Shown here in pieces: positions 1-58,322 of a DNA stretch of 58,322 nucleotides; position 1 is the stretch's first letter; every line of letters starts with the position of its first letter. The DNA lies in the NCBI GenBank assembly GCA_949296355.1, contig CASFPS010000019.1, positions 1 through 58,322 of the forward strand, in the 5' to 3' direction. A model generated the notes under the pieces. It was not told where the DNA came from. It ran no database searches and was given only the letters and a program-made list of their open reading frames with translations. This stretch comes from an uncultured bacterium (GTDB lineage Bacteria; Cyanobacteriota; Vampirovibrionia; Gastranaerophilales; Gastranaerophilaceae). The position numbers were made by a program, and so were the translations under genes.

Positions 1-231
1 CTGAGCAACAATACCGCCGCCTACAGCTTTAACTCTTACATCATATTTTTCCTGATTTTCAGTTAAAACAAGCGGTCTGTAGACCATCATTTCAACTGCA
101 GGCATATTGCCTATGTATGCAGCCAGAGTCTTTCCGTTAACGAAAATTCTGCCTTTGCCTTTTACTAATTTAACAACTGCAACAGCACATTTTCTGCGTC
201 CTGTAGCCATAATTACTTTTGATTCAGCCAT
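1..231 (-). CDS. rpsI: 30S ribosomal protein uS9 (partial, 3' end outside window)
   Basis: Only the first 77 codons are visible; the gene runs off the left edge of the window. The translation contains the uS9 hallmarks GRRKCAVA near residue 11 and GKGRIFVNGK near residue 25. uS9 sits in the 30S head, and its C-terminal tail (not visible here) reaches the P-site tRNA. The start used here (ATG at 231) overlaps the rplM stop by one base in a TAATG arrangement, which implies translational coupling. A second in-frame ATG at codon 8 would also give a family-typical MATGRRK start, so the exact start is uncertain. It is the last visible gene of the infA-to-rpsI operon. Confidence 0.93.
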   Translation of the reverse strand, partial: MAESKVIMATGRRKCAVAVVKLVKGKGRIFVNGKTLAAYIGNMPAVEMMVYRPLVLTENQEKYDVRVKAVGGGIVAQ

Positions 232-668
232 TACTTAGACTCCTTTCCCAACACGATTGGTTTTTGTGCTGCGTGCGGATGTTCAGGACCGCAGTATACT
301 TTTAATTTTGTAAACTGCTGATCGCCTAATGTGTTGTGCTGCAACATTCCCTTAACAGCTTTTTCAATTAATTTTGTTGCGTCTTTTTCGCGTACTTCTT
401 TTACAGAAGCTGCTTTTAAACCTCCCGGATAACCGGTATGGTGATAATATATTTTATCAGTTTCTTTATTTCCTGTAACTACAACCTTTTCAGCATTGAT
501 AACGATAACAAAGTCACCTGTATCAACGTTAGGTGTATATTCAGGTTTATTTTTGCCTCTTAAAATGTTTGCAATTCTTACTGCAAGACGTCCTAAAACT
601 TCGCCTTCAGCATCAATTACATACCATTTTCTTTCAACTTCAAGAGGTTTTGCTGAATATGTTTTCAT
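231..668 (-). CDS. rplM: 50S ribosomal protein uL13
   Basis: At 145 residues this is a full-length uL13, an early-assembling 23S rRNA-binding protein of the 50S subunit. The family motifs [12 protein letters not shown] (about residues 22-33) and the C-terminal [17 protein letters not shown] (about 121-137) are present. The usual L-P in the motif before HN reads L-Q here, a minor deviation. It lies 24 bp downstream of truA and overlaps rpsI by one base, so rplM and rpsI form the usual coupled pair. The arrangement truA-rplM-rpsI after rplQ is the cyanobacterial order. Confidence 0.97.
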
Positions 669-692
669 GCTAATTTCCCTTTATTTTTTTAT

Positions 693-1460
693 TTAGTATT
701 TTACTTCTACAAGTGTCAATCCGTAAGGACTGACCGTCTGCCCAGCCTTGCGGCGGTCATGTGCCTCCAGAACATTTTTCATATGCTCAACAGGCAGCTT
801 ATGCCCTTCTATTTCTAAAAGGGTTCCGACTATTGTTCTTACCATATTGTAAAGAAATCTGTTTCCCTCAATATGAATAAAAATCCTATCGCCTTGTCTT
901 TCGACTTCAGCTCTTCTGATAAAACAAACTTTGCTCGGGTTCAGCGTTCCGGAACTTTTGAAACTTGAAAAATCATGTTCGCCCAGAAGAAAGTTCAAAG
1001 CAGATTGCATCCGCTCTACATCCAAATCGTACTTGACTCTTAAGATATCACCGTCAAACGCCTGTTTATAGCGTCTGTTTATGAGTTCATATCTGTAATA
1101 TCTCGCCTTTGCAGACTTTTGAGCATGAAACGACGGCGGAACAATTCTCAAGTTATCTACTGATATGTCATCAGGCAGGATTTCATTCACATGATAGATA
1201 AATTTTGAAGCAACAATTTCTTTATCATAATCAAAATGAACGACCTGACCCAATGAATTTACGCCTCTATCAGTTCTTCCGGAGAAGATTGTTTTAATCG
1301 GTCGGTTATTTATTTGAGTCTTTGACTCTAAAAATGTACAAATTCCTTTCTCCAATTCGCCCTGTATAGTCGGTTTATCTATTTCTTTTCCGCCTTCATA
1401 CTGTATCTGGCTTCCGGAATAGTTTTTCCCTATATACTGAACGTTAAGAGCATAGCGCAT
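693..1460 (-). CDS. truA: tRNA pseudouridine(38-40) synthase TruA
   Basis: The 255-residue protein makes pseudouridine at positions 38-40 of the tRNA anticodon arm. The signature SGRTDRGVNSLGQ (residues 60-72) contains the catalytic aspartate D64. The second half has the family's RFLYNMVRTIVG segment and the C-terminal GLTLVEV. Its length is typical. The usual alanine after the catalytic Asp (RTDAG) is Arg here (RTDRG), a common variant. It lies 3 bp downstream of rplQ within the ribosomal operon, so its dose is tied to ribosome synthesis. Confidence 0.95.
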   Translation of the reverse strand: MRYALNVQYIGKNYSGSQIQYEGGKEIDKPTIQGELEKGICTFLESKTQINNRPIKTIFSGRTDRGVNSLGQVVHFDYDKEIVASKFIYHVNEILPDDISVDNLRIVPPSFHAQKSAKARYYRYELINRRYKQAFDGDILRVKYDLDVERMQSALNFLLGEHDFSSFKSSGTLNPSKVCFIRRAEVERQGDRIFIHIEGNRFLYNMVRTIVGTLLEIEGHKLPVEHMKNVLEAHDRRKAGQTVSPYGLTLVEVKY

Positions 1461-1463
1461 TAA

Positions 1464-1892
1464 TTATACCAACTGGATTAATGCCATTTCAGAAGCATCG
1501 CCTCTTCTCGGAGGGAGTCTGAAAATTCTTGTATATCCGCCCTGTCTTGAAGAATATTTAACACCTATGATGCTGAATAATTTTCTCAAAACAGTTTGTT
1601 TTGCTAATTTTTTGCCTTCCTGCGGAGCATCAAATACTTCACCGGTGGTTGTATCAATTAACTGACCGATTTCTTTGTCATAAATATATTTTCCGGCAAG
1701 TCTTCTTGAATTCAAGTCACCTTTTTTTGCCATAGTGATAACATTTTCAGCGTATGGTTGAAGAGCTTTTGCTCTTGCCATCGTTGTTTTAATCTCACCG
1801 TGAACAAAAAGTTCAGTAGCTAATGAACGCAACAAAGCCTTTCTCTGGTCTTGTGCTTTACCAAGCGTATTCTTTTTTGTCTGGTGTCTCAT
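1464..1892 (-). CDS. rplQ: 50S ribosomal protein bL17
   Basis: The 142-residue product starts MRHQTKKNTLGKAQDQRKALLRSLA, the characteristic bL17 N terminus, followed by EIKTTMARAKALQPYAENVITMAKKGD. bL17 lies near the polypeptide exit tunnel of the 50S subunit. An insertion of roughly 15-20 residues (the DKEIGQLIDTTTGEVFDAP region, about residues 70-90) separates the conserved N-terminal part from the C-terminal GGYTRIFRLPPRRGDASEMALIQLV. It is next to rpoA, as in nearly all bacteria. Confidence 0.96.
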   Translation of the reverse strand: MRHQTKKNTLGKAQDQRKALLRSLATELFVHGEIKTTMARAKALQPYAENVITMAKKGDLNSRRLAGKYIYDKEIGQLIDTTTGEVFDAPQEGKKLAKQTVLRKLFSIIGVKYSSRQGGYTRIFRLPPRRGDASEMALIQLV

Positions 1893-1931
1893 TTTGTCTT
1901 TTCCTTATATTATATTGTCTTTATTATCTTT

Positions 1932-2939
1932 TTATTCGGCTGATGATTCTATAACCATTCCGTCTTCATCTACTTCAGGGTTTGGAGCTAAGTCTAAACC
2001 AAAGTGGTGTAATCTTTCGATTACTTCGTCAGAAGATTTTTTACCGAAGTTTTTAATATTTAACAAATCATGTTCTGATTTCTTTAACAATTCAGCCATA
2101 GAGTTGATGCTTGCTCTTTTTAAGCAGTTGTATGCTCTTACTGATAATTCCAATTCATCAATTGTAATTGATGGTTCTTCATCAGAATCAGCAGAAACAA
2201 CTTCTTCAGGAGCAGTTGTTTTTTCTTCAATTTCTTTATGAGTATTTTTTCCTGCAATTGAAGAAATCTGAACAAAGTGATCAATTAACAAGTCTGCAGC
2301 CTGAGTAAGTGCTGTTGTTACATCAACTGTACCATTAGACCAGATTTCAAGAGTTAATTTATCAAAGTCGATGTTGTCACCTACACGGGCATTTTCAACT
2401 TCGTAACGAACTCTTTTAACCGGCATAAAGGTAGCATCAATAGGCAGCATGTCGATAGGAGTTCCTGCCTTGGAATTTCTTGGAACATCATTAGCAACAT
2501 AGCCTTTGCCTGTTTCTACAACGATATCTGCGTGGAATGAACCGCCGTCAGCTATTGTGCAAATAAGCCAATCAGGATTTACAACCTTAACGCCTGCAGG
2601 CAGTTGAATATCACTTGCTAATACCGGACCCGGTTTATCTACATCAATTCTTAAGTTTTGCGGTTCTTTTGAATCTGTTTTAATAGCCAAACCTTTGAGG
2701 TTGAGCATAACATCAATAACATCTTCCAATACACCAGGAATTGCAGTGTATTCGTGAGTAATACCTTCAATTCTGCAAGAAGTTACAGCAGTACCTTCCA
2801 AGCTTGAAAGTAATACACGTCTGAGTGCGTTACCGATAGTTGTTCCAAATCCTCTTTCCAACGGTTCAATCGTAAATTTACCATACTGTGAACCGTCTGA
2901 GCTGGTCATTGTATTAACAGTTTTAATTTTTAATTCCAT
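1932..2939 (-). CDS. rpoA: DNA-directed RNA polymerase subunit alpha
   Basis: The 335-residue alpha subunit nucleates RNA polymerase assembly. The N-terminal dimerisation domain covers about residues 1-235, with GFGTTIGNALRRVLLSSLEG near residue 30. After an acidic linker comes the C-terminal domain (about residues 256-320) with the helix-hairpin-helix segment LLNIKNFGKKSSDEVIERL, which contacts UP elements and activators. The length and the rpsD-rpoA-rplQ order are normal. An AAAAAAT spacer and GGAG-type Shine-Dalgarno precede the ATG, 18 bp after rpsD. Confidence 0.97.
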   Translation of the reverse strand: MELKIKTVNTMTSSDGSQYGKFTIEPLERGFGTTIGNALRRVLLSSLEGTAVTSCRIEGITHEYTAIPGVLEDVIDVMLNLKGLAIKTDSKEPQNLRIDVDKPGPVLASDIQLPAGVKVVNPDWLICTIADGGSFHADIVVETGKGYVANDVPRNSKAGTPIDMLPIDATFMPVKRVRYEVENARVGDNIDFDKLTLEIWSNGTVDVTTALTQAADLLIDHFVQISSIAGKNTHKEIEEKTTAPEEVVSADSDEEPSITIDELELSVRAYNCLKRASINSMAELLKKSEHDLLNIKNFGKKSSDEVIERLHHFGLDLAPNPEVDEDGMVIESSAE

Positions 2940-2957
2940 ATTTTTTCTCCTATCAGC

Positions 2958-3560
2958 CTATTTTGAATAGTACTCTATAACAAGTTGTTCTTTAAAGTCA
3001 GGATCCATTTCTTCTCTTTGAGGAATTCTTTCATAAGTAATCTTCAAATTGTCTTTGTCTACTGTAATCCAAGAAGGAGCCAATGATAAATCAATAGCGC
3101 TCATAACTGTTTTCAGGTATTCGTTGCTTCTTGCTTTAACAGTAATTACATCTCCTGCTTTGCAAATATAAGATGGAATATCTACTTTCTTACCGTTAAC
3201 AAGTACGTGTCCGTGGTTAACGATTTGTCTTGTTTGCTTACGTGTTACACCAAAACCTGCTCTGAATAAAATGTTATCCAGTCTTGATTCAAGAATTTGA
3301 AGAAGGATTGTACCTGTAACACCTTTCTTTCTTGCAGCTTCGTTGTAATATTTTGCAAACTGTTTTTCACTAACTAAATATGTTAATCTGATTTTCTGTT
3401 TTTCATTTAAGTGGATTGCATATTCAGAAAGTTTTTTTCTAACTGCTCCGTGTTGTCCTGAAGCTGTCTGTCTCATAGAAGATGTCAACTTTCTGTTTGA
3501 CAAATCCTTTACACCGTAGTTACGAAATAATTTATTCGTAGGTCCTGTATATCTTGCCAT
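2958..3560 (-). CDS. rpsD: 30S ribosomal protein uS4
   Basis: This 200-residue protein initiates 30S body assembly on the 16S 5' domain. The start MARYTGP is typical, and the S4 RNA-binding domain lies at about residues 91-150 (RLDNILFRAGFGVTRKQTRQ, then NHGHVLVNGKKVDIPSY). It has no N-terminal zinc cysteine cluster, so it is the C-minus form. It sits between rpsK and rpoA, an order shared with many bacteria but not with most photosynthetic cyanobacteria, where rpsD usually lies elsewhere. The 150-bp gap to rpsK contains a hairpin repeat. Confidence 0.96.
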   Translation of the reverse strand: MARYTGPTNKLFRNYGVKDLSNRKLTSSMRQTASGQHGAVRKKLSEYAIHLNEKQKIRLTYLVSEKQFAKYYNEAARKKGVTGTILLQILESRLDNILFRAGFGVTRKQTRQIVNHGHVLVNGKKVDIPSYICKAGDVITVKARSNEYLKTVMSAIDLSLAPSWITVDKDNLKITYERIPQREEMDPDFKEQLVIEYYSK

Positions 3561-3627
3561 TGTTTTCTCCTTTTCTGCAGGGCATCTATGGTTTACTTTT
3601 TGGCTTAAAGCAAGCCCCTGCTTTTAC

Positions 3628-3706
3628 TTAGTGAATAGTGAGTAGTGAGTGGTGAATAGAAAGTTATTTATGTTCTATTCACTGGTCACTATTCACTAGT
3701 CACCCT
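3628..3706. repeat. GTGAATA-heptad hairpin repeat, rpsK-rpsD gap
   Basis: The left arm is built from degenerate 7-bp units (GTGAATA, GTGAGTA, GTGAGTG, GTGAATA). The right arm, about 15 bp further on, is its reverse complement (CTATTCACTGGTCAC, then TATTCACTAGTCACC). Together they can fold into a long imperfect hairpin in the operon transcript. The same family recurs at 4149-4219, 4641-4714, 5470-5510, 7625-7665, 12808-12836 and 14334-14358. Confidence 0.85.
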
Positions 3707-3711
3707 ACTTA

Positions 3712-4098
3712 CTATACACGTCTCTTTTTAGGCGGACGGCATCCGTTGTGAGGGATTGGAGTTACATCTTTAATTAATGTGATTTCCAAACCTGCTGCCT
3801 GGATAGCTCTGATTGCTGTTTCACGACCGGAACCAGGTCCTTTGATATGAACTTCTACTTTTTTCATACCTTGATCGATTGATTTTTTAGCAACCAATTC
3901 TGCTGCTGACTGTGCGGCAAACGGAGTACCTTTTCTGGCACCCTTAAAACCGGTTGCACCGGCTGTTGCCCAAGCAATAGCATTACCCTGTGTATCTGTA
4001 GAAGTTACTATTGTATTGTTGAAGGTTGATTGTATGTGAACAACACCCTGCAATACATTTTTCTTTTCTTTTTTCTTTGTAGTTTTTGGTCTTGCCAT
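3712..4098 (-). CDS. rpsK: 30S ribosomal protein uS11
   Basis: The 128-residue protein is part of the 30S platform near the mRNA exit. It contains the family landmarks [15 protein letters not shown] (about residues 22-36), [17 protein letters not shown] (about 47-63) and the C-terminal [13 protein letters not shown]. The basic N-terminal extension [12 protein letters not shown] is typical. It is the fourth gene of the operon, flanked on both sides by gaps filled with hairpin repeats rather than the usual tight spacing. Confidence 0.97.
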
Positions 4099-4148
4099 TT
4101 TTTTATTCCTTATATTATTAGTATTTATATTTCAATATTTATGTTCGG

Positions 4149-4219
4149 GGTGAATTGTGAATAGTGAGTAGTGAATGGGTTTTTATTTTCTAGTCACTAG
4201 TTTCTATTCACTAGTCACC
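4149..4219. repeat. GTGAATA-heptad hairpin repeat, rpsM-rpsK gap
   Basis: This is the second copy of the heptad hairpin family. The left arm reads GTGAATTGTGAATAGTGAG and the right arm CTAGTCACTAGTTTCTATT followed by CACTAGTCACC, with a T-rich loop. It occupies most of the gap between rpsM and rpsK. Confidence 0.85.
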
Positions 4220-4223
4220 AGAT

Positions 4224-4592
4224 TTATTTCTTCTTACCTGCAATAGGTCCGGTTTTCTTGCCGCGTCTTGTTCTTGCGTTAGTTTTTGTTCTCTGACCTC
4301 TGCAAGGCAAACCTCTTTTGTGTCTCATTCCTCTATAAGAGTTGATTTCCTGAAGACGCTTGATGTTCATTGTAACTTCACGTCTCAAGTCACCTTCAAT
4401 GTTGTATTCAGATAATGCGTTACGAAGTTGTTTAATATCATCATCTGTTAAATCGTCTGTTCTTAAATCCGGTGAAATTCCGGTTACTTCAAGAATTTTC
4501 TTTGCTCTAGCCGGTCCTATTCCGTAAATATAGGTAAGAGCAACTTCTAATCTTTTGTTACGAGGTAAGTCTACCCCAACTAATCTTGCCAT
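4224..4592 (-). CDS. rpsM: 30S ribosomal protein uS13
   Basis: This 122-residue uS13 lies in the 30S head and forms intersubunit bridges. It begins [21 protein letters not shown], the normal N terminus, and ends with the conserved basic tail [26 protein letters not shown] with GKK repeats. The helix-two-turn-helix segment [13 protein letters not shown] is near residues 30-42. It follows rpmJ as in the classical spc/alpha junction. Confidence 0.97.
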
Positions 4593-4640
4593 GTTTTGAT
4601 TCCTTTATAACTTTATTCTACTAATTACTTCTTTTAAGAA

Positions 4641-4714
4641 TTGAGTGACTTGTGAATAGTGAGTAGTGAATAGATTTTTTGCCTAATCACTAGTCACTAT
4701 TCACTGCTCACTAG
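4641..4714. repeat. GTGAATA-heptad hairpin repeat, rpmJ-rpsM gap
   Basis: This is the third consecutive operon gap filled by the same family. Left-arm units are GTGACTT, GTGAATA, GTGAGTA, GTGAATA. The right arm is TAATCACTAGTCACTATTC followed by ACTGCTCACTA. The repeat ends at the rpmJ stop codon. Confidence 0.85.
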
Positions 4715-4715
4715 A

Positions 4716-4829
4716 CTAACCCTGTCTTTGTTTATGTTTAGGGTTTTCGCAAATAACTGCAACTCTGCCTTTTCTTTTAATAACCTTGCATTTATCACAC
4801 ATAGGTTTTACTGATGATCTTGTTTTCAT
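4716..4829 (-). CDS. rpmJ: 50S ribosomal protein bL36
   Basis: This 37-codon gene is easily missed because of its size. The translation begins [20 protein letters not shown] and continues [17 protein letters not shown]. It has the zinc-ribbon set C11, C14, C27 and H32 of the zinc-binding bL36 form. bL36 binds 23S rRNA late in 50S assembly. Its position between infA and rpsM is the standard one. Confidence 0.95.
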
Positions 4830-4860
4830 TGTTGTTTCCTTTATATAAAATTCTACTAAA

Positions 4861-5076
4861 CTACTTTAATCTGAAAGTGATTCTTCCTTTGGTTAAATCA
4901 TAAGGTGTCATTTCAACTTTTACTCTGTCACCCGGTAATATTCTTATGAAATTTTTTCTGATTTTACCTGATATATGAGCCAGAATCTCATGCCCGTTTT
5001 CGAGCTTTACTCTAAACATTGCATTAGGCATGGACTCAAGAATCGTACCTTCTATTTCTATTACGTCTTTTGCCAT
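4861..5076 (-). CDS. infA: Translation initiation factor IF-1
   Basis: The 71-residue protein is a single OB-fold (S1-like) domain that occupies the 30S A site during initiation. The sequence [20 protein letters not shown] and the later [20 protein letters not shown] and [11 protein letters not shown] match the family. An upstream in-frame ATG would add 12 residues, but ATG 5076 is chosen because a GAGG ribosome-binding site lies 6-7 bases upstream and the length matches the family. No ribosomal gene precedes it, so it appears to head the operon here, cut off from secY-adk-map. Confidence 0.95.
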
Positions 5077-5561
5077 ATTTTCCTCTATTTTTCGGCTTTC
5101 AAACGACACCACTTTACGGCATCTTAATATAATGATATTTGCTAAAATTCTGAATGCAAGCAGATTTATTATATTTTACCCAGTTTTGTAAAGATTTATT
5201 ACTGTTTGTTTTTATTATATACGGTAATAAAGCCTCTAATGTTATTTCTTGTAAAAAGTGTAGAAACGGTGGTTTGTGTAAAAAATTAAAGATTTAATGA
5301 ATTACATTTTTATAAAAACAAACTAGTTTGTGTTCGAAAATTTGTTTTTTGGGGTTTACTATTTTTTAGAGGCTATGACACTAAAAAACATATTAATTGT
5401 TAAATTTGTTCCGGATTGCTTCGGGCTGAATGGTTGTTCCCTCGCAATGACGTCTAATTTGCAGAAATATCTACTCTATTCACTACTCATTCCTCACTAT
5501 TCACTAAAATAATATTTTTCATGTTATAATCAAAAGCATAAAACAGAAAGGGATTTATTTT
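5077..5561. promoter_or_regulatory. Intergenic region upstream of infA and ychF
   Basis: This is a divergent gap of about 485 bp. The infA-proximal side is very AT-rich and has several minus-strand -10-like boxes (TATAAT near 5220 and 5170), so the operon promoter is probably here, though no -35/-10 pair stands out. A 14-bp palindrome ACAAACTAGTTTGT lies at about 5318-5331. Positions 5412-5454 are a copy of the GTCATTGCGAG-type dispersed repeat in inverted orientation, and 5470-5510 is a heptad-repeat arm. A short open frame at 5330-5512 is made of these repeats and is not considered a gene. GAAAGGG upstream of 5562 is the ychF ribosome-binding site. Confidence 0.6.
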
Positions 5562-6659
5562 ATGTTAAGAGCCGGAATTGTAGGACTTCCGAATGTCGGA
5601 AAATCAACGTTATTTAATGCGCTTACAGCGACAAAAAATGCACAGAGCGCCAATTATCCGTTTTGTACAATTGAGCCGAATGTTGGCGTTGTAGTTGTGC
5701 CGGATGAAAGGTTGCAGATTCTTTCGGATTTGTGTAAGTCAAAAGAAATTATTCCGACTGTTATAGAATTTGTTGATATTGCAGGGCTTGTCAAAGGCGC
5801 AAGTCAGGGTGAGGGGCTCGGAAACCAGTTTCTGCATAACATTAGAGAAGTCGATGCAATCATTCAGGTTGTCAGGTGTTTTGATGATGAAAACACTATT
5901 CACGTTTCCGGCAAAGTTGATCCGATTTCTGATATAGAAATTATTAATACGGAACTTGCGCTTGCAGATTTGGCTTCTGTTGAAAGAAGAATGCAGAGAA
6001 TTTCCAAGCAGGCAAAAGGCGGGGATAAGGAAGCTGTTCTTGAAGAAGGAGCTTTGAAAAAACTCAACGAACTTTTGCAGGTTGGAACTTTTATAAATTT
6101 AAAAGAGCATTTTAATGAAGATGAAATAAATGTTATTAAACCTTTGAATTTAATGTCAGTAAAGCCGGTAATTTATTGCGCAAATGTTTCGGAATTCGAT
6201 TTAAAAGAGGGAAATAATTATACAAAACTTGTGGAAGAATACGCTTCAAAGCACGGAGCGCAGACAGTTATTATTTGTGCAAGAATTGAAGAAGAACTTG
6301 TTGAACTTGGTGAAGAAGGCGCAAAAGAATACTTAGACGAGCTTGGAGTTAAAGACAGCGGTATTAATAAGATGATTAAATCCGTATATGAGCTTTTGAA
6401 TCTTATTACATTTATTACTGCAGGTGAAAAAGAGGTTCACGCCTGGACAATCACGAGAGGAACAAAAGCTCCTCAGGCAGCCGGTGTAATTCATACGGAT
6501 TTTGAAAAAGGATTTATCAGAGCCGAAGTTACAGGGTATGAAGATTTTGTCTCAAACGGATCTTATGCTGCCTGCAAAGATAAAGGTGTAACAAGGCTTG
6601 AAGGAAAGGACTATGTAATGCAGGACGGAGATATTGTTCATTTCCGCTTTGCAGTTTAG
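5562..6659 (+). CDS. ychF: Redox-regulated ATPase YchF (OLA1 type)
   Basis: The 365-residue protein belongs to the Obg-related TRAFAC NTPases that prefer ATP and associate with ribosomes. The P loop GLPNVGKST is at residues 8-16 and the G3 segment DIAGLVKGAS near residue 71. Where classical GTPases have NKxD, it reads N-V-S-E, which explains the ATP preference of the family. The C-terminal TGS domain ends QDGDIVHFRF. The length is exactly that of the family. The ATG is preceded by GAAAGGG. A phospholipase-C-like gene follows after only 9 bp with no clear Shine-Dalgarno, suggesting co-transcription. Confidence 0.96.
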   Translation: MLRAGIVGLPNVGKSTLFNALTATKNAQSANYPFCTIEPNVGVVVVPDERLQILSDLCKSKEIIPTVIEFVDIAGLVKGASQGEGLGNQFLHNIREVDAIIQVVRCFDDENTIHVSGKVDPISDIEIINTELALADLASVERRMQRISKQAKGGDKEAVLEEGALKKLNELLQVGTFINLKEHFNEDEINVIKPLNLMSVKPVIYCANVSEFDLKEGNNYTKLVEEYASKHGAQTVIICARIEEELVELGEEGAKEYLDELGVKDSGINKMIKSVYELLNLITFITAGEKEVHAWTITRGTKAPQAAGVIHTDFEKGFIRAEVTGYEDFVSNGSYAACKDKGVTRLEGKDYVMQDGDIVHFRFAV

Positions 6660-6668
6660 TAATTTGAT

Positions 6669-7340
6669 ATGCAAATTGGAAATGTTGATAATTCAATAAA
6701 TTTTAAATGGAATAAAACGACCCATCTTGAGATGACAATGCTTGCCCTGAAAGATAGTAAGATTGACAACGTTACAAAAAGGCAGATTGCAAGATATTCT
6801 CAAATGCCGGATTTTGTAAAAACGGAGCTTGGTTATCACAACAATACACATTTTTATTTTCCTAATTCAGAAAAGAAAAGTTTTGGTAAAAATAGCGGCG
6901 AGTTTAATGCTTATAACCAGTTTAAAGAACATTTAACCACTGCTTTATTCAGTAAGAATGATGAGCATTTCTTAAAACATGCAGGTTTTGCACTTCACTA
7001 TCTGCAGGATATGTCTGTTCCTTTACATACGGAAAAAGGCGGTATTTTGCAAAAGATTTTGAAATATAACCTGCATAAAGAGTATGAATGCGAATCTAAA
7101 TACGGAGTTCAAACTAATTTAAAAAAAATAATTGAAAACTATAAATACCAAAAATTGAATTTTACAACGCTTTTGGATTTATTTAAGGATACGGCTGAGT
7201 TTTCCAGCCGGTTTAAAATAACTTCTTCAAACAAAAAAAAGTGGTATTCAATACAGCAAGAATGCTTTGATAGGGGAGTGAATACCACCAGGGAGTTTTT
7301 AGAGAAATTATTATCATTAAGAGAAGGTTTTAATTCTTAA
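6669..7340 (+). CDS. Zinc-dependent phospholipase C / S1-P1 nuclease-like protein
   Basis: The 223-residue protein carries the metal-ligand pattern of the phospholipase C/P1-nuclease superfamily: H19, D48, a His near 57-61, then H110-D114-H120 in HYLQDMSVPLH and H136-E140 in HKEYE. The spacings H-x3-D-x5-H and H-x3-E equal those of Bacillus cereus PLC (H118, D122, H128; H142, E146). It probably hydrolyses phosphodiesters (phospholipid or nucleic acid) using three zinc ions. Unlike most relatives it has no signal peptide; it begins MQIGNVDNSINFKW. The function is inferred from fold and ligands only. It ends convergently, overlapping the next minus-strand gene by 11 bp. Confidence 0.72.
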   Translation: MQIGNVDNSINFKWNKTTHLEMTMLALKDSKIDNVTKRQIARYSQMPDFVKTELGYHNNTHFYFPNSEKKSFGKNSGEFNAYNQFKEHLTTALFSKNDEHFLKHAGFALHYLQDMSVPLHTEKGGILQKILKYNLHKEYECESKYGVQTNLKKIIENYKYQKLNFTTLLDLFKDTAEFSSRFKITSSNKKKWYSIQQECFDRGVNTTREFLEKLLSLREGFNS

Positions 7341-7614
7341 ATTTTGCGGAATTAATCACCCATCCGTCAGAGCGGAAATGGGCATAATTGTTTCTGCCGC
7401 GGTATTTTTCACCCTCAGGGCTTGATTTAAGCCAGAGTTCAAGTATTCTTAGAGCTTTGTGAAAAAGTTCGTATCCAAATTTTTCAATCAGGGAATCGTA
7501 CTGCTTTGGAGTCAGAATTACAAATTCTATATCCGGCAATGATATTTTTGTCTGACTGTTGTATCTCGGGCGTCCGCCGAGTTTTCCGTTTTCTATACTT
7601 GAATATCCGCTCAT
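7330..7614 (-). CDS. Small basic protein with GGRPR N-terminal motif
   Basis: The chosen start (ATG 7614, AAGGA ribosome-binding site) gives 94 residues. A longer open frame reaches 7746, but that extension runs through a heptad repeat and is not believed. The N terminus MSGYSSIENGKLGGRPRYNS contains an AT-hook-like GGRPR. The C-terminal part has LWLKSSPEGEKYRGRNNYAH followed by FRSDGWVINSAKFKN, which resembles small proteins next to mobile-element or phage replication genes. No defined function can be given; DNA binding is an inference from the basic GRP motif. It lies near an S24-type repressor, which would fit a remnant of a mobile element. Confidence 0.55.
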   Translation of the reverse strand: MSGYSSIENGKLGGRPRYNSQTKISLPDIEFVILTPKQYDSLIEKFGYELFHKALRILELWLKSSPEGEKYRGRNNYAHFRSDGWVINSAKFKN

Positions 7615-7624
7615 TTTTTGTCCT

Positions 7625-7775
7625 TTCTTTTTTGGAGTGAGTAGTGAATAGTGAATAGTGAATAGGGTTCTCCTGTCTGGTAGTTTAGTAGTGTGTAGCT
7701 TAGAATTACGGCAAACTTGTAGGATTACTTTTAAATGTACCGTCATTCAGAGGACGTAAGTCCGAAGAATCTCTC
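7625..7775. repeat. Composite dispersed repeat
   Basis: The stretch starts with heptads (GTGAGTAGTGAATAGTGAAT) and ends at 7741-7775 with the inverted form of the module GATTCTTCGGACTTACGTCC followed by TCTGAATGACGG. The same two modules lie next to each other at 12806-12890 and 14334-14411. Confidence 0.75.
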
Positions 7776-7998
7776 AAACCTGCAATCTTTCTAAATCCTC
7801 ATCCTTGGGTGCGCCGAGTTTTCTCACAAGCTCTATTACTGTTTCTTTCATTTTGCATTTATTTACGGAGTCGGAAAAATATATTTTGTACAAATTACAC
7901 TTAGAACATCTGCAGCCGAGATTATAGCAATCTATTGCTGAAGGCGTCCAATTTTTTGACAATGTTTCACTACATGATACATTATATTTGTAACCCAT
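7774..7998 (-). CDS. Small cysteine-rich protein
   Basis: The protein is 74 residues from ATG 7998, which has GAGG about 11 bases upstream, or 87-96 residues from earlier starts. Residues around CYNLGCRCSKCNLYKIYF supply a cluster C-x4-C-x-C-x2-C, with more Cys in VNKCKMKETVIELVRKLGAP. The pattern suggests a metal-binding (zinc or Fe-S) mini-domain. I do not recognise the family. It is transcribed divergently from the S24 repressor at 8145, from a near-consensus promoter embedded in a dyad, so it is a likely target of that repressor. Confidence 0.55.
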   Translation of the reverse strand: MGYKYNVSCSETLSKNWTPSAIDCYNLGCRCSKCNLYKIYFSDSVNKCKMKETVIELVRKLGAPKDEDLERLQV

Positions 7999-8071
7999 TC
8001 TTACAAAAACCTCTTCCTCATACTTAAACGTTGACATATGTAAAATTATATGCTTAAATATCAATTGATAG

Positions 8072-8117
8072 TTGACATTATGTAATTAATTGTAAGACAA
8101 CATGATACAAATGTCAA
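8072..8117 (-). promoter_or_regulatory. Promoter plus dyad operator between Cys-rich gene and S24 repressor
   Basis: Read on the minus strand, TTGACA (8112-8117) and TACAAT (8089-8094) are separated by exactly 17 bp, a near-consensus sigma70 promoter for the Cys-rich gene. The same stretch is bounded by a perfect inverted repeat, TTGACATT at 8072-8079 and AATGTCAA at 8110-8117, extended imperfectly as TATGTA/TACAA. The -35 box lies inside the right arm, so a dimeric repressor bound to the dyad would block the promoter. The adjacent divergent S24-family repressor is the obvious candidate. Confidence 0.65.
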
Positions 8118-8144
8118 GTATTATTTTAGCGCATTGGTGAAACG

Positions 8145-8753
8145 ATGAAATTAGACGAATTAATAACAATAATATCAAAACAAACAGGTGAAACGGTTAA
8201 CCAGTCGGCTCTTGCAGAGAGTCTCGGAATAACGAGGCAGACTATCAGCAACCGGATTAAAAACGAGAGTGAAGTTACAGTAAGCGAACTCAGGCGGGTA
8301 GAAGAGTTTTTCAAAATCAATATATTTAACTGTATGCCCGATATTGCGTATATAGATTATTACAACGATGTATTTGCAAGCTGCGGTGCGGGAAGTATTG
8401 TTTTTTCAACGGAAAAGACAAAGCTTCCGATACCTGTATCAATGATTAGCGGGTATTCAAAGAATAAATTGTATTCAATGATAAATGCCTCGGGTAACAG
8501 TATGTCTCCTACAATTGACAGCGGGGATAAATTAATTGTAGAACACTGGAATGGCAACCAGATTCAGGATAATAAGATTTATGTTTTTTGTTATAACAGC
8601 GAGTTTTTTGTAAAAAGATTATGTAAAAATCTGGATGAAATTATCATAAAATCTGATAATCCCGAATACAGAATAAGAACAATAAGCGGGAAATCCATGT
8701 CAGATTTGATTTTGATAGGAAAGATTGTTGCGACTGTTAAGCAGCTGGATTAA
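8145..8753 (+). CDS. CI/LexA-like autocleaving repressor (HTH + S24 peptidase)
   Basis: The 202-residue protein has an N-terminal helix-turn-helix (SALAESLGITRQTISNRIKN, about residues 21-40). A probable self-cleavage Ala82-Gly83 lies in CGAGS. The C-terminal S24 domain has catalytic Ser119 in ASGNSMSPTI and Lys157 in FFVKRL. The layout matches phage CI and LexA, whose self-cleavage is triggered by RecA filaments on DNA damage. It is not the cellular LexA by its N terminus. It probably controls the divergent Cys-rich gene through the dyad at 8072-8117. A small GGRPR protein nearby suggests a mobile-element remnant or a domesticated regulator. The ribosome-binding site is weak. Confidence 0.85.
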   Translation: MKLDELITIISKQTGETVNQSALAESLGITRQTISNRIKNESEVTVSELRRVEEFFKINIFNCMPDIAYIDYYNDVFASCGAGSIVFSTEKTKLPIPVSMISGYSKNKLYSMINASGNSMSPTIDSGDKLIVEHWNGNQIQDNKIYVFCYNSEFFVKRLCKNLDEIIIKSDNPEYRIRTISGKSMSDLILIGKIVATVKQLD

Positions 8754-8877
8754 ATTCAGAGTATATTTTTTATAATTCAAGTCTCAGGCAATCAATCTCT
8801 TAGTATCATAATAATTTCGGAGTCATTTCTAAATAATAATCTTAATGATACGGAGGTAAAGCTTATTTACCGTCTCT

Positions 8878-8906
8878 TTGACGGACTAAAGCAGTCTTAA
8901 TATAAT
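8878..8906 (+). promoter_or_regulatory. Sigma70 promoter of trkA-trkH
   Basis: TTGACG (8878-8883) and a perfect TATAAT (8901-8906) are separated by 17 bp; transcription would start near 8913. Small dyads overlap it: CCGTC/GACGG at 8870-8884 includes the -35 box, and GGTAAA/TTTACC lies at 8855-8871. They could be operator half-sites. The leader is only about 30 nt, so there is no room for a riboswitch. Confidence 0.7.
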
Positions 8907-8941
8907 TTGACATCAGCCGGTGTTTGAAGTTAAATACAGCT

Positions 8942-10285
8942 ATGAAGATAATTATTTTCGGCGCTGATGAATTAGGCGCAATGATAGCTGCAGAGCTTTA
9001 TACGTCAAATGATATCACTGTAATTGATGATGAGCATAACAAGTCGGATGCTTTTAATAAACTTGACGTAGGCTTTATTGCAGGAAACGGCTCAAGTATA
9101 GAAGTTTTAAAACAGGCTTCAATTAAAAATGCTGATGTTTTTATTGCCTGCACTCCGTCTGACGAGTTGAATATTGTAGCCTGTCTTACAGCAAAAAGAA
9201 TCAGCACGGTTAAGACAATATGTTTTGTCCGAAAAGAAGAGTATAAGTATTCTCTGGGGTTAGCCAAGGATGCGGAATACAATTGCGATTTTTATATAGA
9301 TAACGTTATTTGGCCGGAAGAGCTTCTGACTCAGGAAATTTTCAGGATTATAACTGTTGCAAAAGCTCTGGATGTAGAACATTTTGCCTCCGGTAGAGCG
9401 CGTTTGCTGGAATATAAAATTGCTAATAAATCTATTCTTGTAAATCAAATGGTTAAAAATTGCAGCTTCCCTAAAGACACTTTGATAGTAGGGATTACAA
9501 GGGACGGGGAGTTGTTTATTCCAAACGGTGAAACGGTTTTGCATGAAGACGACAAAGTTATATTTATGGGGCTTTCAAATTCGCTGGATATTTTAGCCGG
9601 AAGATTTTTCCACGAAAAAGAATTTGTAAAAGATGTTGTAATAATCGGGGGCGGTAATGTCGGTTTGAAGCTTGCTAAAAACCTTGAGGATTTAAAATTA
9701 AATCTGAAAATTATAGAAAAAGACCCTGAGCGTTGCGAATATTTATCACAGGTTCTTGATAATGCTTTGATAATCAATGGCGACGGGACTGATCTCGGGC
9801 TTTTGAATGAAGAGGATATAGGGCTTGCAGATGTTGTTGTGAGTGTTACAAATAATGATGAAAAAAATCTTTTGTGCTCCCTGCTTGTGAAACACATGGG
9901 CGCCGGAAGAGTTATCTCAAGAGTTTCCAAGAATACGAATGTAGAATTGTTTGAAAAAGTCGGGATTGATATTGCAATTTCATCAAGAACAGCGGCTTTG
10001 AATGAAATCAAAAACAGTATAAAAGAAACAAATATAGATATTCTGGCAACTGTAGAACAGGGTAAAGGTGAAGTTCTTGTTATAGAAATCCCTGAGAGTT
10101 ATCAAACCAAGAAAATTATGGATTTGAAACTCCCTGCAAAGGCTATTGTCGGGGTTATTCAGCGAAGAAAGAGGATAATTATTCCAAACGGTGCAACGCA
10201 GGTTATGGGCGGGGATAATTTGATAATCTTTACAACGAGCGAAAACGCAAAAGTTATAAGGGAATTTTTTGAGGAAATTGAATGA
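8942..10285 (+). CDS. trkA: Trk potassium uptake regulatory subunit TrkA
   Basis: The 447-residue cytosolic protein has two RCK units, each a Rossmann NAD(H)-binding part followed by an RCK-C subdomain. The first starts MKIIIFGADELGAM at the start codon, the second DVVIIGGGNVGLKLAKN near residue 236. The dinucleotide and c-di-AMP/ATP-type ligands of this family gate the TrkH channel. ATG 8942 is chosen because the beta strand of the first Rossmann fold begins right there; an upstream TTG would add six residues. The first nucleotide motif is FGADELG rather than GxGxxG, as is often seen in TrkA N-domains. The stop overlaps the trkH start (ATGA). Confidence 0.93.
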   Translation: MKIIIFGADELGAMIAAELYTSNDITVIDDEHNKSDAFNKLDVGFIAGNGSSIEVLKQASIKNADVFIACTPSDELNIVACLTAKRISTVKTICFVRKEEYKYSLGLAKDAEYNCDFYIDNVIWPEELLTQEIFRIITVAKALDVEHFASGRARLLEYKIANKSILVNQMVKNCSFPKDTLIVGITRDGELFIPNGETVLHEDDKVIFMGLSNSLDILAGRFFHEKEFVKDVVIIGGGNVGLKLAKNLEDLKLNLKIIEKDPERCEYLSQVLDNALIINGDGTDLGLLNEEDIGLADVVVSVTNNDEKNLLCSLLVKHMGAGRVISRVSKNTNVELFEKVGIDIAISSRTAALNEIKNSIKETNIDILATVEQGKGEVLVIEIPESYQTKKIMDLKLPAKAIVGVIQRRKRIIIPNGATQVMGGDNLIIFTTSENAKVIREFFEEIE

Positions 10286-11742
10286 GATTAACTTATCTTG
10301 CATATTCATTCAGTCTTACGATAATGTATTTCAGCTTTGTATTGCTGCTTCCGGTTCTTGTTGCGCTGTATTTTCATGAGACAAACGCTATATTGCCGTT
10401 TTTGCTCACGGGTGCTTTTGCATTGATGATATCTGTAACAATAAGGAAGCTTGTGAGCGGAGCAGCGAAGATTAAATCAATAAATGATATAAAAAAGTCG
10501 GAAGGTTTGTGCGTTGTAACATTTTCCTGGCTTTTTGCAGCAATACTTGCTGCTATTCCTTATACATTTTTCGGAATAAAACCTGTTGACGCGTTTTTTG
10601 AAGCAATGTCCGGAATTACGGCAACAGGCGCTACTGTTTTTACTCATTTTAATTACCCGAATGCGTTGTTTTTCTGGCGCTCTTTTACACAATGGCTCGG
10701 CGGTATGGGGATTATCGTGTTGTTTATTGCGATTCTGCCTCAATTTGCAATAGCCGGTCGCCAGATGTTTTTTGCGGAAGCTCCCGGTCCTACGGAGGAT
10801 AAGTTTACACCGAGGATAAAAAATACGGCGGCAGCTTTGTGGAAAGTTTATGCAGGACTTACTGTTCTGGATTTTTTGCTTTTAAAATTTAACGGTATGA
10901 AATGGATTGACGCTGTTTGTTATGCGTTTTCATCTGTATCCGGAGGCGGTCTTGCTCCGTCCGGTGACAGTATGATAGGGTATTCATTTCCGCTTCTTTG
11001 GATAACTATAATTTTTATGTTTTTTGCAGGCTCAAGTTTCAACCTCCAATATAAAGCGTGGATAAGGCTTAATCCGCTGGTATTATTCAGGAATGCGGAA
11101 TTCAGGGCGTATTTTAATGTAATTCTGGTGATTGGAATTTTATTAACTGCCTCTTTATTTTTCAATATGAATTATGATTTGCCGGAAAGTATAACGCACG
11201 CCTTTTTCAATATCTCTGCGCTTGTATCTTCAACCGGATATTGCAGTGCTGATTATACAAAATGGGATTGCACGAGCAAACTTTTGATTTTTGCAATAAT
11301 GCTTTTCGGAAGCTGCGCAAGTTCTGCCGGCGGCGGCATAAAGGTTATAAGGTGGCTTTTGATTTTTAAGATTATGAAAACCGAGATGGTAAAAATTCTG
11401 CATCCGAAGGCAGTATGCAATATAAAAATCGGTAATTATTCCGTGTCAAAAGATGTTCTTGACCAGACCTTGATGTTTGTTGCTTTTTATTTTGTAATTC
11501 TTACTGTTTCGGCATTTTTAGTTGCGATTATTGAACAAAATACAACTGTAGGGCTTACGGGTGCTGTCAGTGCTATAGGAAATATCGGTCCGGGATTCGG
11601 TAAAATAGGTCCTTTAGGAAGTTTTGAACCGCTGCATTGGCTTACAAAGCTTATACTTATATTTGATATGCTTATCGGAAGACTGGAGTTAATTCCTGTT
11701 CTTGTTTTGTTCAGGAAGGATTTCTGGGTTTTAAAGCGATAA
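10282..11742 (+). CDS. trkH: Trk/Ktr potassium channel subunit TrkH
   Basis: This is a 486-residue inner-membrane K+ transporter with four M1-P-M2 repeats. The four pore segments are visible: SGITATGATVF (about residue 110), SSVSGGGLAPSGD (about 219), SALVSSTGYCSAD (about 313) and SAIGNIGPGFGKIG (about 430), each centred on the selectivity glycine. GSCASSAGGGIKVIRW is the family's intramembrane-loop region. It overlaps trkA by 4 bp, so channel and gating ring are translationally coupled. It ends 12 bp inside the convergent gene on the other strand. Confidence 0.95.
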   Translation: MRLTYLAYSFSLTIMYFSFVLLLPVLVALYFHETNAILPFLLTGAFALMISVTIRKLVSGAAKIKSINDIKKSEGLCVVTFSWLFAAILAAIPYTFFGIKPVDAFFEAMSGITATGATVFTHFNYPNALFFWRSFTQWLGGMGIIVLFIAILPQFAIAGRQMFFAEAPGPTEDKFTPRIKNTAAALWKVYAGLTVLDFLLLKFNGMKWIDAVCYAFSSVSGGGLAPSGDSMIGYSFPLLWITIIFMFFAGSSFNLQYKAWIRLNPLVLFRNAEFRAYFNVILVIGILLTASLFFNMNYDLPESITHAFFNISALVSSTGYCSADYTKWDCTSKLLIFAIMLFGSCASSAGGGIKVIRWLLIFKIMKTEMVKILHPKAVCNIKIGNYSVSKDVLDQTLMFVAFYFVILTVSAFLVAIIEQNTTVGLTGAVSAIGNIGPGFGKIGPLGSFEPLHWLTKLILIFDMLIGRLELIPVLVLFRKDFWVLKR

Positions 11743-12063
11743 GTGCCTGCGGCTGTAGATAGGACCTTTGTATGTTTTACCGTCTATTACAAAGTTAACC
11801 GGCGCTATAGTACGTTTTTTGCTGGTATATTTACGTAAATTTCCGGAGATGTCATAAAAATACACTTCTTTTGCCGGAACACTGTTCCCTAAAACATCTT
11901 GAAGTATAGGCTTACCGTCTAAATCATAAGCTTCAAAAACTTCTCCGTTTTTTGTGCAGGTACCTATACGGAATCCGTTTTCATCATAGATTTTTGATGA
12001 CGCGGCAAATACGCCGGAGCAGGTGAAAATAAATAAAAATACCGCTATTAAACTTCTTTTCAT
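11731..12063 (-). CDS. Small secreted protein of unknown function
   Basis: The 110-residue protein has a clear signal peptide, MKRSLIAVFLFIFTCSGVFA, with cleavage probably after VFA at residue 20. The mature part is beta-rich with repeated short units (YDENGFRIGTCTKNGEVFEA, then YDLDGKPI and YDISGNLR), resembling short RHS/YD-like turns but far too short to be one. No family is recognised. There is no Shine-Dalgarno, and a TATAAT lies only about 6 bases before the ATG on the minus strand, so a leaderless mRNA is possible. It overlaps the end of trkH convergently. Confidence 0.6.
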   Translation of the reverse strand: MKRSLIAVFLFIFTCSGVFAASSKIYDENGFRIGTCTKNGEVFEAYDLDGKPILQDVLGNSVPAKEVYFYDISGNLRKYTSKKRTIAPVNFVIDGKTYKGPIYSRRHLSL

Positions 12064-12135
12064 AATACTATTATAACGTCATTATTCGAAAAATGTTCAT
12101 ATTTATGATATGATTTAGTAAAGAGGTATGAAGAT

Positions 12136-12771
12136 ATGTCAATAAGAAAAGTTGTTAAATACGGGGAAGAGTCTTTAAGACAGCCTTCTAAAGAAGTTCA
12201 TAAAGTCTCCCAGAAGATAAAAAATCTTGTTGCGGACTTATTAGATACAATGTACGCCCAGAATGGTGTCGGGCTTGCCGCTCCGCAAATAGGCGAACAT
12301 TACAGGGTATTTGTAATTGATACATCAACCGGAAATGAACCGTTAAATCCTATAGTATTTATTAACCCGAAAATCATAAAAAAATCAGGTGCTGTTATAA
12401 GCCACGAAGGCTGCTTGAGTTTTCCGGAAGCTTTTACTGATGTTAGAAGATATTCTGACGTTATGGTAAAGGCTATGGACAGAAACGGGCGTTCTTTTGT
12501 TCTGGAAGCTCATGACGGAAGTCTTTTAGCCAGAGCAATACAGCATGAGTTTGACCATCTTGACGGAATACTGTTTATCGATCACGTTATAAACAGATTT
12601 GAAGCGGAAGAAGTTTTGAAGAAATGCAACCTTCCGGATATTCAGCTTGATAAAATTCTTGCAGAGCCTGAACTTGAAGAAAAAATTGAAGTTTTGATGA
12701 AAGAAAAAATCGAAAAAGAAGCAAAAGCTCAGAAAGAAAAAGCTGACAAACAGGAAGGCGCTGAGGGTTAA
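12136..12771 (+). CDS. def: Peptide deformylase
   Basis: The 211-residue metalloenzyme removes the N-formyl group from new proteins. All three motifs are present: GVGLAAPQIG (about residues 44-53), EGCLSFPE (about 94-101, metal-ligand Cys) and QHEFDHLDG (about 136-144, HExxH-type ligands). A charged C-terminal tail of about 45 residues rich in Lys and Glu extends past the usual length; such tails can contact the ribosome. GAGG before the ATG is the ribosome-binding site. fmt, which performs the opposite step of the formylation cycle, follows after a 435-bp repeat-filled gap. Confidence 0.95.
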   Translation: MSIRKVVKYGEESLRQPSKEVHKVSQKIKNLVADLLDTMYAQNGVGLAAPQIGEHYRVFVIDTSTGNEPLNPIVFINPKIIKKSGAVISHEGCLSFPEAFTDVRRYSDVMVKAMDRNGRSFVLEAHDGSLLARAIQHEFDHLDGILFIDHVINRFEAEEVLKKCNLPDIQLDKILAEPELEEKIEVLMKEKIEKEAKAQKEKADKQEGAEG

Positions 12772-13206
12772 TGCCTGTCTGGTAAAGCAGACTGCTTCAT
12801 TTTATCTGGTGAATAGTGAGGAGTGAATGGTGAATAGAAATTTTTATAAGTTATAGGGATTCTTTGGACTTACGTCCTCAGAATGACGGCACTCCTGGAA
12901 TTAAACCTACAAGTATGGCGTCATTGCGAGGGAATAACCATTCAGCCCGAAGCAATCTTGAACATATTTGACAATTGAATAAAAATGGATTGCCACGAAA
13001 ATCAAAGATTTTCTCGCAATGACGGCACTCCGGTAAGCGGAACCTTTCAGTCATTGCGAGGGAATAACCAAGACAGCCCGAAGCAATCCATAAAGTTATG
13101 TAGGTTGGGTGAAACCCAACATTAACTAAAAGGCTTACCGCAGCTTTCCGGTAAATAAATCTGCAAATTTCAACTTTTCAACGATACAACTACAAAAAGG
13201 GAATTT
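12772..13206. repeat. Repeat-filled gap between def and fmt
   Basis: There is no gene in these 435 bp. They contain a heptad arm at 12808-12836; a GATTCTTTGGACTTACGTCC module at 12855-12889; GTCATTGCGAG...GAAGCAATC modules at 12918-12958 and 13048-13089; and a hairpin variant at 12985-13023, which starts TGGATTGCCACGAAAATC and ends TTTTCTCGCAATGACG. The block 12806-12890 is nearly repeated at 14334-14411. AAAGGG before 13207 is the fmt ribosome-binding site. Confidence 0.8.
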
Positions 13207-14124
13207 ATGATAAGTATAGTATTTTTCGGAACACCTGATATAGGATTAAAATCACTGGAATATTTTTATAACTCAAATGATTTTGAGGTTCTTGCTGTTG
13301 TAACCCAGCCGGATAAACCGTCCGGCAGAGGACAGAAGCTTACAGCCTGCCCGATAAAACAATTTGCGCAAGAACATAATATAAAAGTGTTCCAGCCAAA
13401 ATCTATAAGAAAAGAGCCGGAAATTATCGGGGCATTAAGAGAATTAAAGCCGGATTTTTTTGTAACTTTTGCTTTCGGTCAGATTTTATCTCAGGAAGTT
13501 CTTGATATTCCAAAATATGAAACAATTAATCTGCACGTATCACTGCTTCCAAAATACAGAGGGGCAAATCCGATTCAGAGGGCAATAATGAACGGGGATA
13601 AGGAAACCGGAATTTGCACAATGATTACTGAACTCGGGCTTGATTGCGGTGATATCTGTATGAAATACCCGATAGAAATTACTAATAATATGAATTGTGA
13701 AGAACTTTTTAACATTTGTGCAAATAATTCTCCCGAGCTTCTTGCTGAAACCTTGAAAGGTCTTAAAGCCGGTACGCTTAAACCAATACCGCAATGCGAG
13801 GATGGAGTTTGCTTTGCGGATAAATTAAAAAAAGAAGAGTGTAAAATCGATTGGACAAAATCTGCAGAAGAGATTCATAACCTTGTCCGCGGGGTTTACA
13901 AGTGTCCGGGGGCGTTTTTTGAACATAACGGCAAAATTATTAAAGTCCTTGAAACAGAACCTCTGGAGGAAGAAAAAGCCGGCAAAGCCGGTGACTTTGT
14001 AAATATTTCTAAATTTGGTATTGATGTAAAAACCGGAAAAGGAGTTTTGCGCCTCATTAAAGTCAAACCGGAAGGCAAAGGCGAAATGTTTGCAAGAGAC
14101 TGGGCAAACGGGCTGAAGCGCTAA
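13207..14124 (+). CDS. fmt: Methionyl-tRNA formyltransferase
   Basis: The 305-residue enzyme formylates initiator Met-tRNA using 10-formyl-tetrahydrofolate. The N-terminal formyltransferase domain has VVTQPDKPSGRGQKLTACP (about residues 32-50), the catalytic region NLHVSLLPKYRGANPIQRAI (about 109-128, the HxSLLP His) and the conserved Asp in ELGLDCGDI. The C-terminal OB-like tRNA-binding domain starts at about 205. The length is typical. The order def then fmt is the common one. AAAGGG lies 7 bases before the ATG. Confidence 0.95.
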   Translation: MISIVFFGTPDIGLKSLEYFYNSNDFEVLAVVTQPDKPSGRGQKLTACPIKQFAQEHNIKVFQPKSIRKEPEIIGALRELKPDFFVTFAFGQILSQEVLDIPKYETINLHVSLLPKYRGANPIQRAIMNGDKETGICTMITELGLDCGDICMKYPIEITNNMNCEELFNICANNSPELLAETLKGLKAGTLKPIPQCEDGVCFADKLKKEECKIDWTKSAEEIHNLVRGVYKCPGAFFEHNGKIIKVLETEPLEEEKAGKAGDFVNISKFGIDVKTGKGVLRLIKVKPEGKGEMFARDWANGLKR

Positions 14125-14443
14125 GAGGGACGGGAAATCAGATTCCATGGCTTTAAAAAAGAACTGGAGAATAGCCTTAAGTAATCTAAAACAAAATTTA
14201 CAGTTAAATAAGAATGGATTGCCGCGAAAATCAGAGATTTTCTCGCAATGACAGCACTCCTGGTAAGTAAGCCAAAAAGTTTGCCGTCATTCAGAGCCCG
14301 ATAGCAATTTAGGGGCGAAGAATCCCTTAAATTAGTGAATAGTGAGGAGTGAATAGAAATTTTTTATAAGTTATAGAGATTCTTCGGACTTACGTCCTCT
14401 GAATGACGGCACACCGGGTATTCCGTACTACCAGTCTAAACAT
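14125..14443. repeat. Repeat-filled gap between fmt and dusB
   Basis: There is no gene in these 319 bp. 14215-14252 is the hairpin module (TGGATTGCCGCGAAAATC, then TTTTCTCGCAATGACA). 14283-14325 is a diverged CCGTCATTCAGAGCCCG module. 14334-14411 is the composite of heptads, TTTTTTATAAGTTATAG and the GGACTTACGTCC module. The last block matches 12806-12890, so whole composites, not only single modules, have been copied. Confidence 0.8.
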
Positions 14444-15427
14444 TCACCCCCTCAGAATCCCGTCCAGTTTTTTCAGGATTACATCTAAGCTGTCGATTAA
14501 AACCAGTTCTCCTCTTAATTTTGAGGCGCCGGTAAAATTGTTTACATAATAGGGATAGAATTTCCGGCAGAATTTTACTCCGACATTTTCACCTCTGAAC
14601 TCCACTTCTTTCAAAAGGTGTTTTTTCAGTGTGTCAATTTTTTCTTCCAAATTAGGCGGAGGTAAATATTTTCCGTTATTTATGTATTCTTCCACTCTGT
14701 GCAGCAACGACGGGTCTCCGAGCGCTCCGCGTCCTATTGCAACCCCGTCTGCCTGGGATTGTTCAAGGCATTCAGCAGCCGTTTCCGGTGAAATAATATC
14801 TCCGTTTGCAAAAACCGGAATATCTACGTTTCTTTTTAACTCCGCAATCTTTTTCCAATCAGCTTTCCCGCCGTACATTTGAGAGCGGGTTCTGGCATGG
14901 ATTGTGATAAAATCCGCTCCGGCTTCCTGCATTTTCTGACCGTATTCCACATAATTCAATTCATCAAACGTATATCCGAGACGGAATTTTACGCTGAGCG
15001 GTACGGTTATATTTGCTTTTACGGTTCTTACAATCTCCTGAGCCAGATCGGGGTTTCGCATAAGCGCGCAGCCGTCTGTACCTTTTACGACCTTATTAAC
15101 AGGGCATCCCATATTAATATCAATCATATCAGCGTATTTTTCCAGATATTTTGCACAATCTGCAATCATTTTCGGCTTATGCCCGCTCAACTGGTAAGAT
15201 ACAGGCGAATGATTCTCACCCCTTGCAACAATATCCGTGTCTTTAACCTGAGTCAATGCTTCCGAACTTATCATCTCGGTTGTTAAAAGGCAGGTTTTTG
15301 AATATTCTCTAACCAGCGAGCGCAGAACAAAATCCGTAATTCCAGCCATCGGCGCAAGAGAAACCCTGCTTGAAATAAGAGATTTTACCTTTCCGGACAA
15401 TAAATTTGTCGCCTTACTTTCGGTCAA
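14444..15427 (-). CDS. dusB: tRNA-dihydrouridine synthase (DusB-like)
   Basis: The 327-residue FMN flavoprotein reduces uridine to dihydrouridine in the tRNA D-loop. The TIM barrel begins SLAPMAGITDFVLRSLVREY (about residues 23-42). The catalytic cysteine lies in DINMGCPVNKVVKG (about 98-111). Substrate and FMN segments are SVKFRLGY, THARTRSQMYGGKADW and VFANGDIISPETA. The C-terminal helical recognition domain ends the protein. Assignment to DusB rather than another bacterial Dus subclass is by overall resemblance. It is flanked by repeats on one side and a TPR gene 34 bp upstream on the other. Confidence 0.88.
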   Translation of the reverse strand: MTESKATNLLSGKVKSLISSRVSLAPMAGITDFVLRSLVREYSKTCLLTTEMISSEALTQVKDTDIVARGENHSPVSYQLSGHKPKMIADCAKYLEKYADMIDINMGCPVNKVVKGTDGCALMRNPDLAQEIVRTVKANITVPLSVKFRLGYTFDELNYVEYGQKMQEAGADFITIHARTRSQMYGGKADWKKIAELKRNVDIPVFANGDIISPETAAECLEQSQADGVAIGRGALGDPSLLHRVEEYINNGKYLPPPNLEEKIDTLKKHLLKEVEFRGENVGVKFCRKFYPYYVNNFTGASKLRGELVLIDSLDVILKKLDGILRG

Positions 15428-15461
15428 TCGCGGTTACCCCCTGTATTTACCCCTTCTATAT

Positions 15462-17591
15462 TTACCCTCCGACAAAAGGCTTTAATTCTGCCATTCTGGA
15501 TTTTGCGTATTTTAAATACTCATCATCGGTTGTGTAAGCTGCAATAAACTTCTGGTAATATTTATACGCCTCTTTGTAATTGCTCAACGTGTCATAATCT
15601 ACCGCAAGCATATAATTTGCAATAGGAAAATCATTTGAATACTTAAGTACGTTCAAATAGTCATTAATTGCAAGTTTTGTCTGCTTCTGCTCATCATATA
15701 TTAACCCTCTGTAATAATAAGCATAAGCATTATTGGCTTCTTTTTTTAAAACTTCATTGAATTTTGCAAGTGCATTTTGATAGTTATTTTGCTCATATAA
15801 TTCAATTCCCTCATTTAATATAGAAACTGAACCATTTTGCGTTACATATGCCAGCAGTTCTTTTGCTTCTGACTCAGGATTTTTCTCAACAGCTCGTTTA
15901 AGATAGCTTTCTGCAAGTGCCCAATTTTGCTGCTCTGAATACAAATATCCGATATAATATGGAATTTCTGCATTATTAGGATTTATCTGTTCTGCTTTTT
16001 TATAATATTCTATAGCACTGTTATAATCCCCGAGAGCCTGATACGAAGCCGCTGCTCCGAGTATTGAATCTTCTGTTGCCGGATTAATTGCAAGATATTG
16101 CTGCAGTGCCTGTTTATAGTCCTTATTCTCATAACTTTCGGAGGCTGCTGCAAGTTTAGTATTTGCTGAATCACTCTGAACACTCTGAAGCGTTTTCAAA
16201 ACAAGATTATTTGCCGGAAATTTTGACTTTGCGGTGTTTAAAATGCTCACGGCATTGTTGTAATCATTTTTTGCCGCATAACATATTGCCAGATTTACAT
16301 AAGCGTCAACTTTTGAAGCGTCTTTTTTTAATGCTGCGCTATAACCTTCAATTGCCTCATCAAGCTTGTTTTCCTGATGAAGTTTGTAGGCATAATTGTA
16401 AATTTCATCATAAGTTCCGTTCTTTTCAAGAAAAGCAATGTATTCCGAAGGCGGAAGCGCATTTTTCATAACATCGCCAATTTCAGCCTTAGCGCCTGCA
16501 TTTGCCGGATCTATTGATAATATCTTTTTGTACAAATTAAGCGCAGTCTTGTTGTCGCCCATTTCTTTATAAACCTGCGCCTTATATAAAAGTGCCTGAG
16601 TATTGTTAGGATACAACGTTAAAATCGAGTCATAAGACTGGATTGCTTTCTGATACTCTTTTCTTTGCTGGAAGAGAGTTCCGACATTCAGTCTGGTCGT
16701 AACATTAGACGGATTAATTTTTTCAGCTTTGCCATAATAACTCAATGCCGTTTCAAAATCACCCTGAGCCTGCTTAATAGCGCCTAAGTTTGCGTTTAAT
16801 TCCGCGTCAGACGGAGTTACTGCAAGTTTTTTAAGATAAATTCTTTCAAGCGCGTATAAAACTTCCATATCACCTTTGGAATTGGCAAGCGCTTCATTAT
16901 ATTGAACCACCGCCTCGTCATACCGACCGAGTTTATCGAGCGTTCTTGCGTATTTCATTCGTAGAAGCCCGTCAGTCGGTTTCAATTCAAGCGCCGTTTT
17001 GTAAAAATCGGCAGAACGCGGTTCATTACCCAGCAGCTTTAATAAATCTGCAACCTGACCGTTAGCGTCTGCTGCAAGTTTTGCATTATCAGCGGCTTTA
17101 AAGAATTCAAAAGCGGCAGCTGATAAGTTACCTGCAGCACGGAGTTCTTCTGCCTGTTTGTATCTGGAGCCGGCGGTTGTATCAAAACTCATTATTTTCA
17201 GGCACTGGTTTAAATTTTCATTAGCAGAAGTTATCATTGCCGCAGAATTCTGGATTGTTTGCTCTTTATCAGGATAAATTCTCAGATAAAAAAGTGCGCT
17301 TCTGAAATCGTTTGCAGCCTTTTCATAATTTTTTTCCTGATTAGCATAATAAGTCGCTCTTGCAAGATATGAATTTATAAGTCCTATTCTTGCCGAGTTA
17401 TCAAGATAATTGATTCTTAAAGCTTTTCTGAATTCAACAATAGCAGATGAGTACTGGTTTTGCATCAAATAGTTCTGGGCTGCATCATAGTGCTGGGCAA
17501 AAGCCCCTGTTGATGCTGCAAAAACTTCTGATGCACACATAATAGTACACATAGCTAAACAACAAACTGTCCCTAAAAATTTTTTCTTCAT
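15462..17591 (-). CDS. Secreted TPR-repeat protein
   Basis: The 709-residue protein has an N-terminal signal peptide (MKKKFLGTVCCLAMCTIMCA, cleavage probably after VFA near residue 25). The rest is almost entirely tetratricopeptide repeats, about 15 units, with the pattern A-x-Y-x2-A-x11-P (for example YYGKAEKINPSN, YKKILSIDPANAG, YKKAEQINPNNAE). It is likely a periplasmic or outer-membrane scaffold for protein interaction. No catalytic domain is visible. No clear Shine-Dalgarno precedes the ATG. Numerous Ala/Tyr pairs and Gln/Asn-rich linkers are typical of this kind of protein. Confidence 0.85.
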   Translation of the reverse strand: MKKKFLGTVCCLAMCTIMCASEVFAASTGAFAQHYDAAQNYLMQNQYSSAIVEFRKALRINYLDNSARIGLINSYLARATYYANQEKNYEKAANDFRSALFYLRIYPDKEQTIQNSAAMITSANENLNQCLKIMSFDTTAGSRYKQAEELRAAGNLSAAAFEFFKAADNAKLAADANGQVADLLKLLGNEPRSADFYKTALELKPTDGLLRMKYARTLDKLGRYDEAVVQYNEALANSKGDMEVLYALERIYLKKLAVTPSDAELNANLGAIKQAQGDFETALSYYGKAEKINPSNVTTRLNVGTLFQQRKEYQKAIQSYDSILTLYPNNTQALLYKAQVYKEMGDNKTALNLYKKILSIDPANAGAKAEIGDVMKNALPPSEYIAFLEKNGTYDEIYNYAYKLHQENKLDEAIEGYSAALKKDASKVDAYVNLAICYAAKNDYNNAVSILNTAKSKFPANNLVLKTLQSVQSDSANTKLAAASESYENKDYKQALQQYLAINPATEDSILGAAASYQALGDYNSAIEYYKKAEQINPNNAEIPYYIGYLYSEQQNWALAESYLKRAVEKNPESEAKELLAYVTQNGSVSILNEGIELYEQNNYQNALAKFNEVLKKEANNAYAYYYRGLIYDEQKQTKLAINDYLNVLKYSNDFPIANYMLAVDYDTLSNYKEAYKYYQKFIAAYTTDDEYLKYAKSRMAELKPFVGG

Positions 17592-17775
17592 AATAATATA
17601 TTACTATAATATTTTCTTATTGTATATAAGCGAATACGGCAATGATAAATTTGTCAAATTGTAAATTTTTGTAAAACTTTTTCTTCATGACATATCATGA
17701 TTTTGAAATTTATAGTAGCATGCCATGTATCAACTATCCCCAAATCTCCTCCCAAAATTATTAGAGAAAACTTAC

Positions 17776-17808
17776 ACTGACTCAGGATAACTATGAGTCA
17801 GTTTTTAT
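17776..17808 (+). terminator. Orphan rho-independent terminator
   Basis: ACTGACTCA (17776-17784) pairs perfectly with TGAGTCAGT (17794-17802) across a 9-nt loop and is followed by TTTTATTA on the plus strand. No plus-strand protein gene lies upstream; both neighbours are on the minus strand. It could end a small RNA starting somewhere in 17640-17720, or act as an insulating hairpin after the ribbon-helix-helix gene. Confidence 0.55.
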
Positions 17809-17850
17809 TATGTTTTCATCAAATATACGGAAGGATAGCTGCCAAATATT

Positions 17851-18039
17851 TTAGCTGAGAAGTTCTGACAAAATAGTTGCATTTTCTTCTGCTTTAAGGT
17901 TATTAGAAATTTTGTTACGTTTTATATAAACTCTCAGAGCCTCTCTGATTAATTCGCTTCTCGTTCTTTGTTCGGATGTGGCAACACTGTCAACTTTGTT
18001 TAAAAAATCATTAGACATTGATATTAAAACTCTTGCCAT
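17851..18039 (-). CDS. CopG/Arc-type ribbon-helix-helix regulator
   Basis: The 62-residue protein starts ARVLISMSNDFLNKVDSVAT (beta strand and helix A) followed by RTRSELIREALRVYIKRNK (helix B with the conserved SELIREAL). It should dimerise and bind operator DNA through the N-terminal beta ribbon. The ribosome-binding site AAGGAGGAAAT is strong. No toxin gene is adjacent, so it is not an obvious antitoxin. It may regulate itself from the promoter at 18106-18133 or the large divergent gene at 18254. Confidence 0.8.
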   Translation of the reverse strand: MARVLISMSNDFLNKVDSVATSEQRTRSELIREALRVYIKRNKISNNLKAEENATILSELLS

Positions 18040-18105
18040 ATTTCCTCCTTTTCTGCGGAGCAGTATATAACTTTCTGTAACGACACTTACCCCTTGTGAT
18101 ACTTT

Positions 18106-18133
18106 ATTATATCATACAAATAATTTATTGCAA
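18106..18133 (-). promoter_or_regulatory. Promoter of the ribbon-helix-helix gene
   Basis: On the minus strand TTGCAA (18128-18133) and a perfect TATAAT (18106-18111) are separated by 16 bp, followed by about 65 bp of leader and an AAGGAGG ribosome-binding site. Confidence 0.65.
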
Positions 18134-18253
18134 GAGTATATCAGTTTTATATTGGAAAATTTTGTAACTTGTTACATTTCTTAATAAAAAAGGCAATTTT
18201 TTAAAGTATACCTACTTTATATATATAAGAGTATAAAATCAGAGGATAAAAAT

Positions 18254-20509
18254 ATGTCATTATTCCATTTTTCACCATTAAATTATGATTTAGTACAAAG
18301 CACCCCGTCAGGTTCTTTGAATATTTTGTGGAATCAATTGAATCAAAAATCAATTGCTAATTCAATGATGTATATGACTCCTACATTTAATTTTTCAATC
18401 GGGTCTGAGTATCCGGAGTTTGGAATGTTCGGGAATAATCTTTTAAACCCGCTTCTTGCAATGCAGCAGACAATGCAGGCTTTCCAGAACGGAAGCTGGA
18501 TGAACGGTATGAATAACTGGTGCAACTGGCAGATGCCTTGGAGTACTCCTTGGGGTACCACTCCTTCCGGCAGCTCTACAAGCAACAGTGAATACGATGC
18601 ATTAAAAGCTTTAATTACTAAATATAAAGAAATCGGAACTAAAAATAGTTCATTAAGCCCTTCCTTGCTTGATAAAATTAACAATGCTTTAAATAAATCA
18701 GGCAAACCGGAAGAAAAATTGGAAGCATTAAGAGATTTGTATAAACAGCTCGATAAAAATAAACTTGAAAAAGCTTTGTTAGAACTTCCTGAATACAAGA
18801 AAATGCTTGATGTTGCAGGCTACAAGTTTAATGGAACAAATAAAGAAGAAGATACAAAACTAAAAAAAGAATTAAACAGCTTAGAGCAGGATATCAAGAG
18901 TAAGAAAGGCGATAATCTTGTGACAGTATCAGTAAGTGAAAATAATCCAAGCATATTGAGAATAATAAGCTACTGGAATGATACTCATAAAGATGACAAC
19001 AGCAGAGGTATTATACGTCTTGTTGCAAATAATTTACCATCAGAAGAGTCTGAAATGGAATTGCACAAAAAAGGTATTAATAACCTTGCAATGTCTTTGA
19101 TTAATAAGGTAGAAGACTTCAAGTCAGAAGTAGACGGAGACTTCTCAAAACTTGATGAAGCTAAAGATAATGTATCAAAAGCTTTAACTACAGCTAATGA
19201 AAAGTTTACTAAAGATAATTTGCTTGCACTTGCAAAAGAATTTGACACACTTTACGCAATGCTCAGAATGATGGAAGCAGAAAGAGTCAGAAATACAATC
19301 AATACAAAATACGGCTTCCTGAATGATATTTCTTCAACTGATAAAGATATAGCTGATGATAACTTAATTGTTGAAGATACAAAAGCAGATCTTAAGAATG
19401 AAGGAATTAAGGTAGATGATATTGAAATCGATACCGTTCCGAAAGAAGATGTTGATGATGTTTCTGATGTCGATGACAGTGACATGACAGCAGAAGAAAA
19501 ACTGGATGCTCTTAAAGGAAAAATTGCTGAAACAGATAGAGAAGGAGTTTATACAACAGTTCAAACTTCAGAGCATGAACCTGCAAAATTTTATACATTT
19601 AAAGAGGATAAACTGGTAGAACTTAAGGGTGTTAAATCTATTGACAAAGACGGTAACTGCACAATGGCAGACGGCAGCAAAAAAGTTCAGAAAGATGTTG
19701 AAACTGTTGAAGTTTCAGTTCAGGATGTTATTGATTACAACAATACACTTAAAAGGGTTGAAAATCTTTATGGAGTCAAAATTTATAAGTGCAGTACCAA
19801 ACTGAATGGTTCAACCTTATACAAGAGCAAAGGCATCCAGGAAAATGGTTATTCACAGTATTTCATCATAAAAGACAATAAGCTTATGAGAGTTGTCTGC
19901 GATTATGTTGATAAAAACGGAAATGTTGTAATTAACGGTGTGACAAAAGCTGCTAAAGATTTAACTGATGATAATTTTGAGACAATAAGCGATTCTGATA
20001 TTGTAACAACAAATAAGAAAATAGAAGCAGAAGAACGTAAAGCTCAGGAAGAAAATGAAGAATTAGAAGCTATCTGTAAAAAAGAATTTAAGAAAGTCGA
20101 AAGTGAAGACGGCGAAACTATAGGTAATGACATTGTAGATGATTTAGAATGGTGTACAACTGATGATGAGTGGGTGAATGCTTGTGATAATATCAAAAAA
20201 ATAAAAAAAGAGAATATCTACAGTGTTATAAAAGGCTATGAAGACGACTTAAACTGGGGCGCTGATCATATTATAAGACAAATCCGTACAGAAAACGGAA
20301 GAGAAGATACAAAAAAGATGGAATTAATTACTCATATCATTAACGTAGTATGGGAATATTGTAAAGAAAATGGCACTAACAGTGAAGAGGCTTTCAGGGA
20401 GTTTTATAAGTTAAAAGCAGAAATATCCAAAAATCCGCAGCAGCTTATAACTAAAGAGACTGCAGAAAAATTAGATAGGTGTATTTTAAGAATATTCGGT
20501 TTAAATTAA
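18254..20509 (+). CDS. Large acidic protein of unknown function
   Basis: This is a 751-residue protein with no recognised family. The N terminus has no signal peptide but includes an unusual Trp/Met/Asn-rich patch (WMNGMNNWCNWQMPWSTPWG, about residues 76-97). A Lys/Glu-rich, helix-prone region follows (about 110-380). An acidic stretch near DVDDVSDVDDSDMTAEEK (about 408-425) precedes two related beta-rich segments, each built as aromatic strand, KEDKL or KDNKL, then D-K-D-G-N or D-K-N-G-N (about 440-500 and 520-575). The C-terminal part is helical. AGAGG precedes the ATG and a strong terminator follows at 20566. It is probably lineage-specific. Confidence 0.8.
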   Translation: MSLFHFSPLNYDLVQSTPSGSLNILWNQLNQKSIANSMMYMTPTFNFSIGSEYPEFGMFGNNLLNPLLAMQQTMQAFQNGSWMNGMNNWCNWQMPWSTPWGTTPSGSSTSNSEYDALKALITKYKEIGTKNSSLSPSLLDKINNALNKSGKPEEKLEALRDLYKQLDKNKLEKALLELPEYKKMLDVAGYKFNGTNKEEDTKLKKELNSLEQDIKSKKGDNLVTVSVSENNPSILRIISYWNDTHKDDNSRGIIRLVANNLPSEESEMELHKKGINNLAMSLINKVEDFKSEVDGDFSKLDEAKDNVSKALTTANEKFTKDNLLALAKEFDTLYAMLRMMEAERVRNTINTKYGFLNDISSTDKDIADDNLIVEDTKADLKNEGIKVDDIEIDTVPKEDVDDVSDVDDSDMTAEEKLDALKGKIAETDREGVYTTVQTSEHEPAKFYTFKEDKLVELKGVKSIDKDGNCTMADGSKKVQKDVETVEVSVQDVIDYNNTLKRVENLYGVKIYKCSTKLNGSTLYKSKGIQENGYSQYFIIKDNKLMRVVCDYVDKNGNVVINGVTKAAKDLTDDNFETISDSDIVTTNKKIEAEERKAQEENEELEAICKKEFKKVESEDGETIGNDIVDDLEWCTTDDEWVNACDNIKKIKKENIYSVIKGYEDDLNWGADHIIRQIRTENGREDTKKMELITHIINVVWEYCKENGTNSEEAFREFYKLKAEISKNPQQLITKETAEKLDRCILRIFGLN

Positions 20510-20565
20510 TATATCAGTTGATGCACTGAAAATAATCAGATGTAGGGTTTGGTAAATCAAAAATT

Positions 20566-20589
20566 GCCGGAGATTATCTCCGGCTTTTT
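20566..20589 (+). terminator. Rho-independent terminator after the 751-residue gene
   Basis: GCCGGAG (20566-20572) and CTCCGGC (20578-20584) form a perfect 7-bp stem with an ATTAT loop followed by TTTTT. Confidence 0.9.
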
Positions 20590-21403
20590 GGTGTGGCAAG
20601 TATAGAACATCATCCCCTCTCCCTAACCCTCTCCGGGGTAAATGTATTGGTTTTGTATGTAATTCTACAAGCAGGATGTATTTGCAGGGAGAGGGGATAG
20701 GCGCTGTCGTTCTTTTGTCTTGGCTAAGTGAACGACAGCGCGCGTTCCTTCCCCAACCGGGGAAGGTTAGGAAGGGGGATAGCAAGCAAACTATTGAACA
20801 TCAACGCGCATTCCCTCTCCCCTTTGGGGAGAGGGTTAGTGATAGTGGCTGATAATGAATAGAACCCCACCCGCATTTGTAGCTCGCTGGCGCTCACACA
20901 ACTGCGACTTCCCCAATTGGAGAGGTGGGCGTGTTTATTGGACGCTGCAACACTTGAACGACTTCGCGCATTCCTTCCCTTTTGAGGGAAGGTTAGGAAG
21001 GGTGACTACAAGCATGCATAGAACATCAACGCGCGTTCCCTCTCCCCAAAGGGGAGCGGGTTAGTGAGAGTGGCTGATAATAAATAGAACCCCACCCGCA
21101 TTTGTAGCTCGCTGGCGCTCACACAACTGCGACCTCCCCGATTGGAGAGGTGGGCGCGCTTATTGGATGCGGCAACACTTGAACGACCTTGCGCGTTCCT
21201 TCCCTTTTGAGGGAAGGTTAGGAAGGGTGCATATGTTTGTATTGAAAAGCTTATCACCCACTCCATCTCTCCCTCATATAGGGAGAGAGACGCTCCGGCG
21301 TTAATTGGGCGTGATAGGAGCTGAACGACCTCGCGCATTCCTTCCCGATCCTTGCTCGTCCGGCTTGTAGTGATACTTACTAGCCGGATATATTTACCCC
21401 CAT
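20590..21403. repeat. GC-rich modular repeat block with a 199-bp tandem copy
   Basis: There is no gene here; short open frames are accidental. Hairpin modules such as CCCTCTCCCCTTTGGGGAGA and CTTCCCTTTTGAGGGAAGG recur, joined by conserved spacers (ACCCCACCCGCATTTGTAGC, then GCTCGCTGGCGCTCACACAA). A 199-bp unit at 20806-21004 is repeated with few changes at 21031-21229. The region is much more GC-rich than the genes around it. The same modules occur, inverted, at 25391-25990 and partly at 22550-22990. Confidence 0.85.
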
Positions 21404-22486
21404 TTACCACTCCTTCACTACAGGTATCTTGGTTTTAATCCATTTAAGCAGTTGTCCGGTATACGTTGTTATCACCATAGTTAACACAAAATACAAATAC
21501 GTATTCTGAACAGGGTTGAAAATCCAGTATATATTATGATTATTGCGCTCGCTTATCGGAATTCCGTTTACCCAAAAGATAGCAGCTGTAATCAAATACA
21601 TTACAAAAAGGTGATTTGCCATTATGTGATAAGTATTTTCGCCTACCAATTTTATAAATTTAATATCTTTCAGGTAATTGTACATTACGTGAATAAACCA
21701 TAAAGAAAACCAGATTCCGGTAATGCTCGTCAGAACCGGAACAACAATCTGGCTGTCAAACCTTGCCCACACAAGCACATAGCTTAAGCCTATTCCGTGG
21801 ACTGGATCAAAATCACGGTTAAAATGCCATAAAACCGCCTGAATACAAAGAACAATTCCCAGAATTTTCGGAGTAAAAATATTGTAATTCCCGTGAATTT
21901 TCCGTATATAAAAATGTCCTAAATACACAAAAAACAGAGAAAACATTATTCTTATAATTATTAAAAATACCGGAGTAAGCGGAAATATTTTTGAAAGCGG
22001 AATCGCCGCAAACCCCATTATTGTATAAATTGCAGTTTTTATTTTGATATCAAGATTCCTGAATTGTCTTTCAAGAAACAAAAATGTCACCATTGTCATG
22101 AACAGTTGGGTTACGAACCACATCGGGCAGGATAAGTCAAACTGATGCCCGTTCAAAAACGGGGTTATAAAAAAATTTTTCCAGCTTAATTCCATTCCCC
22201 AGAATTTGCCTGTAAGTTTATCAATAACAATTGTTACAACCGCATAAAACGCCGAATATATAAAATACAAAACAAGCAGACTTTTTACCCTGCGCTTTAT
22301 AAACTCGGCAACATTGTCCAGATACTTATCTTTAAAAAGCATTCCGGATATAAAGAAGAACAAAGCCAGTTGAAACGAATACGGCGGAAACATATCAAAC
22401 AATCTGAATTCCAGATGCCCTGATACAACAAGAGTTATAGCAAGCGCCTTTAATATATTTATTTTGTCAGATAAAATTTTGTCCAT
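21404..22486 (-). CDS. Acyltransferase 3 family membrane protein
   Basis: The 360-residue protein has about ten hydrophobic segments and an N-terminal NILKALAITLVVSGHLEFRL, where the family's catalytic His lies (here in SGH near residue 22). FFFISGMLFKDKYLDN and FIKRRVKSLLVLYFIYS (about residues 48-95) match the conserved Arg-containing loop of acyltransferase 3 proteins. Members move acetyl or other acyl groups onto surface sugars at the cytoplasmic membrane. The substrate here is unknown. It lies isolated between two repeat blocks with no glycan genes beside it. Confidence 0.85.
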   Translation of the reverse strand: MDKILSDKINILKALAITLVVSGHLEFRLFDMFPPYSFQLALFFFISGMLFKDKYLDNVAEFIKRRVKSLLVLYFIYSAFYAVVTIVIDKLTGKFWGMELSWKNFFITPFLNGHQFDLSCPMWFVTQLFMTMVTFLFLERQFRNLDIKIKTAIYTIMGFAAIPLSKIFPLTPVFLIIIRIMFSLFFVYLGHFYIRKIHGNYNIFTPKILGIVLCIQAVLWHFNRDFDPVHGIGLSYVLVWARFDSQIVVPVLTSITGIWFSLWFIHVMYNYLKDIKFIKLVGENTYHIMANHLFVMYLITAAIFWVNGIPISERNNHNIYWIFNPVQNTYLYFVLTMVITTYTGQLLKWIKTKIPVVKEW

Positions 22487-22549
22487 AGAATTAATTATAT
22501 ATTAAAAACATATATCTTGAAAATTTGTAAAAAAGTCTAGGTTTTAAGA

Positions 22550-22990
22550 ATATAAACACTGCACCGACCTTCCAGTCCGGAGACTCGTTTAACGCCGTCA
22601 ACAAAGCAGGTTAGGAAGGGTGCTTTTGTTTCTGTTGTAAGAGCTATCACCCTCACCTTCTCTCCCTCATATAGGGAGAAAGACGCTCTGGCGTTAATTG
22701 GGCGTGATAAGAGCTGAACGACCCCGCGCATTCCCTATCTCCTTTGGGGATAGGGTTAGGGTGAGGGAAACATCACACTTAGCGTTTAGCATACCCTCCC
22801 CTTGTGGGAGGGTCGAAATCTTTGATTTCGGGGAGGGGTTTTATACAGACATTACGTCTGTAATTTTAATGCCTAAAATTATCATGGACAATTGTGCCCC
22901 AAAGGGGAGAGGGGATGTGCGCAGTCGTTCCAAGCTCGTCCGGCATGTAGTGATACATACCAGCCCGAGACATTTACCCCTGGAGGGAGC
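22550..22990. repeat. Modular repeats upstream of the decarboxylase gene
   Basis: There is no gene. Modules include TATCTCCTTTGGGGATAGGG (about 22735-22755), the TCCCCTTGTGGGAGGGTCG stem with AAATCTTTGATTTC (about 22798-22832), and ACAGACATTACGTCTGTAA (about 22845-22863), each able to form a hairpin. The segment resembling 21240-21340 (GGGCGTGATAAGAGCTGAAC) shows that it shares history with the previous block. Confidence 0.75.
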
Positions 22991-23058
22991 AAAAATAACC
23001 CGTTCAAATTCCAAACAAAATCTTAATAAAATTTTTACTGGAAAAGCAAAATCCCCTG

Positions 23059-23067
23059 TGATATTAT
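23059..23067 (+). promoter_or_regulatory. Extended -10 promoter of the decarboxylase-gmk operon
   Basis: TGATATTAT (23059-23067) is an extended -10 element, placing transcription start near 23074, just before GAGAGGG and ATG 23091. No convincing -35 box is seen at the right distance, as is common for extended -10 promoters. Confidence 0.5.
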
Positions 23068-23090
23068 AGTCACAATTGAGAGGGAAGAGA

Positions 23091-24833
23091 ATGAATACAG
23101 CCGAATATTTGGTAAAAAAGCTTGAGGAACTCGGAGTTAACGATTTTTTCGGACTTCCGGGCGATTATAACTTTAATATTTTATACGCAATAGAAAACAA
23201 CCCCAACACAAAATGGATAGGCTGCACAAATGAACTTAACGCCGGTTATGCGGCGGACGGGTATGCCAGAATTAGAGGTTACGGCGCTATTGTTACAACG
23301 TACGGTGTCGGAGAACTCAGCGCAATAAATGCTATTGCAGGGAGTGCAGCGGAGAATGTTCCTGTTATAAGCATAGTGGGAGTTCCGGCAACCAAAACGA
23401 TTGAAAACAAAACAATGGTTCACCATAATTTTCAAGAGGTAAACTACTACGCCTGCTATGAAGCGCATAAGCCGATTACTGCCGCTTGCGCTTATCTTAC
23501 AAGAGACAATGCAAAGCTTGAAATCGACAGGATTCTAAAAGTTTTTGTTAAAGAGAAGAAGCCTGTTTATGTTGCAATTCCGATGGACATTGCAACAATG
23601 GAAATCTCTGAGAAAGAAGTTTCTTATGACTGGTCAAGCGATGAAGAAGTTTTGAGGCTTGTTACAGGCAAAATCGTCGCAAAGATTAACAATTCCAAAA
23701 ATCCGGTAATCCTCGGCGATCTTCTGGTTAAGCGTTTTGATGCCAGAATCGAATACAAGGAATTTGTTGAAAAAACAAGAATTCCCGTAACAAACTTCCT
23801 TATGGGAACAAATTTGATTGATATGGACTATGACCTGTATCTTGGCGGGTATTATGCGCAATTTGGGAATCCGGAAGCTGAAAAATATATTAATGAAACG
23901 GACTGCTTAATCTCCGTTGGTCCTGTTTATACAGACCTTAATGCTTTCGGATTTAATCTCCCGTACAAACTTAATGACCATATAGCAATTTACGGAACGT
24001 ACACGTATGTTGACGGCGCAAGGTACAACAACGTTAAAATGGCAGATGTTCTGGAAGCAGTCACAAAGCTTGTTGATACTAAAGATATGAAGATTTCAAA
24101 GCCGCAAATAGGTTATGAACATAAAGAGGCAAAAAACGAGCCTCTTACTTCAGCATATATTTACCCCCGCTTGCAGGAATTTATAAAAGAAAATGATATT
24201 CTGGTTGCAGAAACTGGCATAATTCCTCACGGGGTTGCGCCGATGAAACTTCCTGCAAATGTAGAGCTTCAAACTCAGACGTTATGGGGATCAATCGGCT
24301 GGGCAACACCTGCAACCCTCGGCGTATGTTTGGCAAAATCGAATTCCAGAGTTATTCTGATTACGGGGGAAGGCTCGCATCAGCTTACGGCAATGGAGAT
24401 TGGCAATATGCTGAGACGCGGAATTAAGCCGGTTGTTATTGTACTTAATAACAAAGGTTATACGATTGAGCGTGTACTTTCAGACTCTCCGGACGACTGC
24501 TTTAATGATATTATGCAGATGAATTATTCCAAGTTTGCCCGAGTTTTTGAAGGTGATATCTGGTCTACAAAGGTTACAACTGCCGAAGATTTTGACAAAG
24601 CGTTAAAAGTCACACAGATTATGAACAAAATGTGCTATATAGAAATCTGTACAGAAGCTATGGATATGCCAAAATTGACAGAGGACTTGATTTCCTGCTT
24701 TAAGAAAAAAGCTGCCGAAAACAAGACGCCGGCAGTTCAGATAAAACCGGCAGAGGAAGAAAGCTTTTCGGTAAGCAGCAGTCTTGATAAATTTGAAACA
24801 GTTGTTCATAAAGGGCTTTCGGAGGTAGAATGA
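23091..24833 (+). CDS. Thiamine-diphosphate-dependent 2-oxoacid decarboxylase (indolepyruvate/pyruvate decarboxylase type)
   Basis: The 580-residue enzyme has the three-domain ThDP fold. The N-terminal PYR domain has FFGLPGDYNFNILYAIE and the activating Glu in CTNELNAGYAADGYAR (E at about residue 48). The PP domain has ITGEGSHQLTAMEIGNM and NNKGYTIERV, the family's GDG...NN ThDP/Mg motif with Glu for the second Asp. Such enzymes turn 2-oxoacids into aldehydes and CO2; pyruvate, indolepyruvate and branched oxoacids cannot be told apart from the sequence. ATG 23091 follows GAGAGGG; an earlier TTG is not preferred. The stop overlaps the gmk start (ATGA), an unusual coupling. Confidence 0.88.
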   Translation: MNTAEYLVKKLEELGVNDFFGLPGDYNFNILYAIENNPNTKWIGCTNELNAGYAADGYARIRGYGAIVTTYGVGELSAINAIAGSAAENVPVISIVGVPATKTIENKTMVHHNFQEVNYYACYEAHKPITAACAYLTRDNAKLEIDRILKVFVKEKKPVYVAIPMDIATMEISEKEVSYDWSSDEEVLRLVTGKIVAKINNSKNPVILGDLLVKRFDARIEYKEFVEKTRIPVTNFLMGTNLIDMDYDLYLGGYYAQFGNPEAEKYINETDCLISVGPVYTDLNAFGFNLPYKLNDHIAIYGTYTYVDGARYNNVKMADVLEAVTKLVDTKDMKISKPQIGYEHKEAKNEPLTSAYIYPRLQEFIKENDILVAETGIIPHGVAPMKLPANVELQTQTLWGSIGWATPATLGVCLAKSNSRVILITGEGSHQLTAMEIGNMLRRGIKPVVIVLNNKGYTIERVLSDSPDDCFNDIMQMNYSKFARVFEGDIWSTKVTTAEDFDKALKVTQIMNKMCYIEICTEAMDMPKLTEDLISCFKKKAAENKTPAVQIKPAEEESFSVSSSLDKFETVVHKGLSEVE

Positions 24834-25390
24834 CAAAATTATTCGTGATATCCGGCTCATCCGGCGTTGGCAAAGGAACGGTAATCAAGGAGTTTTTAGA
24901 AAAACATCCTGATTTTAAACTTTCTGTTTCCTGTACTACAAGAGGAATGCGAGCGGGAGAAGTTCACGGAGAAAATTATTTTTTCTTAACTAAAGCCGAG
25001 TTTGAAAAATGTATTGAGAATAATGAGTTTTTGGAATGGGCAGAATTCTCCGGCAACCACTACGGAACAAAGAAAAGTTTTGTTGATGAATGCCTTAATA
25101 AAGGTGACAATTTGATTTTGGAAATCGATACAAAGGGCGCTTTGAACGTAAAGAGGCTTATGCCTGACGCTGTATTAATATTTATTGCTCCGCCTTCTCT
25201 TGAAGAGCTTGAAGCACGTTTAAGAGGCAGGCATACGGAAACCGAAGAAGCTATACAGAAGCGGCTTGCGTCAATCAAGTTGGAGATTGAAAACTCAAAG
25301 AAATTTGACCATATTGTTGTTAATGACACTGTAGAGAATGCGGTTAAGAAATTAGAGAAACTGATGGTTGCCTCAAGTCGCGCTAAGTGA
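24830..25390 (+). CDS. gmk: Guanylate kinase
   Basis: The 186-residue protein phosphorylates GMP to GDP. The P loop ISGSSGVGKGT is at residues 6-16, and the GMP-binding segment SVSCTTRGMRAGEVHGENYF at about 34-53. The core contains EWAEFSGNHYGTKKSFV and ILEIDTKGAL. The lid Arg cluster is in RLRGRHTETEEAIQKRL. The P-loop reads GSSGVGKGT where many members have GPSGVGKGT. It overlaps the upstream decarboxylase by four bases and probably depends on its ribosome flow. A repeat block follows. Confidence 0.95.
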   Translation: MTKLFVISGSSGVGKGTVIKEFLEKHPDFKLSVSCTTRGMRAGEVHGENYFFLTKAEFEKCIENNEFLEWAEFSGNHYGTKKSFVDECLNKGDNLILEIDTKGALNVKRLMPDAVLIFIAPPSLEELEARLRGRHTETEEAIQKRLASIKLEIENSKKFDHIVVNDTVENAVKKLEKLMVASSRAK

Positions 25391-25990
25391 GCACTGTTGC
25401 GCCTCTCTCCCTGAATGAGGGAGAGAAGGAGAGGGTGATAATCTTTATAAAATAACGCAGTCCCCCATCCTAGCCTTCCCCGGGGGTAAATGTATTGGAC
25501 TGGGATTTTACGCTCCCAGCCGGTAAGATGAGGGGCGAGGGAACGCGCGCTGTCGCTCAAGAATTGCCTCGTCCGATAAACGCGCCCACCTCTCCAATTG
25601 GGGAGGTCGCAGTTGTGTGAGCGTCAGCGAGCAACAAATGCGGGTGGGGTTCAAATTTATCGTTCAATTAAAATTACCCCTCCCCGTCGGAGAGGGAACG
25701 CGCACTGATGTTCTATAGTTTGCTTGCTAACCCCTCACCCTAACCCTCTCCCACAAAGGGGCGAGGGAACGCGCGCTGTCGCTCAAGAATTGTCTCGTCC
25801 GATAAACGCGCTCACCTCTCCAATTGGGGAGGTCGCAGTTGTGTGAGCGTCAGCGAGCAACAAATGCGGGTGGGGTTCAAATTTATCGTTCAATTAAAAT
25901 TACCACCCCCATTCAATTAAAATTACCACCCCCATCCTAACCTTCCCCGATTGGGGAAGGGAATATGCGTTGTCGTTCTATAAAAACATG
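25391..25990. repeat. Modular repeat block with two 147-bp copies
   Basis: There is no gene. A 147-bp unit at 25532-25678 is repeated almost exactly at 25758-25904. Each copy carries CTCTCCAATTGGGGAGG, GCAGTTGTGTGAGCGTCAGC and TTATCGTTCAATTAAAATTA. It is the reverse orientation of the 20806-21229 units. A short tandem (TCAATTAAAATTACCACCCC, two copies) follows at about 25885-25935. Beyond 25990, an AT-rich stretch with TATATAAAATATAATAGGG precedes the pilin operon and probably holds its promoter. Confidence 0.85.
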
Positions 25991-26091
25991 ACGGGTTTAC
26001 AAAGAATAGTATATATGTTATTATATAAAATATAATAGGGTGCTTTTGTACCCTGCTGGAGCACGTACGTTTATAAGCAAGAGATAGGCTA

Positions 26092-27732
26092 ATGATGAAA
26101 AAAAGATTGCATACTCGTGGTTTTACCTTGGCAGAAATTTTGATAACACTGGTTATTGTCGGGTTTATAGGGGCATTGGGGGTTCCGATGCTCGGTCAGC
26201 AAAAAATGAATAAACCAGAATATCCAAAGACAAACCATGGTGTGTTTGAATGTTATTATGGTGCAGATGGTCAGCTTCATCAGTTTAAGGCTGATAATTC
26301 TAATAGAAACTCAATGTTAGGCACTGACACGATTGTTGCAGATTACTGTTCATTTTCTGCTCCTATAGCTAATTTCTATACAATTCAGGTAATAGGCGCA
26401 GGCGGTCACGGCGGTTTGTATGACACCGGAACAAACCCTTATTACAATACCATTGTAGTAGCGGGTGATACCGGTACTGTTTCAGCCGGAAATTCTTTCA
26501 GCGCTGATCTGGCAGCAGCTCCGGAGTGGGTAAGAGAAAAGTGGGATAATCAATGGGCTAACGGCGCCACGCCAACTACTTATACGCTGGAATCTCCTCT
26601 GGGTTCGTCAGGGGATACGGTGTGTCAGTATGCGCGCAAAGGGGCGGGGATACTTGGAGAAGCGGCAGCTGCCAAATGCGCCCTGGATTGTGCCAGCATT
26701 ACACCTACGTGTATAGCCGAACATCCTGAGTGTATTGACAGACAAATCGGACAGGGCGGTGACAGCGGTTATGGCGGTTCTTATCGGGTAACAGTAAAAT
26801 TAAAACATAATTATGATGTTAATATTCAAGAAACTATTTCAAGTGCATCAGTGAGTTTCGGAGAAGGCGGCTCTGTTTCGATTGCATCTTCCGGCTCAGG
26901 TACTGATGGAATAAGGCTGGATGACATAAATGTTAAGGATGGTACTAATGGTAGTTCTGTAACCAGCTCCTCTGTTTCATCAACCATTGCAGGCTCTTTT
27001 TCAACCAGCAGCCGCAGAAATACTGCCCCGAACACCTGCAGCGGCACCAGCAGTGAAGCCGCCGGTGAATCTGCTGACAGCGGTTCTGTTAATATAAGCG
27101 GTACAACTTCTTATGATTATGAATCACAGGCTCTGGCTATCCAATCAATGTTCGGATACAGAGGCGAGCCGGGCAATGTAACATCAAGAGTTGTATCTAA
27201 ATTGCCTGAATCTGCTCTAAGACTCTATCCGGCAAGAGACCGCAATTCAAATTCTATTGTACAAATAAGTGCAGGCGGCGGGTATAAGAATTTCTTAATA
27301 TCTGAACCGGGTGATAATGGTGAGGTTCATGCATTAGGAACCGAGGATATTGCAATAGAAGGAATTGAAGCAACTGATTTTCCTTTCCCGAGAGCATTAT
27401 ATCCGGCAGCGTTTGAATCTAAAAATGCACAAATCCCGTTATTTACGGCATCCGGGTATAAAAGTAAATTTCCTGATTTGATAGCAGATCCGAAACTCTC
27501 ACCGGGCAGATCCGGTATGGGGGCATATCCTGTTCTATCAATTGTGAGCGGTACCCCTTATTATAAAATAAACGGGGTTTCCGTAAATTCAAATCCGACG
27601 ACGCATGATTATTCTGCTTCAGTTGCCGCCTATACTTGTATGAGCGGAGAAGCACCTCTTACGGATGCAAGCGGAAGATACTACTGTGCGGCAACTAAAG
27701 GTAATTCGGGAGCAATAGCGATAATATGGTAA
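26092..27732 (+). CDS. Prepilin-like protein with glycine-rich domain (pilin operon gene 1)
   Basis: The 546-residue protein starts with a type IV/type II prepilin signal, RG-FTLAEILITLVIVGFIGA, with cleavage before Phe and Glu at +5. After the hydrophobic helix comes NHGVFECYYG, then CSFSAPIANFYTIQVIGAGG, a beta-rich glycine-rich module with IGAGGHGG and IGQGGDSGYGGSYRV. A Ser/Gly/Thr-rich middle (about residues 255-350) follows, and the protein ends GAIAIIW. The size is far above that of a major pilin, so it is likely a tip or adhesin-like minor subunit. It shares the NHG-x-F-x-CY module and the aromatic C terminus with the next two genes, and it overlaps the next gene by 7 bp. Confidence 0.8.
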   Translation: MMKKRLHTRGFTLAEILITLVIVGFIGALGVPMLGQQKMNKPEYPKTNHGVFECYYGADGQLHQFKADNSNRNSMLGTDTIVADYCSFSAPIANFYTIQVIGAGGHGGLYDTGTNPYYNTIVVAGDTGTVSAGNSFSADLAAAPEWVREKWDNQWANGATPTTYTLESPLGSSGDTVCQYARKGAGILGEAAAAKCALDCASITPTCIAEHPECIDRQIGQGGDSGYGGSYRVTVKLKHNYDVNIQETISSASVSFGEGGSVSIASSGSGTDGIRLDDINVKDGTNGSSVTSSSVSSTIAGSFSTSSRRNTAPNTCSGTSSEAAGESADSGSVNISGTTSYDYESQALAIQSMFGYRGEPGNVTSRVVSKLPESALRLYPARDRNSNSIVQISAGGGYKNFLISEPGDNGEVHALGTEDIAIEGIEATDFPFPRALYPAAFESKNAQIPLFTASGYKSKFPDLIADPKLSPGRSGMGAYPVLSIVSGTPYYKINGVSVNSNPTTHDYSASVAAYTCMSGEAPLTDASGRYYCAATKGNSGAIAIIW

Positions 27733-28235
27733 AAAGAGGTTTTTCATTAGCAGAAGCTTTAGTCGTAATGGCTATAATATCAATTTTCTTTGCTGCGGCG
27801 ACAAAGATTATTACTACGCGTCCGAAGCCGAAAATACAAGTAAATCCGCACGGGTATTTTGAATGTTATAAACTCGGAGGTACACAATATCAGCGCTCGG
27901 TAAGAGAACAGCTGGAAATTGAAAACAAAGCCGCTAATCCTTGTACCTTTATTCCTCCTGCAGGAACTGCGTTTTTCGGCTTAAATACGTATGGTCCTGG
28001 CGGGCTTTATCACTCCAGTTTTGAGCCGAACATAAACAATGCTTTGAAAATAACTGTCGGTACAAACTCGATTACATTCCAATCTGATACTCAGTCATAT
28101 GTTCTGAATGCTGACGATACAGCGGACAATAATGATACGGAATATAATGCAAAACTCTTTTTTGAGGCAATATATTCGGATTCTATGATATATAACGGCG
28201 GAGCTTATAACGAGGGTATTATGATAAGCTGGTAA
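27726..28235 (+). CDS. Prepilin-like protein (pilin operon gene 2)
   Basis: The 169-residue protein has a prepilin signal RG-FSLAEALVVMAIISIFFA with Glu+5. It is a short version of its neighbours: HGYFECYKLGG, then CTFIPPAGTAFFGLNTYGPG and the C-terminal GIMISW. It lacks the long Ser/Gly-rich middle. The start overlaps the stop of gene 1 by 7 bp, so translation is coupled. The shared CY and C-x-F Cys pair suggests a conserved disulfide in all three proteins. Confidence 0.78.
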   Translation: MVKRGFSLAEALVVMAIISIFFAAATKIITTRPKPKIQVNPHGYFECYKLGGTQYQRSVREQLEIENKAANPCTFIPPAGTAFFGLNTYGPGGLYHSSFEPNINNALKITVGTNSITFQSDTQSYVLNADDTADNNDTEYNAKLFFEAIYSDSMIYNGGAYNEGIMISW

Positions 28236-28265
28236 TTATTTTAATTAAATAATATGAGGATTAAT

Positions 28266-30125
28266 ATGAACAGAAAAAATCTTAAATCAGGCTTTACTTT
28301 AATTGAATTGATGGCTTTTTTCATCTTTATATCATTATTGATAGCCGCATCTACCCCGATTATTACAAAACGTGTCCGTGATTTACCGAAGAAAATAAAT
28401 CACGGTATGTATATATGCTATAGAGATGAAGGCGGCGGACTTGTAGAAAAATACTATAACGCAAGTCAGGAAGTTCCGGGCGGCGGACCTGTTGCCAGCT
28501 GCAGGTTTGATGCTCCAAAATCAGCAGCCTTATTTAAAATTGATATTATAGGCGCCGGTGCAGGCGGCTATAATTTCCATAATGTTACTTCCGAAGATGA
28601 TGACAGAAGCGGAACTTATAAATTGGACGGTACAACAAGCGGTTCTGATACACTGGTACCCAGTGATGAGCAGCTCAGACAATTGATGGATGGTCAAATA
28701 ATCAGAACTACTGCTTATACAGGCAAAGGTGGTAACGGTTCCGGACTAAATTATTCTTATGTCGATCCTGAAGCTATACAATGTACAATTAATAGTGCTT
28801 ATAATTATGATACTAATCCGACTGCAGTGTCTTATTGTGCAAAGGCGCTTGAGTCCGGAGCAGAAGGCGGAGAACCTACATGTCCGGCAAATTGGACAAA
28901 TCAATCAGGTGATGTCGATACAAGGCTTGGTTGGGTAAAAGCTACTGCAAGTGCAAAATACGGCAGTGGTTTATATACTTCTGTTCCTGCAGTTGAGACA
29001 GAGATTGGCGGTTGGTGTAATGATAATGGACTTAAAGGTCTCAACAAAACAGGAATTGCTTCAGGTGAACACAGCGGTTCTAACGGTGGTGCAGGCAAAT
29101 ACCTTGTTGCTGACTATAAAATAGATTTAAGCACTGTAACCGGCAGTGTAAAAGATTATCTGACAGGGCTGGTAGCAGGTTTCACAACATCAGACGCCAG
29201 TGATGGTGCTGACAACGCTGAGTATGTAAACTATGACGGAACGCCTGGAAGCTGGTGGCCGGTAACCGGGTCTGCAGGCGCTGATGCGCAGGGTCATGCA
29301 ACAGTATCATTCCCGGGCGGCAGTGTTACTAATAAAGATGCTGCAACAGGTGGTGAGGATTTGCAAATGTATGTAGATTCTACTACCGGTGCAATCACAT
29401 TTAGTGAACCTGCAGACGGTAAGCCAGCAGATGGTGTTGAATTCAGCAATCCTGAAGCAGCAGGAATTGTTGATGCTTATCTTGTAGACTCTACAAGCAG
29501 TGAAAGGACAAGTGTTACTCCTTCTATTACTGTAACAATGGCATTTAAGAAGAGAGTTCATAAAGCCGGAGACGGCGGCGGTGCCGGCTCTCATGAAGTT
29601 GCATATCTCTCTACTCTCGGAGACGGCTGTAACTTAATTGTTCCGCCAGGCGGAGGCGCTATTGATGAGACTGTCGATGTTGATACGCTTGGAGCAATGT
29701 CAGACTCTTTGAATTCAATACTTTCATGCAGTGACGGCGCTCTGGAGTTAGTAGCACCGGGCGGCAGCTACAATACCTCGGTGAAAACCGAAGAACATAA
29801 AGTTGATACTTCAGATATTCATAATCCGCCGGAAGAATATGAAACTACCGGAGAACCGGCTGAAGCTTCAAGATTTGATGTAGCAAGCAACATATTTACA
29901 AAATACTTTGCGTCTACCGGCATCTCTTATGGTAAAGGCGGAGAGCCTTCAAAGATAATTGATAAATGCACGGCACCTCAGGGCAGCTACAATATGAAGG
30001 TAAACGGGCTTGTGTCTAAACCTGATATTGGCGAGACTTTTGCAGAGGTTACCTGCACAAGCGAGATGGTGACAGAAGAGCCTGCAGGCAGCGGTATCGG
30101 CGGTGCTATAATTATATCGTGGTAG
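28266..30125 (+). CDS. Prepilin-like protein with glycine-rich domain (pilin operon gene 3)
   Basis: The 619-residue protein starts at ATG 28266, which has GAGG 6-7 bases upstream; an ATG at 28254 lacks a ribosome-binding site. The prepilin signal is SG-FTLIELMAFFIFISLLIA. The module NHGMYICYRDEGG, then CRFDAPKSAALFKIDIIGAG and AGG, parallels genes 1 and 2. Long Gly/Ser/Asp/Thr-rich stretches with several Cys (about residues 180-600) end in GGAIIISW. Glycine-rich segments such as KAGDGGGAGSHEV and PPGGGAIDE resemble the polyglycine helices of glycine-rich adhesin domains. It is likely a large surface-exposed minor pilin. Confidence 0.8.
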   Translation: MNRKNLKSGFTLIELMAFFIFISLLIAASTPIITKRVRDLPKKINHGMYICYRDEGGGLVEKYYNASQEVPGGGPVASCRFDAPKSAALFKIDIIGAGAGGYNFHNVTSEDDDRSGTYKLDGTTSGSDTLVPSDEQLRQLMDGQIIRTTAYTGKGGNGSGLNYSYVDPEAIQCTINSAYNYDTNPTAVSYCAKALESGAEGGEPTCPANWTNQSGDVDTRLGWVKATASAKYGSGLYTSVPAVETEIGGWCNDNGLKGLNKTGIASGEHSGSNGGAGKYLVADYKIDLSTVTGSVKDYLTGLVAGFTTSDASDGADNAEYVNYDGTPGSWWPVTGSAGADAQGHATVSFPGGSVTNKDAATGGEDLQMYVDSTTGAITFSEPADGKPADGVEFSNPEAAGIVDAYLVDSTSSERTSVTPSITVTMAFKKRVHKAGDGGGAGSHEVAYLSTLGDGCNLIVPPGGGAIDETVDVDTLGAMSDSLNSILSCSDGALELVAPGGSYNTSVKTEEHKVDTSDIHNPPEEYETTGEPAEASRFDVASNIFTKYFASTGISYGKGGEPSKIIDKCTAPQGSYNMKVNGLVSKPDIGETFAEVTCTSEMVTEEPAGSGIGGAIIISW

Positions 30126-30148
30126 GAATAAATGAAAGGTAACAGATT

Positions 30149-30793
30149 ATGAAAAAATACGGATTTTCCCTTGGTGAAATGCTTGTAACAATTGGTATAG
30201 TCGCTTTTCTGGCAGCAGTATTGCTTCCGGTATTAAAAAACGTGCTTCCGAACGAAGAGCTGATGTTGTTCAAAAAATCGTATTATATTACCGAACGTGC
30301 AATAGCTGAACTTGTTAATGATGATGATTTGTATCCGGAAGCTGATGCCGAGGATAATCCGTATCTTGGCAATACTACTACTGTTGAGTACAACGGTAAA
30401 AATTATCAGGGTGATACCAAGTTCTGTGAACTTTTTGCTATGAAACTTAACAGAATGTCAGAGATTGATTGTACTGAAAAAACATTTACAGATGGAGTTG
30501 TACCTGACGGAACTCTTACTACAAATGACAAGGTAGTTTGGCTGCTTCCTATTACAGCTTTTGATAGCGAAACAGTGGCTCAGGATATACAAATGGACGT
30601 AAATGGCGATAAAGCTCCAAACTGCTTCTATGATGCTGAAACCTGCAAAAAACCTGACAGATTTACCGTACATGTTTATCAGGACGGCAGAGTGATGGTT
30701 GACGGCATTATGGAAAGAGAATATCTGTACAGAAAAGATATTACAAACGATGCTAAAAACGAAACAGAAGAAGCTAAAGCAGAAGAAGAATAA
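30149..30793 (+). CDS. Prepilin-like protein (pilin operon gene 4)
   Basis: The 214-residue protein has a prepilin signal YG-FSLGEMLVTIGIVAFLAA with Glu+5. The mature part has a helix (FKKSYYITERAIAELVNDDD) and a C-terminal QMDVNGDKAPNCFYDAETC. The DVNGDKAPN loop resembles calcium-binding turns of type II pseudopilins. The acidic tail ends in repeated Glu/Ala. It lacks the glycine-rich module of genes 1-3, so it is closer to a conventional pseudopilin. Confidence 0.78.
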   Translation: MKKYGFSLGEMLVTIGIVAFLAAVLLPVLKNVLPNEELMLFKKSYYITERAIAELVNDDDLYPEADAEDNPYLGNTTTVEYNGKNYQGDTKFCELFAMKLNRMSEIDCTEKTFTDGVVPDGTLTTNDKVVWLLPITAFDSETVAQDIQMDVNGDKAPNCFYDAETCKKPDRFTVHVYQDGRVMVDGIMEREYLYRKDITNDAKNETEEAKAEEE

Positions 30794-30796
30794 AGT

Positions 30797-31789
30797 ATGA
30801 AAATAAATCTAATGAAAAAAAACGGGTTTACTCTTGCAGAGGTTCTTATAGCGTTAGCTATTGTAGGTATTATAATGGCGCTGGTTCTGCCGACTCTATC
30901 CCCTACCAAAAAAGCTACAAAGTATCTCTACATGAATGCCTATAATTCTTTGAGCAAGGCGTATTATAACGCAATGATTGACGGATACAATCCGTTTACC
31001 GATGAGACAATTGACGATATAGCGCCAAGCCACTCTGATGCTAATGACTCAGGAGCTGAATTGATTTGCCGCGGACTCAGTACTTATATCAACACTACTG
31101 ATAACGAAAAAACTTCTACGCATGATTACAGTAAGTCTTGTTCTTCATCAAAAGTTACAAGTAAAAATGCGGATAGTTTTACTGATGAAAATGTACAGTT
31201 CATTGCAACTAACGGAATGAAATTCTACACCAGTCGTAATATTTGGGATAGCGATATTAAATTCTACCTCGTATTTATTGATATAAACGGTGACAAAGGT
31301 CCTAATACCGTTCAATATACATACAAAGGCGGAAGAAGAGCTTCTGATTTTGATTCCGATGAAAAGAGAGCTCAGGCTGAAATTGAACCGGATATTTACG
31401 CATTTGCATTGCTTGAAACAGGCAGAATCTGCCCTATTGGAATTCCGGAATTCGATAAGGATGTCATGACTGCAAGATTTGCATATTATGATAATGACGG
31501 GGAACCTTTGTATACATCAAAATCTCTCGCTTATTATCAGGCAAAGGGCGCAGCATGGGGTTACTATAATGCAGATGGTCCGAATGTGCTTAATTTTAAT
31601 ATAGATGAACCGTTTACGTTGAATGATATTATACGGCAAAAACTCTCCGGTAGTAAACTTGTTGAAGATTTTCCGGCAGATCTTTCATCACTCTCTCCTG
31701 TCGCAACCGCAAAAGAAGACCCTTACCATTGTTCTAACACGGATTTGGAATCCTGTTATGTGTTCCTCGATTCGTACAGACAATTTTAA
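30797..31789 (+). CDS. Prepilin-like protein (pilin operon gene 5)
   Basis: The 330-residue protein has a prepilin signal NG-FTLAEVLIALAIVGIIMA with Glu+5. It continues with the helix YLYMNAYNSLSKAYYNAMI and a central FYLVFIDINGDKGPNTVQY, the same NGDK-PN loop as gene 4. Several Cys are spread along the mature domain. It follows gene 4 by 3 bp and ends the operon; a strong terminator lies at 31794. The last two genes resemble the multi-gene type II/IV pseudopilin families of this lineage. No ATPase or secretin gene is nearby, so the machinery must be encoded elsewhere. Confidence 0.78.
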   Translation: MKINLMKKNGFTLAEVLIALAIVGIIMALVLPTLSPTKKATKYLYMNAYNSLSKAYYNAMIDGYNPFTDETIDDIAPSHSDANDSGAELICRGLSTYINTTDNEKTSTHDYSKSCSSSKVTSKNADSFTDENVQFIATNGMKFYTSRNIWDSDIKFYLVFIDINGDKGPNTVQYTYKGGRRASDFDSDEKRAQAEIEPDIYAFALLETGRICPIGIPEFDKDVMTARFAYYDNDGEPLYTSKSLAYYQAKGAAWGYYNADGPNVLNFNIDEPFTLNDIIRQKLSGSKLVEDFPADLSSLSPVATAKEDPYHCSNTDLESCYVFLDSYRQF

Positions 31790-31793
31790 ATGT

Positions 31794-31830
31794 AATAATG
31801 ACTCTCCACTAAGGAGAGTCATTATTTTAT
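31794..31830 (+). terminator. Terminator of the pilin operon
   Basis: A 14-bp perfect stem, AATAATGACTCTCC (31794-31807) with GGAGAGTCATTATT (31813-31826), loop ACTAA, followed by TTAT. Confidence 0.9.
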
Positions 31831-31905
31831 GCTTGGTATTAAGATAATTAGTCCAGCTGCCATTATGATTTAACAGTTGCGGATGTTGATATTATATTAA
31901 AATAT

Positions 31906-31931
31906 AAAAAGAGGGTTTAAGCCCTCTTTTT
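31906..31931. terminator. Bidirectional terminator, original downstream of tRNA-Lys
   Basis: AAAAAGAGGG (31906-31915) pairs with CCCTCTTTTT (31922-31931) around TTTAAG. Read on the minus strand it lies 10 bp beyond the tRNA-Lys 3' fragment, so it was probably the tRNA terminator before the element inserted. It can also act in the plus direction. Confidence 0.8.
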
Positions 31932-31940
31932 ATCAAAAAC

Positions 31941-31982
31941 TGGGTGTGGTGGGACTCGAACCCACGACCAATTGATTAAGAG
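31941..31982. repeat. Left attachment repeat (attL), tRNA-Lys 3' fragment
   Basis: These 42 bp are identical to 58169-58210, covering the discriminator base, acceptor 3' strand, T arm, variable region and part of the anticodon arm of tRNA-Lys on the minus strand. Identity stops at 31983, in the middle of the anticodon, so this copy is not a functional tRNA. Confidence 0.93.
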
Positions 31983-32036
31983 AAATGTAAACCAAGGGGT
32001 AAAAGACTTATTAATATTGCGATACAGCGAGTAATA

Positions 32037-32061
32037 TTTTTCACCGTGTGTCATTTGTGTG
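32037..32061. repeat. 25-bp direct repeat, copy 1 (possible integrase arm site)
   Basis: The 25-bp sequence, with core CACCGTGTGTCATTTGTGTG, is repeated exactly at 33693-33717. Related GTGTG-rich repeats lie at 57951-57989 just after the truncated integrase. The closeness to both attachment sites suggests arm-type binding sites or remnants of nested integration. Confidence 0.7.
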
Positions 32062-32102
32062 CAAGTAAATTTAATAACAATATGAATAAAAAACTATAAT
32101 AA

Positions 32103-32315
32103 TTAATTATTTTCTAATTCTGTTAATGTAAAATCTGAACCTAAATTATCAACCAGTTCACTCAATAATTGAACTGGAGATATTTCCAGACCTTCAGCAA
32201 TTTTCCAAAATGTTGAGAGGTTTATATCCTTACAGACTCCAAGCTCTGCTTCTCTCAGTGTTAATTTAGACATAGATGCTTCTGCTGAAATTGAGTAAAT
32301 AGTTTTATTCTGGTG
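32103..32315 (-). pseudogene. Truncated XRE-type helix-turn-helix gene
   Basis: The minus-strand frame ending at 32103 encodes TIYSISAEASMSKLTLREAE and then LGVCKDINLSTFWKIAEGLE with ISPVQLLSEL. That is the second half of an XRE/Cro helix-turn-helix domain (recognition helix, then the LxxFxKIAxGLEIS helix). An in-frame stop lies a few codons upstream of TIYS, so the first helices are missing. From the internal ATG 32273 it would be a 56-residue protein. Its position just inside attL suggests a leftover of an element control region. Confidence 0.6.
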
Positions 32316-32478
32316 TTAGATTGAAATTACAAGATTTCCACAGCAATCTAGTAACATAAGATTAAATTTATTACTTTTGACGTTGAATACATGTCCCTTG
32401 TGACTTAACCTTTAAGCCATTGTGGTTGTAATTTATAAAGCTTCTATGTTATTATAAAACCTGTAAGGAGTGTGTATT

Positions 32479-32751
32479 ATGAAAATAGCAGGGGTAAATT
32501 ATAGTGTGGGATATAAACAGCCGGCATTCCAGGCTGTTAATCAGAAATATTTAAAAAAAGCCCAGCAGTTATATGAAAGAAGGGGGAATATAACCGCTGA
32601 TTGGATAGAATCATTAACAGATGATGTTGTTTTATTTGGCGATATTTCAAAGAAAGACGCTATTGATACTATGAATGCAGTTAGAAAATATGTTTCTAAA
32701 GAAAGTATGGACGCATTTGAAAGCACTTTTAAATTTATTAAAAATGCCTAG
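32479..32751 (+). CDS. Small protein of unknown function
   Basis: ATG 32479 has AAGGAG 8 bases upstream and gives 90 residues; an upstream GTG frame is not preferred. The N terminus MKIAGVNYSVGYKQPAFQAV resembles the start of the phospholipase-like protein at 6669 (MQIGNVDNSINFKW): both begin M-x-I, then V and an F/Y-K turn. The rest is helical (KKAQQLYERRGNITADWIES, DTMNAVRKYVSKESMDAFES). No family is recognised. It is convergent with, and overlaps by 4 bp, the next gene; the pair sits between two copies of a 25-bp repeat. Confidence 0.6.
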   Translation: MKIAGVNYSVGYKQPAFQAVNQKYLKKAQQLYERRGNITADWIESLTDDVVLFGDISKKDAIDTMNAVRKYVSKESMDAFESTFKFIKNA

Positions 32752-33593
32752 TCAAATAATTTAGCTACTTTATTTCCTGCGATAGCACCAAGTCCCATAC
32801 CGACAAGTGAACCAACCGGACCAAAGTATTTGGCACCGATTGCACCGCCATAACCTATACCGGCAATTGAGCTGGTTAAGTTTATTGCAGATTTTGCCGT
32901 AGCTTTTATTGCATTTTCTCCATCTGATATCTCTTTTAATAAATGAGCAGCTTCCAAGCCACCAAGAACAGCTGTACCAATTTTAGTTGTACGTGTCATT
33001 GCACGTGCTGTAAGTTCAATAAATGGCTTGGTCTTAAACTGTCGAGCTTTTATATAATTTTGTTCATTTGGCGAGCTTGTTATATTTTTAATTTTTGTAC
33101 TTACAAAATCCTCTTTTACTTTAAATTTATTAATTAACCAATCGCCAAGGCGTGTTTGTATGAGAGTTGTATCATTTTTAAATAGCCATTTTGCAAGCTT
33201 AGGGCAGGGACTTGTTTTAGGGTTTACAAATTTATGTAAAAGTGTTCCCCTGAAAAACGAGAATGGGTGTTGTGCCGTTTTGTAGTCATAAGAAGGTGTA
33301 AATTTTTCACCAAGTGCGGAAGCTTTTATTTGTGCATAAGCTGATTTCATATCTCTCCAATCCTCCGGTGCATTAAGAACCGCCAGTGCAACAAGACCTG
33401 TTGCCGGAACAAAATCGGAATGTTCAACTTTATCCGGCACTCTCTCTACACGCCTAAAAGTTGGTATTATATCAAAGATTGAAGGTAGCTTGTTTTCTTT
33501 ATCGACAGCATTTTTTACTTCCTCATAATCCTGCTGAATTTGAGGTAGTTTATCTATTTGGTTTTGATACATGATAGGATTAATTGCACACAT
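32748..33593 (-). CDS. Hypothetical protein with glycine-zipper C terminus
   Basis: The 281-residue protein has a soluble N-terminal part that includes GLVALAVLNAPEDWRDMKSA (about residues 67-86). A C-terminal stretch of alternating Gly and small residues (SIAGIGYGGAIGAKYFGPVG, then SLVGMGLGAIAGNKV) can insert into membranes as a glycine zipper. There is no signal peptide. The function is unknown; membrane association or a pore-like C terminus is inference. It lies between the two 25-bp direct repeats with the convergent small gene, so the two form a cassette. Confidence 0.6.
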   Translation of the reverse strand: MCAINPIMYQNQIDKLPQIQQDYEEVKNAVDKENKLPSIFDIIPTFRRVERVPDKVEHSDFVPATGLVALAVLNAPEDWRDMKSAYAQIKASALGEKFTPSYDYKTAQHPFSFFRGTLLHKFVNPKTSPCPKLAKWLFKNDTTLIQTRLGDWLINKFKVKEDFVSTKIKNITSSPNEQNYIKARQFKTKPFIELTARAMTRTTKIGTAVLGGLEAAHLLKEISDGENAIKATAKSAINLTSSIAGIGYGGAIGAKYFGPVGSLVGMGLGAIAGNKVAKLFD

Positions 33594-33692
33594 TAAATTA
33601 TCACCTTCAACACTTATATATATAAAGTATTTTGGTCATGAAAAGTTGCTTTATTTTGTAGAAATGTTAACTTAAAATAAATTGGTTTTTAA

Positions 33693-33717
33693 TTTTTCAC
33701 CGTGTGTCATTTGTGTG
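33693..33717. repeat. 25-bp direct repeat, copy 2
   Basis: Exact copy of 32037-32061. The sequence after it (TGTGTGTCAGGCAAG, then TTTGCATAAAAC) resembles the stretch after the truncated integrase at 57971-58015 (TGTGTGTCAAATGCAAG, then TTATGCAAAAAAGG), so an older element boundary may lie here. Confidence 0.7.
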
Positions 33718-33755
33718 TCAGGCAAGTATACTTTATATTTGCATAAAACACTAGA

Positions 33756-34658
33756 TTAATCCTTTTCAAAATTTTCATGTTTACTAAAATTATAATCTTT
33801 ATTTATATCTTCATACATAACAGATAAATTTTGTACAAGATTCTTAATATTATTTTTTACTATAGATGAATTTACCGTTTTAAAATTATATAAATCTTGT
33901 AATTTTCTTCTCCATTCTTCTGCATTATCATAAACAGAACACTCAACTAGGAACTGTCTTAATCTTATTACATTATATCTTGTAATTAATAATTCATTTA
34001 AAAGAAGTGCTAGTGAAGCCTTAACATACTCATAAGGACAAAAAGTATTAATTTGTGTTTGTATTGACTGGATAGATGTTATAACTTCCTCAATTTCGTC
34101 AAAAGATTTTAAAAATTTTGAAAATATATCGTAAGAATTAACTTCATCTATATAATCTAAATTAAAATGTTCTTTCTGATATCGCCATAATTCAAAATGC
34201 TTTGCTGTTTCATTAAAATCTTTATAACTGGTAATTATTCCCCATGCAAAGTACCTTCCAAAATATGTTATAATCATTGATATTATACGACTTAAATCTC
34301 TACTTAACATATAATAAGCATCAATTTTATGATCAAAATTATATTTCTCTGAATTTAATATTTTTATATCCCCATCCCAAATTATTTCTTTCCTATATCT
34401 TTCACCAGTAGTAAGAATATTGAGTGTTAATAGAATGGAGAATATTGCACCATACAACATATTTTTTGTATTTTGGTCTATATTTGTATGTAAATAAATA
34501 TACATAAAAAATAAAAACATAATTATATTAACAATTATATTATCTTTTAATATTATGATAAAAGCTTTAATAAAAAATATTATATGTTTAAAAGACAAAA
34601 AAATAGGGTTAACAATTTTATATAAATGAAATTTGTTTATGTATTTATATTTATCCAT
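33756..34658 (-). CDS. Membrane protein of unknown function, end of glycan operon
   Basis: This is a 300-residue, strongly AT-rich gene. The N terminus has a hydrophobic stretch (about residues 15-55, FIKAFIIILKDNIIVNIIMF) and a further segment near 69-85 (MLYGAIFSILLTLNILTTG). The rest is a long helical cytosolic part rich in Asn, Tyr and Lys. No known domain is recognised. It is the last gene of the minus-strand glycan run, 73 bp after the GNAT gene. Codon use is like that operon and unlike the chromosome. Restriction to this element is likely. Confidence 0.65.
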   Translation of the reverse strand: MDKYKYINKFHLYKIVNPIFLSFKHIIFFIKAFIIILKDNIIVNIIMFLFFMYIYLHTNIDQNTKNMLYGAIFSILLTLNILTTGERYRKEIIWDGDIKILNSEKYNFDHKIDAYYMLSRDLSRIISMIITYFGRYFAWGIITSYKDFNETAKHFELWRYQKEHFNLDYIDEVNSYDIFSKFLKSFDEIEEVITSIQSIQTQINTFCPYEYVKASLALLLNELLITRYNVIRLRQFLVECSVYDNAEEWRRKLQDLYNFKTVNSSIVKNNIKNLVQNLSVMYEDINKDYNFSKHENFEKD

Positions 34659-34731
34659 AATTTAAACTCCTTAACTTTCTACTAACTATTTATTAAACTG
34701 CATTTCATACAATGCTTTATATTTTTTACCA

Positions 34732-35721
34732 TCAATAACCATCAAAAATTTTTTGATAACATTTATTAAAAATAAATATACGAAAGAAACGAGATAAAAC
34801 TTTTTTCTTTTCTTTACTAACATTAAGATTATTTATCCAATTTTTTAACATATAACAATGTTTTACAAGATTTTTATTTCGATAAACATACCCCGTATAA
34901 GTTTCTGTTGCAATACCGTTAAATTTTTGTTTATAGTCATAATTCCCACCAAGAAGGTAGAATCTTTGTTTTTTGTTTTCTATCAAATCTTTTATTATAT
35001 GGTAATATAAAACCATACCTAATGAATATTTATGATATTTTACATCAAAAGAAAAGTTTTCAAAATACACATCTTTATCATTAGTTTCACATGTAAATCC
35101 AATAGCTAAAATTTGAGATTCAACTCTTAAAACATAAGCTGTCGTTACACCGAAATCTTGCAAATATTTCTTTGCATCATACTTAAAACCATAGGTATTA
35201 TATTTCCATTTCAAATACAAATTAACAATATCGGGCGTAATTTCCGTTTTTGATATTTTTTTTACTGAATACTCGCCAATTTCTTTATTTATTTTTTTAG
35301 GGTACCACTTAGTATTATATCTAAGTTTAGACGAAATCCGTTTATCAAACTCTTCAATTGTAGATGGTAAATCAATGTGCCAATGTGTAGCCGGTTTAAT
35401 ATAATCTAGTTTGTTTGGTGTGTGAAGGAAATGCAATGCTTCTATGTTTTTATTTGTTTCAAATAAAAACTCAATAAATTCATTGAATACATTTGAGTTA
35501 AGGGTTCTCATATATAAGCCTACTTCAGCAATGTTATTTTTGATAAAAACCGGAATATACACAGTATCATAAGGTTCTAGCGCTTTAAATAGCCGTACCC
35601 CCCCCCCTACTGCGTTTGAGCCACTTTGAGACAATAAATCAAAACGATTTTTAATAACATTTGGAAAAATTTCCGTTTCAAAAAGATTTTTTAAATTTTC
35701 TGTTACTTCAATTATAGACAT
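34732..35721 (-). CDS. GNAT-fold acyltransferase (BioF2/FemAB-like), phase-variable candidate
   Basis: The 329-residue protein resembles the GNAT acyltransferases related to CelD/BioF2 and to FemAB. The C-terminal segment YHKYSLGMVLYYHIIKDLIE, then YLLGGNYDYKQKFNG (about residues 229-268), is the acyl-CoA-binding helix and the YK motif typical of that group. It presumably acylates a sugar or amino sugar made by the upstream genes. Near the 5' end, codons 39-41 are GGG-GGG-GGG followed by GTA, a run of ten G in a very AT-rich gene, placed where slippage would shift the frame early. In this sequence the frame is intact (ON). It lies 10 bp after the pyruvyltransferase fusion. Confidence 0.75.
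   Translation of the reverse strand: MSIIEVTENLKNLFETEIFPNVIKNRFDLLSQSGSNAVGGGVRLFKALEPYDTVYIPVFIKNNIAEVGLYMRTLNSNVFNEFIEFLFETNKNIEALHFLHTPNKLDYIKPATHWHIDLPSTIEEFDKRISSKLRYNTKWYPKKINKEIGEYSVKKISKTEITPDIVNLYLKWKYNTYGFKYDAKKYLQDFGVTTAYVLRVESQILAIGFTCETNDKDVYFENFSFDVKYHKYSLGMVLYYHIIKDLIENKKQRFYLLGGNYDYKQKFNGIATETYTGYVYRNKNLVKHCYMLKNWINNLNVSKEKKKVLSRFFRIFIFNKCYQKIFDGY
35598..35607. repeat. Poly-G/C tract of 10, possible phase-variation switch
   Basis: Ten consecutive C on the plus strand equal G10 in the coding strand of the GNAT gene, at codons 39-42. The surrounding gene is AT-rich, so the tract stands out. Gain or loss of one base would truncate the protein. Confidence 0.8.
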
Positions 35722-35731
35722 TTATAACCTC

Positions 35732-37840
35732 TTAGAACTTTAGTTTTATTAGTTTTTTGAAAAAAGTTTTTAGCTTATATTTAAGCTTTGATGATTTAAA
35801 TGTTTTTTGTTTTAGTTCAAATGCATTTTTTCTACAAGATAATGCATTTTTCAACCAGTTTATCCCCTTTGTACGCTCTTTTTCAATGATTTGATTTATA
35901 TTATTCCAGTCAGTAATGTTTAAGTTATCATTACTGATTTTAAATGTTCTGAACAATGATTCAAAACGAGCATTCCCACGTTCAGAATTATATATTGTAT
36001 AGAAAGGCTTGTTGAATATTAGGGCAAAACAAGTGCCGTGAAACGAATCTGTAATAAAAATTTTAGAGTTTTTGATATAAGCTACAAATTCTTCTACACT
36101 GATATTTTTATCTGCAATATTTATAAAGTTTTCACCGTATTTTTTAACTAATTTTCTTGTTTTTTCAGTTTCATCTAAAATATAACCAACTGTTAAATTT
36201 TTTCCACAATCAAGTCCTTTACATAAATCTTCAAAAATCGTAGTTTGTGCTAAAAATACAGGGTCTAAAATATGTTGAGCTGAACAATTGTATTTTTCAC
36301 AAAGGCTCAATCCGCTATCTTCTCTGACAGAAATAGCATCAAAGGCTTTTAGGGAGTTCTTAAAATTTTTTAAAATAAAACTATCCTTACCAAAACTAGC
36401 AGCTATTGCTATCCTCTGTTTATTAGGTTCAGCAAAAGACAAAAGATAAAAATCTCTAGTTTTCCTTATATAATCATCTCTGAAAACTTGATCTGAACCA
36501 ACAATAAATCCATGAGTTGTTATGGCATTCAACTTAGTAAAATCTTTGAAATTTTTACATTGATGAGTTGTATGTAAATATTTTCTAGCAAAGTTATCAG
36601 TAAAACTATCTTTGAAGTTATTTCTTACATGTTTATATCTATAGTCAATGTGAGCATTACTATAATTCATTGAATCTAGCACTGACTGAAAAGCATAAGC
36701 CGTAAGAATTGCACCATAATTTAGAGAAGTCCAAAAATTCAAGCATAAGTAATCATATTTTAAACAACTATCAACGTTATCTTTAAGATTTTTATTTGAT
36801 AAATTTTTAAAGAATAAATCTCGATTCCCATGCATCTTGCTAGAACCATTTAATGTCGGATTGTAAGGTAAAATTTCTTGTAATTCAATGGAAGTAAACT
36901 GTTTTAATTTATTTTGCATTTTAGATATTAGAAATGCACCTTTTGAATTGTTAACTAAAATTTCACTAAGCCCCTTTTTATCATTAAGCTTTTTATTAAT
37001 TTTATTAACACCCCAAAAATCTCCGAGAGTTAAGTCGCCTTGTCTTGGAAGTTTGTTAAATTTACAATCGTCACAGGAGTTTCTTAAACATAAATTATTT
37101 AAGAATGCCCTTAAATAAGTATCTTTTTCAGACGTTGACTGATATGTAGTTCTATTTGTAGAGGTTGTTATAACTAACTTAGATGTCCAGCCATTCACCT
37201 TATCTCTAAAATTTGTAGTAATAAATTCACTACCATCAGTAATTAATTCTGATAAATATTTCTTGAACACTTTGGGCGAACCTACTCCGTGACAGACGAT
37301 ATCTACTAGGAATAAGCCCTCATATGTTTTATTATCCAAATAATTCTTTAACCCAGCAATTTGGCATGGTGTACCACAAAATAATACCATTTTGTGTTTT
37401 ACTAATAACTCTTTAATTTCCGGTAAGATTTTGTATATGTCGCTTTGCAGATATTTTGAACCTTGTACTTTATGTATTTCACTTTTTTTATCAATGATAA
37501 TATGTTCGCAGCTTCCGTCTTGTTTAAAAGCCGCTCCACACACAAATCCATTATTTTCTAAAACATAAAATGCCAGTTCTGAAAAGATTCCCCCACTTGA
37601 ACTTGAATATCTAATCACATCATTCGAAGCTCCTGCATAGCACATAGGGCTGGAACAATTTTCATATCTTGGATTTATAACAGGGCATAGTTTTTCACAT
37701 ATATTACAATTGATACATAACTTATTATCAATGATAGGCGTTGTAAATCCTTCTGAATCAGTTGACATTTTGATAGCACCTTGAGGACATTTAAGAGAAC
37801 AAACTCCGCAACCAGTACAAGACTTATTACTTTTTATCAT
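35732..37840 (-). CDS. Ferredoxin/FrhB-like oxidoreductase fused to polysaccharide pyruvyltransferase
   Basis: The 702-residue protein has three parts. Residues about 1-55 are a two-cluster ferredoxin (CTGCGVCSLKCPQGAI, then CINCNICEKLCPV). Residues about 60-340 match the F420-hydrogenase beta subunit (FrhB) family (SGGIFSELAFYVLENN, LFCGTPCQIAGLKNYL, LTLGDFWGV). From about residue 365 the protein matches a polysaccharide pyruvyltransferase (NFWTSLNYGAILTAYAFQS, GFIVGSDQVFR, ITDSFHGTCFALIFNKP). FrhB-pyruvyltransferase fusions occur in bacterial surface-glycan loci. The pairing suggests a redox step coupled to pyruvyl or ketal transfer on a sugar. The start overlaps the PIG-L stop. Confidence 0.85.
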   Translation of the reverse strand: MIKSNKSCTGCGVCSLKCPQGAIKMSTDSEGFTTPIIDNKLCINCNICEKLCPVINPRYENCSSPMCYAGASNDVIRYSSSSGGIFSELAFYVLENNGFVCGAAFKQDGSCEHIIIDKKSEIHKVQGSKYLQSDIYKILPEIKELLVKHKMVLFCGTPCQIAGLKNYLDNKTYEGLFLVDIVCHGVGSPKVFKKYLSELITDGSEFITTNFRDKVNGWTSKLVITTSTNRTTYQSTSEKDTYLRAFLNNLCLRNSCDDCKFNKLPRQGDLTLGDFWGVNKINKKLNDKKGLSEILVNNSKGAFLISKMQNKLKQFTSIELQEILPYNPTLNGSSKMHGNRDLFFKNLSNKNLKDNVDSCLKYDYLCLNFWTSLNYGAILTAYAFQSVLDSMNYSNAHIDYRYKHVRNNFKDSFTDNFARKYLHTTHQCKNFKDFTKLNAITTHGFIVGSDQVFRDDYIRKTRDFYLLSFAEPNKQRIAIAASFGKDSFILKNFKNSLKAFDAISVREDSGLSLCEKYNCSAQHILDPVFLAQTTIFEDLCKGLDCGKNLTVGYILDETEKTRKLVKKYGENFINIADKNISVEEFVAYIKNSKIFITDSFHGTCFALIFNKPFYTIYNSERGNARFESLFRTFKISNDNLNITDWNNINQIIEKERTKGINWLKNALSCRKNAFELKQKTFKSSKLKYKLKTFFKKLIKLKF

Positions 37841-38604
37841 AATTTCACCTGATAGCCTTTCTTTAAATATGCATTGACACTTGTAATATAAAAAGCTTCG
37901 CTGTAATCAGAATTATTATTTTGCATACCACGATATGAGTTTAATGCTTTAGTTTTTTCTGCATAATTTATCCAAACATGTTGAGATTTATACAAGCTTA
38001 ATAAACGACTTTTTTTATCAATAACATCTGTAATATCAACAAAACAATTAGGATTAGGAATGAGAGACCAAACTTCATAAAATACTATCTTTAAACTGCT
38101 TTTATAACCATTTTTTAACAAAATATTTTTTACTAAAGTATTTGTAATGTAATTGTGTTCGGGGTGCCTGTCATGGGGAACTGGTATAAAAATATAATCA
38201 TATATTGCTGTGTTTAGGACTTTTAAATAATCTTGCAAGTGAGCTTGGATTTGTTTATTTAAGCAGCCCTTGCCAAAAGTTTCAAATATCCAAAACTTTT
38301 TAATACCAAGTTCTTGCATAACTTGAAAAAATTCTTGCATTCTAATTTTACTTCGTTTCTCCGCACTAATATCTTTATAAGCAACACCAGATGAGCCAAT
38401 ACAAATACAGTCAAAACTTGAAGGTGAATGTAACATAACACCGCCGGCACCAATAATTTCATCGTCCGCATGCGGACATATCATAAGACATTTTGTATTA
38501 GCTTTGATATCTAATTCAAACTTGTTATCACATAATTCATTGCGTAGCTTTTTACGATATTTACGAATTGGTATTAAGTTTATTAAAATTTTCTTAATTC
38601 CCAT
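37837..38604 (-). CDS. PIG-L family sugar N-deacetylase
   Basis: The 255-residue protein has the LmbE/PIG-L zinc motif CPHADDEIIGAGGVM (about residues 43-57) and the second site HDRHPEHN (about 143-150) that completes the metal site. Members remove N-acetyl groups from GlcNAc-type sugars in glycans, mycothiol or antibiotics. In this operon a sugar N-deacetylase creates a free amine on which the downstream GNAT could place a new acyl group. The gene overlaps its upstream neighbour by 11 bp and its downstream neighbour by 4 bp, so expression is tightly coupled. Confidence 0.9.
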   Translation of the reverse strand: MGIKKILINLIPIRKYRKKLRNELCDNKFELDIKANTKCLMICPHADDEIIGAGGVMLHSPSSFDCICIGSSGVAYKDISAEKRSKIRMQEFFQVMQELGIKKFWIFETFGKGCLNKQIQAHLQDYLKVLNTAIYDYIFIPVPHDRHPEHNYITNTLVKNILLKNGYKSSLKIVFYEVWSLIPNPNCFVDITDVIDKKSRLLSLYKSQHVWINYAEKTKALNSYRGMQNNNSDYSEAFYITSVNAYLKKGYQVKL

Positions 38605-40561
38605 ATTTTCTCCCTTTTATATGATTATTTTGTATAACAACACCTAAATAATTCTGTTTTATATCTTCGAGGCAGATGTTAAGTTGTTTAGAATAAAGTC
38701 GGTACATTTTTTCATATACAAAGGCTTTAAAAAATGGTTCGCTTAATCTAAATGGTATGGTATTGTGTGCTAGTAAATATTCGCCATGCCATGATGCTTC
38801 ACAACTAATAAGTTTAATAAGTGTTTCAACATTATATTTTTCATCTAACTCTTTACAAACTTTACTGCTGAACATTATAGGGGAAGTTAAAAATCTGTAA
38901 TTTAATCCTTTTCTTTTAAAGAACAACTTAATTGCATGTTCTTTGGGAAACATATCTGAATTACCAAATTTGCAATTTATTAATCGAGCATCTTTGCCTT
39001 GATGACAGACAATGTATGGAGTTTTTTCATCATACATAAAATCTGAAATATGAAAATCTTTTATAAAATACGAATCATCATCTATTGCTAAGTAAAATTC
39101 TGCAATATTAGCTTTATAAAAACGTAATTTAACAATTTGTTGATTTAACCACCCTTTTGAACATTTAGAATCTTGCAAAAATTCCTCTTCTGCTAAAACA
39201 GTAATTGGATAGTATGCAATCTCAGAATTAATCATTTGTTTAACGTTTGTAACAATTGATTTAGGACAAACAATATAAAAAGGAATTTTATCTTTGTTAT
39301 ACTTATCAATGCTTATTTTTAATATCTTTAATCTGTTTAAGTTTTTCTTATAAGTTTTACAAAATAAAACCATTGGGGGCTTATCGTTAATAGGCTTTTT
39401 AACTTCAGAATTTATCAACATTTTTAAATTTGATAAAGATGTTTTATATAGCACCTGTACTGTTTTATTTAAATTTTCTTGGAGTTTCTTATAGTCATGT
39501 AAATTTATTGATATAGCATGCTGCATAGCTTTATACAAATCATCATTATTTTCATATAATAATGCGGAATTGTTATTTACCAATGCTTTATCTGCAAATT
39601 TATTAGATAAAACCATTGGTTTTAAAAAACCATAGCTTAATTGGAAAGCTCCGGTTGTTCCTGTTTCGAGATACCAATCATGCTTTTTATTATTAGGATC
39701 TAAGCAAGGAAGTATGTAATCGGCTTGTTCAACAATCGAATAAAGTTTTTCAAAACTAACATATCCGAGAAATTTAATATATTCTGCCAAGTTTGCTTCT
39801 AATTCATTATGTTTATTGCGACCAGTTATATAAACACAAAAATTCTGAAAACCTTCATTTAAAAGTTTTTGTACATTATCACAAATCAACTTAAAATTTC
39901 TTGAACCGTCACCAGAAATTAAAAATATTGTCTTACTATTTTTGTCAGTAATCTTTACTTTTCCAAAAGAACAAGGATTTACTATTGGTAAATTCCTTTT
40001 ATTATTTGCTAACGTACAACAAGTATGTTTTGATAAAAACTTTTTATGCAATGTATTCATTGTATGACACACATTTATGCAAAAACCATTCTTAGGAGCA
40101 TGTAAATTTCTAAAGTATTTATAAATACAAGAAGGTGATTTTATAGCCCTATCTTTTCTAAATAAAAATGTAGAATTTATAAACATTCCAACATATTTAT
40201 CCATAATCGTGCTATCTGAAAGTATTCTTTCCATAGTAGAAATATTTGTATAATAAACTTTTATCTTGTCCGAGTTTAAACGACAAAGTGGTAAATCATC
40301 TTTGTGTCTTTCTGTTGTTAGTAAGTCAATAGAATAGTCTAGGTCTAATAAATATTTTGCATAACCAGCCATCACTTCGCCGTGAAAATCATTAGCTTCA
40401 AGCATTAATACTCGATTTTCTACTGTGTTATTTTGTAATTCTTTTACTAAAAGATGGTTGATTGGATAATCAATTTTATTCTTATAACAAATTTTAAATT
40501 TCACACCAAAAACATTAAAAACTAATCTAACCCCCTCTTTTTTGATAGAAAAATTTGACAT
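38594..40561 (-). CDS. Two-domain glycosyltransferase (GT-B domain plus DUF6492-like domain)
   Basis: The protein is 655 residues from ATG 40561, which has GAGGAG 8 bases upstream. Residues about 40-400 look like a GT-B glycosyltransferase: a substrate half with GEVMAGYAKYLLDLDYSIDL, then a donor half with FLISGDGSRNFKL, IKFLGYVSFEKLYSIVEQAD and LETGTTGAFQLSYGFLKPMV. Residues about 400-655 are a second domain with GWLNQQIVKLRFYKANIAEF and YLAIDDDSYFI, a DxD-type site as in DUF6492-type and GT-A enzymes. Two sugars might be added by one protein. The assignment of the second domain is by motif only. It overlaps both neighbours. Confidence 0.72.
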   Translation of the reverse strand: MSNFSIKKEGVRLVFNVFGVKFKICYKNKIDYPINHLLVKELQNNTVENRVLMLEANDFHGEVMAGYAKYLLDLDYSIDLLTTERHKDDLPLCRLNSDKIKVYYTNISTMERILSDSTIMDKYVGMFINSTFLFRKDRAIKSPSCIYKYFRNLHAPKNGFCINVCHTMNTLHKKFLSKHTCCTLANNKRNLPIVNPCSFGKVKITDKNSKTIFLISGDGSRNFKLICDNVQKLLNEGFQNFCVYITGRNKHNELEANLAEYIKFLGYVSFEKLYSIVEQADYILPCLDPNNKKHDWYLETGTTGAFQLSYGFLKPMVLSNKFADKALVNNNSALLYENNDDLYKAMQHAISINLHDYKKLQENLNKTVQVLYKTSLSNLKMLINSEVKKPINDKPPMVLFCKTYKKNLNRLKILKISIDKYNKDKIPFYIVCPKSIVTNVKQMINSEIAYYPITVLAEEEFLQDSKCSKGWLNQQIVKLRFYKANIAEFYLAIDDDSYFIKDFHISDFMYDEKTPYIVCHQGKDARLINCKFGNSDMFPKEHAIKLFFKRKGLNYRFLTSPIMFSSKVCKELDEKYNVETLIKLISCEASWHGEYLLAHNTIPFRLSEPFFKAFVYEKMYRLYSKQLNICLEDIKQNYLGVVIQNNHIKGRKYGN

Positions 40562-40565
40562 GCAA

Positions 40566-41474
40566 TTACTCCTCTGCACTAACTATTTCAAGAATTTCAG
40601 GATATTCATTTATCATAATTTTGTATGCATCTTCAAGACTTATACCGCTTTGACCTGTTTTATTTGAATGAATTAATCCGACCTCTTGTGTACCTTCTAC
40701 ATAATGCAAATCAGCATCAAATCCTTTTATGACTTGGATTTTTGTATGATTTAATACTGCCATACTCCAGAAATATGCATCGTCATGGCTTGGAATAAGT
40801 TTTTTAATTTTATCTATATTTAAACAGTCCTTATATAAACTATGTGGTGGATATAAGCAGCCGCTTCCCCCCATTAATTGGTTAAAAAAAGTAGGTTGAG
40901 TATTGTGCTTAAACTGGTATTTTCGACTGGAAATTCCTTTTAATTCATTTTTATCCAATTTTAGTTTTACAGCTCTTCTAACATATATATTATTGGGATT
41001 ATTTAAATATGCAGTATAAAGACTTTCTAAAACGTCCTCTTCATAATATACATCATCATCTGCTGTTACAATAATATCATTGGGAAATGCTTTTAATGCT
41101 GGAACTAATTTTTTGTATGATTTTAGATCCTCACACCATTTAATTGTTAAGCCAAGTTTTTTTAATTTTAACAATTCTGGTGGAAGGCTGTTTTCTCCAT
41201 TAGGAAATTGTTCTAATGCAAGCCATAAAACAATTTCATCAGCTTTTAATTTTTGATTAAGTAATGTATTTATCGTTTTATGAACTGTTTTAATTCTTGC
41301 AGGATAGGAGGTTAAAGAAACAATGAGTTTAGGGGTTCTTTTTTCTTCAGTAATTCCATATTCATGGGCATCTTTGTATTTGAACTTACATTTGTGTTTA
41401 AAACAAATACTTATTCCAAGAATTTGTATATGAAAATGATTATCTAAATCCTTAAATAGAAATAGCGGATTCAT
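40566..41474 (-). CDS. GT-A glycosyltransferase
   Basis: The protein is 302 residues from ATG 41474 (AAGGAG ribosome-binding site). Residues about 50-200 carry the pattern of a GT2-like group: LIVSLTSYPARIKTVHKTIN, DEIVLWLALEQFP, LTIKWCEDLKSYKKLVPALK and the metal site IIVTADDDVYYEEDVLESLY. A short N-terminal piece, FHIQILGISICFKHK, also begins the neighbouring glycosyltransferase (NVFGVKFKICYKNK), suggesting a shared docking or membrane-contact element. The donor and acceptor are unknown. The start lies inside the end of the GT9 gene. Confidence 0.82.
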   Translation of the reverse strand: MNPLFLFKDLDNHFHIQILGISICFKHKCKFKYKDAHEYGITEEKRTPKLIVSLTSYPARIKTVHKTINTLLNQKLKADEIVLWLALEQFPNGENSLPPELLKLKKLGLTIKWCEDLKSYKKLVPALKAFPNDIIVTADDDVYYEEDVLESLYTAYLNNPNNIYVRRAVKLKLDKNELKGISSRKYQFKHNTQPTFFNQLMGGSGCLYPPHSLYKDCLNIDKIKKLIPSHDDAYFWSMAVLNHTKIQVIKGFDADLHYVEGTQEVGLIHSNKTGQSGISLEDAYKIMINEYPEILEIVSAEE

Positions 41475-42390
41475 TCTTTTCTCCTTCAATTATATCCAGG
41501 GCACATTTAAAAATATTTTCTGCTGAAAAATTGTCACTTATTACTTTGGCACTATATAGCTCTGGGTTCGGTGCCCATATTGGAACAGTATTTGTTCTAT
41601 AAAATAAAGCTATAACCGGACAAGCAACAGCACAGCCGAGATGCATTGTTCCGGTATCAACACTTATTAAACAGGTGCTTTTTTTCAAAACAGCTCCCAA
41701 TTCTGGAATAGAAGTTTTATTTACTAAATTTACAAACTTACAACCTGCCTTTAGTAAGGCATCTGCAAAAGTTTCAGCTTTACTACCAGCCCCAACAAAG
41801 ATTGTTTTAAACGAGGTCGAGTTAATTCTATGAATAAGCTCTATTGCAGTTTCTAGCGGCATGTCTTTTTCTGGATTTTTGCTTAAAGCACAAAGTACAA
41901 TATATTTTTCGGGGATATTAATTATAGATTTAACATGATTTAACATGCTTTCCGGAACATTGTATCTAATTGGTAAATTTTTGACAGTTGTTCCCTTTAA
42001 CTTATTTAATAGTAATGTATGGGCAAGTTGAACATTAGCATAGTACAGTTTTTTAGGAGTAATAATATTTTTCGCTCTCAAAAGTAGTGAAATCACAAAA
42101 TTACGTTCGTTTTTATAGGTTATAAACGCACAATAGGGCTGCTTGTAAGGAAAGTTTCTGACAAATTTAAACATTCCTTTGATTCCTCTATGTATACCTT
42201 TTTTATCATAGCTAATGACTTCATCGACAGCTTCTTGATATTTTGCAACATCTACAAAAGATTTATCTGTAATAAAAATAATTTTGGCTTCCGGAAAGTT
42301 TATACGTATATTTTGACATAACGAATTACAGAGTAACACATCTCCGAAAGCCGCAGTATTAAATACTAAAAAAATTTTATTATTTTTCAT
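41452..42390 (-). CDS. GT9-family glycosyltransferase (heptosyltransferase-like)
   Basis: The 312-residue GT-B enzyme starts IFLVFNTAAFGDVLLCNSLC, the GT9 pattern with GD after a short loop. The donor half has LCALSKNPEKDMPLETAIEL (usually S/AR-KxWP in true heptosyltransferases, diverged here), TIFVGAGSKAETFADALL and the nucleotide-sugar site LISVDTGTMHLGCAVACPVI. GT9 enzymes build lipopolysaccharide cores, which implies an outer membrane, but the sugar here need not be heptose. The start codon overlaps the stop of the Stealth gene by 4 bp. Confidence 0.87.
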   Translation of the reverse strand: MKNNKIFLVFNTAAFGDVLLCNSLCQNIRINFPEAKIIFITDKSFVDVAKYQEAVDEVISYDKKGIHRGIKGMFKFVRNFPYKQPYCAFITYKNERNFVISLLLRAKNIITPKKLYYANVQLAHTLLLNKLKGTTVKNLPIRYNVPESMLNHVKSIINIPEKYIVLCALSKNPEKDMPLETAIELIHRINSTSFKTIFVGAGSKAETFADALLKAGCKFVNLVNKTSIPELGAVLKKSTCLISVDTGTMHLGCAVACPVIALFYRTNTVPIWAPNPELYSAKVISDNFSAENIFKCALDIIEGEKNESAISI

Positions 42391-43313
42391 TTTTCAAATG
42401 AAGATTTGTTAGGGAATTTTTTCTCTAAGAAATCTTTTATTTCCTTTCTGTTACTGTCTGTAGTTTTACGACAATCATTTATGCACATTAATTTTGCCTT
42501 GGACTTTATAATCTTTTTTATTTTTGAAGATTTTAAGTCATAACATTCCGACTCAACTTCCTTGCCAAACAAAGAAGTAAAGAGATTTGGGATAGTTGTT
42601 CTTAAAATTCCCTGTCCCTTGTAAATCATATAGTAAGAAATTATTATTCTTTGTAAGTCTGAAAATTGTCTAAAACGGTGATTTAAGGTTTCATCAAATT
42701 CTGTCTGAAAGTCTTTAATACATTCTAAAAATAATGATTTCTTATATGCATCAATTCCATGGTGCGGAAAATATGGAATATCGACACCAAACCTAGATTT
42801 CATAAGTTTGTATGCTCGATTTATTGTATATCCATATATGTGCTTGTATGCTCTATTTTGAATTTTTTTCCCGAAACGGCACACGGCTTTGTCATTTTCA
42901 AAGAAAAATGTTTCATCAACAGGATTCCATATAAACATATCATCATTTGCATAAAGAAAATTTTCCGACAACTCTTTTATAAAAGGTATTCTGGTCTCAA
43001 TTGCACAAGAATTAAAAAGTGGCAATTTCTCTTGGGGAATTATTTCCGAATGATCCACAATTCTTAACTTTTTATTACTTAAATCAAGCCAGTTGGGTAT
43101 CTGTTTATCTGTAATAATATAGATGTTTTCTATCCAAGGAATGTTTTGCTCAACGGAGCGTAACGAATACTTTAACTCATCATTACTAATAAACCTGCAA
43201 TCATTAATGGCATCTTTTGCATAATCTGAGTCTGCATCAATACTTGCACTTTTTCTCTTTTTCCATTCTTCATCAGAACTGTCTACCCATAAATAAACTA
43301 AATCAATTTTCAT
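42387..43313 (-). CDS. Stealth-family hexose-1-phosphate transferase
   Basis: The protein is 308 residues from ATG 43313, chosen for AAGGAAG 7-8 bases upstream. A longer frame starts within the operator palindrome. The Stealth conserved regions are visible: CR1 IDLVYLWVDSSDEEW (residues 2-16); CR2 NDELKYSLRSVEQNIPWIEN, then IYIITDKQIPNWL; the catalytic-site loop FLYANDDMFIW; and CR3-like PHHGIDAYKK. Stealth proteins transfer sugar-1-phosphate to make phosphodiester-linked polymers such as capsules. It is the first gene of the glycan operon and follows a 13-bp-arm palindrome, so it is probably the regulated entry point. Confidence 0.85.
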   Translation of the reverse strand: MKIDLVYLWVDSSDEEWKKRKSASIDADSDYAKDAINDCRFISNDELKYSLRSVEQNIPWIENIYIITDKQIPNWLDLSNKKLRIVDHSEIIPQEKLPLFNSCAIETRIPFIKELSENFLYANDDMFIWNPVDETFFFENDKAVCRFGKKIQNRAYKHIYGYTINRAYKLMKSRFGVDIPYFPHHGIDAYKKSLFLECIKDFQTEFDETLNHRFRQFSDLQRIIISYYMIYKGQGILRTTIPNLFTSLFGKEVESECYDLKSSKIKKIIKSKAKLMCINDCRKTTDSNRKEIKDFLEKKFPNKSSFEK

Positions 43314-43336
43314 TTTTTTCTTCCTTTTTTTGTATT

Positions 43337-43366
43337 TTCTATACACAATTTATATTGTGTATAGAA
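43337..43366. promoter_or_regulatory. Perfect palindrome upstream of the glycan operon
   Basis: TTCTATACACAAT (43337-43349) and ATTGTGTATAGAA (43354-43366) are perfect 13-bp arms around TTAT. It lies 24 bp upstream of the Stealth start codon. Such a long perfect dyad at an operon head fits the binding site of a dimeric repressor or activator, or an RNA hairpin in the leader. Confidence 0.75.
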
Positions 43367-43495
43367 CGCAATATTAGTAGGATTTTTGAGCTTTTTAAGT
43401 GACAAGTATTTTGGGTTTTTATACAAAAATTTTGCATACAAAAATATCTGCATATTTTTTGTGTTATACTGTTCTTATGCAGATTGAAATTTAAT

Positions 43496-43525
43496 TTCTA
43501 TACACAATATAAATTCTATAAAGAA
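43496..43525. promoter_or_regulatory. Second, degenerate copy of the palindrome
   Basis: The left arm TTCTATACACAAT is repeated exactly at 43496-43508, followed by ATAA and a right arm ATTCTATAAAGAA with four mismatches. The rest of the 390-bp gap (43314-43705) holds CTGCATA/TATGCAG around 43447-43481 and no gene. Two sites 146 bp apart could support looping. Confidence 0.6.
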
Positions 43526-43705
43526 TCGTAAAAGGAGTTTTTATTATAATTACTGAATTTTAGGTTTTTTAAGTCATTAAAATTTATAAGAGGTAAGATT
43601 TGGAAATATTTCTGTTATAATTATCTTATAAATTTTTTTGTACAATCTATAAATTCTGTACTGCTAAAAAATGTATTGAAACATTATTTATGAGTGACAT
43701 TCCGA

Positions 43706-44245
43706 CTATAGGATAAAATTTGTATAACTCTCATCAATCTCTTCTTGTTCAATACCGATATAAGTAAGTGTTACCGCAGGACTAGAATGATTAAAGATTT
43801 TTTGCAGCATGGCAACATCTTTATACTTTTTATAATGATGATACCCAAAAGTTTTTCTCATTGAATGAGTACCAAATTTCTCTTCCAGATGTGCTGCTTC
43901 GCAGGCTTCTCTTATCGTATAATATGCAGTTACTCTGCCCAGTCTATTTTTAAATTTTGTTATAAAAAGCGGTTCATCAGCTTTTCGCCCTTTAGTAAAT
44001 TCTTCTAGCATTGGTTTTAATTTTGCATTAATAGGAAATTTTTTAAATTTTCCGGTTTTCTTTTCTGTCAATTGAATATAGTTTTTACCCTTAACATCAC
44101 CAACATTAAGAGCCAGAATGTCGGATATTCTCAATCCGCAATTTGTTCCAATCGTAAAGAATAATAAATCTCTGGGATTTTTAGAAAGAATTTGTTCAAC
44201 TCTTTTCAAATCCGCCCTGTTTCTAATTGGTTCTACTTTGTTCAT
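43706..44245 (-). CDS. Minimal tyrosine recombinase (phage integrase family)
   Basis: The protein is 179 residues from ATG 44245 (AAGGAG ribosome-binding site); longer frames exist upstream but lack one. It is a catalytic domain only, with the full active site: R39 (CGLRISDIL), K63, H127 and R130 (THSMRKTFGYHH), H153 (FNHSS) and nucleophile Y162. The N terminus KVEPIRNRADLKRVEQILSK is typical of the short phage recombinases found near lysis genes. It may act on DNA resolution or inversion rather than on tRNA integration, because it lacks an arm-binding domain. It lies just downstream of the amidase. Confidence 0.88.
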   Translation of the reverse strand: MNKVEPIRNRADLKRVEQILSKNPRDLLFFTIGTNCGLRISDILALNVGDVKGKNYIQLTEKKTGKFKKFPINAKLKPMLEEFTKGRKADEPLFITKFKNRLGRVTAYYTIREACEAAHLEEKFGTHSMRKTFGYHHYKKYKDVAMLQKIFNHSSPAVTLTYIGIEQEEIDESYTNFIL

Positions 44246-44261
44246 AAACTCTCCTTTCTTT

Positions 44262-44753
44262 TTATCTTGCATGTTTTGTGTACCACCGGACTTTATTTCT
44301 AATAAAGTACCCAACATCAGAGTATTTAACCTCTGGATATGGCGGTAGAAAGCCTATATCTGGTTTTCCGGCAGAGCTTGTTTCTGGGTGTTTAAGTCCA
44401 AATTCATAATGAGTAAGAACGGTGTCTGGGGTAATAGCAATATTATACTGTCTGCAAAGCTCTGCAACTTTTTTCATGCAAGCTTCAAACTGGATATTTG
44501 TCATAGGATATTGCCCCATATTTTTAGGATTTTTATATCCAAACATACAAGCCATAGCGATACCAATTGAACCGGTATTGCCACCGCCTGTGTGTTTTGC
44601 ATATTTGCCATCATAACAATTAAGATTATCTTCTGGGGTATAATTACCTTTATGTACTGTTCCAAGCCCATCAACAATAAAATGATAATCCTCTTTTTCT
44701 TTTTCATTAGGAACATACGTTCCGCCAGTCCAGTGAATAATTATTCTTTTCAT
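44262..44753 (-). CDS. N-acetylmuramoyl-L-alanine amidase (endolysin)
   Basis: The 163-residue Amidase_2/PGRP-type domain cleaves the MurNAc-L-Ala bond of peptidoglycan. Probable zinc ligands are H7 (IIIHWTGG), H115 (VLTHYEFG) and D132 (AGKPDIG), with the conserved NTGSIGIAMACM (about residues 59-70) and K130 as in T7 lysozyme-type enzymes. There is no signal peptide, so release would need a holin, perhaps the small membrane protein at 46789. It is compact, without a cell-wall-binding domain. It sits between the terminase and the recombinase. Confidence 0.9.
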   Translation of the reverse strand: MKRIIIHWTGGTYVPNEKEKEDYHFIVDGLGTVHKGNYTPEDNLNCYDGKYAKHTGGGNTGSIGIAMACMFGYKNPKNMGQYPMTNIQFEACMKKVAELCRQYNIAITPDTVLTHYEFGLKHPETSSAGKPDIGFLPPYPEVKYSDVGYFIRNKVRWYTKHAR

Positions 44754-44812
44754 AAAAAATCCTTTCTAAATTATTAAGAATCTGTAACAAATTTAAAACT
44801 TTTATCAAGTAA

Positions 44813-44821
44813 TGATATAAT
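44813..44821 (+). promoter_or_regulatory. Extended -10 promoter of the plus-strand cargo gene
   Basis: TGATATAAT (44813-44821) is an extended -10 element followed by about 60 nt and AAAGGA before ATG 44882. It gives this gene a transcription unit separate from the late operon on the other strand. Confidence 0.55.
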
Positions 44822-44881
44822 TAGATTGTTTAAATGACCCAATAATCAAATCAATATAAATGAAAGGTAAAGGAATTATGT

Positions 44882-45490
44882 ATGCTAAGAAGAAATGGTT
44901 CAATGTTTAGTATATTCAAAACTCAAAATTACAAAGTTACTAAGTCTAATGGTAATTCATTTGATATGCAGGCTAGCAATTCAGATGGCGGGTTAAAAAT
45001 TTTCGTGGAACAAAGTGCAATAACCCCAAATGCCATAGAATGTGGTGATATAATTGAAACTGTATTATCAAATGGAGTGAAGGAAACTTTTGAAGTAATA
45101 GAACCTGGATATTATGATACAGATTTGTTTCCTGCACATTATCAGATTAAAGTAAAAAGAATCAACAATATTAATGCTAGAAATTCTGCTAATATGTTTC
45201 CACATTCAATTAATAATAATGGGGGGACGGTTGTTATAAACCAATCATCTCCTAATGCAAGCATAAATATAAATCAATGCTCTAAATTTGATGAAATCAA
45301 ACAGGTTATTGAAACTTGTAACGAAATTAACAATAAAGAAGCTATATTAAAAATATTAGCAGAAATGCAACAGCTAACGAATGATAAAAGTTCTTTTGCT
45401 CATAAGTATAATGAATTAGTAAGTGCTCTTGCGAATCATATGACACTATTAACCCCTTTTATAACTTATCTAGCGAAATTCTTACCATAA
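44882..45490 (+). CDS. Hypothetical cargo protein transcribed against the late operon
   Basis: The 202-residue protein has an N-terminal beta-rich part with YKVTKSNGNSFDM, then CGDIIETVLSNGVKETFEVI and EPGYYDTDLFPAHYQIKVKR. A linker with GGTVVINQSSPNASININQ, an amyloid-like strand pattern, follows. The C-terminal helical domain ends VSALANHMTLLTPFITYLAK. The start has AAAGGA and its own promoter. An oppositely oriented, independently promoted gene inside a phage late region is typical of lysogenic-conversion genes. I do not recognise the family; a defence or host-modifying role is inference. Confidence 0.65.
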   Translation: MLRRNGSMFSIFKTQNYKVTKSNGNSFDMQASNSDGGLKIFVEQSAITPNAIECGDIIETVLSNGVKETFEVIEPGYYDTDLFPAHYQIKVKRINNINARNSANMFPHSINNNGGTVVINQSSPNASININQCSKFDEIKQVIETCNEINNKEAILKILAEMQQLTNDKSSFAHKYNELVSALANHMTLLTPFITYLAKFLP

Positions 45491-45493
45491 TGC

Positions 45494-46786
45494 TTATTTA
45501 ATTGGGAAATAGTAATCAACCATATATGAAGCCGCATCAAAAGGGTGTTCTAAGAATTTTAAATCATGGTCGTTTTTTATCTGTTTTAGGGAAGGTACAT
45601 CTACTATAGAAGTTCCTTCCTTAAAAGACAGATTATAGACATTATGCAGAAGCCATTTACAGCGTTTGTCGATAAATAGTGATACTGTTCCTTTGGAGTT
45701 GCGAACTTTTGCATTAAAAGCCTGTATTCTTCGTAAAATAGGCGGATTAAAGTTTCTTAGATGAAACTTAGGTGTATAACCGTGCATTTCAAGCGTACGC
45801 TTTATTATCATATAATTTGTAAATTCTGATTGAGAAGAGCGGTTATCTCCGGAAGCATCACCGTTTATAATCACCTCTCCCCTGTGTTCGGGATATCTGC
45901 GTAAAAATTCATCTATAGCCTGTTGAGTTGTGGTATTTTCAATCACAAGTTCATCAAAGAAATAGATATTTTTATCATCTTTATGAGCTAAGCACCAGCA
46001 CATAGGGTCAACGTTGAAATCACAGGTAAGGTGAAGAGGTAAATCTCTATTGTACTGAAGATGTTTGATATTTTCATCAGTAAAATTCTTAACAACAAGA
46101 CCGGAAGAGTAGTTTCCGAACTCTCCGAGTACGTTTATTCTGTAATACTCTGGGTCAAAATCTTCTTTCATTGATTCCAGATAGTGTTCGGGTAAATATA
46201 TATTATTTGAGGTCGGGGCAATAATAAGCCTGTAGTTTTCTTTTTTATTCTCAACAAACCTTTTATAAATCCAGCCTTTGTTAGCTTGTGGATTTGTATG
46301 TCCGAATAAGCGATATCTAAAATTTCCCCAGGAAGGTTTTACATTGGTATTTCTTAAACGTCCTATAAGCTGTTTAAAAGCACTATCCGATATTTGAGAT
46401 GCTTCCTCTATTTCAGCCCAATGCAGGTTTAGAGATTTTATTTTTTCGGGATTATCAACTCCTTTAAATAAAATCTCTGAACCGTTCGATAAGGTCATTT
46501 TCTTTTCAATTTTATTGAAGGTATAGTGTTTACCTGCAACATAGCCCATAGTATCAAGATGTGAAAAATAAGATTCCAGTGTTGTATCACGCACAAGAAC
46601 ATATTCCTTAGCACATACTAAACCTCGAGAACCAGGGTATTTTCTTGCAAGCATCAGACCCAAAAGCGAACCGCACCAGGTTTTGCCAGAGCCATAGCCG
46701 CCTTGATAAATCACAACATCAAGCTGATGGTTATGAGGTATATTGAAAAATTCCTGCTGTTTTTCTAACAATGAATATTTTGGCAT
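45494..46786 (-). CDS. Phage terminase large subunit
   Basis: The 430-residue packaging motor has Walker A YQGGYGSGKTWCG (residues 27-39, K35), a Walker B-like LHWAEIEEASQ (Asp/Glu pair, about residue 140), and a C-terminal RNase H-like nuclease with LTCDFNVDPMCWCLAH and VIINGDASGDNRSS, the expected metal aspartates. It pumps DNA into procapsids. The start overlaps nothing but lies 2 bp after the holin-like gene. No small terminase or portal is found next to it, while in most phages the portal follows. A T7-like layout would have the portal far upstream, and that part is missing here. Confidence 0.93.
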   Translation of the reverse strand: MPKYSLLEKQQEFFNIPHNHQLDVVIYQGGYGSGKTWCGSLLGLMLARKYPGSRGLVCAKEYVLVRDTTLESYFSHLDTMGYVAGKHYTFNKIEKKMTLSNGSEILFKGVDNPEKIKSLNLHWAEIEEASQISDSAFKQLIGRLRNTNVKPSWGNFRYRLFGHTNPQANKGWIYKRFVENKKENYRLIIAPTSNNIYLPEHYLESMKEDFDPEYYRINVLGEFGNYSSGLVVKNFTDENIKHLQYNRDLPLHLTCDFNVDPMCWCLAHKDDKNIYFFDELVIENTTTQQAIDEFLRRYPEHRGEVIINGDASGDNRSSQSEFTNYMIIKRTLEMHGYTPKFHLRNFNPPILRRIQAFNAKVRNSKGTVSLFIDKRCKWLLHNVYNLSFKEGTSIVDVPSLKQIKNDHDLKFLEHPFDAASYMVDYYFPIK

Positions 46787-46788
46787 TA

Positions 46789-47016
46789 TTAAGCATCTTT
46801 TCCTTCAAAATTATCAATTCTTTTATGAGCGGATTTTGTGCTTTCTTCGACTTTAACCATTCGCTCAATAAGATTATTGTGTTTATCCTGCTTTTCTTCT
46901 AAACGTTTTATCTGCTGTTCGATAAATTTAATACTCATAGCAAGACCGCCGAGAAAGATTCCGGCGGTCAAGACATTCACGATAATTACTATCATCAATT
47001 CCATACTTATTGACAT
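46789..47016 (-). CDS. Holin/XhlA-like membrane and coiled-coil protein
   Basis: The protein is 75 residues from ATG 47016 (AAGGAG ribosome-binding site; an earlier TTG is not preferred). One transmembrane segment (about residues 5-28, MIVIIVNVLTAGIFLGGLAM) is followed by a charged coiled coil (IEQQIKRLEEKQDKHNNLIE, then RMVKVEESTKSAHKRIDNFE). The ending resembles XhlA-type hemolysin/holin accessory proteins. Its position between tail fibre and terminase matches the class II holin (gp17.5) of T7. A lysis role is inferred from topology and place. Confidence 0.7.
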   Translation of the reverse strand: MSISMELMIVIIVNVLTAGIFLGGLAMSIKFIEQQIKRLEEKQDKHNNLIERMVKVEESTKSAHKRIDNFEGKDA

Positions 47017-47489
47017 TTCCAAGCTCCTTTATGGCACATCTGGTAAATATCAACAAACCAAGCCATTACATTAGCCTTAAAGACATTTACACCGGAAGCC
47101 TTCAGTATTTCTCTAAAAATTAGGCTTGTAAGCCTTCTATATTCTTTTATTGAAATACACTTGTTCAGAACTTCGTCATGGATATACTTCTTGTTTTCAA
47201 GCATATAATCATGTACCATAGAAGCTGTAAGAAAAGCATTATCAGTTTTACTTCCGACTAATCGCCAAAACGAGCGTGGAATATCAGCACCGTTCCATAT
47301 ATATTTTTTCGGAATAGTAAAGCCAAAAATCCGTTTATTAGTAATAACTGTAACCGGAACATCATTGTGTAACTTAAACGGATATTTTTGCTTCTCGGCT
47401 TTAATTTCTTTAGTGTCATTAGCTTCAATAACACGCACGCAAACAATTGGTGTCACATCAAATGTGACATACTTAATTTTTTCTCTCAT
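47007..47489 (-). CDS. DUF1353-family phage protein
   Basis: The 160-residue protein has the DUF1353 pattern GFTIPKKYIWNGADIPRSFW (about residues 56-75), then LTASMVHDYMLENKK (about 87-101). That gives the conserved W-(D/N)-GA-x-IP and HDY motifs. The family is common in phage tail or lysis regions; the conserved Asp and His suggest a metallo-hydrolase but no activity is established. It overlaps the holin-like gene by 10 bp. GAAAGGA is the ribosome-binding site. Confidence 0.82.
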   Translation of the reverse strand: MREKIKYVTFDVTPIVCVRVIEANDTKEIKAEKQKYPFKLHNDVPVTVITNKRIFGFTIPKKYIWNGADIPRSFWRLVGSKTDNAFLTASMVHDYMLENKKYIHDEVLNKCISIKEYRRLTSLIFREILKASGVNVFKANVMAWFVDIYQMCHKGAWKCQ

Positions 47490-47538
47490 ACTTAAATATC
47501 CTTTCTTTGGGGTTATGGGGTAAAAGGGTTAAAATACC

Positions 47539-49413
47539 CTATCCTAAAATATCAGCCATTATTTCTTCATCAGTTTTTTCATATTTGCACCCTCTTGCTG
47601 GTATAAAATTCTGGGAATGTACTGTGGTAAAATTCCCAGACCAATATATAGAATCACCTTTGGCAAGAAAAACAGAAACCAGATTATTAGAGGATATGCA
47701 ATATGTAGTTTTGGTCTGATTTATATATAAATCTCTTTTCGTTGTTGTTTCAGCATTTATGACATACCAACCGGCACAGTTTGTAGTATAAGGAGATGAA
47801 GATAACGGTAAAGAAGTGACTTTTACAATAACAGTATTATCCGGTGCAATAGCATCTAATATTTCTGCTATAAGTTCATCTGTTAATCCGGAAAAAGAAG
47901 GTTTAGCGGATTTATTAATTAAACCGTATATGTCACCCATTGGGAGTGTAAAATTTTCATTAACTTCATCAATTGTGTAATAATTAGCCGCTCCGGTACT
48001 TTCATACAATTCTTGTACAAATTCTCTGTATTCCACATCTACAATTTTAGAGCCTGTAGGTGATTCTACATAAGGAATCTGAAAAAGCGGTCTTATTTTT
48101 GTATTGTTGACTTCAAAATAGGAATGTACTAAATCTACTTCTACACAGCAATCATAGGAGTATGAAGTTCGACCATACCAAAACTCTTGTACAGCTTCTC
48201 TTATCCAAGTATCACCTATATTACTGCTTGCTTCAACAGTTTGATTATTACAGGTTGCTTTGGAGTAAAATCCGTCAGTGTCATTGTAACCGACATCAAT
48301 AATATACTTATCGCCAACATTTACTGTTATAGCATTAGTGCTTAACATTTTAGTATTATAGTCAGATGCGTACATATAAGTAGAAAGTGAACCATTGTAC
48401 TGGATTTGTATGCAAAGAGCATTTTGAGCAGATACGCAGACATAGCTATTACCAATACTTTTTATAATTGTTTCAATATGAATATGAAAAGGTACTTTGT
48501 TTTCAGACGGAATTTCCACCGGAACTGTTACATAACAACCTTCATAGTATAGTCCGCTTGTAATACCGTTTTCTACGGTAATTTCACCTTCCATAATGTT
48601 ATATTCAGAATTAACATATTCGGGTATTGTATAATTCTCTTCAATAACATCAACACCGCTTTTTGTTGCAGCTTGTTTATATTCAACAATCTGGTTATAA
48701 ACATCAACATCTGTGCTAATATTACCTGTTTCAAGGGCTTTAGACTGATTTATTTTGTCAATTGCAGTATCATCAAGATTACTAAAATCCTTTTTAGCAC
48801 TGGAATTTAAAACAGTATTAACTTCCTGTGCTTTTTCAATTGCAATTTCAGCCTGCTCTGTGGCTTCATCTATCAATTCAGTCGTATCAACAACATTATT
48901 ATTAAAGTCTGTAATGGTTTCATTTAACTCTATAAGCGTATTTTGAGCGGTATTAGAATAGTTTTGAGCGGCTTGTTTTGCTTCATTACAGGCAAGCAGG
49001 ATTCTATCAGCTTCGGTTCTTGATATGCCGGAAGTTTCGACATAGATGTCTAAAACCGTATCATTTACGGTCATTGATATTGTAAGCGAATTATTAACAA
49101 AGGTTATTTCTTCTGTTACACCCTGTTTTACTATAAAAGGAATAACAGAAGTTATCGTTCTAATTCTATCATTAGTATCAATAAGTTTTAATTCGCCATA
49201 CTGCTTTCCGATTGCAAGATTAGATGTTATTTCACTGGATAGAATTATTTCAAAAGTTTTACTGCTCAAATTGCCGTATGTAAGCGTAACATCACCCAGG
49301 GTAAATGTAGCAGTAAAACCGCTTAAATCTATACTTGTATTAAAATTGACAACAACAAACTGATCTTCAAGAAAGTTTGTATCGTCACCTTGAATTATAG
49401 TTATATAGTCCAT
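47539..49413 (-). CDS. Tail fibre / receptor-binding protein
   Basis: The 624-residue protein starts with ITIIQGDDTNFLEDQFVVVN, the N-terminal attachment domain pattern of BppU-type baseplate and fibre proteins. Next comes a trimeric coiled coil (about residues 130-230, AEQAEIAIEKAQEVNT region). A beta-rich C-terminal half (about 250-600) is where host-surface recognition is expected. Its place after the ejection proteins and before the lysis genes equals gp17 of T7-like phages. The start overlaps the stop of the small coiled-coil gene by one base. Confidence 0.8.
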   Translation of the reverse strand: MDYITIIQGDDTNFLEDQFVVVNFNTSIDLSGFTATFTLGDVTLTYGNLSSKTFEIILSSEITSNLAIGKQYGELKLIDTNDRIRTITSVIPFIVKQGVTEEITFVNNSLTISMTVNDTVLDIYVETSGISRTEADRILLACNEAKQAAQNYSNTAQNTLIELNETITDFNNNVVDTTELIDEATEQAEIAIEKAQEVNTVLNSSAKKDFSNLDDTAIDKINQSKALETGNISTDVDVYNQIVEYKQAATKSGVDVIEENYTIPEYVNSEYNIMEGEITVENGITSGLYYEGCYVTVPVEIPSENKVPFHIHIETIIKSIGNSYVCVSAQNALCIQIQYNGSLSTYMYASDYNTKMLSTNAITVNVGDKYIIDVGYNDTDGFYSKATCNNQTVEASSNIGDTWIREAVQEFWYGRTSYSYDCCVEVDLVHSYFEVNNTKIRPLFQIPYVESPTGSKIVDVEYREFVQELYESTGAANYYTIDEVNENFTLPMGDIYGLINKSAKPSFSGLTDELIAEILDAIAPDNTVIVKVTSLPLSSSPYTTNCAGWYVINAETTTKRDLYINQTKTTYCISSNNLVSVFLAKGDSIYWSGNFTTVHSQNFIPARGCKYEKTDEEIMADILG

Positions 49414-49613
49414 TATTCTGTTTCCTGCTGGTTTTCTAATGCTGATACTCTGCTTGCTAAATCTGCAATATCACTTGTATTAGTCTGAAGATTGGATGCG
49501 TTTGCAGAGATTCTTAGTGACAGAGCTGTAATCTGGTTTTGCAAATCTTCAAAGTTATTATTTAACAAGGTTGAGCTTGCTAAGCTTCCATATTCAATTT
49601 CTTCAATAGTCAT
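49413..49613 (-). CDS. Small coiled-coil virion protein
   Basis: The protein is 66 residues from ATG 49613, which has GAGAGGG upstream; a longer frame to 49640 lacks a ribosome-binding site. The sequence is one heptad-repeat coiled coil (LQNQITALSLRISANASNLQ, then TSDIADLASRVSALENQQ), likely trimeric. It overlaps the 940-residue gene by 11 bp and the fibre gene by 1 bp. A fibre-attachment or chaperone role is inferred from position. Confidence 0.7.
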   Translation of the reverse strand: MTIEEIEYGSLASSTLLNNNFEDLQNQITALSLRISANASNLQTNTSDIADLASRVSALENQQETE

Positions 49614-52425
49614 AGTTACCCTCTCTAATTTCCCATTCAATTCGTTTCATCATTTTTTTGTAATCAATATTATTTGCCTTTAATTTGGGTTTGAACTTTT
49701 CTATAGCTTCTGTATCACCATTTAATAGACATTCTTTGATATAAGAATATGCTTGAAAATAATTTACGCCTTTAGATGTCGGATAGAATATATTTATTGG
49801 ATTAAAGCCTTTTCTGCTTGCAGATACCGTAAACGGAGTAAAAACATCTTTAAACCTCTCATTAACTCCTGCTTTATTCCAGTTATCGGTATAAACATCA
49901 GACATTTTTGTAATAATAGGATTTATAAGAGGTGAAGATTTACTTGCAAGTTTACGAATAGCACTATTAGGCATATCTTCAATAATTTCCGGCACTTCAA
50001 GGGCTTGCTTTCCGATTCTCATATAAAGCTCACGCCCTTTATCATTATTTCCGATATATGGTCTGGGAAAAAATGTTTCTACAACTTTTTTACCCAAATT
50101 ATCACGCTCTGTAAAACGATTATTATTGTATGAAGAGTATTTAATACCATCTTCATATTTATCCGGATTTCTTATAGAATCCAGTTTTCTGTTACAGGCA
50201 TTTACCAGATTTGAGTACATAGCCATCTGAATCAAAAAGGTTATGAAATATTTTCTTGAAACATCTCCACGTACACCAGCACCCTCAACATCATTAACAA
50301 AAGATGATAACCCGACTTTTCTTGAAATCTCACGAACCGCAGAACCAAATTTGCTTGATTCAGCAAGTTTGTTTAAGAATTTTTGTCCGGCTCTTGATGA
50401 GAATACTGCAAAAGACTGTCTTAAAGTTGCAGACATGTTCCAGTCCGGTGAAAGCATTAATCTTCTAGCCCATTGAACCGTATTAGGTTTAATTCCTAAT
50501 GTTTCCCAATCCATACCGCCAAAGGTATCGTTTACTACCCAGGCAATATCTTTTCGGACATTATCAGATAAAGTAATTTTTCCGTTCTTTGAAACTCGAT
50601 TAATTAAGCTTTCATAAGCGTGAAGCTTATAAGTATTATGCAGATAGTTCCACAAAAACTTGTTATTTATATCGACATAAGCTTTCATTGGTTTGGTAAT
50701 TATCTTGCTTGCACCAAAGGTTATTTTATCTACAAGATTAGAAATACCGTCAATAAAAGTGTTTAAATCTTTAATGTTAATATCTGAAATAGCTCCGAAC
50801 TGAACACCATCTCTAATAGCCTGTTTTGCAAGTTTATTATTCTTAAAAAGCTCATAGTTATTGTTTTTTATGCTATCAATTATTTTGGGAAGATTACCTA
50901 AAGTTTTGAAAGTTTTAAAAGGAATTATCCCATCATGAGCTGCGGCACTTTCGGTTAAGGCAACAACATGCATTCCATTGAATAAAAATTTACAGCCTTT
51001 TGCAAAGTTATTTACTAAATCATAAGCATTACCGACTTTTTTAAATAATTTATTGATAAATTTATCAGTAGCTTTTTCTTGCTTTACAGGATTTAAAACT
51101 ATGTCAGATAACTCATAAATCTTTTTAGAATGCTGAGGATTTGCTTTAACCAATTTTTTGATTTCATCTAAGAATTTTGTATTCTCCGCAGAATCAATTA
51201 ATTGGTCGGCGTGAATCTTTTGAATTTCAGCATAGTCCAATGTTTTTGGAACTAAATCAATATGCTTAAAAACATCTTGTTCAATAGGGATATAAAGCCC
51301 CCTCTCAATACCTTCCCTGTATGTAGGAATAATTCTTCTTCTTTCAAACGGAGATTTTGTACGCAGATAATTTTGAAGAATTTGATTACTGTTATTATCC
51401 ATATTCCAAATATGAGTAATATAACTGTTTGTATCAATATTGCTTTTAATATTTTTGATATTAGCAAGATTATTCCAAAACACTTCCATCTCTTCAAAGT
51501 GTTTCTGTGCAAGGTCTTTAAGCTTTAATCTCTGCTCAAAAGAAAGATTTTCAAAAAGATTCTGCAAATCCGGTCGATTAAGATTTTTTGTCGGTAAACC
51601 TTTATTTTCACGCAGGAAGGTTAAAACTTCACGCAGATTTTTAGGATTTACTTTCAACTCTTTTGAAATATCGTTAATTTGAGAAATGAGATTATTAATT
51701 TTCTGTGTAGCATCAAACTTGGCGGAATTAATATTAGCTCGTCTGGTATTAATAAGAGTTCTAACAGCATCTTCAATCTTTGCTTCCGATACAGGTTTTC
51801 TGCTATTTGCTTTTAGAGCAATATCCTTTGTTCGTCCGAAATTAGCTGCAATCTTACCAGCAATTCCGCCGACTAAACCACCGCCTAGAGCACCTTCTCC
51901 CATGCCTTTTATAGCTTCTTCACTGATTCCTTTAATGTCTTTATCCTGCATTAAACCTTCCCCGATTCCGAACATAGTTCCGCTTGCAAGACCAGAAGCT
52001 GTACCACTTCCAATATTTTTAGCTATAACTCTTTTAGAAATTTCAGAAAATGCAGGTTTTGCAAGTTTAACAGCAACTTGTCCGCCGATTCTGCCAGCTC
52101 CGCCAAAAGGAATAGCGGCACTGCCTATTTCTAAAGCAGCACCACCATACAATTTAGCCATTTTAGTTTTATGCTCTTTCTCTATTTTTTCTAGTTCATT
52201 ATTACTAATTTCCTTAATTTGCTGAACTTTTTGTTCTGGTGTCAATGAGGTGTTATTCTGAATAGCATCATAGGGCTGGTTATATTCAACTTTTCCCTTT
52301 AAAACCGGAGCTTGCTCCATAGTAGGGGGAATTTCCTCTTCTTGAAAATCGAATCTGTTATTTGTAACTTCCGGTTGAAAGTCAAATTTATTATCCGGTA
52401 TGAAATCAAAATTATTTTGTTGCAT
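49603..52425 (-). CDS. Large internal virion / DNA ejection-type protein
   Basis: The 940-residue protein has an N terminus with three copies of a short F-D-F motif (NNFDFIPDNKFDFQ, then NNRFDFQ, residues about 4-28), likely docking peptides. A glycine-rich membrane-active stretch follows (about 95-190, GGAALEIGSAAIPFGGAGRI, then GALGGGLVGGIAGKI). The rest is a long helical body. This matches the role of large podoviral ejection proteins (T7 gp16 position), which form a channel through the envelope. No lysozyme motif is visible. It overlaps the preceding gene by 14 bp. Confidence 0.72.
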   Translation of the reverse strand: MQQNNFDFIPDNKFDFQPEVTNNRFDFQEEEIPPTMEQAPVLKGKVEYNQPYDAIQNNTSLTPEQKVQQIKEISNNELEKIEKEHKTKMAKLYGGAALEIGSAAIPFGGAGRIGGQVAVKLAKPAFSEISKRVIAKNIGSGTASGLASGTMFGIGEGLMQDKDIKGISEEAIKGMGEGALGGGLVGGIAGKIAANFGRTKDIALKANSRKPVSEAKIEDAVRTLINTRRANINSAKFDATQKINNLISQINDISKELKVNPKNLREVLTFLRENKGLPTKNLNRPDLQNLFENLSFEQRLKLKDLAQKHFEEMEVFWNNLANIKNIKSNIDTNSYITHIWNMDNNSNQILQNYLRTKSPFERRRIIPTYREGIERGLYIPIEQDVFKHIDLVPKTLDYAEIQKIHADQLIDSAENTKFLDEIKKLVKANPQHSKKIYELSDIVLNPVKQEKATDKFINKLFKKVGNAYDLVNNFAKGCKFLFNGMHVVALTESAAAHDGIIPFKTFKTLGNLPKIIDSIKNNNYELFKNNKLAKQAIRDGVQFGAISDINIKDLNTFIDGISNLVDKITFGASKIITKPMKAYVDINNKFLWNYLHNTYKLHAYESLINRVSKNGKITLSDNVRKDIAWVVNDTFGGMDWETLGIKPNTVQWARRLMLSPDWNMSATLRQSFAVFSSRAGQKFLNKLAESSKFGSAVREISRKVGLSSFVNDVEGAGVRGDVSRKYFITFLIQMAMYSNLVNACNRKLDSIRNPDKYEDGIKYSSYNNNRFTERDNLGKKVVETFFPRPYIGNNDKGRELYMRIGKQALEVPEIIEDMPNSAIRKLASKSSPLINPIITKMSDVYTDNWNKAGVNERFKDVFTPFTVSASRKGFNPINIFYPTSKGVNYFQAYSYIKECLLNGDTEAIEKFKPKLKANNIDYKKMMKRIEWEIREGNYDY

Positions 52426-54088
52426 CTTTTAATAATTTATATCCTTCTTTTAACGCTTCTAATAAATTATTTTTAGGAATCGTTCCGACTTTACCGTCCG
52501 GTGAGGTTACACGAACCCTTTCACTTGAAGAAATTTTTGAAGATTTTACAGGAGCTTTCTGTTGAGGTTTTGTTTTTGAAGGTGTATATTGAGGTTTGTT
52601 TTCATATTTAATATACGTTGTATTTTTATTTTCCGGTCTTGCCCCATAAGTTACGTGTGTATAATTATGAGTGTCCGGTCTTTCACCATATTCAACCTTA
52701 ATAACATTTTGACCTTTATTTTGGTTTCTCCAGTAGTTTTTACTTCTTGATTCCTTGTTTTCCTGCATATACTTACCAGCTTTTGAAACAGCTTCAAGAC
52801 CGGAAATATTAATAATATCATCTGGGTTATAACTTGGATTACTTATGATATTGTTATATTCCTCTTCACTGATTAAACCATTATCAACTCTTAGCCTGTT
52901 GTATTCATCAGCGGTCATAAAGTTATTAAGCCTGTCATTTTTGCTTTGATTGTTATATCTATTGGCTTTTGCCATATTGCTATAACCTGTAATATTAAGC
53001 ATTTCTTCCGGATTATATGCAGGATTATTAATCAGAGAGTTATACTCATCAAGGCTTAATTCACCGCTATCAAGTCTAAATCTGTCGTACTCACCTCTCG
53101 ACATGAAATCCTTTTGCAGTCGTAAAGTCGCTAAGATTTTGGCAAGGTCGCTTGAATCAAAAATACCGTTGTTATTTCCGACATCAAAACCTTGTTGTGC
53201 AAGAATATCTTTATACAGATTTGCTTTGTATTTGCTATTAGCATATTTATAAGCAGATGTTAGACCATACAAAGGATCTCCGGAGAATAGACCGGAAAGT
53301 CCGCCTGCAATAATACCTTGTACGACAGGATTTTGAGCAGCTCTTGCAACAGTTCCTGCCCCTTCTCCTAATCTTTGCATTATACTTTTACTGTCATCAG
53401 ACCTTAAATTATCCCAATCAAAACCCTGGGTTTTATTTTCTTTATATCCGGCAAGAAAATCATCAAGTCCGTTAGCAATATTTCCAAAAGCTGATTTACG
53501 AATTTCTTCGGGATTTTGTGACACCTGTAATTGGGGCATTGGAGCTGAAGAAATATTGTTATCCAGTCCGGAATTTTGTTCAACCGCAGGAATTTGAGTA
53601 TTATTAGATAGATTCATTTCTAATGGATTTAGATTTGGAGCACTAGCTTTTCTGGCTTCAATAGCATTTTCTGCTAATTGTTGAGCTTGTTCTCCGGCTT
53701 GCTTTGCTCGTTTTCTATTTGTACCATTTAAAGCCATAGCACCGATTGTTACTAAAGCTCCGGCTGGTCCGCCTAAAGCGGCACCGCCAGCAGTAGAACC
53801 AGCTGTGCTGCCGGCTATTGCAGGAGCAGTTATTCCCTGTATCATATTTGCACCCTTTTGCAAAACACCGCCAAGAGCTTGACTTTTAGCTCCAATATTT
53901 GCAAGTGATGAGCTATTGCTTAAAATGTTGCCAGCAGTAGAAAGACCGCTTCCTATAGAATCAAGTTTATTACTAATACCATTAAGCCTGTCAACAGAAT
54001 TAGAGATTCCATCTCCCTGCTGGGTTTCCATAGATTCTTTAAGTTTTCTCTCGATAGCTGCTCTTATTAATTCGTTTTCGTTATACAT
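52412..54088 (-). CDS. Internal virion / ejection-type protein with tandem repeats
   Basis: The 558-residue protein has helical and Gly/Ala-rich parts (AIAGSTAGSTAGGAALGGPA near residues 90-109; VVQGIIAGGLSGLFSGDP near 255-272) suited to membrane contact. Two tandem repeats of about 38 residues follow (about 332-368 and 393-430), each YDRFRLD or YNRLRVD, then G-x-L/I-S, EYN, NP-x-YNP and NI-(T/S)-G. Three shorter V-x-YG-x-RP-like repeats lie near the C terminus. The position corresponds to gp15 of T7. Annotation rests on order and composition. Confidence 0.68.
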   Translation of the reverse strand: MYNENELIRAAIERKLKESMETQQGDGISNSVDRLNGISNKLDSIGSGLSTAGNILSNSSSLANIGAKSQALGGVLQKGANMIQGITAPAIAGSTAGSTAGGAALGGPAGALVTIGAMALNGTNRKRAKQAGEQAQQLAENAIEARKASAPNLNPLEMNLSNNTQIPAVEQNSGLDNNISSAPMPQLQVSQNPEEIRKSAFGNIANGLDDFLAGYKENKTQGFDWDNLRSDDSKSIMQRLGEGAGTVARAAQNPVVQGIIAGGLSGLFSGDPLYGLTSAYKYANSKYKANLYKDILAQQGFDVGNNNGIFDSSDLAKILATLRLQKDFMSRGEYDRFRLDSGELSLDEYNSLINNPAYNPEEMLNITGYSNMAKANRYNNQSKNDRLNNFMTADEYNRLRVDNGLISEEEYNNIISNPSYNPDDIINISGLEAVSKAGKYMQENKESRSKNYWRNQNKGQNVIKVEYGERPDTHNYTHVTYGARPENKNTTYIKYENKPQYTPSKTKPQQKAPVKSSKISSSERVRVTSPDGKVGTIPKNNLLEALKEGYKLLKDATK

Positions 54089-54091
54089 AGA

Positions 54092-54664
54092 TTACATTCC
54101 ATAAGAATAAGATTTTGTACTTCCTGTTCCGGTTGTTGTCGCATTACCGGAACTTGTAGAAAGGGATAATGCTTGATTACCATTAACAGCATTTTGACCT
54201 TGCAAATAAGCATTTGTTAAAAGTGTAATCATATCTCCGGTATTTCTTTGGCTGTTAGCTAATAATTCCGCAGTATAATTTGCGATATTATCGGAAACAT
54301 TTTTTGCTAAATCAGAATACAAATTTGTAGCACTGCTTGACCGAAGCATATTGCGTGATGCAAGAGGGCTTATTATACTATTTTCTAAAGCTTTTCTGCT
54401 CTCATCATTTAATGTTCGAGTATAATTCTGCAATAATGCTTGATTGGTTTCACTGTTAATGTTTGGATTCCGGTATTCTTCCAACAATTCGTCCATGTTT
54501 TTGTTCATGTAATCGTAAATACTTTTATATGCAGTACCTTCATTTAAGGTAGTTGTTGTTCCATTATTATCGGTTACAGATGTAACATACGGATTAGTTG
54601 TCGTTGTCTTTTTATAAGTAGTTGTTGAACTTGAATTAGATTTTGAACTTGAACCGCCGCCCAT
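54092..54664 (-). CDS. Small internal virion protein (gp14-like position)
   Basis: The 190-residue protein begins with a Gly/Ser/Thr-rich disordered stretch (MGGGSSSKSNSSSTTTYKKT). A helical middle (about residues 45-160, LEEYRNPNINSETNQALLQN, then NAYLQGQNAVNGN) and another Ser/Thr-rich tail ending SYSYGM follow. Small MGGG-starting proteins at this place are common in podoviruses and are taken to be ejection or tail-completion proteins. I cannot confirm a fold. Confidence 0.62.
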   Translation of the reverse strand: MGGGSSSKSNSSSTTTYKKTTTTNPYVTSVTDNNGTTTTLNEGTAYKSIYDYMNKNMDELLEEYRNPNINSETNQALLQNYTRTLNDESRKALENSIISPLASRNMLRSSSATNLYSDLAKNVSDNIANYTAELLANSQRNTGDMITLLTNAYLQGQNAVNGNQALSLSTSSGNATTTGTGSTKSYSYGM

Positions 54665-54682
54665 ATTTTCACTTCACTTTCT

Positions 54683-54756
54683 AGCTTGTATTGAACTTCC
54701 ATCGGTAATAGCAAATAAGAATACAAGCTTATATTATTTACTCTATAGCTATTACC
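54683..54756. repeat. Interleaved inverted repeats (possible pseudoknot)
   Basis: Two perfect inverted repeats are interlocked: AGCTTGTATT (54683-54692) with AATACAAGCT (54720-54729), and GGTAATAGC (54704-54712) with GCTATTACC (54748-54756). The A-B-A'-B' order is that of a pseudoknot in the late transcript. It fills most of the 116-bp gap between the GNAT-like gene and the gp14-like gene. Confidence 0.7.
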
Positions 54757-54780
54757 TAAATCATTGTGAAAGTCTAACTC

Positions 54781-55152
54781 CTATTTTCTATAGATATATA
54801 AATTTTCACCAACTTTTTTAAAACCACATTTTAAAATTGTATAAATAGCCGTTTTGTGATGAGTTCTTGCGTAAATATCACAATTCCACCAGATTAAAGA
54901 TTTTTTGAAACATTCCATATTAATCAGATGTGTTTTTCTGTATGCAACGGCATTTACGTATAATTTACCATCAAGCTCATAGTAATAAATACACCCGATA
55001 TGAACTCCGTTTACGAAAAATGAGTAAAAAAATGTTTGTTTAATAACATCATCAAAATGATTGAAATCTTCTAAGAGTTTTTGATTATCATAAAATAATT
55101 TCTTACATTCTGCATAATTAAAATTAGGGTTTGAGGGTATAAGAATCTCCAT
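54781..55152 (-). CDS. GNAT-like small phage protein (gp13-like position)
   Basis: The protein is 123 residues from ATG 55152 (AGG 9 bases upstream); an upstream TTG frame is not preferred. The pattern YSFFVNGVHIGCIYYYELDG, KLYVNAVAYRKT and the C-terminal YTILKCGFKKVGENLYIYRK follows the beta strands and last helix of GNAT acetyltransferases. Small GNAT-like proteins stand at this spot in several podoviruses (T7 gp13 region), where the role seems structural or in assembly. Enzyme activity is not shown. Confidence 0.65.
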   Translation of the reverse strand: MEILIPSNPNFNYAECKKLFYDNQKLLEDFNHFDDVIKQTFFYSFFVNGVHIGCIYYYELDGKLYVNAVAYRKTHLINMECFKKSLIWWNCDIYARTHHKTAIYTILKCGFKKVGENLYIYRK

Positions 55153-55254
55153 CACATTAAACCTGTCACTTTCACTTTGAGGCAAAGTTGTAGTATTTAG
55201 TTCGACTTGTAGTCACACCAATATTTGCCGACCAAATATCTACGTGCGTAGCAC

Positions 55255-56787
55255 TTATATTTGCTTTACTTTGATTTTACTAAATTCAATATTTTTGATA
55301 CAAAACCCTTCACCGCTTGCATAAGTGTACAACTGGATTTCAAGAGTTTTAAAAGTTGCAGAAGGCAGTTTATAAATAGAGTTCAACTCTTTTAAAGGAA
55401 AATATGTGCTATCCCAATGCCCGATATCATAATACAGGGCGTTTTTCATTGTCTTAATCTTTATCTGCTTGACCTTCGGAGCTTTGAATGTATCATAGTT
55501 TTTGATATACCTTATCCAAAAATCACTGGAATATGTCATATCAATTGTAACTCTCGGCGGAAAGTACAGAATTTTTAGAGTGTTATCAACCCCGAGATTG
55601 AGCGGAGTACATTTATAGAAACTGCGTATAAATTCTCCGTCAAATAAATCTGTTTCATATTCTTTATAAATTTTTCCATTTTCACCGCCGGAATACAAAG
55701 AACTGTTTAAAATATTGAAGCAGGTTGTATAAGGGCATTTCCGTTTAACCCATTCTCTATGGATATAGTCAAATATCATTATGGTTTTAACATCTGGCTC
55801 TGAAGTCGGAATCAAAAACCAAATTTCATTCCGGTCAGATAGTACAATAGACAATGCACGTATTTCATCTACACGTGAAGATTCTATAAAACAAAGTTCT
55901 TCTTGTATATCAAGTGCAATATTATCTCCAAGGGTTTTATCACCATTAATTACTTGATTAAAAGAGAAAACGCCTTTTTTAGTATCATCATAGAAATACA
56001 GTTCAGTACCGTGAAAAACAAGAGCATTATAGCTTGCACACCCACCAGGGCTTTCATCAGTTTGTTCATAAGGATATTCTCCGGAAAGCAGAATTGAACT
56101 GTCTTTGAAAAATATTGCAAGGCTTCCTAAATACGGAGTGATTGCAGTAATATTTTTTACGTATTCAATATAGCCGGAAGAAGTTTTGACCTGTGCATCA
56201 GATGTTGAAAAATCATAAACATTTTCTTGTACTGAATACCAGAGAACATTTCCGTTAAAAATCCATAACCTGTTATCATAATTGATAAGTCCTAAACCTT
56301 TTACTTGGCGGTCGTCCATATCAAGAAGATTCATCATCTTGATTTTTTGCGTTGCATTCATTTCTATGCTCAGAAGTTCTTCACCATTTGAGAAAATAAA
56401 TAAATCAGACCAACCCTGTGCAATATCAAGACCACAGCATTTTCCTGTTACAGTCAGCTCATCTTTTAATAAGGTTATGGATTTTGTTGTTATATCAAAA
56501 GAATAAATTTTACCTTCCGTTGAATTTTCAGTATAAACAAAACAGTAGGTTGTATTATTTTGAATGCTTTCAAATAAATTGATAATTTTTTCATCAGCAG
56601 GAATACTTGAACAGATAGCAGTATTCCCTTTTGTAGTCCTAATCCCGACACCGCTATTGATTCCGGTATTAAAGAGTTCAACATTCTGCAAGTCAGATGC
56701 GGAAATCAATTCATTTGCAAATGTTGCATTTATTCTTCTGATACCGCCAAATCTATTACATTTTAGAGAAGAAATTTTTGTTGCCAT
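55255..56787 (-). CDS. Tail nozzle / tubular-like beta-propeller protein
   Basis: The 510-residue protein is made of repeated four-strand units (ENSTEGKIYSFDITTKSITL, DNRLWIFNGNVLWYSVQEN, GSLAIFFKDSSILLSGE, GTELYFYDDTKKGVFSFNQ, RNEIWFLIPTSEPDVKTIMI), consistent with a beta-propeller. Such proteins form the tail nozzle (T7 gp12 type) or the packaged-DNA stabilisation hub (P22 gp10 type). It is the most upstream late gene left: the portal, scaffold, capsid and tail-tube-A genes expected before it in this layout are absent. No strong Shine-Dalgarno is seen before the ATG. Confidence 0.7.
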   Translation of the reverse strand: MATKISSLKCNRFGGIRRINATFANELISASDLQNVELFNTGINSGVGIRTTKGNTAICSSIPADEKIINLFESIQNNTTYCFVYTENSTEGKIYSFDITTKSITLLKDELTVTGKCCGLDIAQGWSDLFIFSNGEELLSIEMNATQKIKMMNLLDMDDRQVKGLGLINYDNRLWIFNGNVLWYSVQENVYDFSTSDAQVKTSSGYIEYVKNITAITPYLGSLAIFFKDSSILLSGEYPYEQTDESPGGCASYNALVFHGTELYFYDDTKKGVFSFNQVINGDKTLGDNIALDIQEELCFIESSRVDEIRALSIVLSDRNEIWFLIPTSEPDVKTIMIFDYIHREWVKRKCPYTTCFNILNSSLYSGGENGKIYKEYETDLFDGEFIRSFYKCTPLNLGVDNTLKILYFPPRVTIDMTYSSDFWIRYIKNYDTFKAPKVKQIKIKTMKNALYYDIGHWDSTYFPLKELNSIYKLPSATFKTLEIQLYTYASGEGFCIKNIEFSKIKVKQI

Positions 56788-56830
56788 AATTTAAAAAGTA
56801 TTGCATTTTATATGAATATAAGTTAAAATA

Positions 56831-56891
56831 TAAGTGGGCTGGGCTTAATGCTCTGGGTCCACCTAAGGCGAGGGCACTCCTCGCCATTTTT
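56831..56891 (+). ncRNA. Structured RNA candidate upstream of DUF3800 gene
   Basis: A short GC-rich island in AT-rich DNA. GTGGG (56834-56838) pairs with TCCAC (56858-56862) around an inner GGGC-TTAAT-GCTC hairpin. Next comes a perfect stem GGCGAGG/CCTCGCC (56867-56885, loop GCACT) with ATTTTT after it. It ends about 15 bp before the GTG start of the DUF3800 gene. Conserved RNA structures upstream of DUF3800 genes (the DUF3800-I to -XI motifs) are known from comparative genomics; which class this is cannot be told here. Confidence 0.62.
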
Positions 56892-56906
56892 AGTAAAGGT
56901 TCGGGT

Positions 56907-57578
56907 GTGAAGGAATTAAGTATTTTTGTTGATGAGTCAGGAGATTTTGGTGATTACAACTATTTATCACCTTATTATATAGTTACACTTATTATTCATG
57001 AACAGGAAAAATCAATTTCAGAACAAGTTAAAACTTTAGATTTATGCTTCGACAATATGAATATAAATTTAAAAGCTATACACACAGCACCACTTATTAG
57101 GCGAGAAGATGTTTATAAACTTCTGCACAAAGATATTAGATTAAAAATATTTAATACATTTTTTCATTTTACAAGAAAAGTTGGCATAAAATATAAGAAT
57201 ATAATTGTTGATAAAAAACATAAAAATTCAATTGACATTAATAAAAGTATATCTAAGCAACTTTCGTTATTTATAAGAGATAATCTAAATTATTTTCAGA
57301 ATTTTGATAATATTATAATCTATTATGATAATGGGCAAGAGCAATTAGCAAATATCTTGGTATCAGTATTTACCTCTTGGTTTCACGATAAATTTGATTA
57401 TCGTACTGTTTCACCTTATGAATATAAGTTGTTTCAAGTAGCAGATTTTATATGTACTTTCCCTTGTAGCTATAGTCATGGTTTTAATTCTAAAAGGGAA
57501 AGGGTACGAACACCAAATCTCGGAGAGAGCTTTATTAATAGAACTGTAATGCAACTTTTGATGGCAATTATGAGTTAA
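56907..57578 (+). CDS. DUF3800 family protein
   Basis: The protein is 223 residues from a GTG start with AAAGG upstream. The family's RNase H-like core is visible: IFVDESGDFGD (residues 6-16), the central IIIYYDNGQEQLANIL (about 143-158) and the C-terminal YEYKLFQVADFICT (about 171-184). Acidic residues D9, E10 and D13, the central D147 and the later D180 would form a metal site. A nuclease role is presumed for the family but not proved. It is carried on the plus strand against the late operon, preceded by a structured RNA, and lies beside the deletion scar, so it looks like accessory cargo. Confidence 0.85.
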   Translation: MKELSIFVDESGDFGDYNYLSPYYIVTLIIHEQEKSISEQVKTLDLCFDNMNINLKAIHTAPLIRREDVYKLLHKDIRLKIFNTFFHFTRKVGIKYKNIIVDKKHKNSIDINKSISKQLSLFIRDNLNYFQNFDNIIIYYDNGQEQLANILVSVFTSWFHDKFDYRTVSPYEYKLFQVADFICTFPCSYSHGFNSKRERVRTPNLGESFINRTVMQLLMAIMS

Positions 57579-57617
57579 ATTTTACAGGTTATGATAATAT
57601 TGTGAAAGACAAAAATT

Positions 57618-57765
57618 TTACTGAACCGAATGAAATAAGCCAACAACACGCCCGATGATTTTAAAATGCAAGGATTTATCAATTATGAACGGTGGGAAAC
57701 TTTGATTTTTTGATACTGCTATAACATTATCATTACTTGTACTTAGCTGTTTGCACATCATAGAA
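57618..57765 (-). pseudogene. 3' remnant of an S24-type (CI/LexA-like) repressor
   Basis: The minus-strand frame ending at 57618 reads CKQLSTSNDNVIAVSKNQSF, PPFIIDKSLHF and KIIGRVVGLFHSV before the stop. That is the C-terminal end of an S24 peptidase domain, where phage repressors typically have V-x-S-x-N, YPP and IIGRVVG. The catalytic Ser and the helix-turn-helix part are missing, and the reading runs into the truncated integrase on the other strand. It is interpreted as one side of a deletion junction. Confidence 0.65.
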
Positions 57766-57939
57766 GATTTACATTTCCATGACTTTAGGCGTACTTTTGG
57801 TACAAGATTATTGGAAAACGGAACAAATCTAAGGGTAATACAAGACTTATTAGCTCATAGTAATATTTCAGTAACTGAACGATATTTAAGTGTAGAAGCT
57901 GGAGAAAGGGAATTAGCATTAGAAAGTCTAGCTTCATAA
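57751..57939 (+). pseudogene. 3' remnant of a tyrosine integrase
   Basis: The frame encodes LHFHDFRRTFGTRLLENGTN, then LRVIQDLLAHSNISVTERYL, the second half of a tyrosine recombinase active site: H10-x2-R13, H36 and nucleophile Y45. The first catalytic Arg, the Lys and the whole N-terminal arm and core-binding domains are missing, and only a TTG can serve as start. Its place beside the tRNA-Lys attachment site is where the element's own integrase should be, so this is probably the inactivated original integrase. Confidence 0.8.
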
Positions 57940-57950
57940 AAAATTAATTC

Positions 57951-57989
57951 TGTGTGCGGATTGTGTGCGGATTGTGTGTCAAATGCAAG
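57951..57989. repeat. GTGTGCGGATT short repeats beside attR
   Basis: Two direct TGTGTGCGGAT units and one TGTGTGTCAAATGCAAG follow the integrase stop. They resemble the 25-bp repeats near the left end (GTGTGTCATTTGTGTG) and may be integrase arm-type sites. Confidence 0.6.
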
Positions 57990-58122
57990 AAAAAAGTATT
58001 TTATGCAAAAAAGGAGTATTTACCTCAAATCCTTTATTATTAATCCTTTGAGCGATTCTGTTAAAATTTTTAAAATTTGATAAAGATATACTTAAATTCT
58101 ACCAATTTTTTGCTATTAAAAC

Positions 58123-58149
58123 AAAAAAGCAAGGTCTAAAAGCCTTGCT
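58123..58149 (-). terminator. Terminator of tRNA-Lys supplied by the element
   Basis: Read on the minus strand, AGCAAGG (rc of 58143-58149) and CCTTGCT (rc of 58128-58134) form a 7-bp stem followed by TTTTTT. It lies 20 bp beyond the 3' end of the tRNA. The element thus rebuilds both the tRNA 3' end and a terminator. Confidence 0.75.
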
Positions 58150-58168
58150 ATTATTGGGTTTTAAAAAT

Positions 58169-58210
58169 TGGGTGTGGTGGGACTCGAACCCACGACCAAT
58201 TGATTAAGAG
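58169..58210. repeat. Right attachment repeat (attR) inside tRNA-Lys
   Basis: Perfect 42-bp direct repeat of 31941-31982. It covers the 3' part of the intact tRNA. Confidence 0.93.
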
Positions 58211-58241
58211 TCAACTGCGCTACCAACTGCGCCACGCACCC
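58169..58241 (-). tRNA. tRNA-Lys (anticodon CTT)
   Basis: The 73-nt cloverleaf on the minus strand starts GGGTGCGTGGCGCAGTTGG. It has an anticodon loop CTCTTAA (anticodon CTT at 34-36) closed by GTTGA/TCAAT, a T arm GTGGG-TTCGAGT-CCCAC and acceptor 3' strand CACACCC with discriminator A. CCA is not encoded. Position 6-67 is a C-A mismatch in an otherwise paired acceptor stem. It serves as the integration site of the element. The last 81 bp of the window, upstream of the tRNA, contain the dyad CGGGAACACTCCCG and nothing else recognised. Confidence 0.92.
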
Positions 58242-58322
58242 ATATGTCTAATTTTCAAATCTGTCGTCCGGCAGTTGTCAGCGGGAACACTCCCGTGTTC
58301 GCTACCTCTCAAAAAATCCTCA

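Follow-up and report, generated by a model that had tools for sequence, protein, structure and literature searches.

A prophage-borne surface-polysaccharide operon with two candidate ON/OFF switches in a Gastranaerophilales gut bacterium

Gene content of the operon

The stretch of Gastranaerophilales DNA analysed here, 58,322 bases in full and called the window below, carries a 9.6-kb glycan operon whose genes all lie on the minus strand. Its first gene (positions 42387-43346) encodes a Stealth-family sugar-phosphate transferase with Stealth_CR1-CR4; an 87% identical gene heads a homologous operon in another genome (G160). It is followed by a family 9 glycosyltransferase (gene 2, 41452-42390; PF01075, 1.8e-18), a family 2-like glycosyltransferase (gene 3, 40566-41489; PF00535, 1.7e-5), a DUF6492 protein (gene 4, 38594-40579; PF20102, 3e-16), a PIG-L family N-deacetylase (gene 5, 37837-38604; PF02585, 7.9e-12) and a fusion of FrhB-like and polysaccharide pyruvyl transferase parts (gene 6, 35732-37840; PF04230, 4.7e-31, and PF04432, 2.9e-22). 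Gene 7 (34732-35721), referred to here as the GNAT gene, encodes a FemX-like tandem-GNAT acyltransferase of 329 residues (PF13480, Acetyltransf_6, 9.2e-11 in Pfam). Gene 8 (33756-34658, 300 residues) has no match in Pfam, NCBIfam or PHROG.

The AlphaFold model of the GNAT protein (pLDDT 79) has its best PDB matches among aminoacyl-tRNA-dependent peptide synthases, MprF and FemX, and the predicted fold is equally close to the FemX/MprF aminoacyl transferases and to acetyltransferases. Homologues at two loci (L017, L079) are fused to PIG-L, and another (L082) is fused to a hexapeptide transferase. Within the operon the PIG-L gene sits two genes upstream of the GNAT gene. These arrangements suggest that the deacetylase may free a sugar amine, which the GNAT protein could then acylate or aminoacylate.

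Prophage setting

Phage genes lie on the upstream side of the operon. They comprise an amidase/endolysin (44262-44753; PF01510, phrog_5867), the large terminase subunit (45494-46786; TIGR01547, 4e-34), which is 90% identical in an IMG/VR contig (L182), and a block of late genes (47007-56787), all on the minus strand. The order of terminase, amidase and late genes is conserved in IMG/VR contigs. A 202-residue open reading frame (44882-45490, phrog_16834) lies on the plus strand between amidase and terminase and is 99.5% conserved in a related genome (G174).

Two relatives, G163 and G174, carry the same phage backbone (terminase 98% identical in DNA). The probable left end of the prophage (31941-32312) is 95-96% identical in both, with host flanks at about 78-80%, and the host genes bordering this end in G163 match those of the window at that level. 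A backbone gene for a 281-residue protein (32748-33593, minus strand) is also present in both, at 84-86% protein identity and without the glycan cassette: between this gene and the amidase, different genes replace the recombinase described below and the glycan operon. In G287, terminase, recombinase, inverted repeats and glycan operon follow one another in the same order as in the window. Thus packaging and late genes have conserved counterparts in viral contigs, and relatives either hold the element at the corresponding site or show it altered there, which bears out the earlier note's placement of the GNAT gene inside a prophage. The differing cargo in G163 and G174, together with the recurring order in G287, indicates that the glycan cassette is replaceable phage cargo.

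The alternative cargo at this position (8722-16052 of L326 in G163, 4760-14653 of L328 in G174) includes several proteins of 275-715 residues, and the three proteins tested from G163 are AAA ATPases. The position looks like a cargo hot spot.

An invertible segment beside a tyrosine recombinase gene

Between the operon start (43346) and the amidase gene lies a gene for a small tyrosine recombinase (43706-44245, minus strand; PF00589, 5.2e-22). The protein has 179 residues when counted from a conserved start, M25 of the open reading frame 43706-44317. Residues R63, K87, H151, R154, H177 and Y186, which make up the R-K-H-R-(H/W)-Y signature, are invariant in 18 sequences. With FimB/FimE and the Xer-type recombinases it shares a catalytic domain of about 180-200 residues and the R-K-H-R-H-Y residues. 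Its profile matches are XerC-like, XerA, XerH and XerD, the best being XerA/XerC rather than FimB/FimE, and it belongs to a family of its own in Gastranaerophilales.

A pair of 30-bp inverted repeats, complementary at 27 of 30 positions with a score not reached in 60 shuffles, lies next to the recombinase gene (operon-side arm 43337-43366, recombinase-side arm 43496-43525). The arms enclose a short segment of 129 bp (43367-43495), which is located between the operon start and the recombinase gene. A second assembly of the locus is available as contig CALUQF010000038.1 of the Candidatus Gastranaerophilales MAG BRZ_GG__bin1 (our regions L037, L053 and L331). All 129 bases of the segment are identical in the two assemblies in inverted orientation only, and the flanks are 99.8-99.9% identical. 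Both orientations of a repeat-bounded segment have therefore been observed. The bin that holds L037 is without the rest of the prophage, so that its true host is uncertain.

The segment contains a promoter-like motif of the extended -10 type, TTTTTGTGTTATACTG (43456-43471, plus strand), which points away from the operon in the window and toward it in the second assembly. In 17 segments compared, the best common motif was TGTTTGTGTTATTATA, with a total score of 260 as against 171 +/- 7.6 in shuffled segments; it occupies a similar place in the segments and faces the operon in five and away from it in 12. A generic sigma-70 scan did not call the motif, a result that neither supports nor excludes it, so that the motif is a putative promoter by virtue of its conservation. 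We infer from this conservation that the motif is the promoter of the operon, which would probably be OFF in the window assembly. The inversion itself would be performed by the neighbouring recombinase.

A second comparison gives the same picture. The orthologous switch regions of two other species (L130 in G008 and L138 in G020) are 91.4% identical over 128 bp, and only when one of them is inverted. Just downstream of each (contig C12 of G008, contig C7 of G020) is a second, distant recombinase homologue. A match of the repeat arm in IMG/VR (L067) lies in an unrelated context and was dismissed as due to chance, and the P0001 search of IMG/VR gave no match.

Of 286 genomes of the order, 196 contain relatives of the recombinase. 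An inverted-repeat pair scoring above shuffled sequence was found just 3' of the recombinase gene at 22 of 32 loci examined, a rate that carries a selection bias in that loci L122-L141 were picked partly after repeats had been seen. Downstream of the recombinase/repeat loci lie mainly polysaccharide genes (glycosyltransferases, sugar-nucleotide epimerases and related enzymes). The other 10 homologues, L329, L330 and L141 among them, have no detectable repeat pair; we therefore rejected the idea that every homologue is an invertase, and the family is not always one.

The small single-domain recombinase family, at about 45-48% identity, is also common in Streptococcus prophages (MK448821.1 and other phage records), where the relatives of about 180 residues are annotated only as 'integrase' or 'site-specific recombinase'. 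A different phage contig (L262, IMG/VR 3300032167_006837), with head and DNA-methylase genes, encodes a recombinase of 85% identity, after which come glycosyltransferase genes; no repeat pair was detectable at its recombinase.

The inversion might instead be a one-off rearrangement or an effect of assembly, and the small recombinase gene one of the usual late genes of a phage that serves some other purpose, as the abundance of such a 'site-specific recombinase' in Streptococcus prophages and the repeat-less homologues could suggest. This explanation has to reckon with another orthologous pair, independent of the first, whose members are oriented oppositely, with a conserved motif that faces both ways among the 17 segments, and with repeat arms that diverge between copies of the module while the architecture is kept. 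We consider it most improbable, and regard promoter inversion as very probably a live switch.

A poly-G tract in the GNAT gene

The GNAT gene contains a run of ten G (35598-35607 on the minus strand, C10 on the plus strand) at gene nucleotides 115-124, where it occupies codons 39-42 in frame, exactly as the earlier note had described it. It is the only run of at least seven G or C in the window; Markov models of order 1-4 predict 0.004-0.02 runs of ten or more. By computation, replacing G10 with G8, G9, G11 or G12 yields products of 44-48 residues, and G7 or G13 restores the GNAT frame. A change of one base in either direction thus abolishes the full-length product, and the tract exceeds the length of about eight at which homopolymers in the coding region of a surface gene, or in its promoter, are counted as simple-sequence contingency loci. 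The contingency-locus design proposed in the earlier note is thereby supported, with a 5' position, truncation upon a change of one base and a surface-glycan operon, and kindred G9-G11 tracts occur in sugar-acyltransferase genes of the genus (see below). The note had also called the gene ON. This holds for the reading frame of the GNAT gene and probably not for the operon, whose promoter-like motif faces away in the window and would leave it OFF.

In the second assembly the tract likewise has ten G, amid 3,009 identical bases, which makes a random assembly error an unlikely source of it. No variation in tract length was seen between the two assemblies of the GNAT locus (n=2).

Compared with five homologues (31-36% identity), the GNAT protein has an insertion of seven residues that contains or adjoins the tract (residues 31-41, approximately 35599-35631, minus strand). 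The inserted residues are 35-41 by BLAST, with GGG among them, and 31-37 by MAFFT, next to the tract; all five homologues are without the insertion. In the AlphaFold model, residues 15-40, which overlap the insertion site, are disordered (pLDDT < 50).

A fixed G10 could merely encode a selected linker of three glycines in a protein that is constitutively in frame, and the gene is indeed in frame in both assemblies. This would leave the absence of the loop from the homologues to be accounted for. Moreover, GGG is a minor glycine codon, with a share of 12% in the other genes of the window, so selection for a glycine linker would not favour three such codons in a row. We judge this explanation very unlikely.

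G/C tracts elsewhere in the genome and lineage

About 37 G/C tracts of at least nine bases are present in the genome to which the window belongs. Nearly all the others are intergenic, and many lie within a dispersed repeat; we therefore rejected the notion that they represent a large set of contingency genes, and the abundance of tracts is by itself no support for such loci.

The dispersed intergenic repeat (L009-L036 of this genome; for example L032 at 2973 and L026 at 3012) has an internal tract of G8-G17 whose length varies between copies; a TAAATGTATT-like sequence often comes next. Elsewhere in the genome (L028, 3147) an aconitase-family gene is preceded by a G9 at a distance of four bases from its ATG, at the expected ribosome-binding site, where changes in length could alter translation of that gene.

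Tracts inside solid reading frames were collected from 40 congener regions and the genome itself, a sample and not a census. Five of the six genes concerned, the window gene included, are of acyltransferase type by Pfam, and the tracts lie mostly near the 5' end. A hexapeptide acetyltransferase gene in the same genome (L035) has a G11 that is out of frame; it sits inside a 34-nt insertion, a stretch that an 85% identical orthologue in G029 does not have. In the congener G013, two Acyl_transf_3 genes with G10 and a hexapeptide transferase gene with G9 are all in frame, and in G008 a G9 is in frame in a gene for a membrane protein that matches no Pfam family. Further loci of this kind thus exist in the lineage (L035, L154, two in L155, and L167). 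In two tract-bearing genes the insertions have lengths that keep the frame at G10.

For the L155 acyltransferase, no orthologues that would allow comparison of tract lengths were found in 65 congeners. G057 was discarded as a second strain for genome-wide tract lengths: it is another species or bin, with only the prophage contig in common.

The most serious competing explanation is that promoter inversion is the operon's only switch; on this view G10 would have arisen recently and by accident, as a mutation-prone insertion in a loop that tolerates it. This explanation fits the finding of G10 in both assemblies and the absence of the tract from all homologues; the preponderance of intergenic tracts in the genome shows how readily such runs arise, and a review of phase variation allows for mutation-prone tracts of 'accidental' origin (PMC11868660). 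Set against this are the position of the few intragenic tracts, mostly in sugar acyltransferase genes near their 5' ends (five of six) and in one case out of frame, and the insertions that keep the frame at G10 in two of the genes. We hold this explanation to be unlikely, if deserving of attention, and the G10 tract to be probably a real slippage switch.

Comparison with known systems

A precedent is NeuO of E. coli K1, an acyltransferase encoded by phage CUS-3 and switched by heptanucleotide slippage (PMC13001214). As in the GNAT gene, a surface-glycan acyltransferase is carried as phage cargo with a slippage repeat in its 5' coding region. NeuO has a heptanucleotide repeat and is a single cargo gene, whereas the GNAT gene has a poly-G tract and is part of a 9.6-kb operon with an invertible promoter-like segment; no invertible promoter is described for NeuO in PMC13001214. 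The GNAT protein (PF13480, FemX-like) is not a member of the NeuO family and would work like NeuO in the proposed tract switch. The earlier note had considered a glycan-acylation switch inside a prophage noteworthy; the prophage setting stands, and NeuO is an earlier example of such a switch.

The cited parts of two papers on capsule loci of gut Bacteroidales describe invertible promoters between inverted repeats (PMC3090145, PMC8375218). Those loci share with the window a short segment, bounded by inverted repeats, that carries the promoter, putative in our case, of a polysaccharide operon. As far as those parts go, the Gastranaerophilales loci differ in that each segment has a recombinase gene of its own next to it, and the window locus also in being carried by a prophage.

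The gtr operons of Salmonella are prophage-borne and phase-variable via Dam/OxyR at GATC sites (PMC3688519). They resemble the window operon as glycan-modifying operons on a prophage that are phase-variable, which is proposed for the latter. The window operon has no gtr genes, gtrABC included, and other Pfam content, and its switch region is without GATC sites.

Poly-G contingency loci of Campylobacter and Neisseria, and Campylobacter phages with poly-G tracts (Sorensen 2021, as cited in PMC11868660), have G8-G11 tracts in surface or phage genes, as the GNAT gene does. The GNAT tract differs in belonging to another phylum and in being known at one length, G10 (n=2).

Discussion

We hypothesize that the locus is a prophage-borne surface-polysaccharide operon with two nested ON/OFF switches, an account to which we assign a probability of about 0.7. 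The operon would be cargo of a temperate phage whose host is a gut bacterium of the Gastranaerophilales. At the level of the operon, the phage-carried single-domain tyrosine recombinase would recombine the 30-bp inverted repeats and flip the 129-bp segment, so that the promoter would face either the glycosyltransferase, deacetylase, pyruvyltransferase and GNAT genes or the opposite way. The window assembly would show this switch in its OFF state and the second assembly in its ON state. At the level of the gene, slipped-strand mispairing in G10 would shift the GNAT gene alone in or out of frame, so that the glycan would either carry or lack the acyl group added by the GNAT protein. As acceptor we propose a sugar amine, which the operon's PIG-L deacetylase may expose. 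Of the two switches it is the invertible segment with its recombinase, missed by the earlier note, for which the sequence evidence of switching is direct.

Homologous modules of recombinase and inverted repeats recur across the order, mostly heading polysaccharide operons. We speculate that Gastranaerophilales own a widespread phase-variation module, composed of a single-domain recombinase, an invertible promoter of about 130 bp and a polysaccharide operon, which is partly moved between species by phages and to which poly-G insertions in 5' loops of sugar acyltransferase genes add gene-level switches. For this wider proposal we see the chances as evenly balanced.

Both switches are of kinds already known, here in a form that appears to be new. 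A literature search that excludes most subscription journals yielded nothing on phase-variable surface loci in Gastranaerophilales or Melainabacteria, and the claim to novelty is therefore provisional.

Gastranaerophilales, gut bacteria related to cyanobacteria, have been little studied. If our account is correct, coat switching by promoter inversion would be widespread in this order too, its spread aided by prophages, and a single operon could join promoter inversion with poly-G slippage. The state of the switches can be read from existing metagenome reads, which makes the proposal testable without culture.
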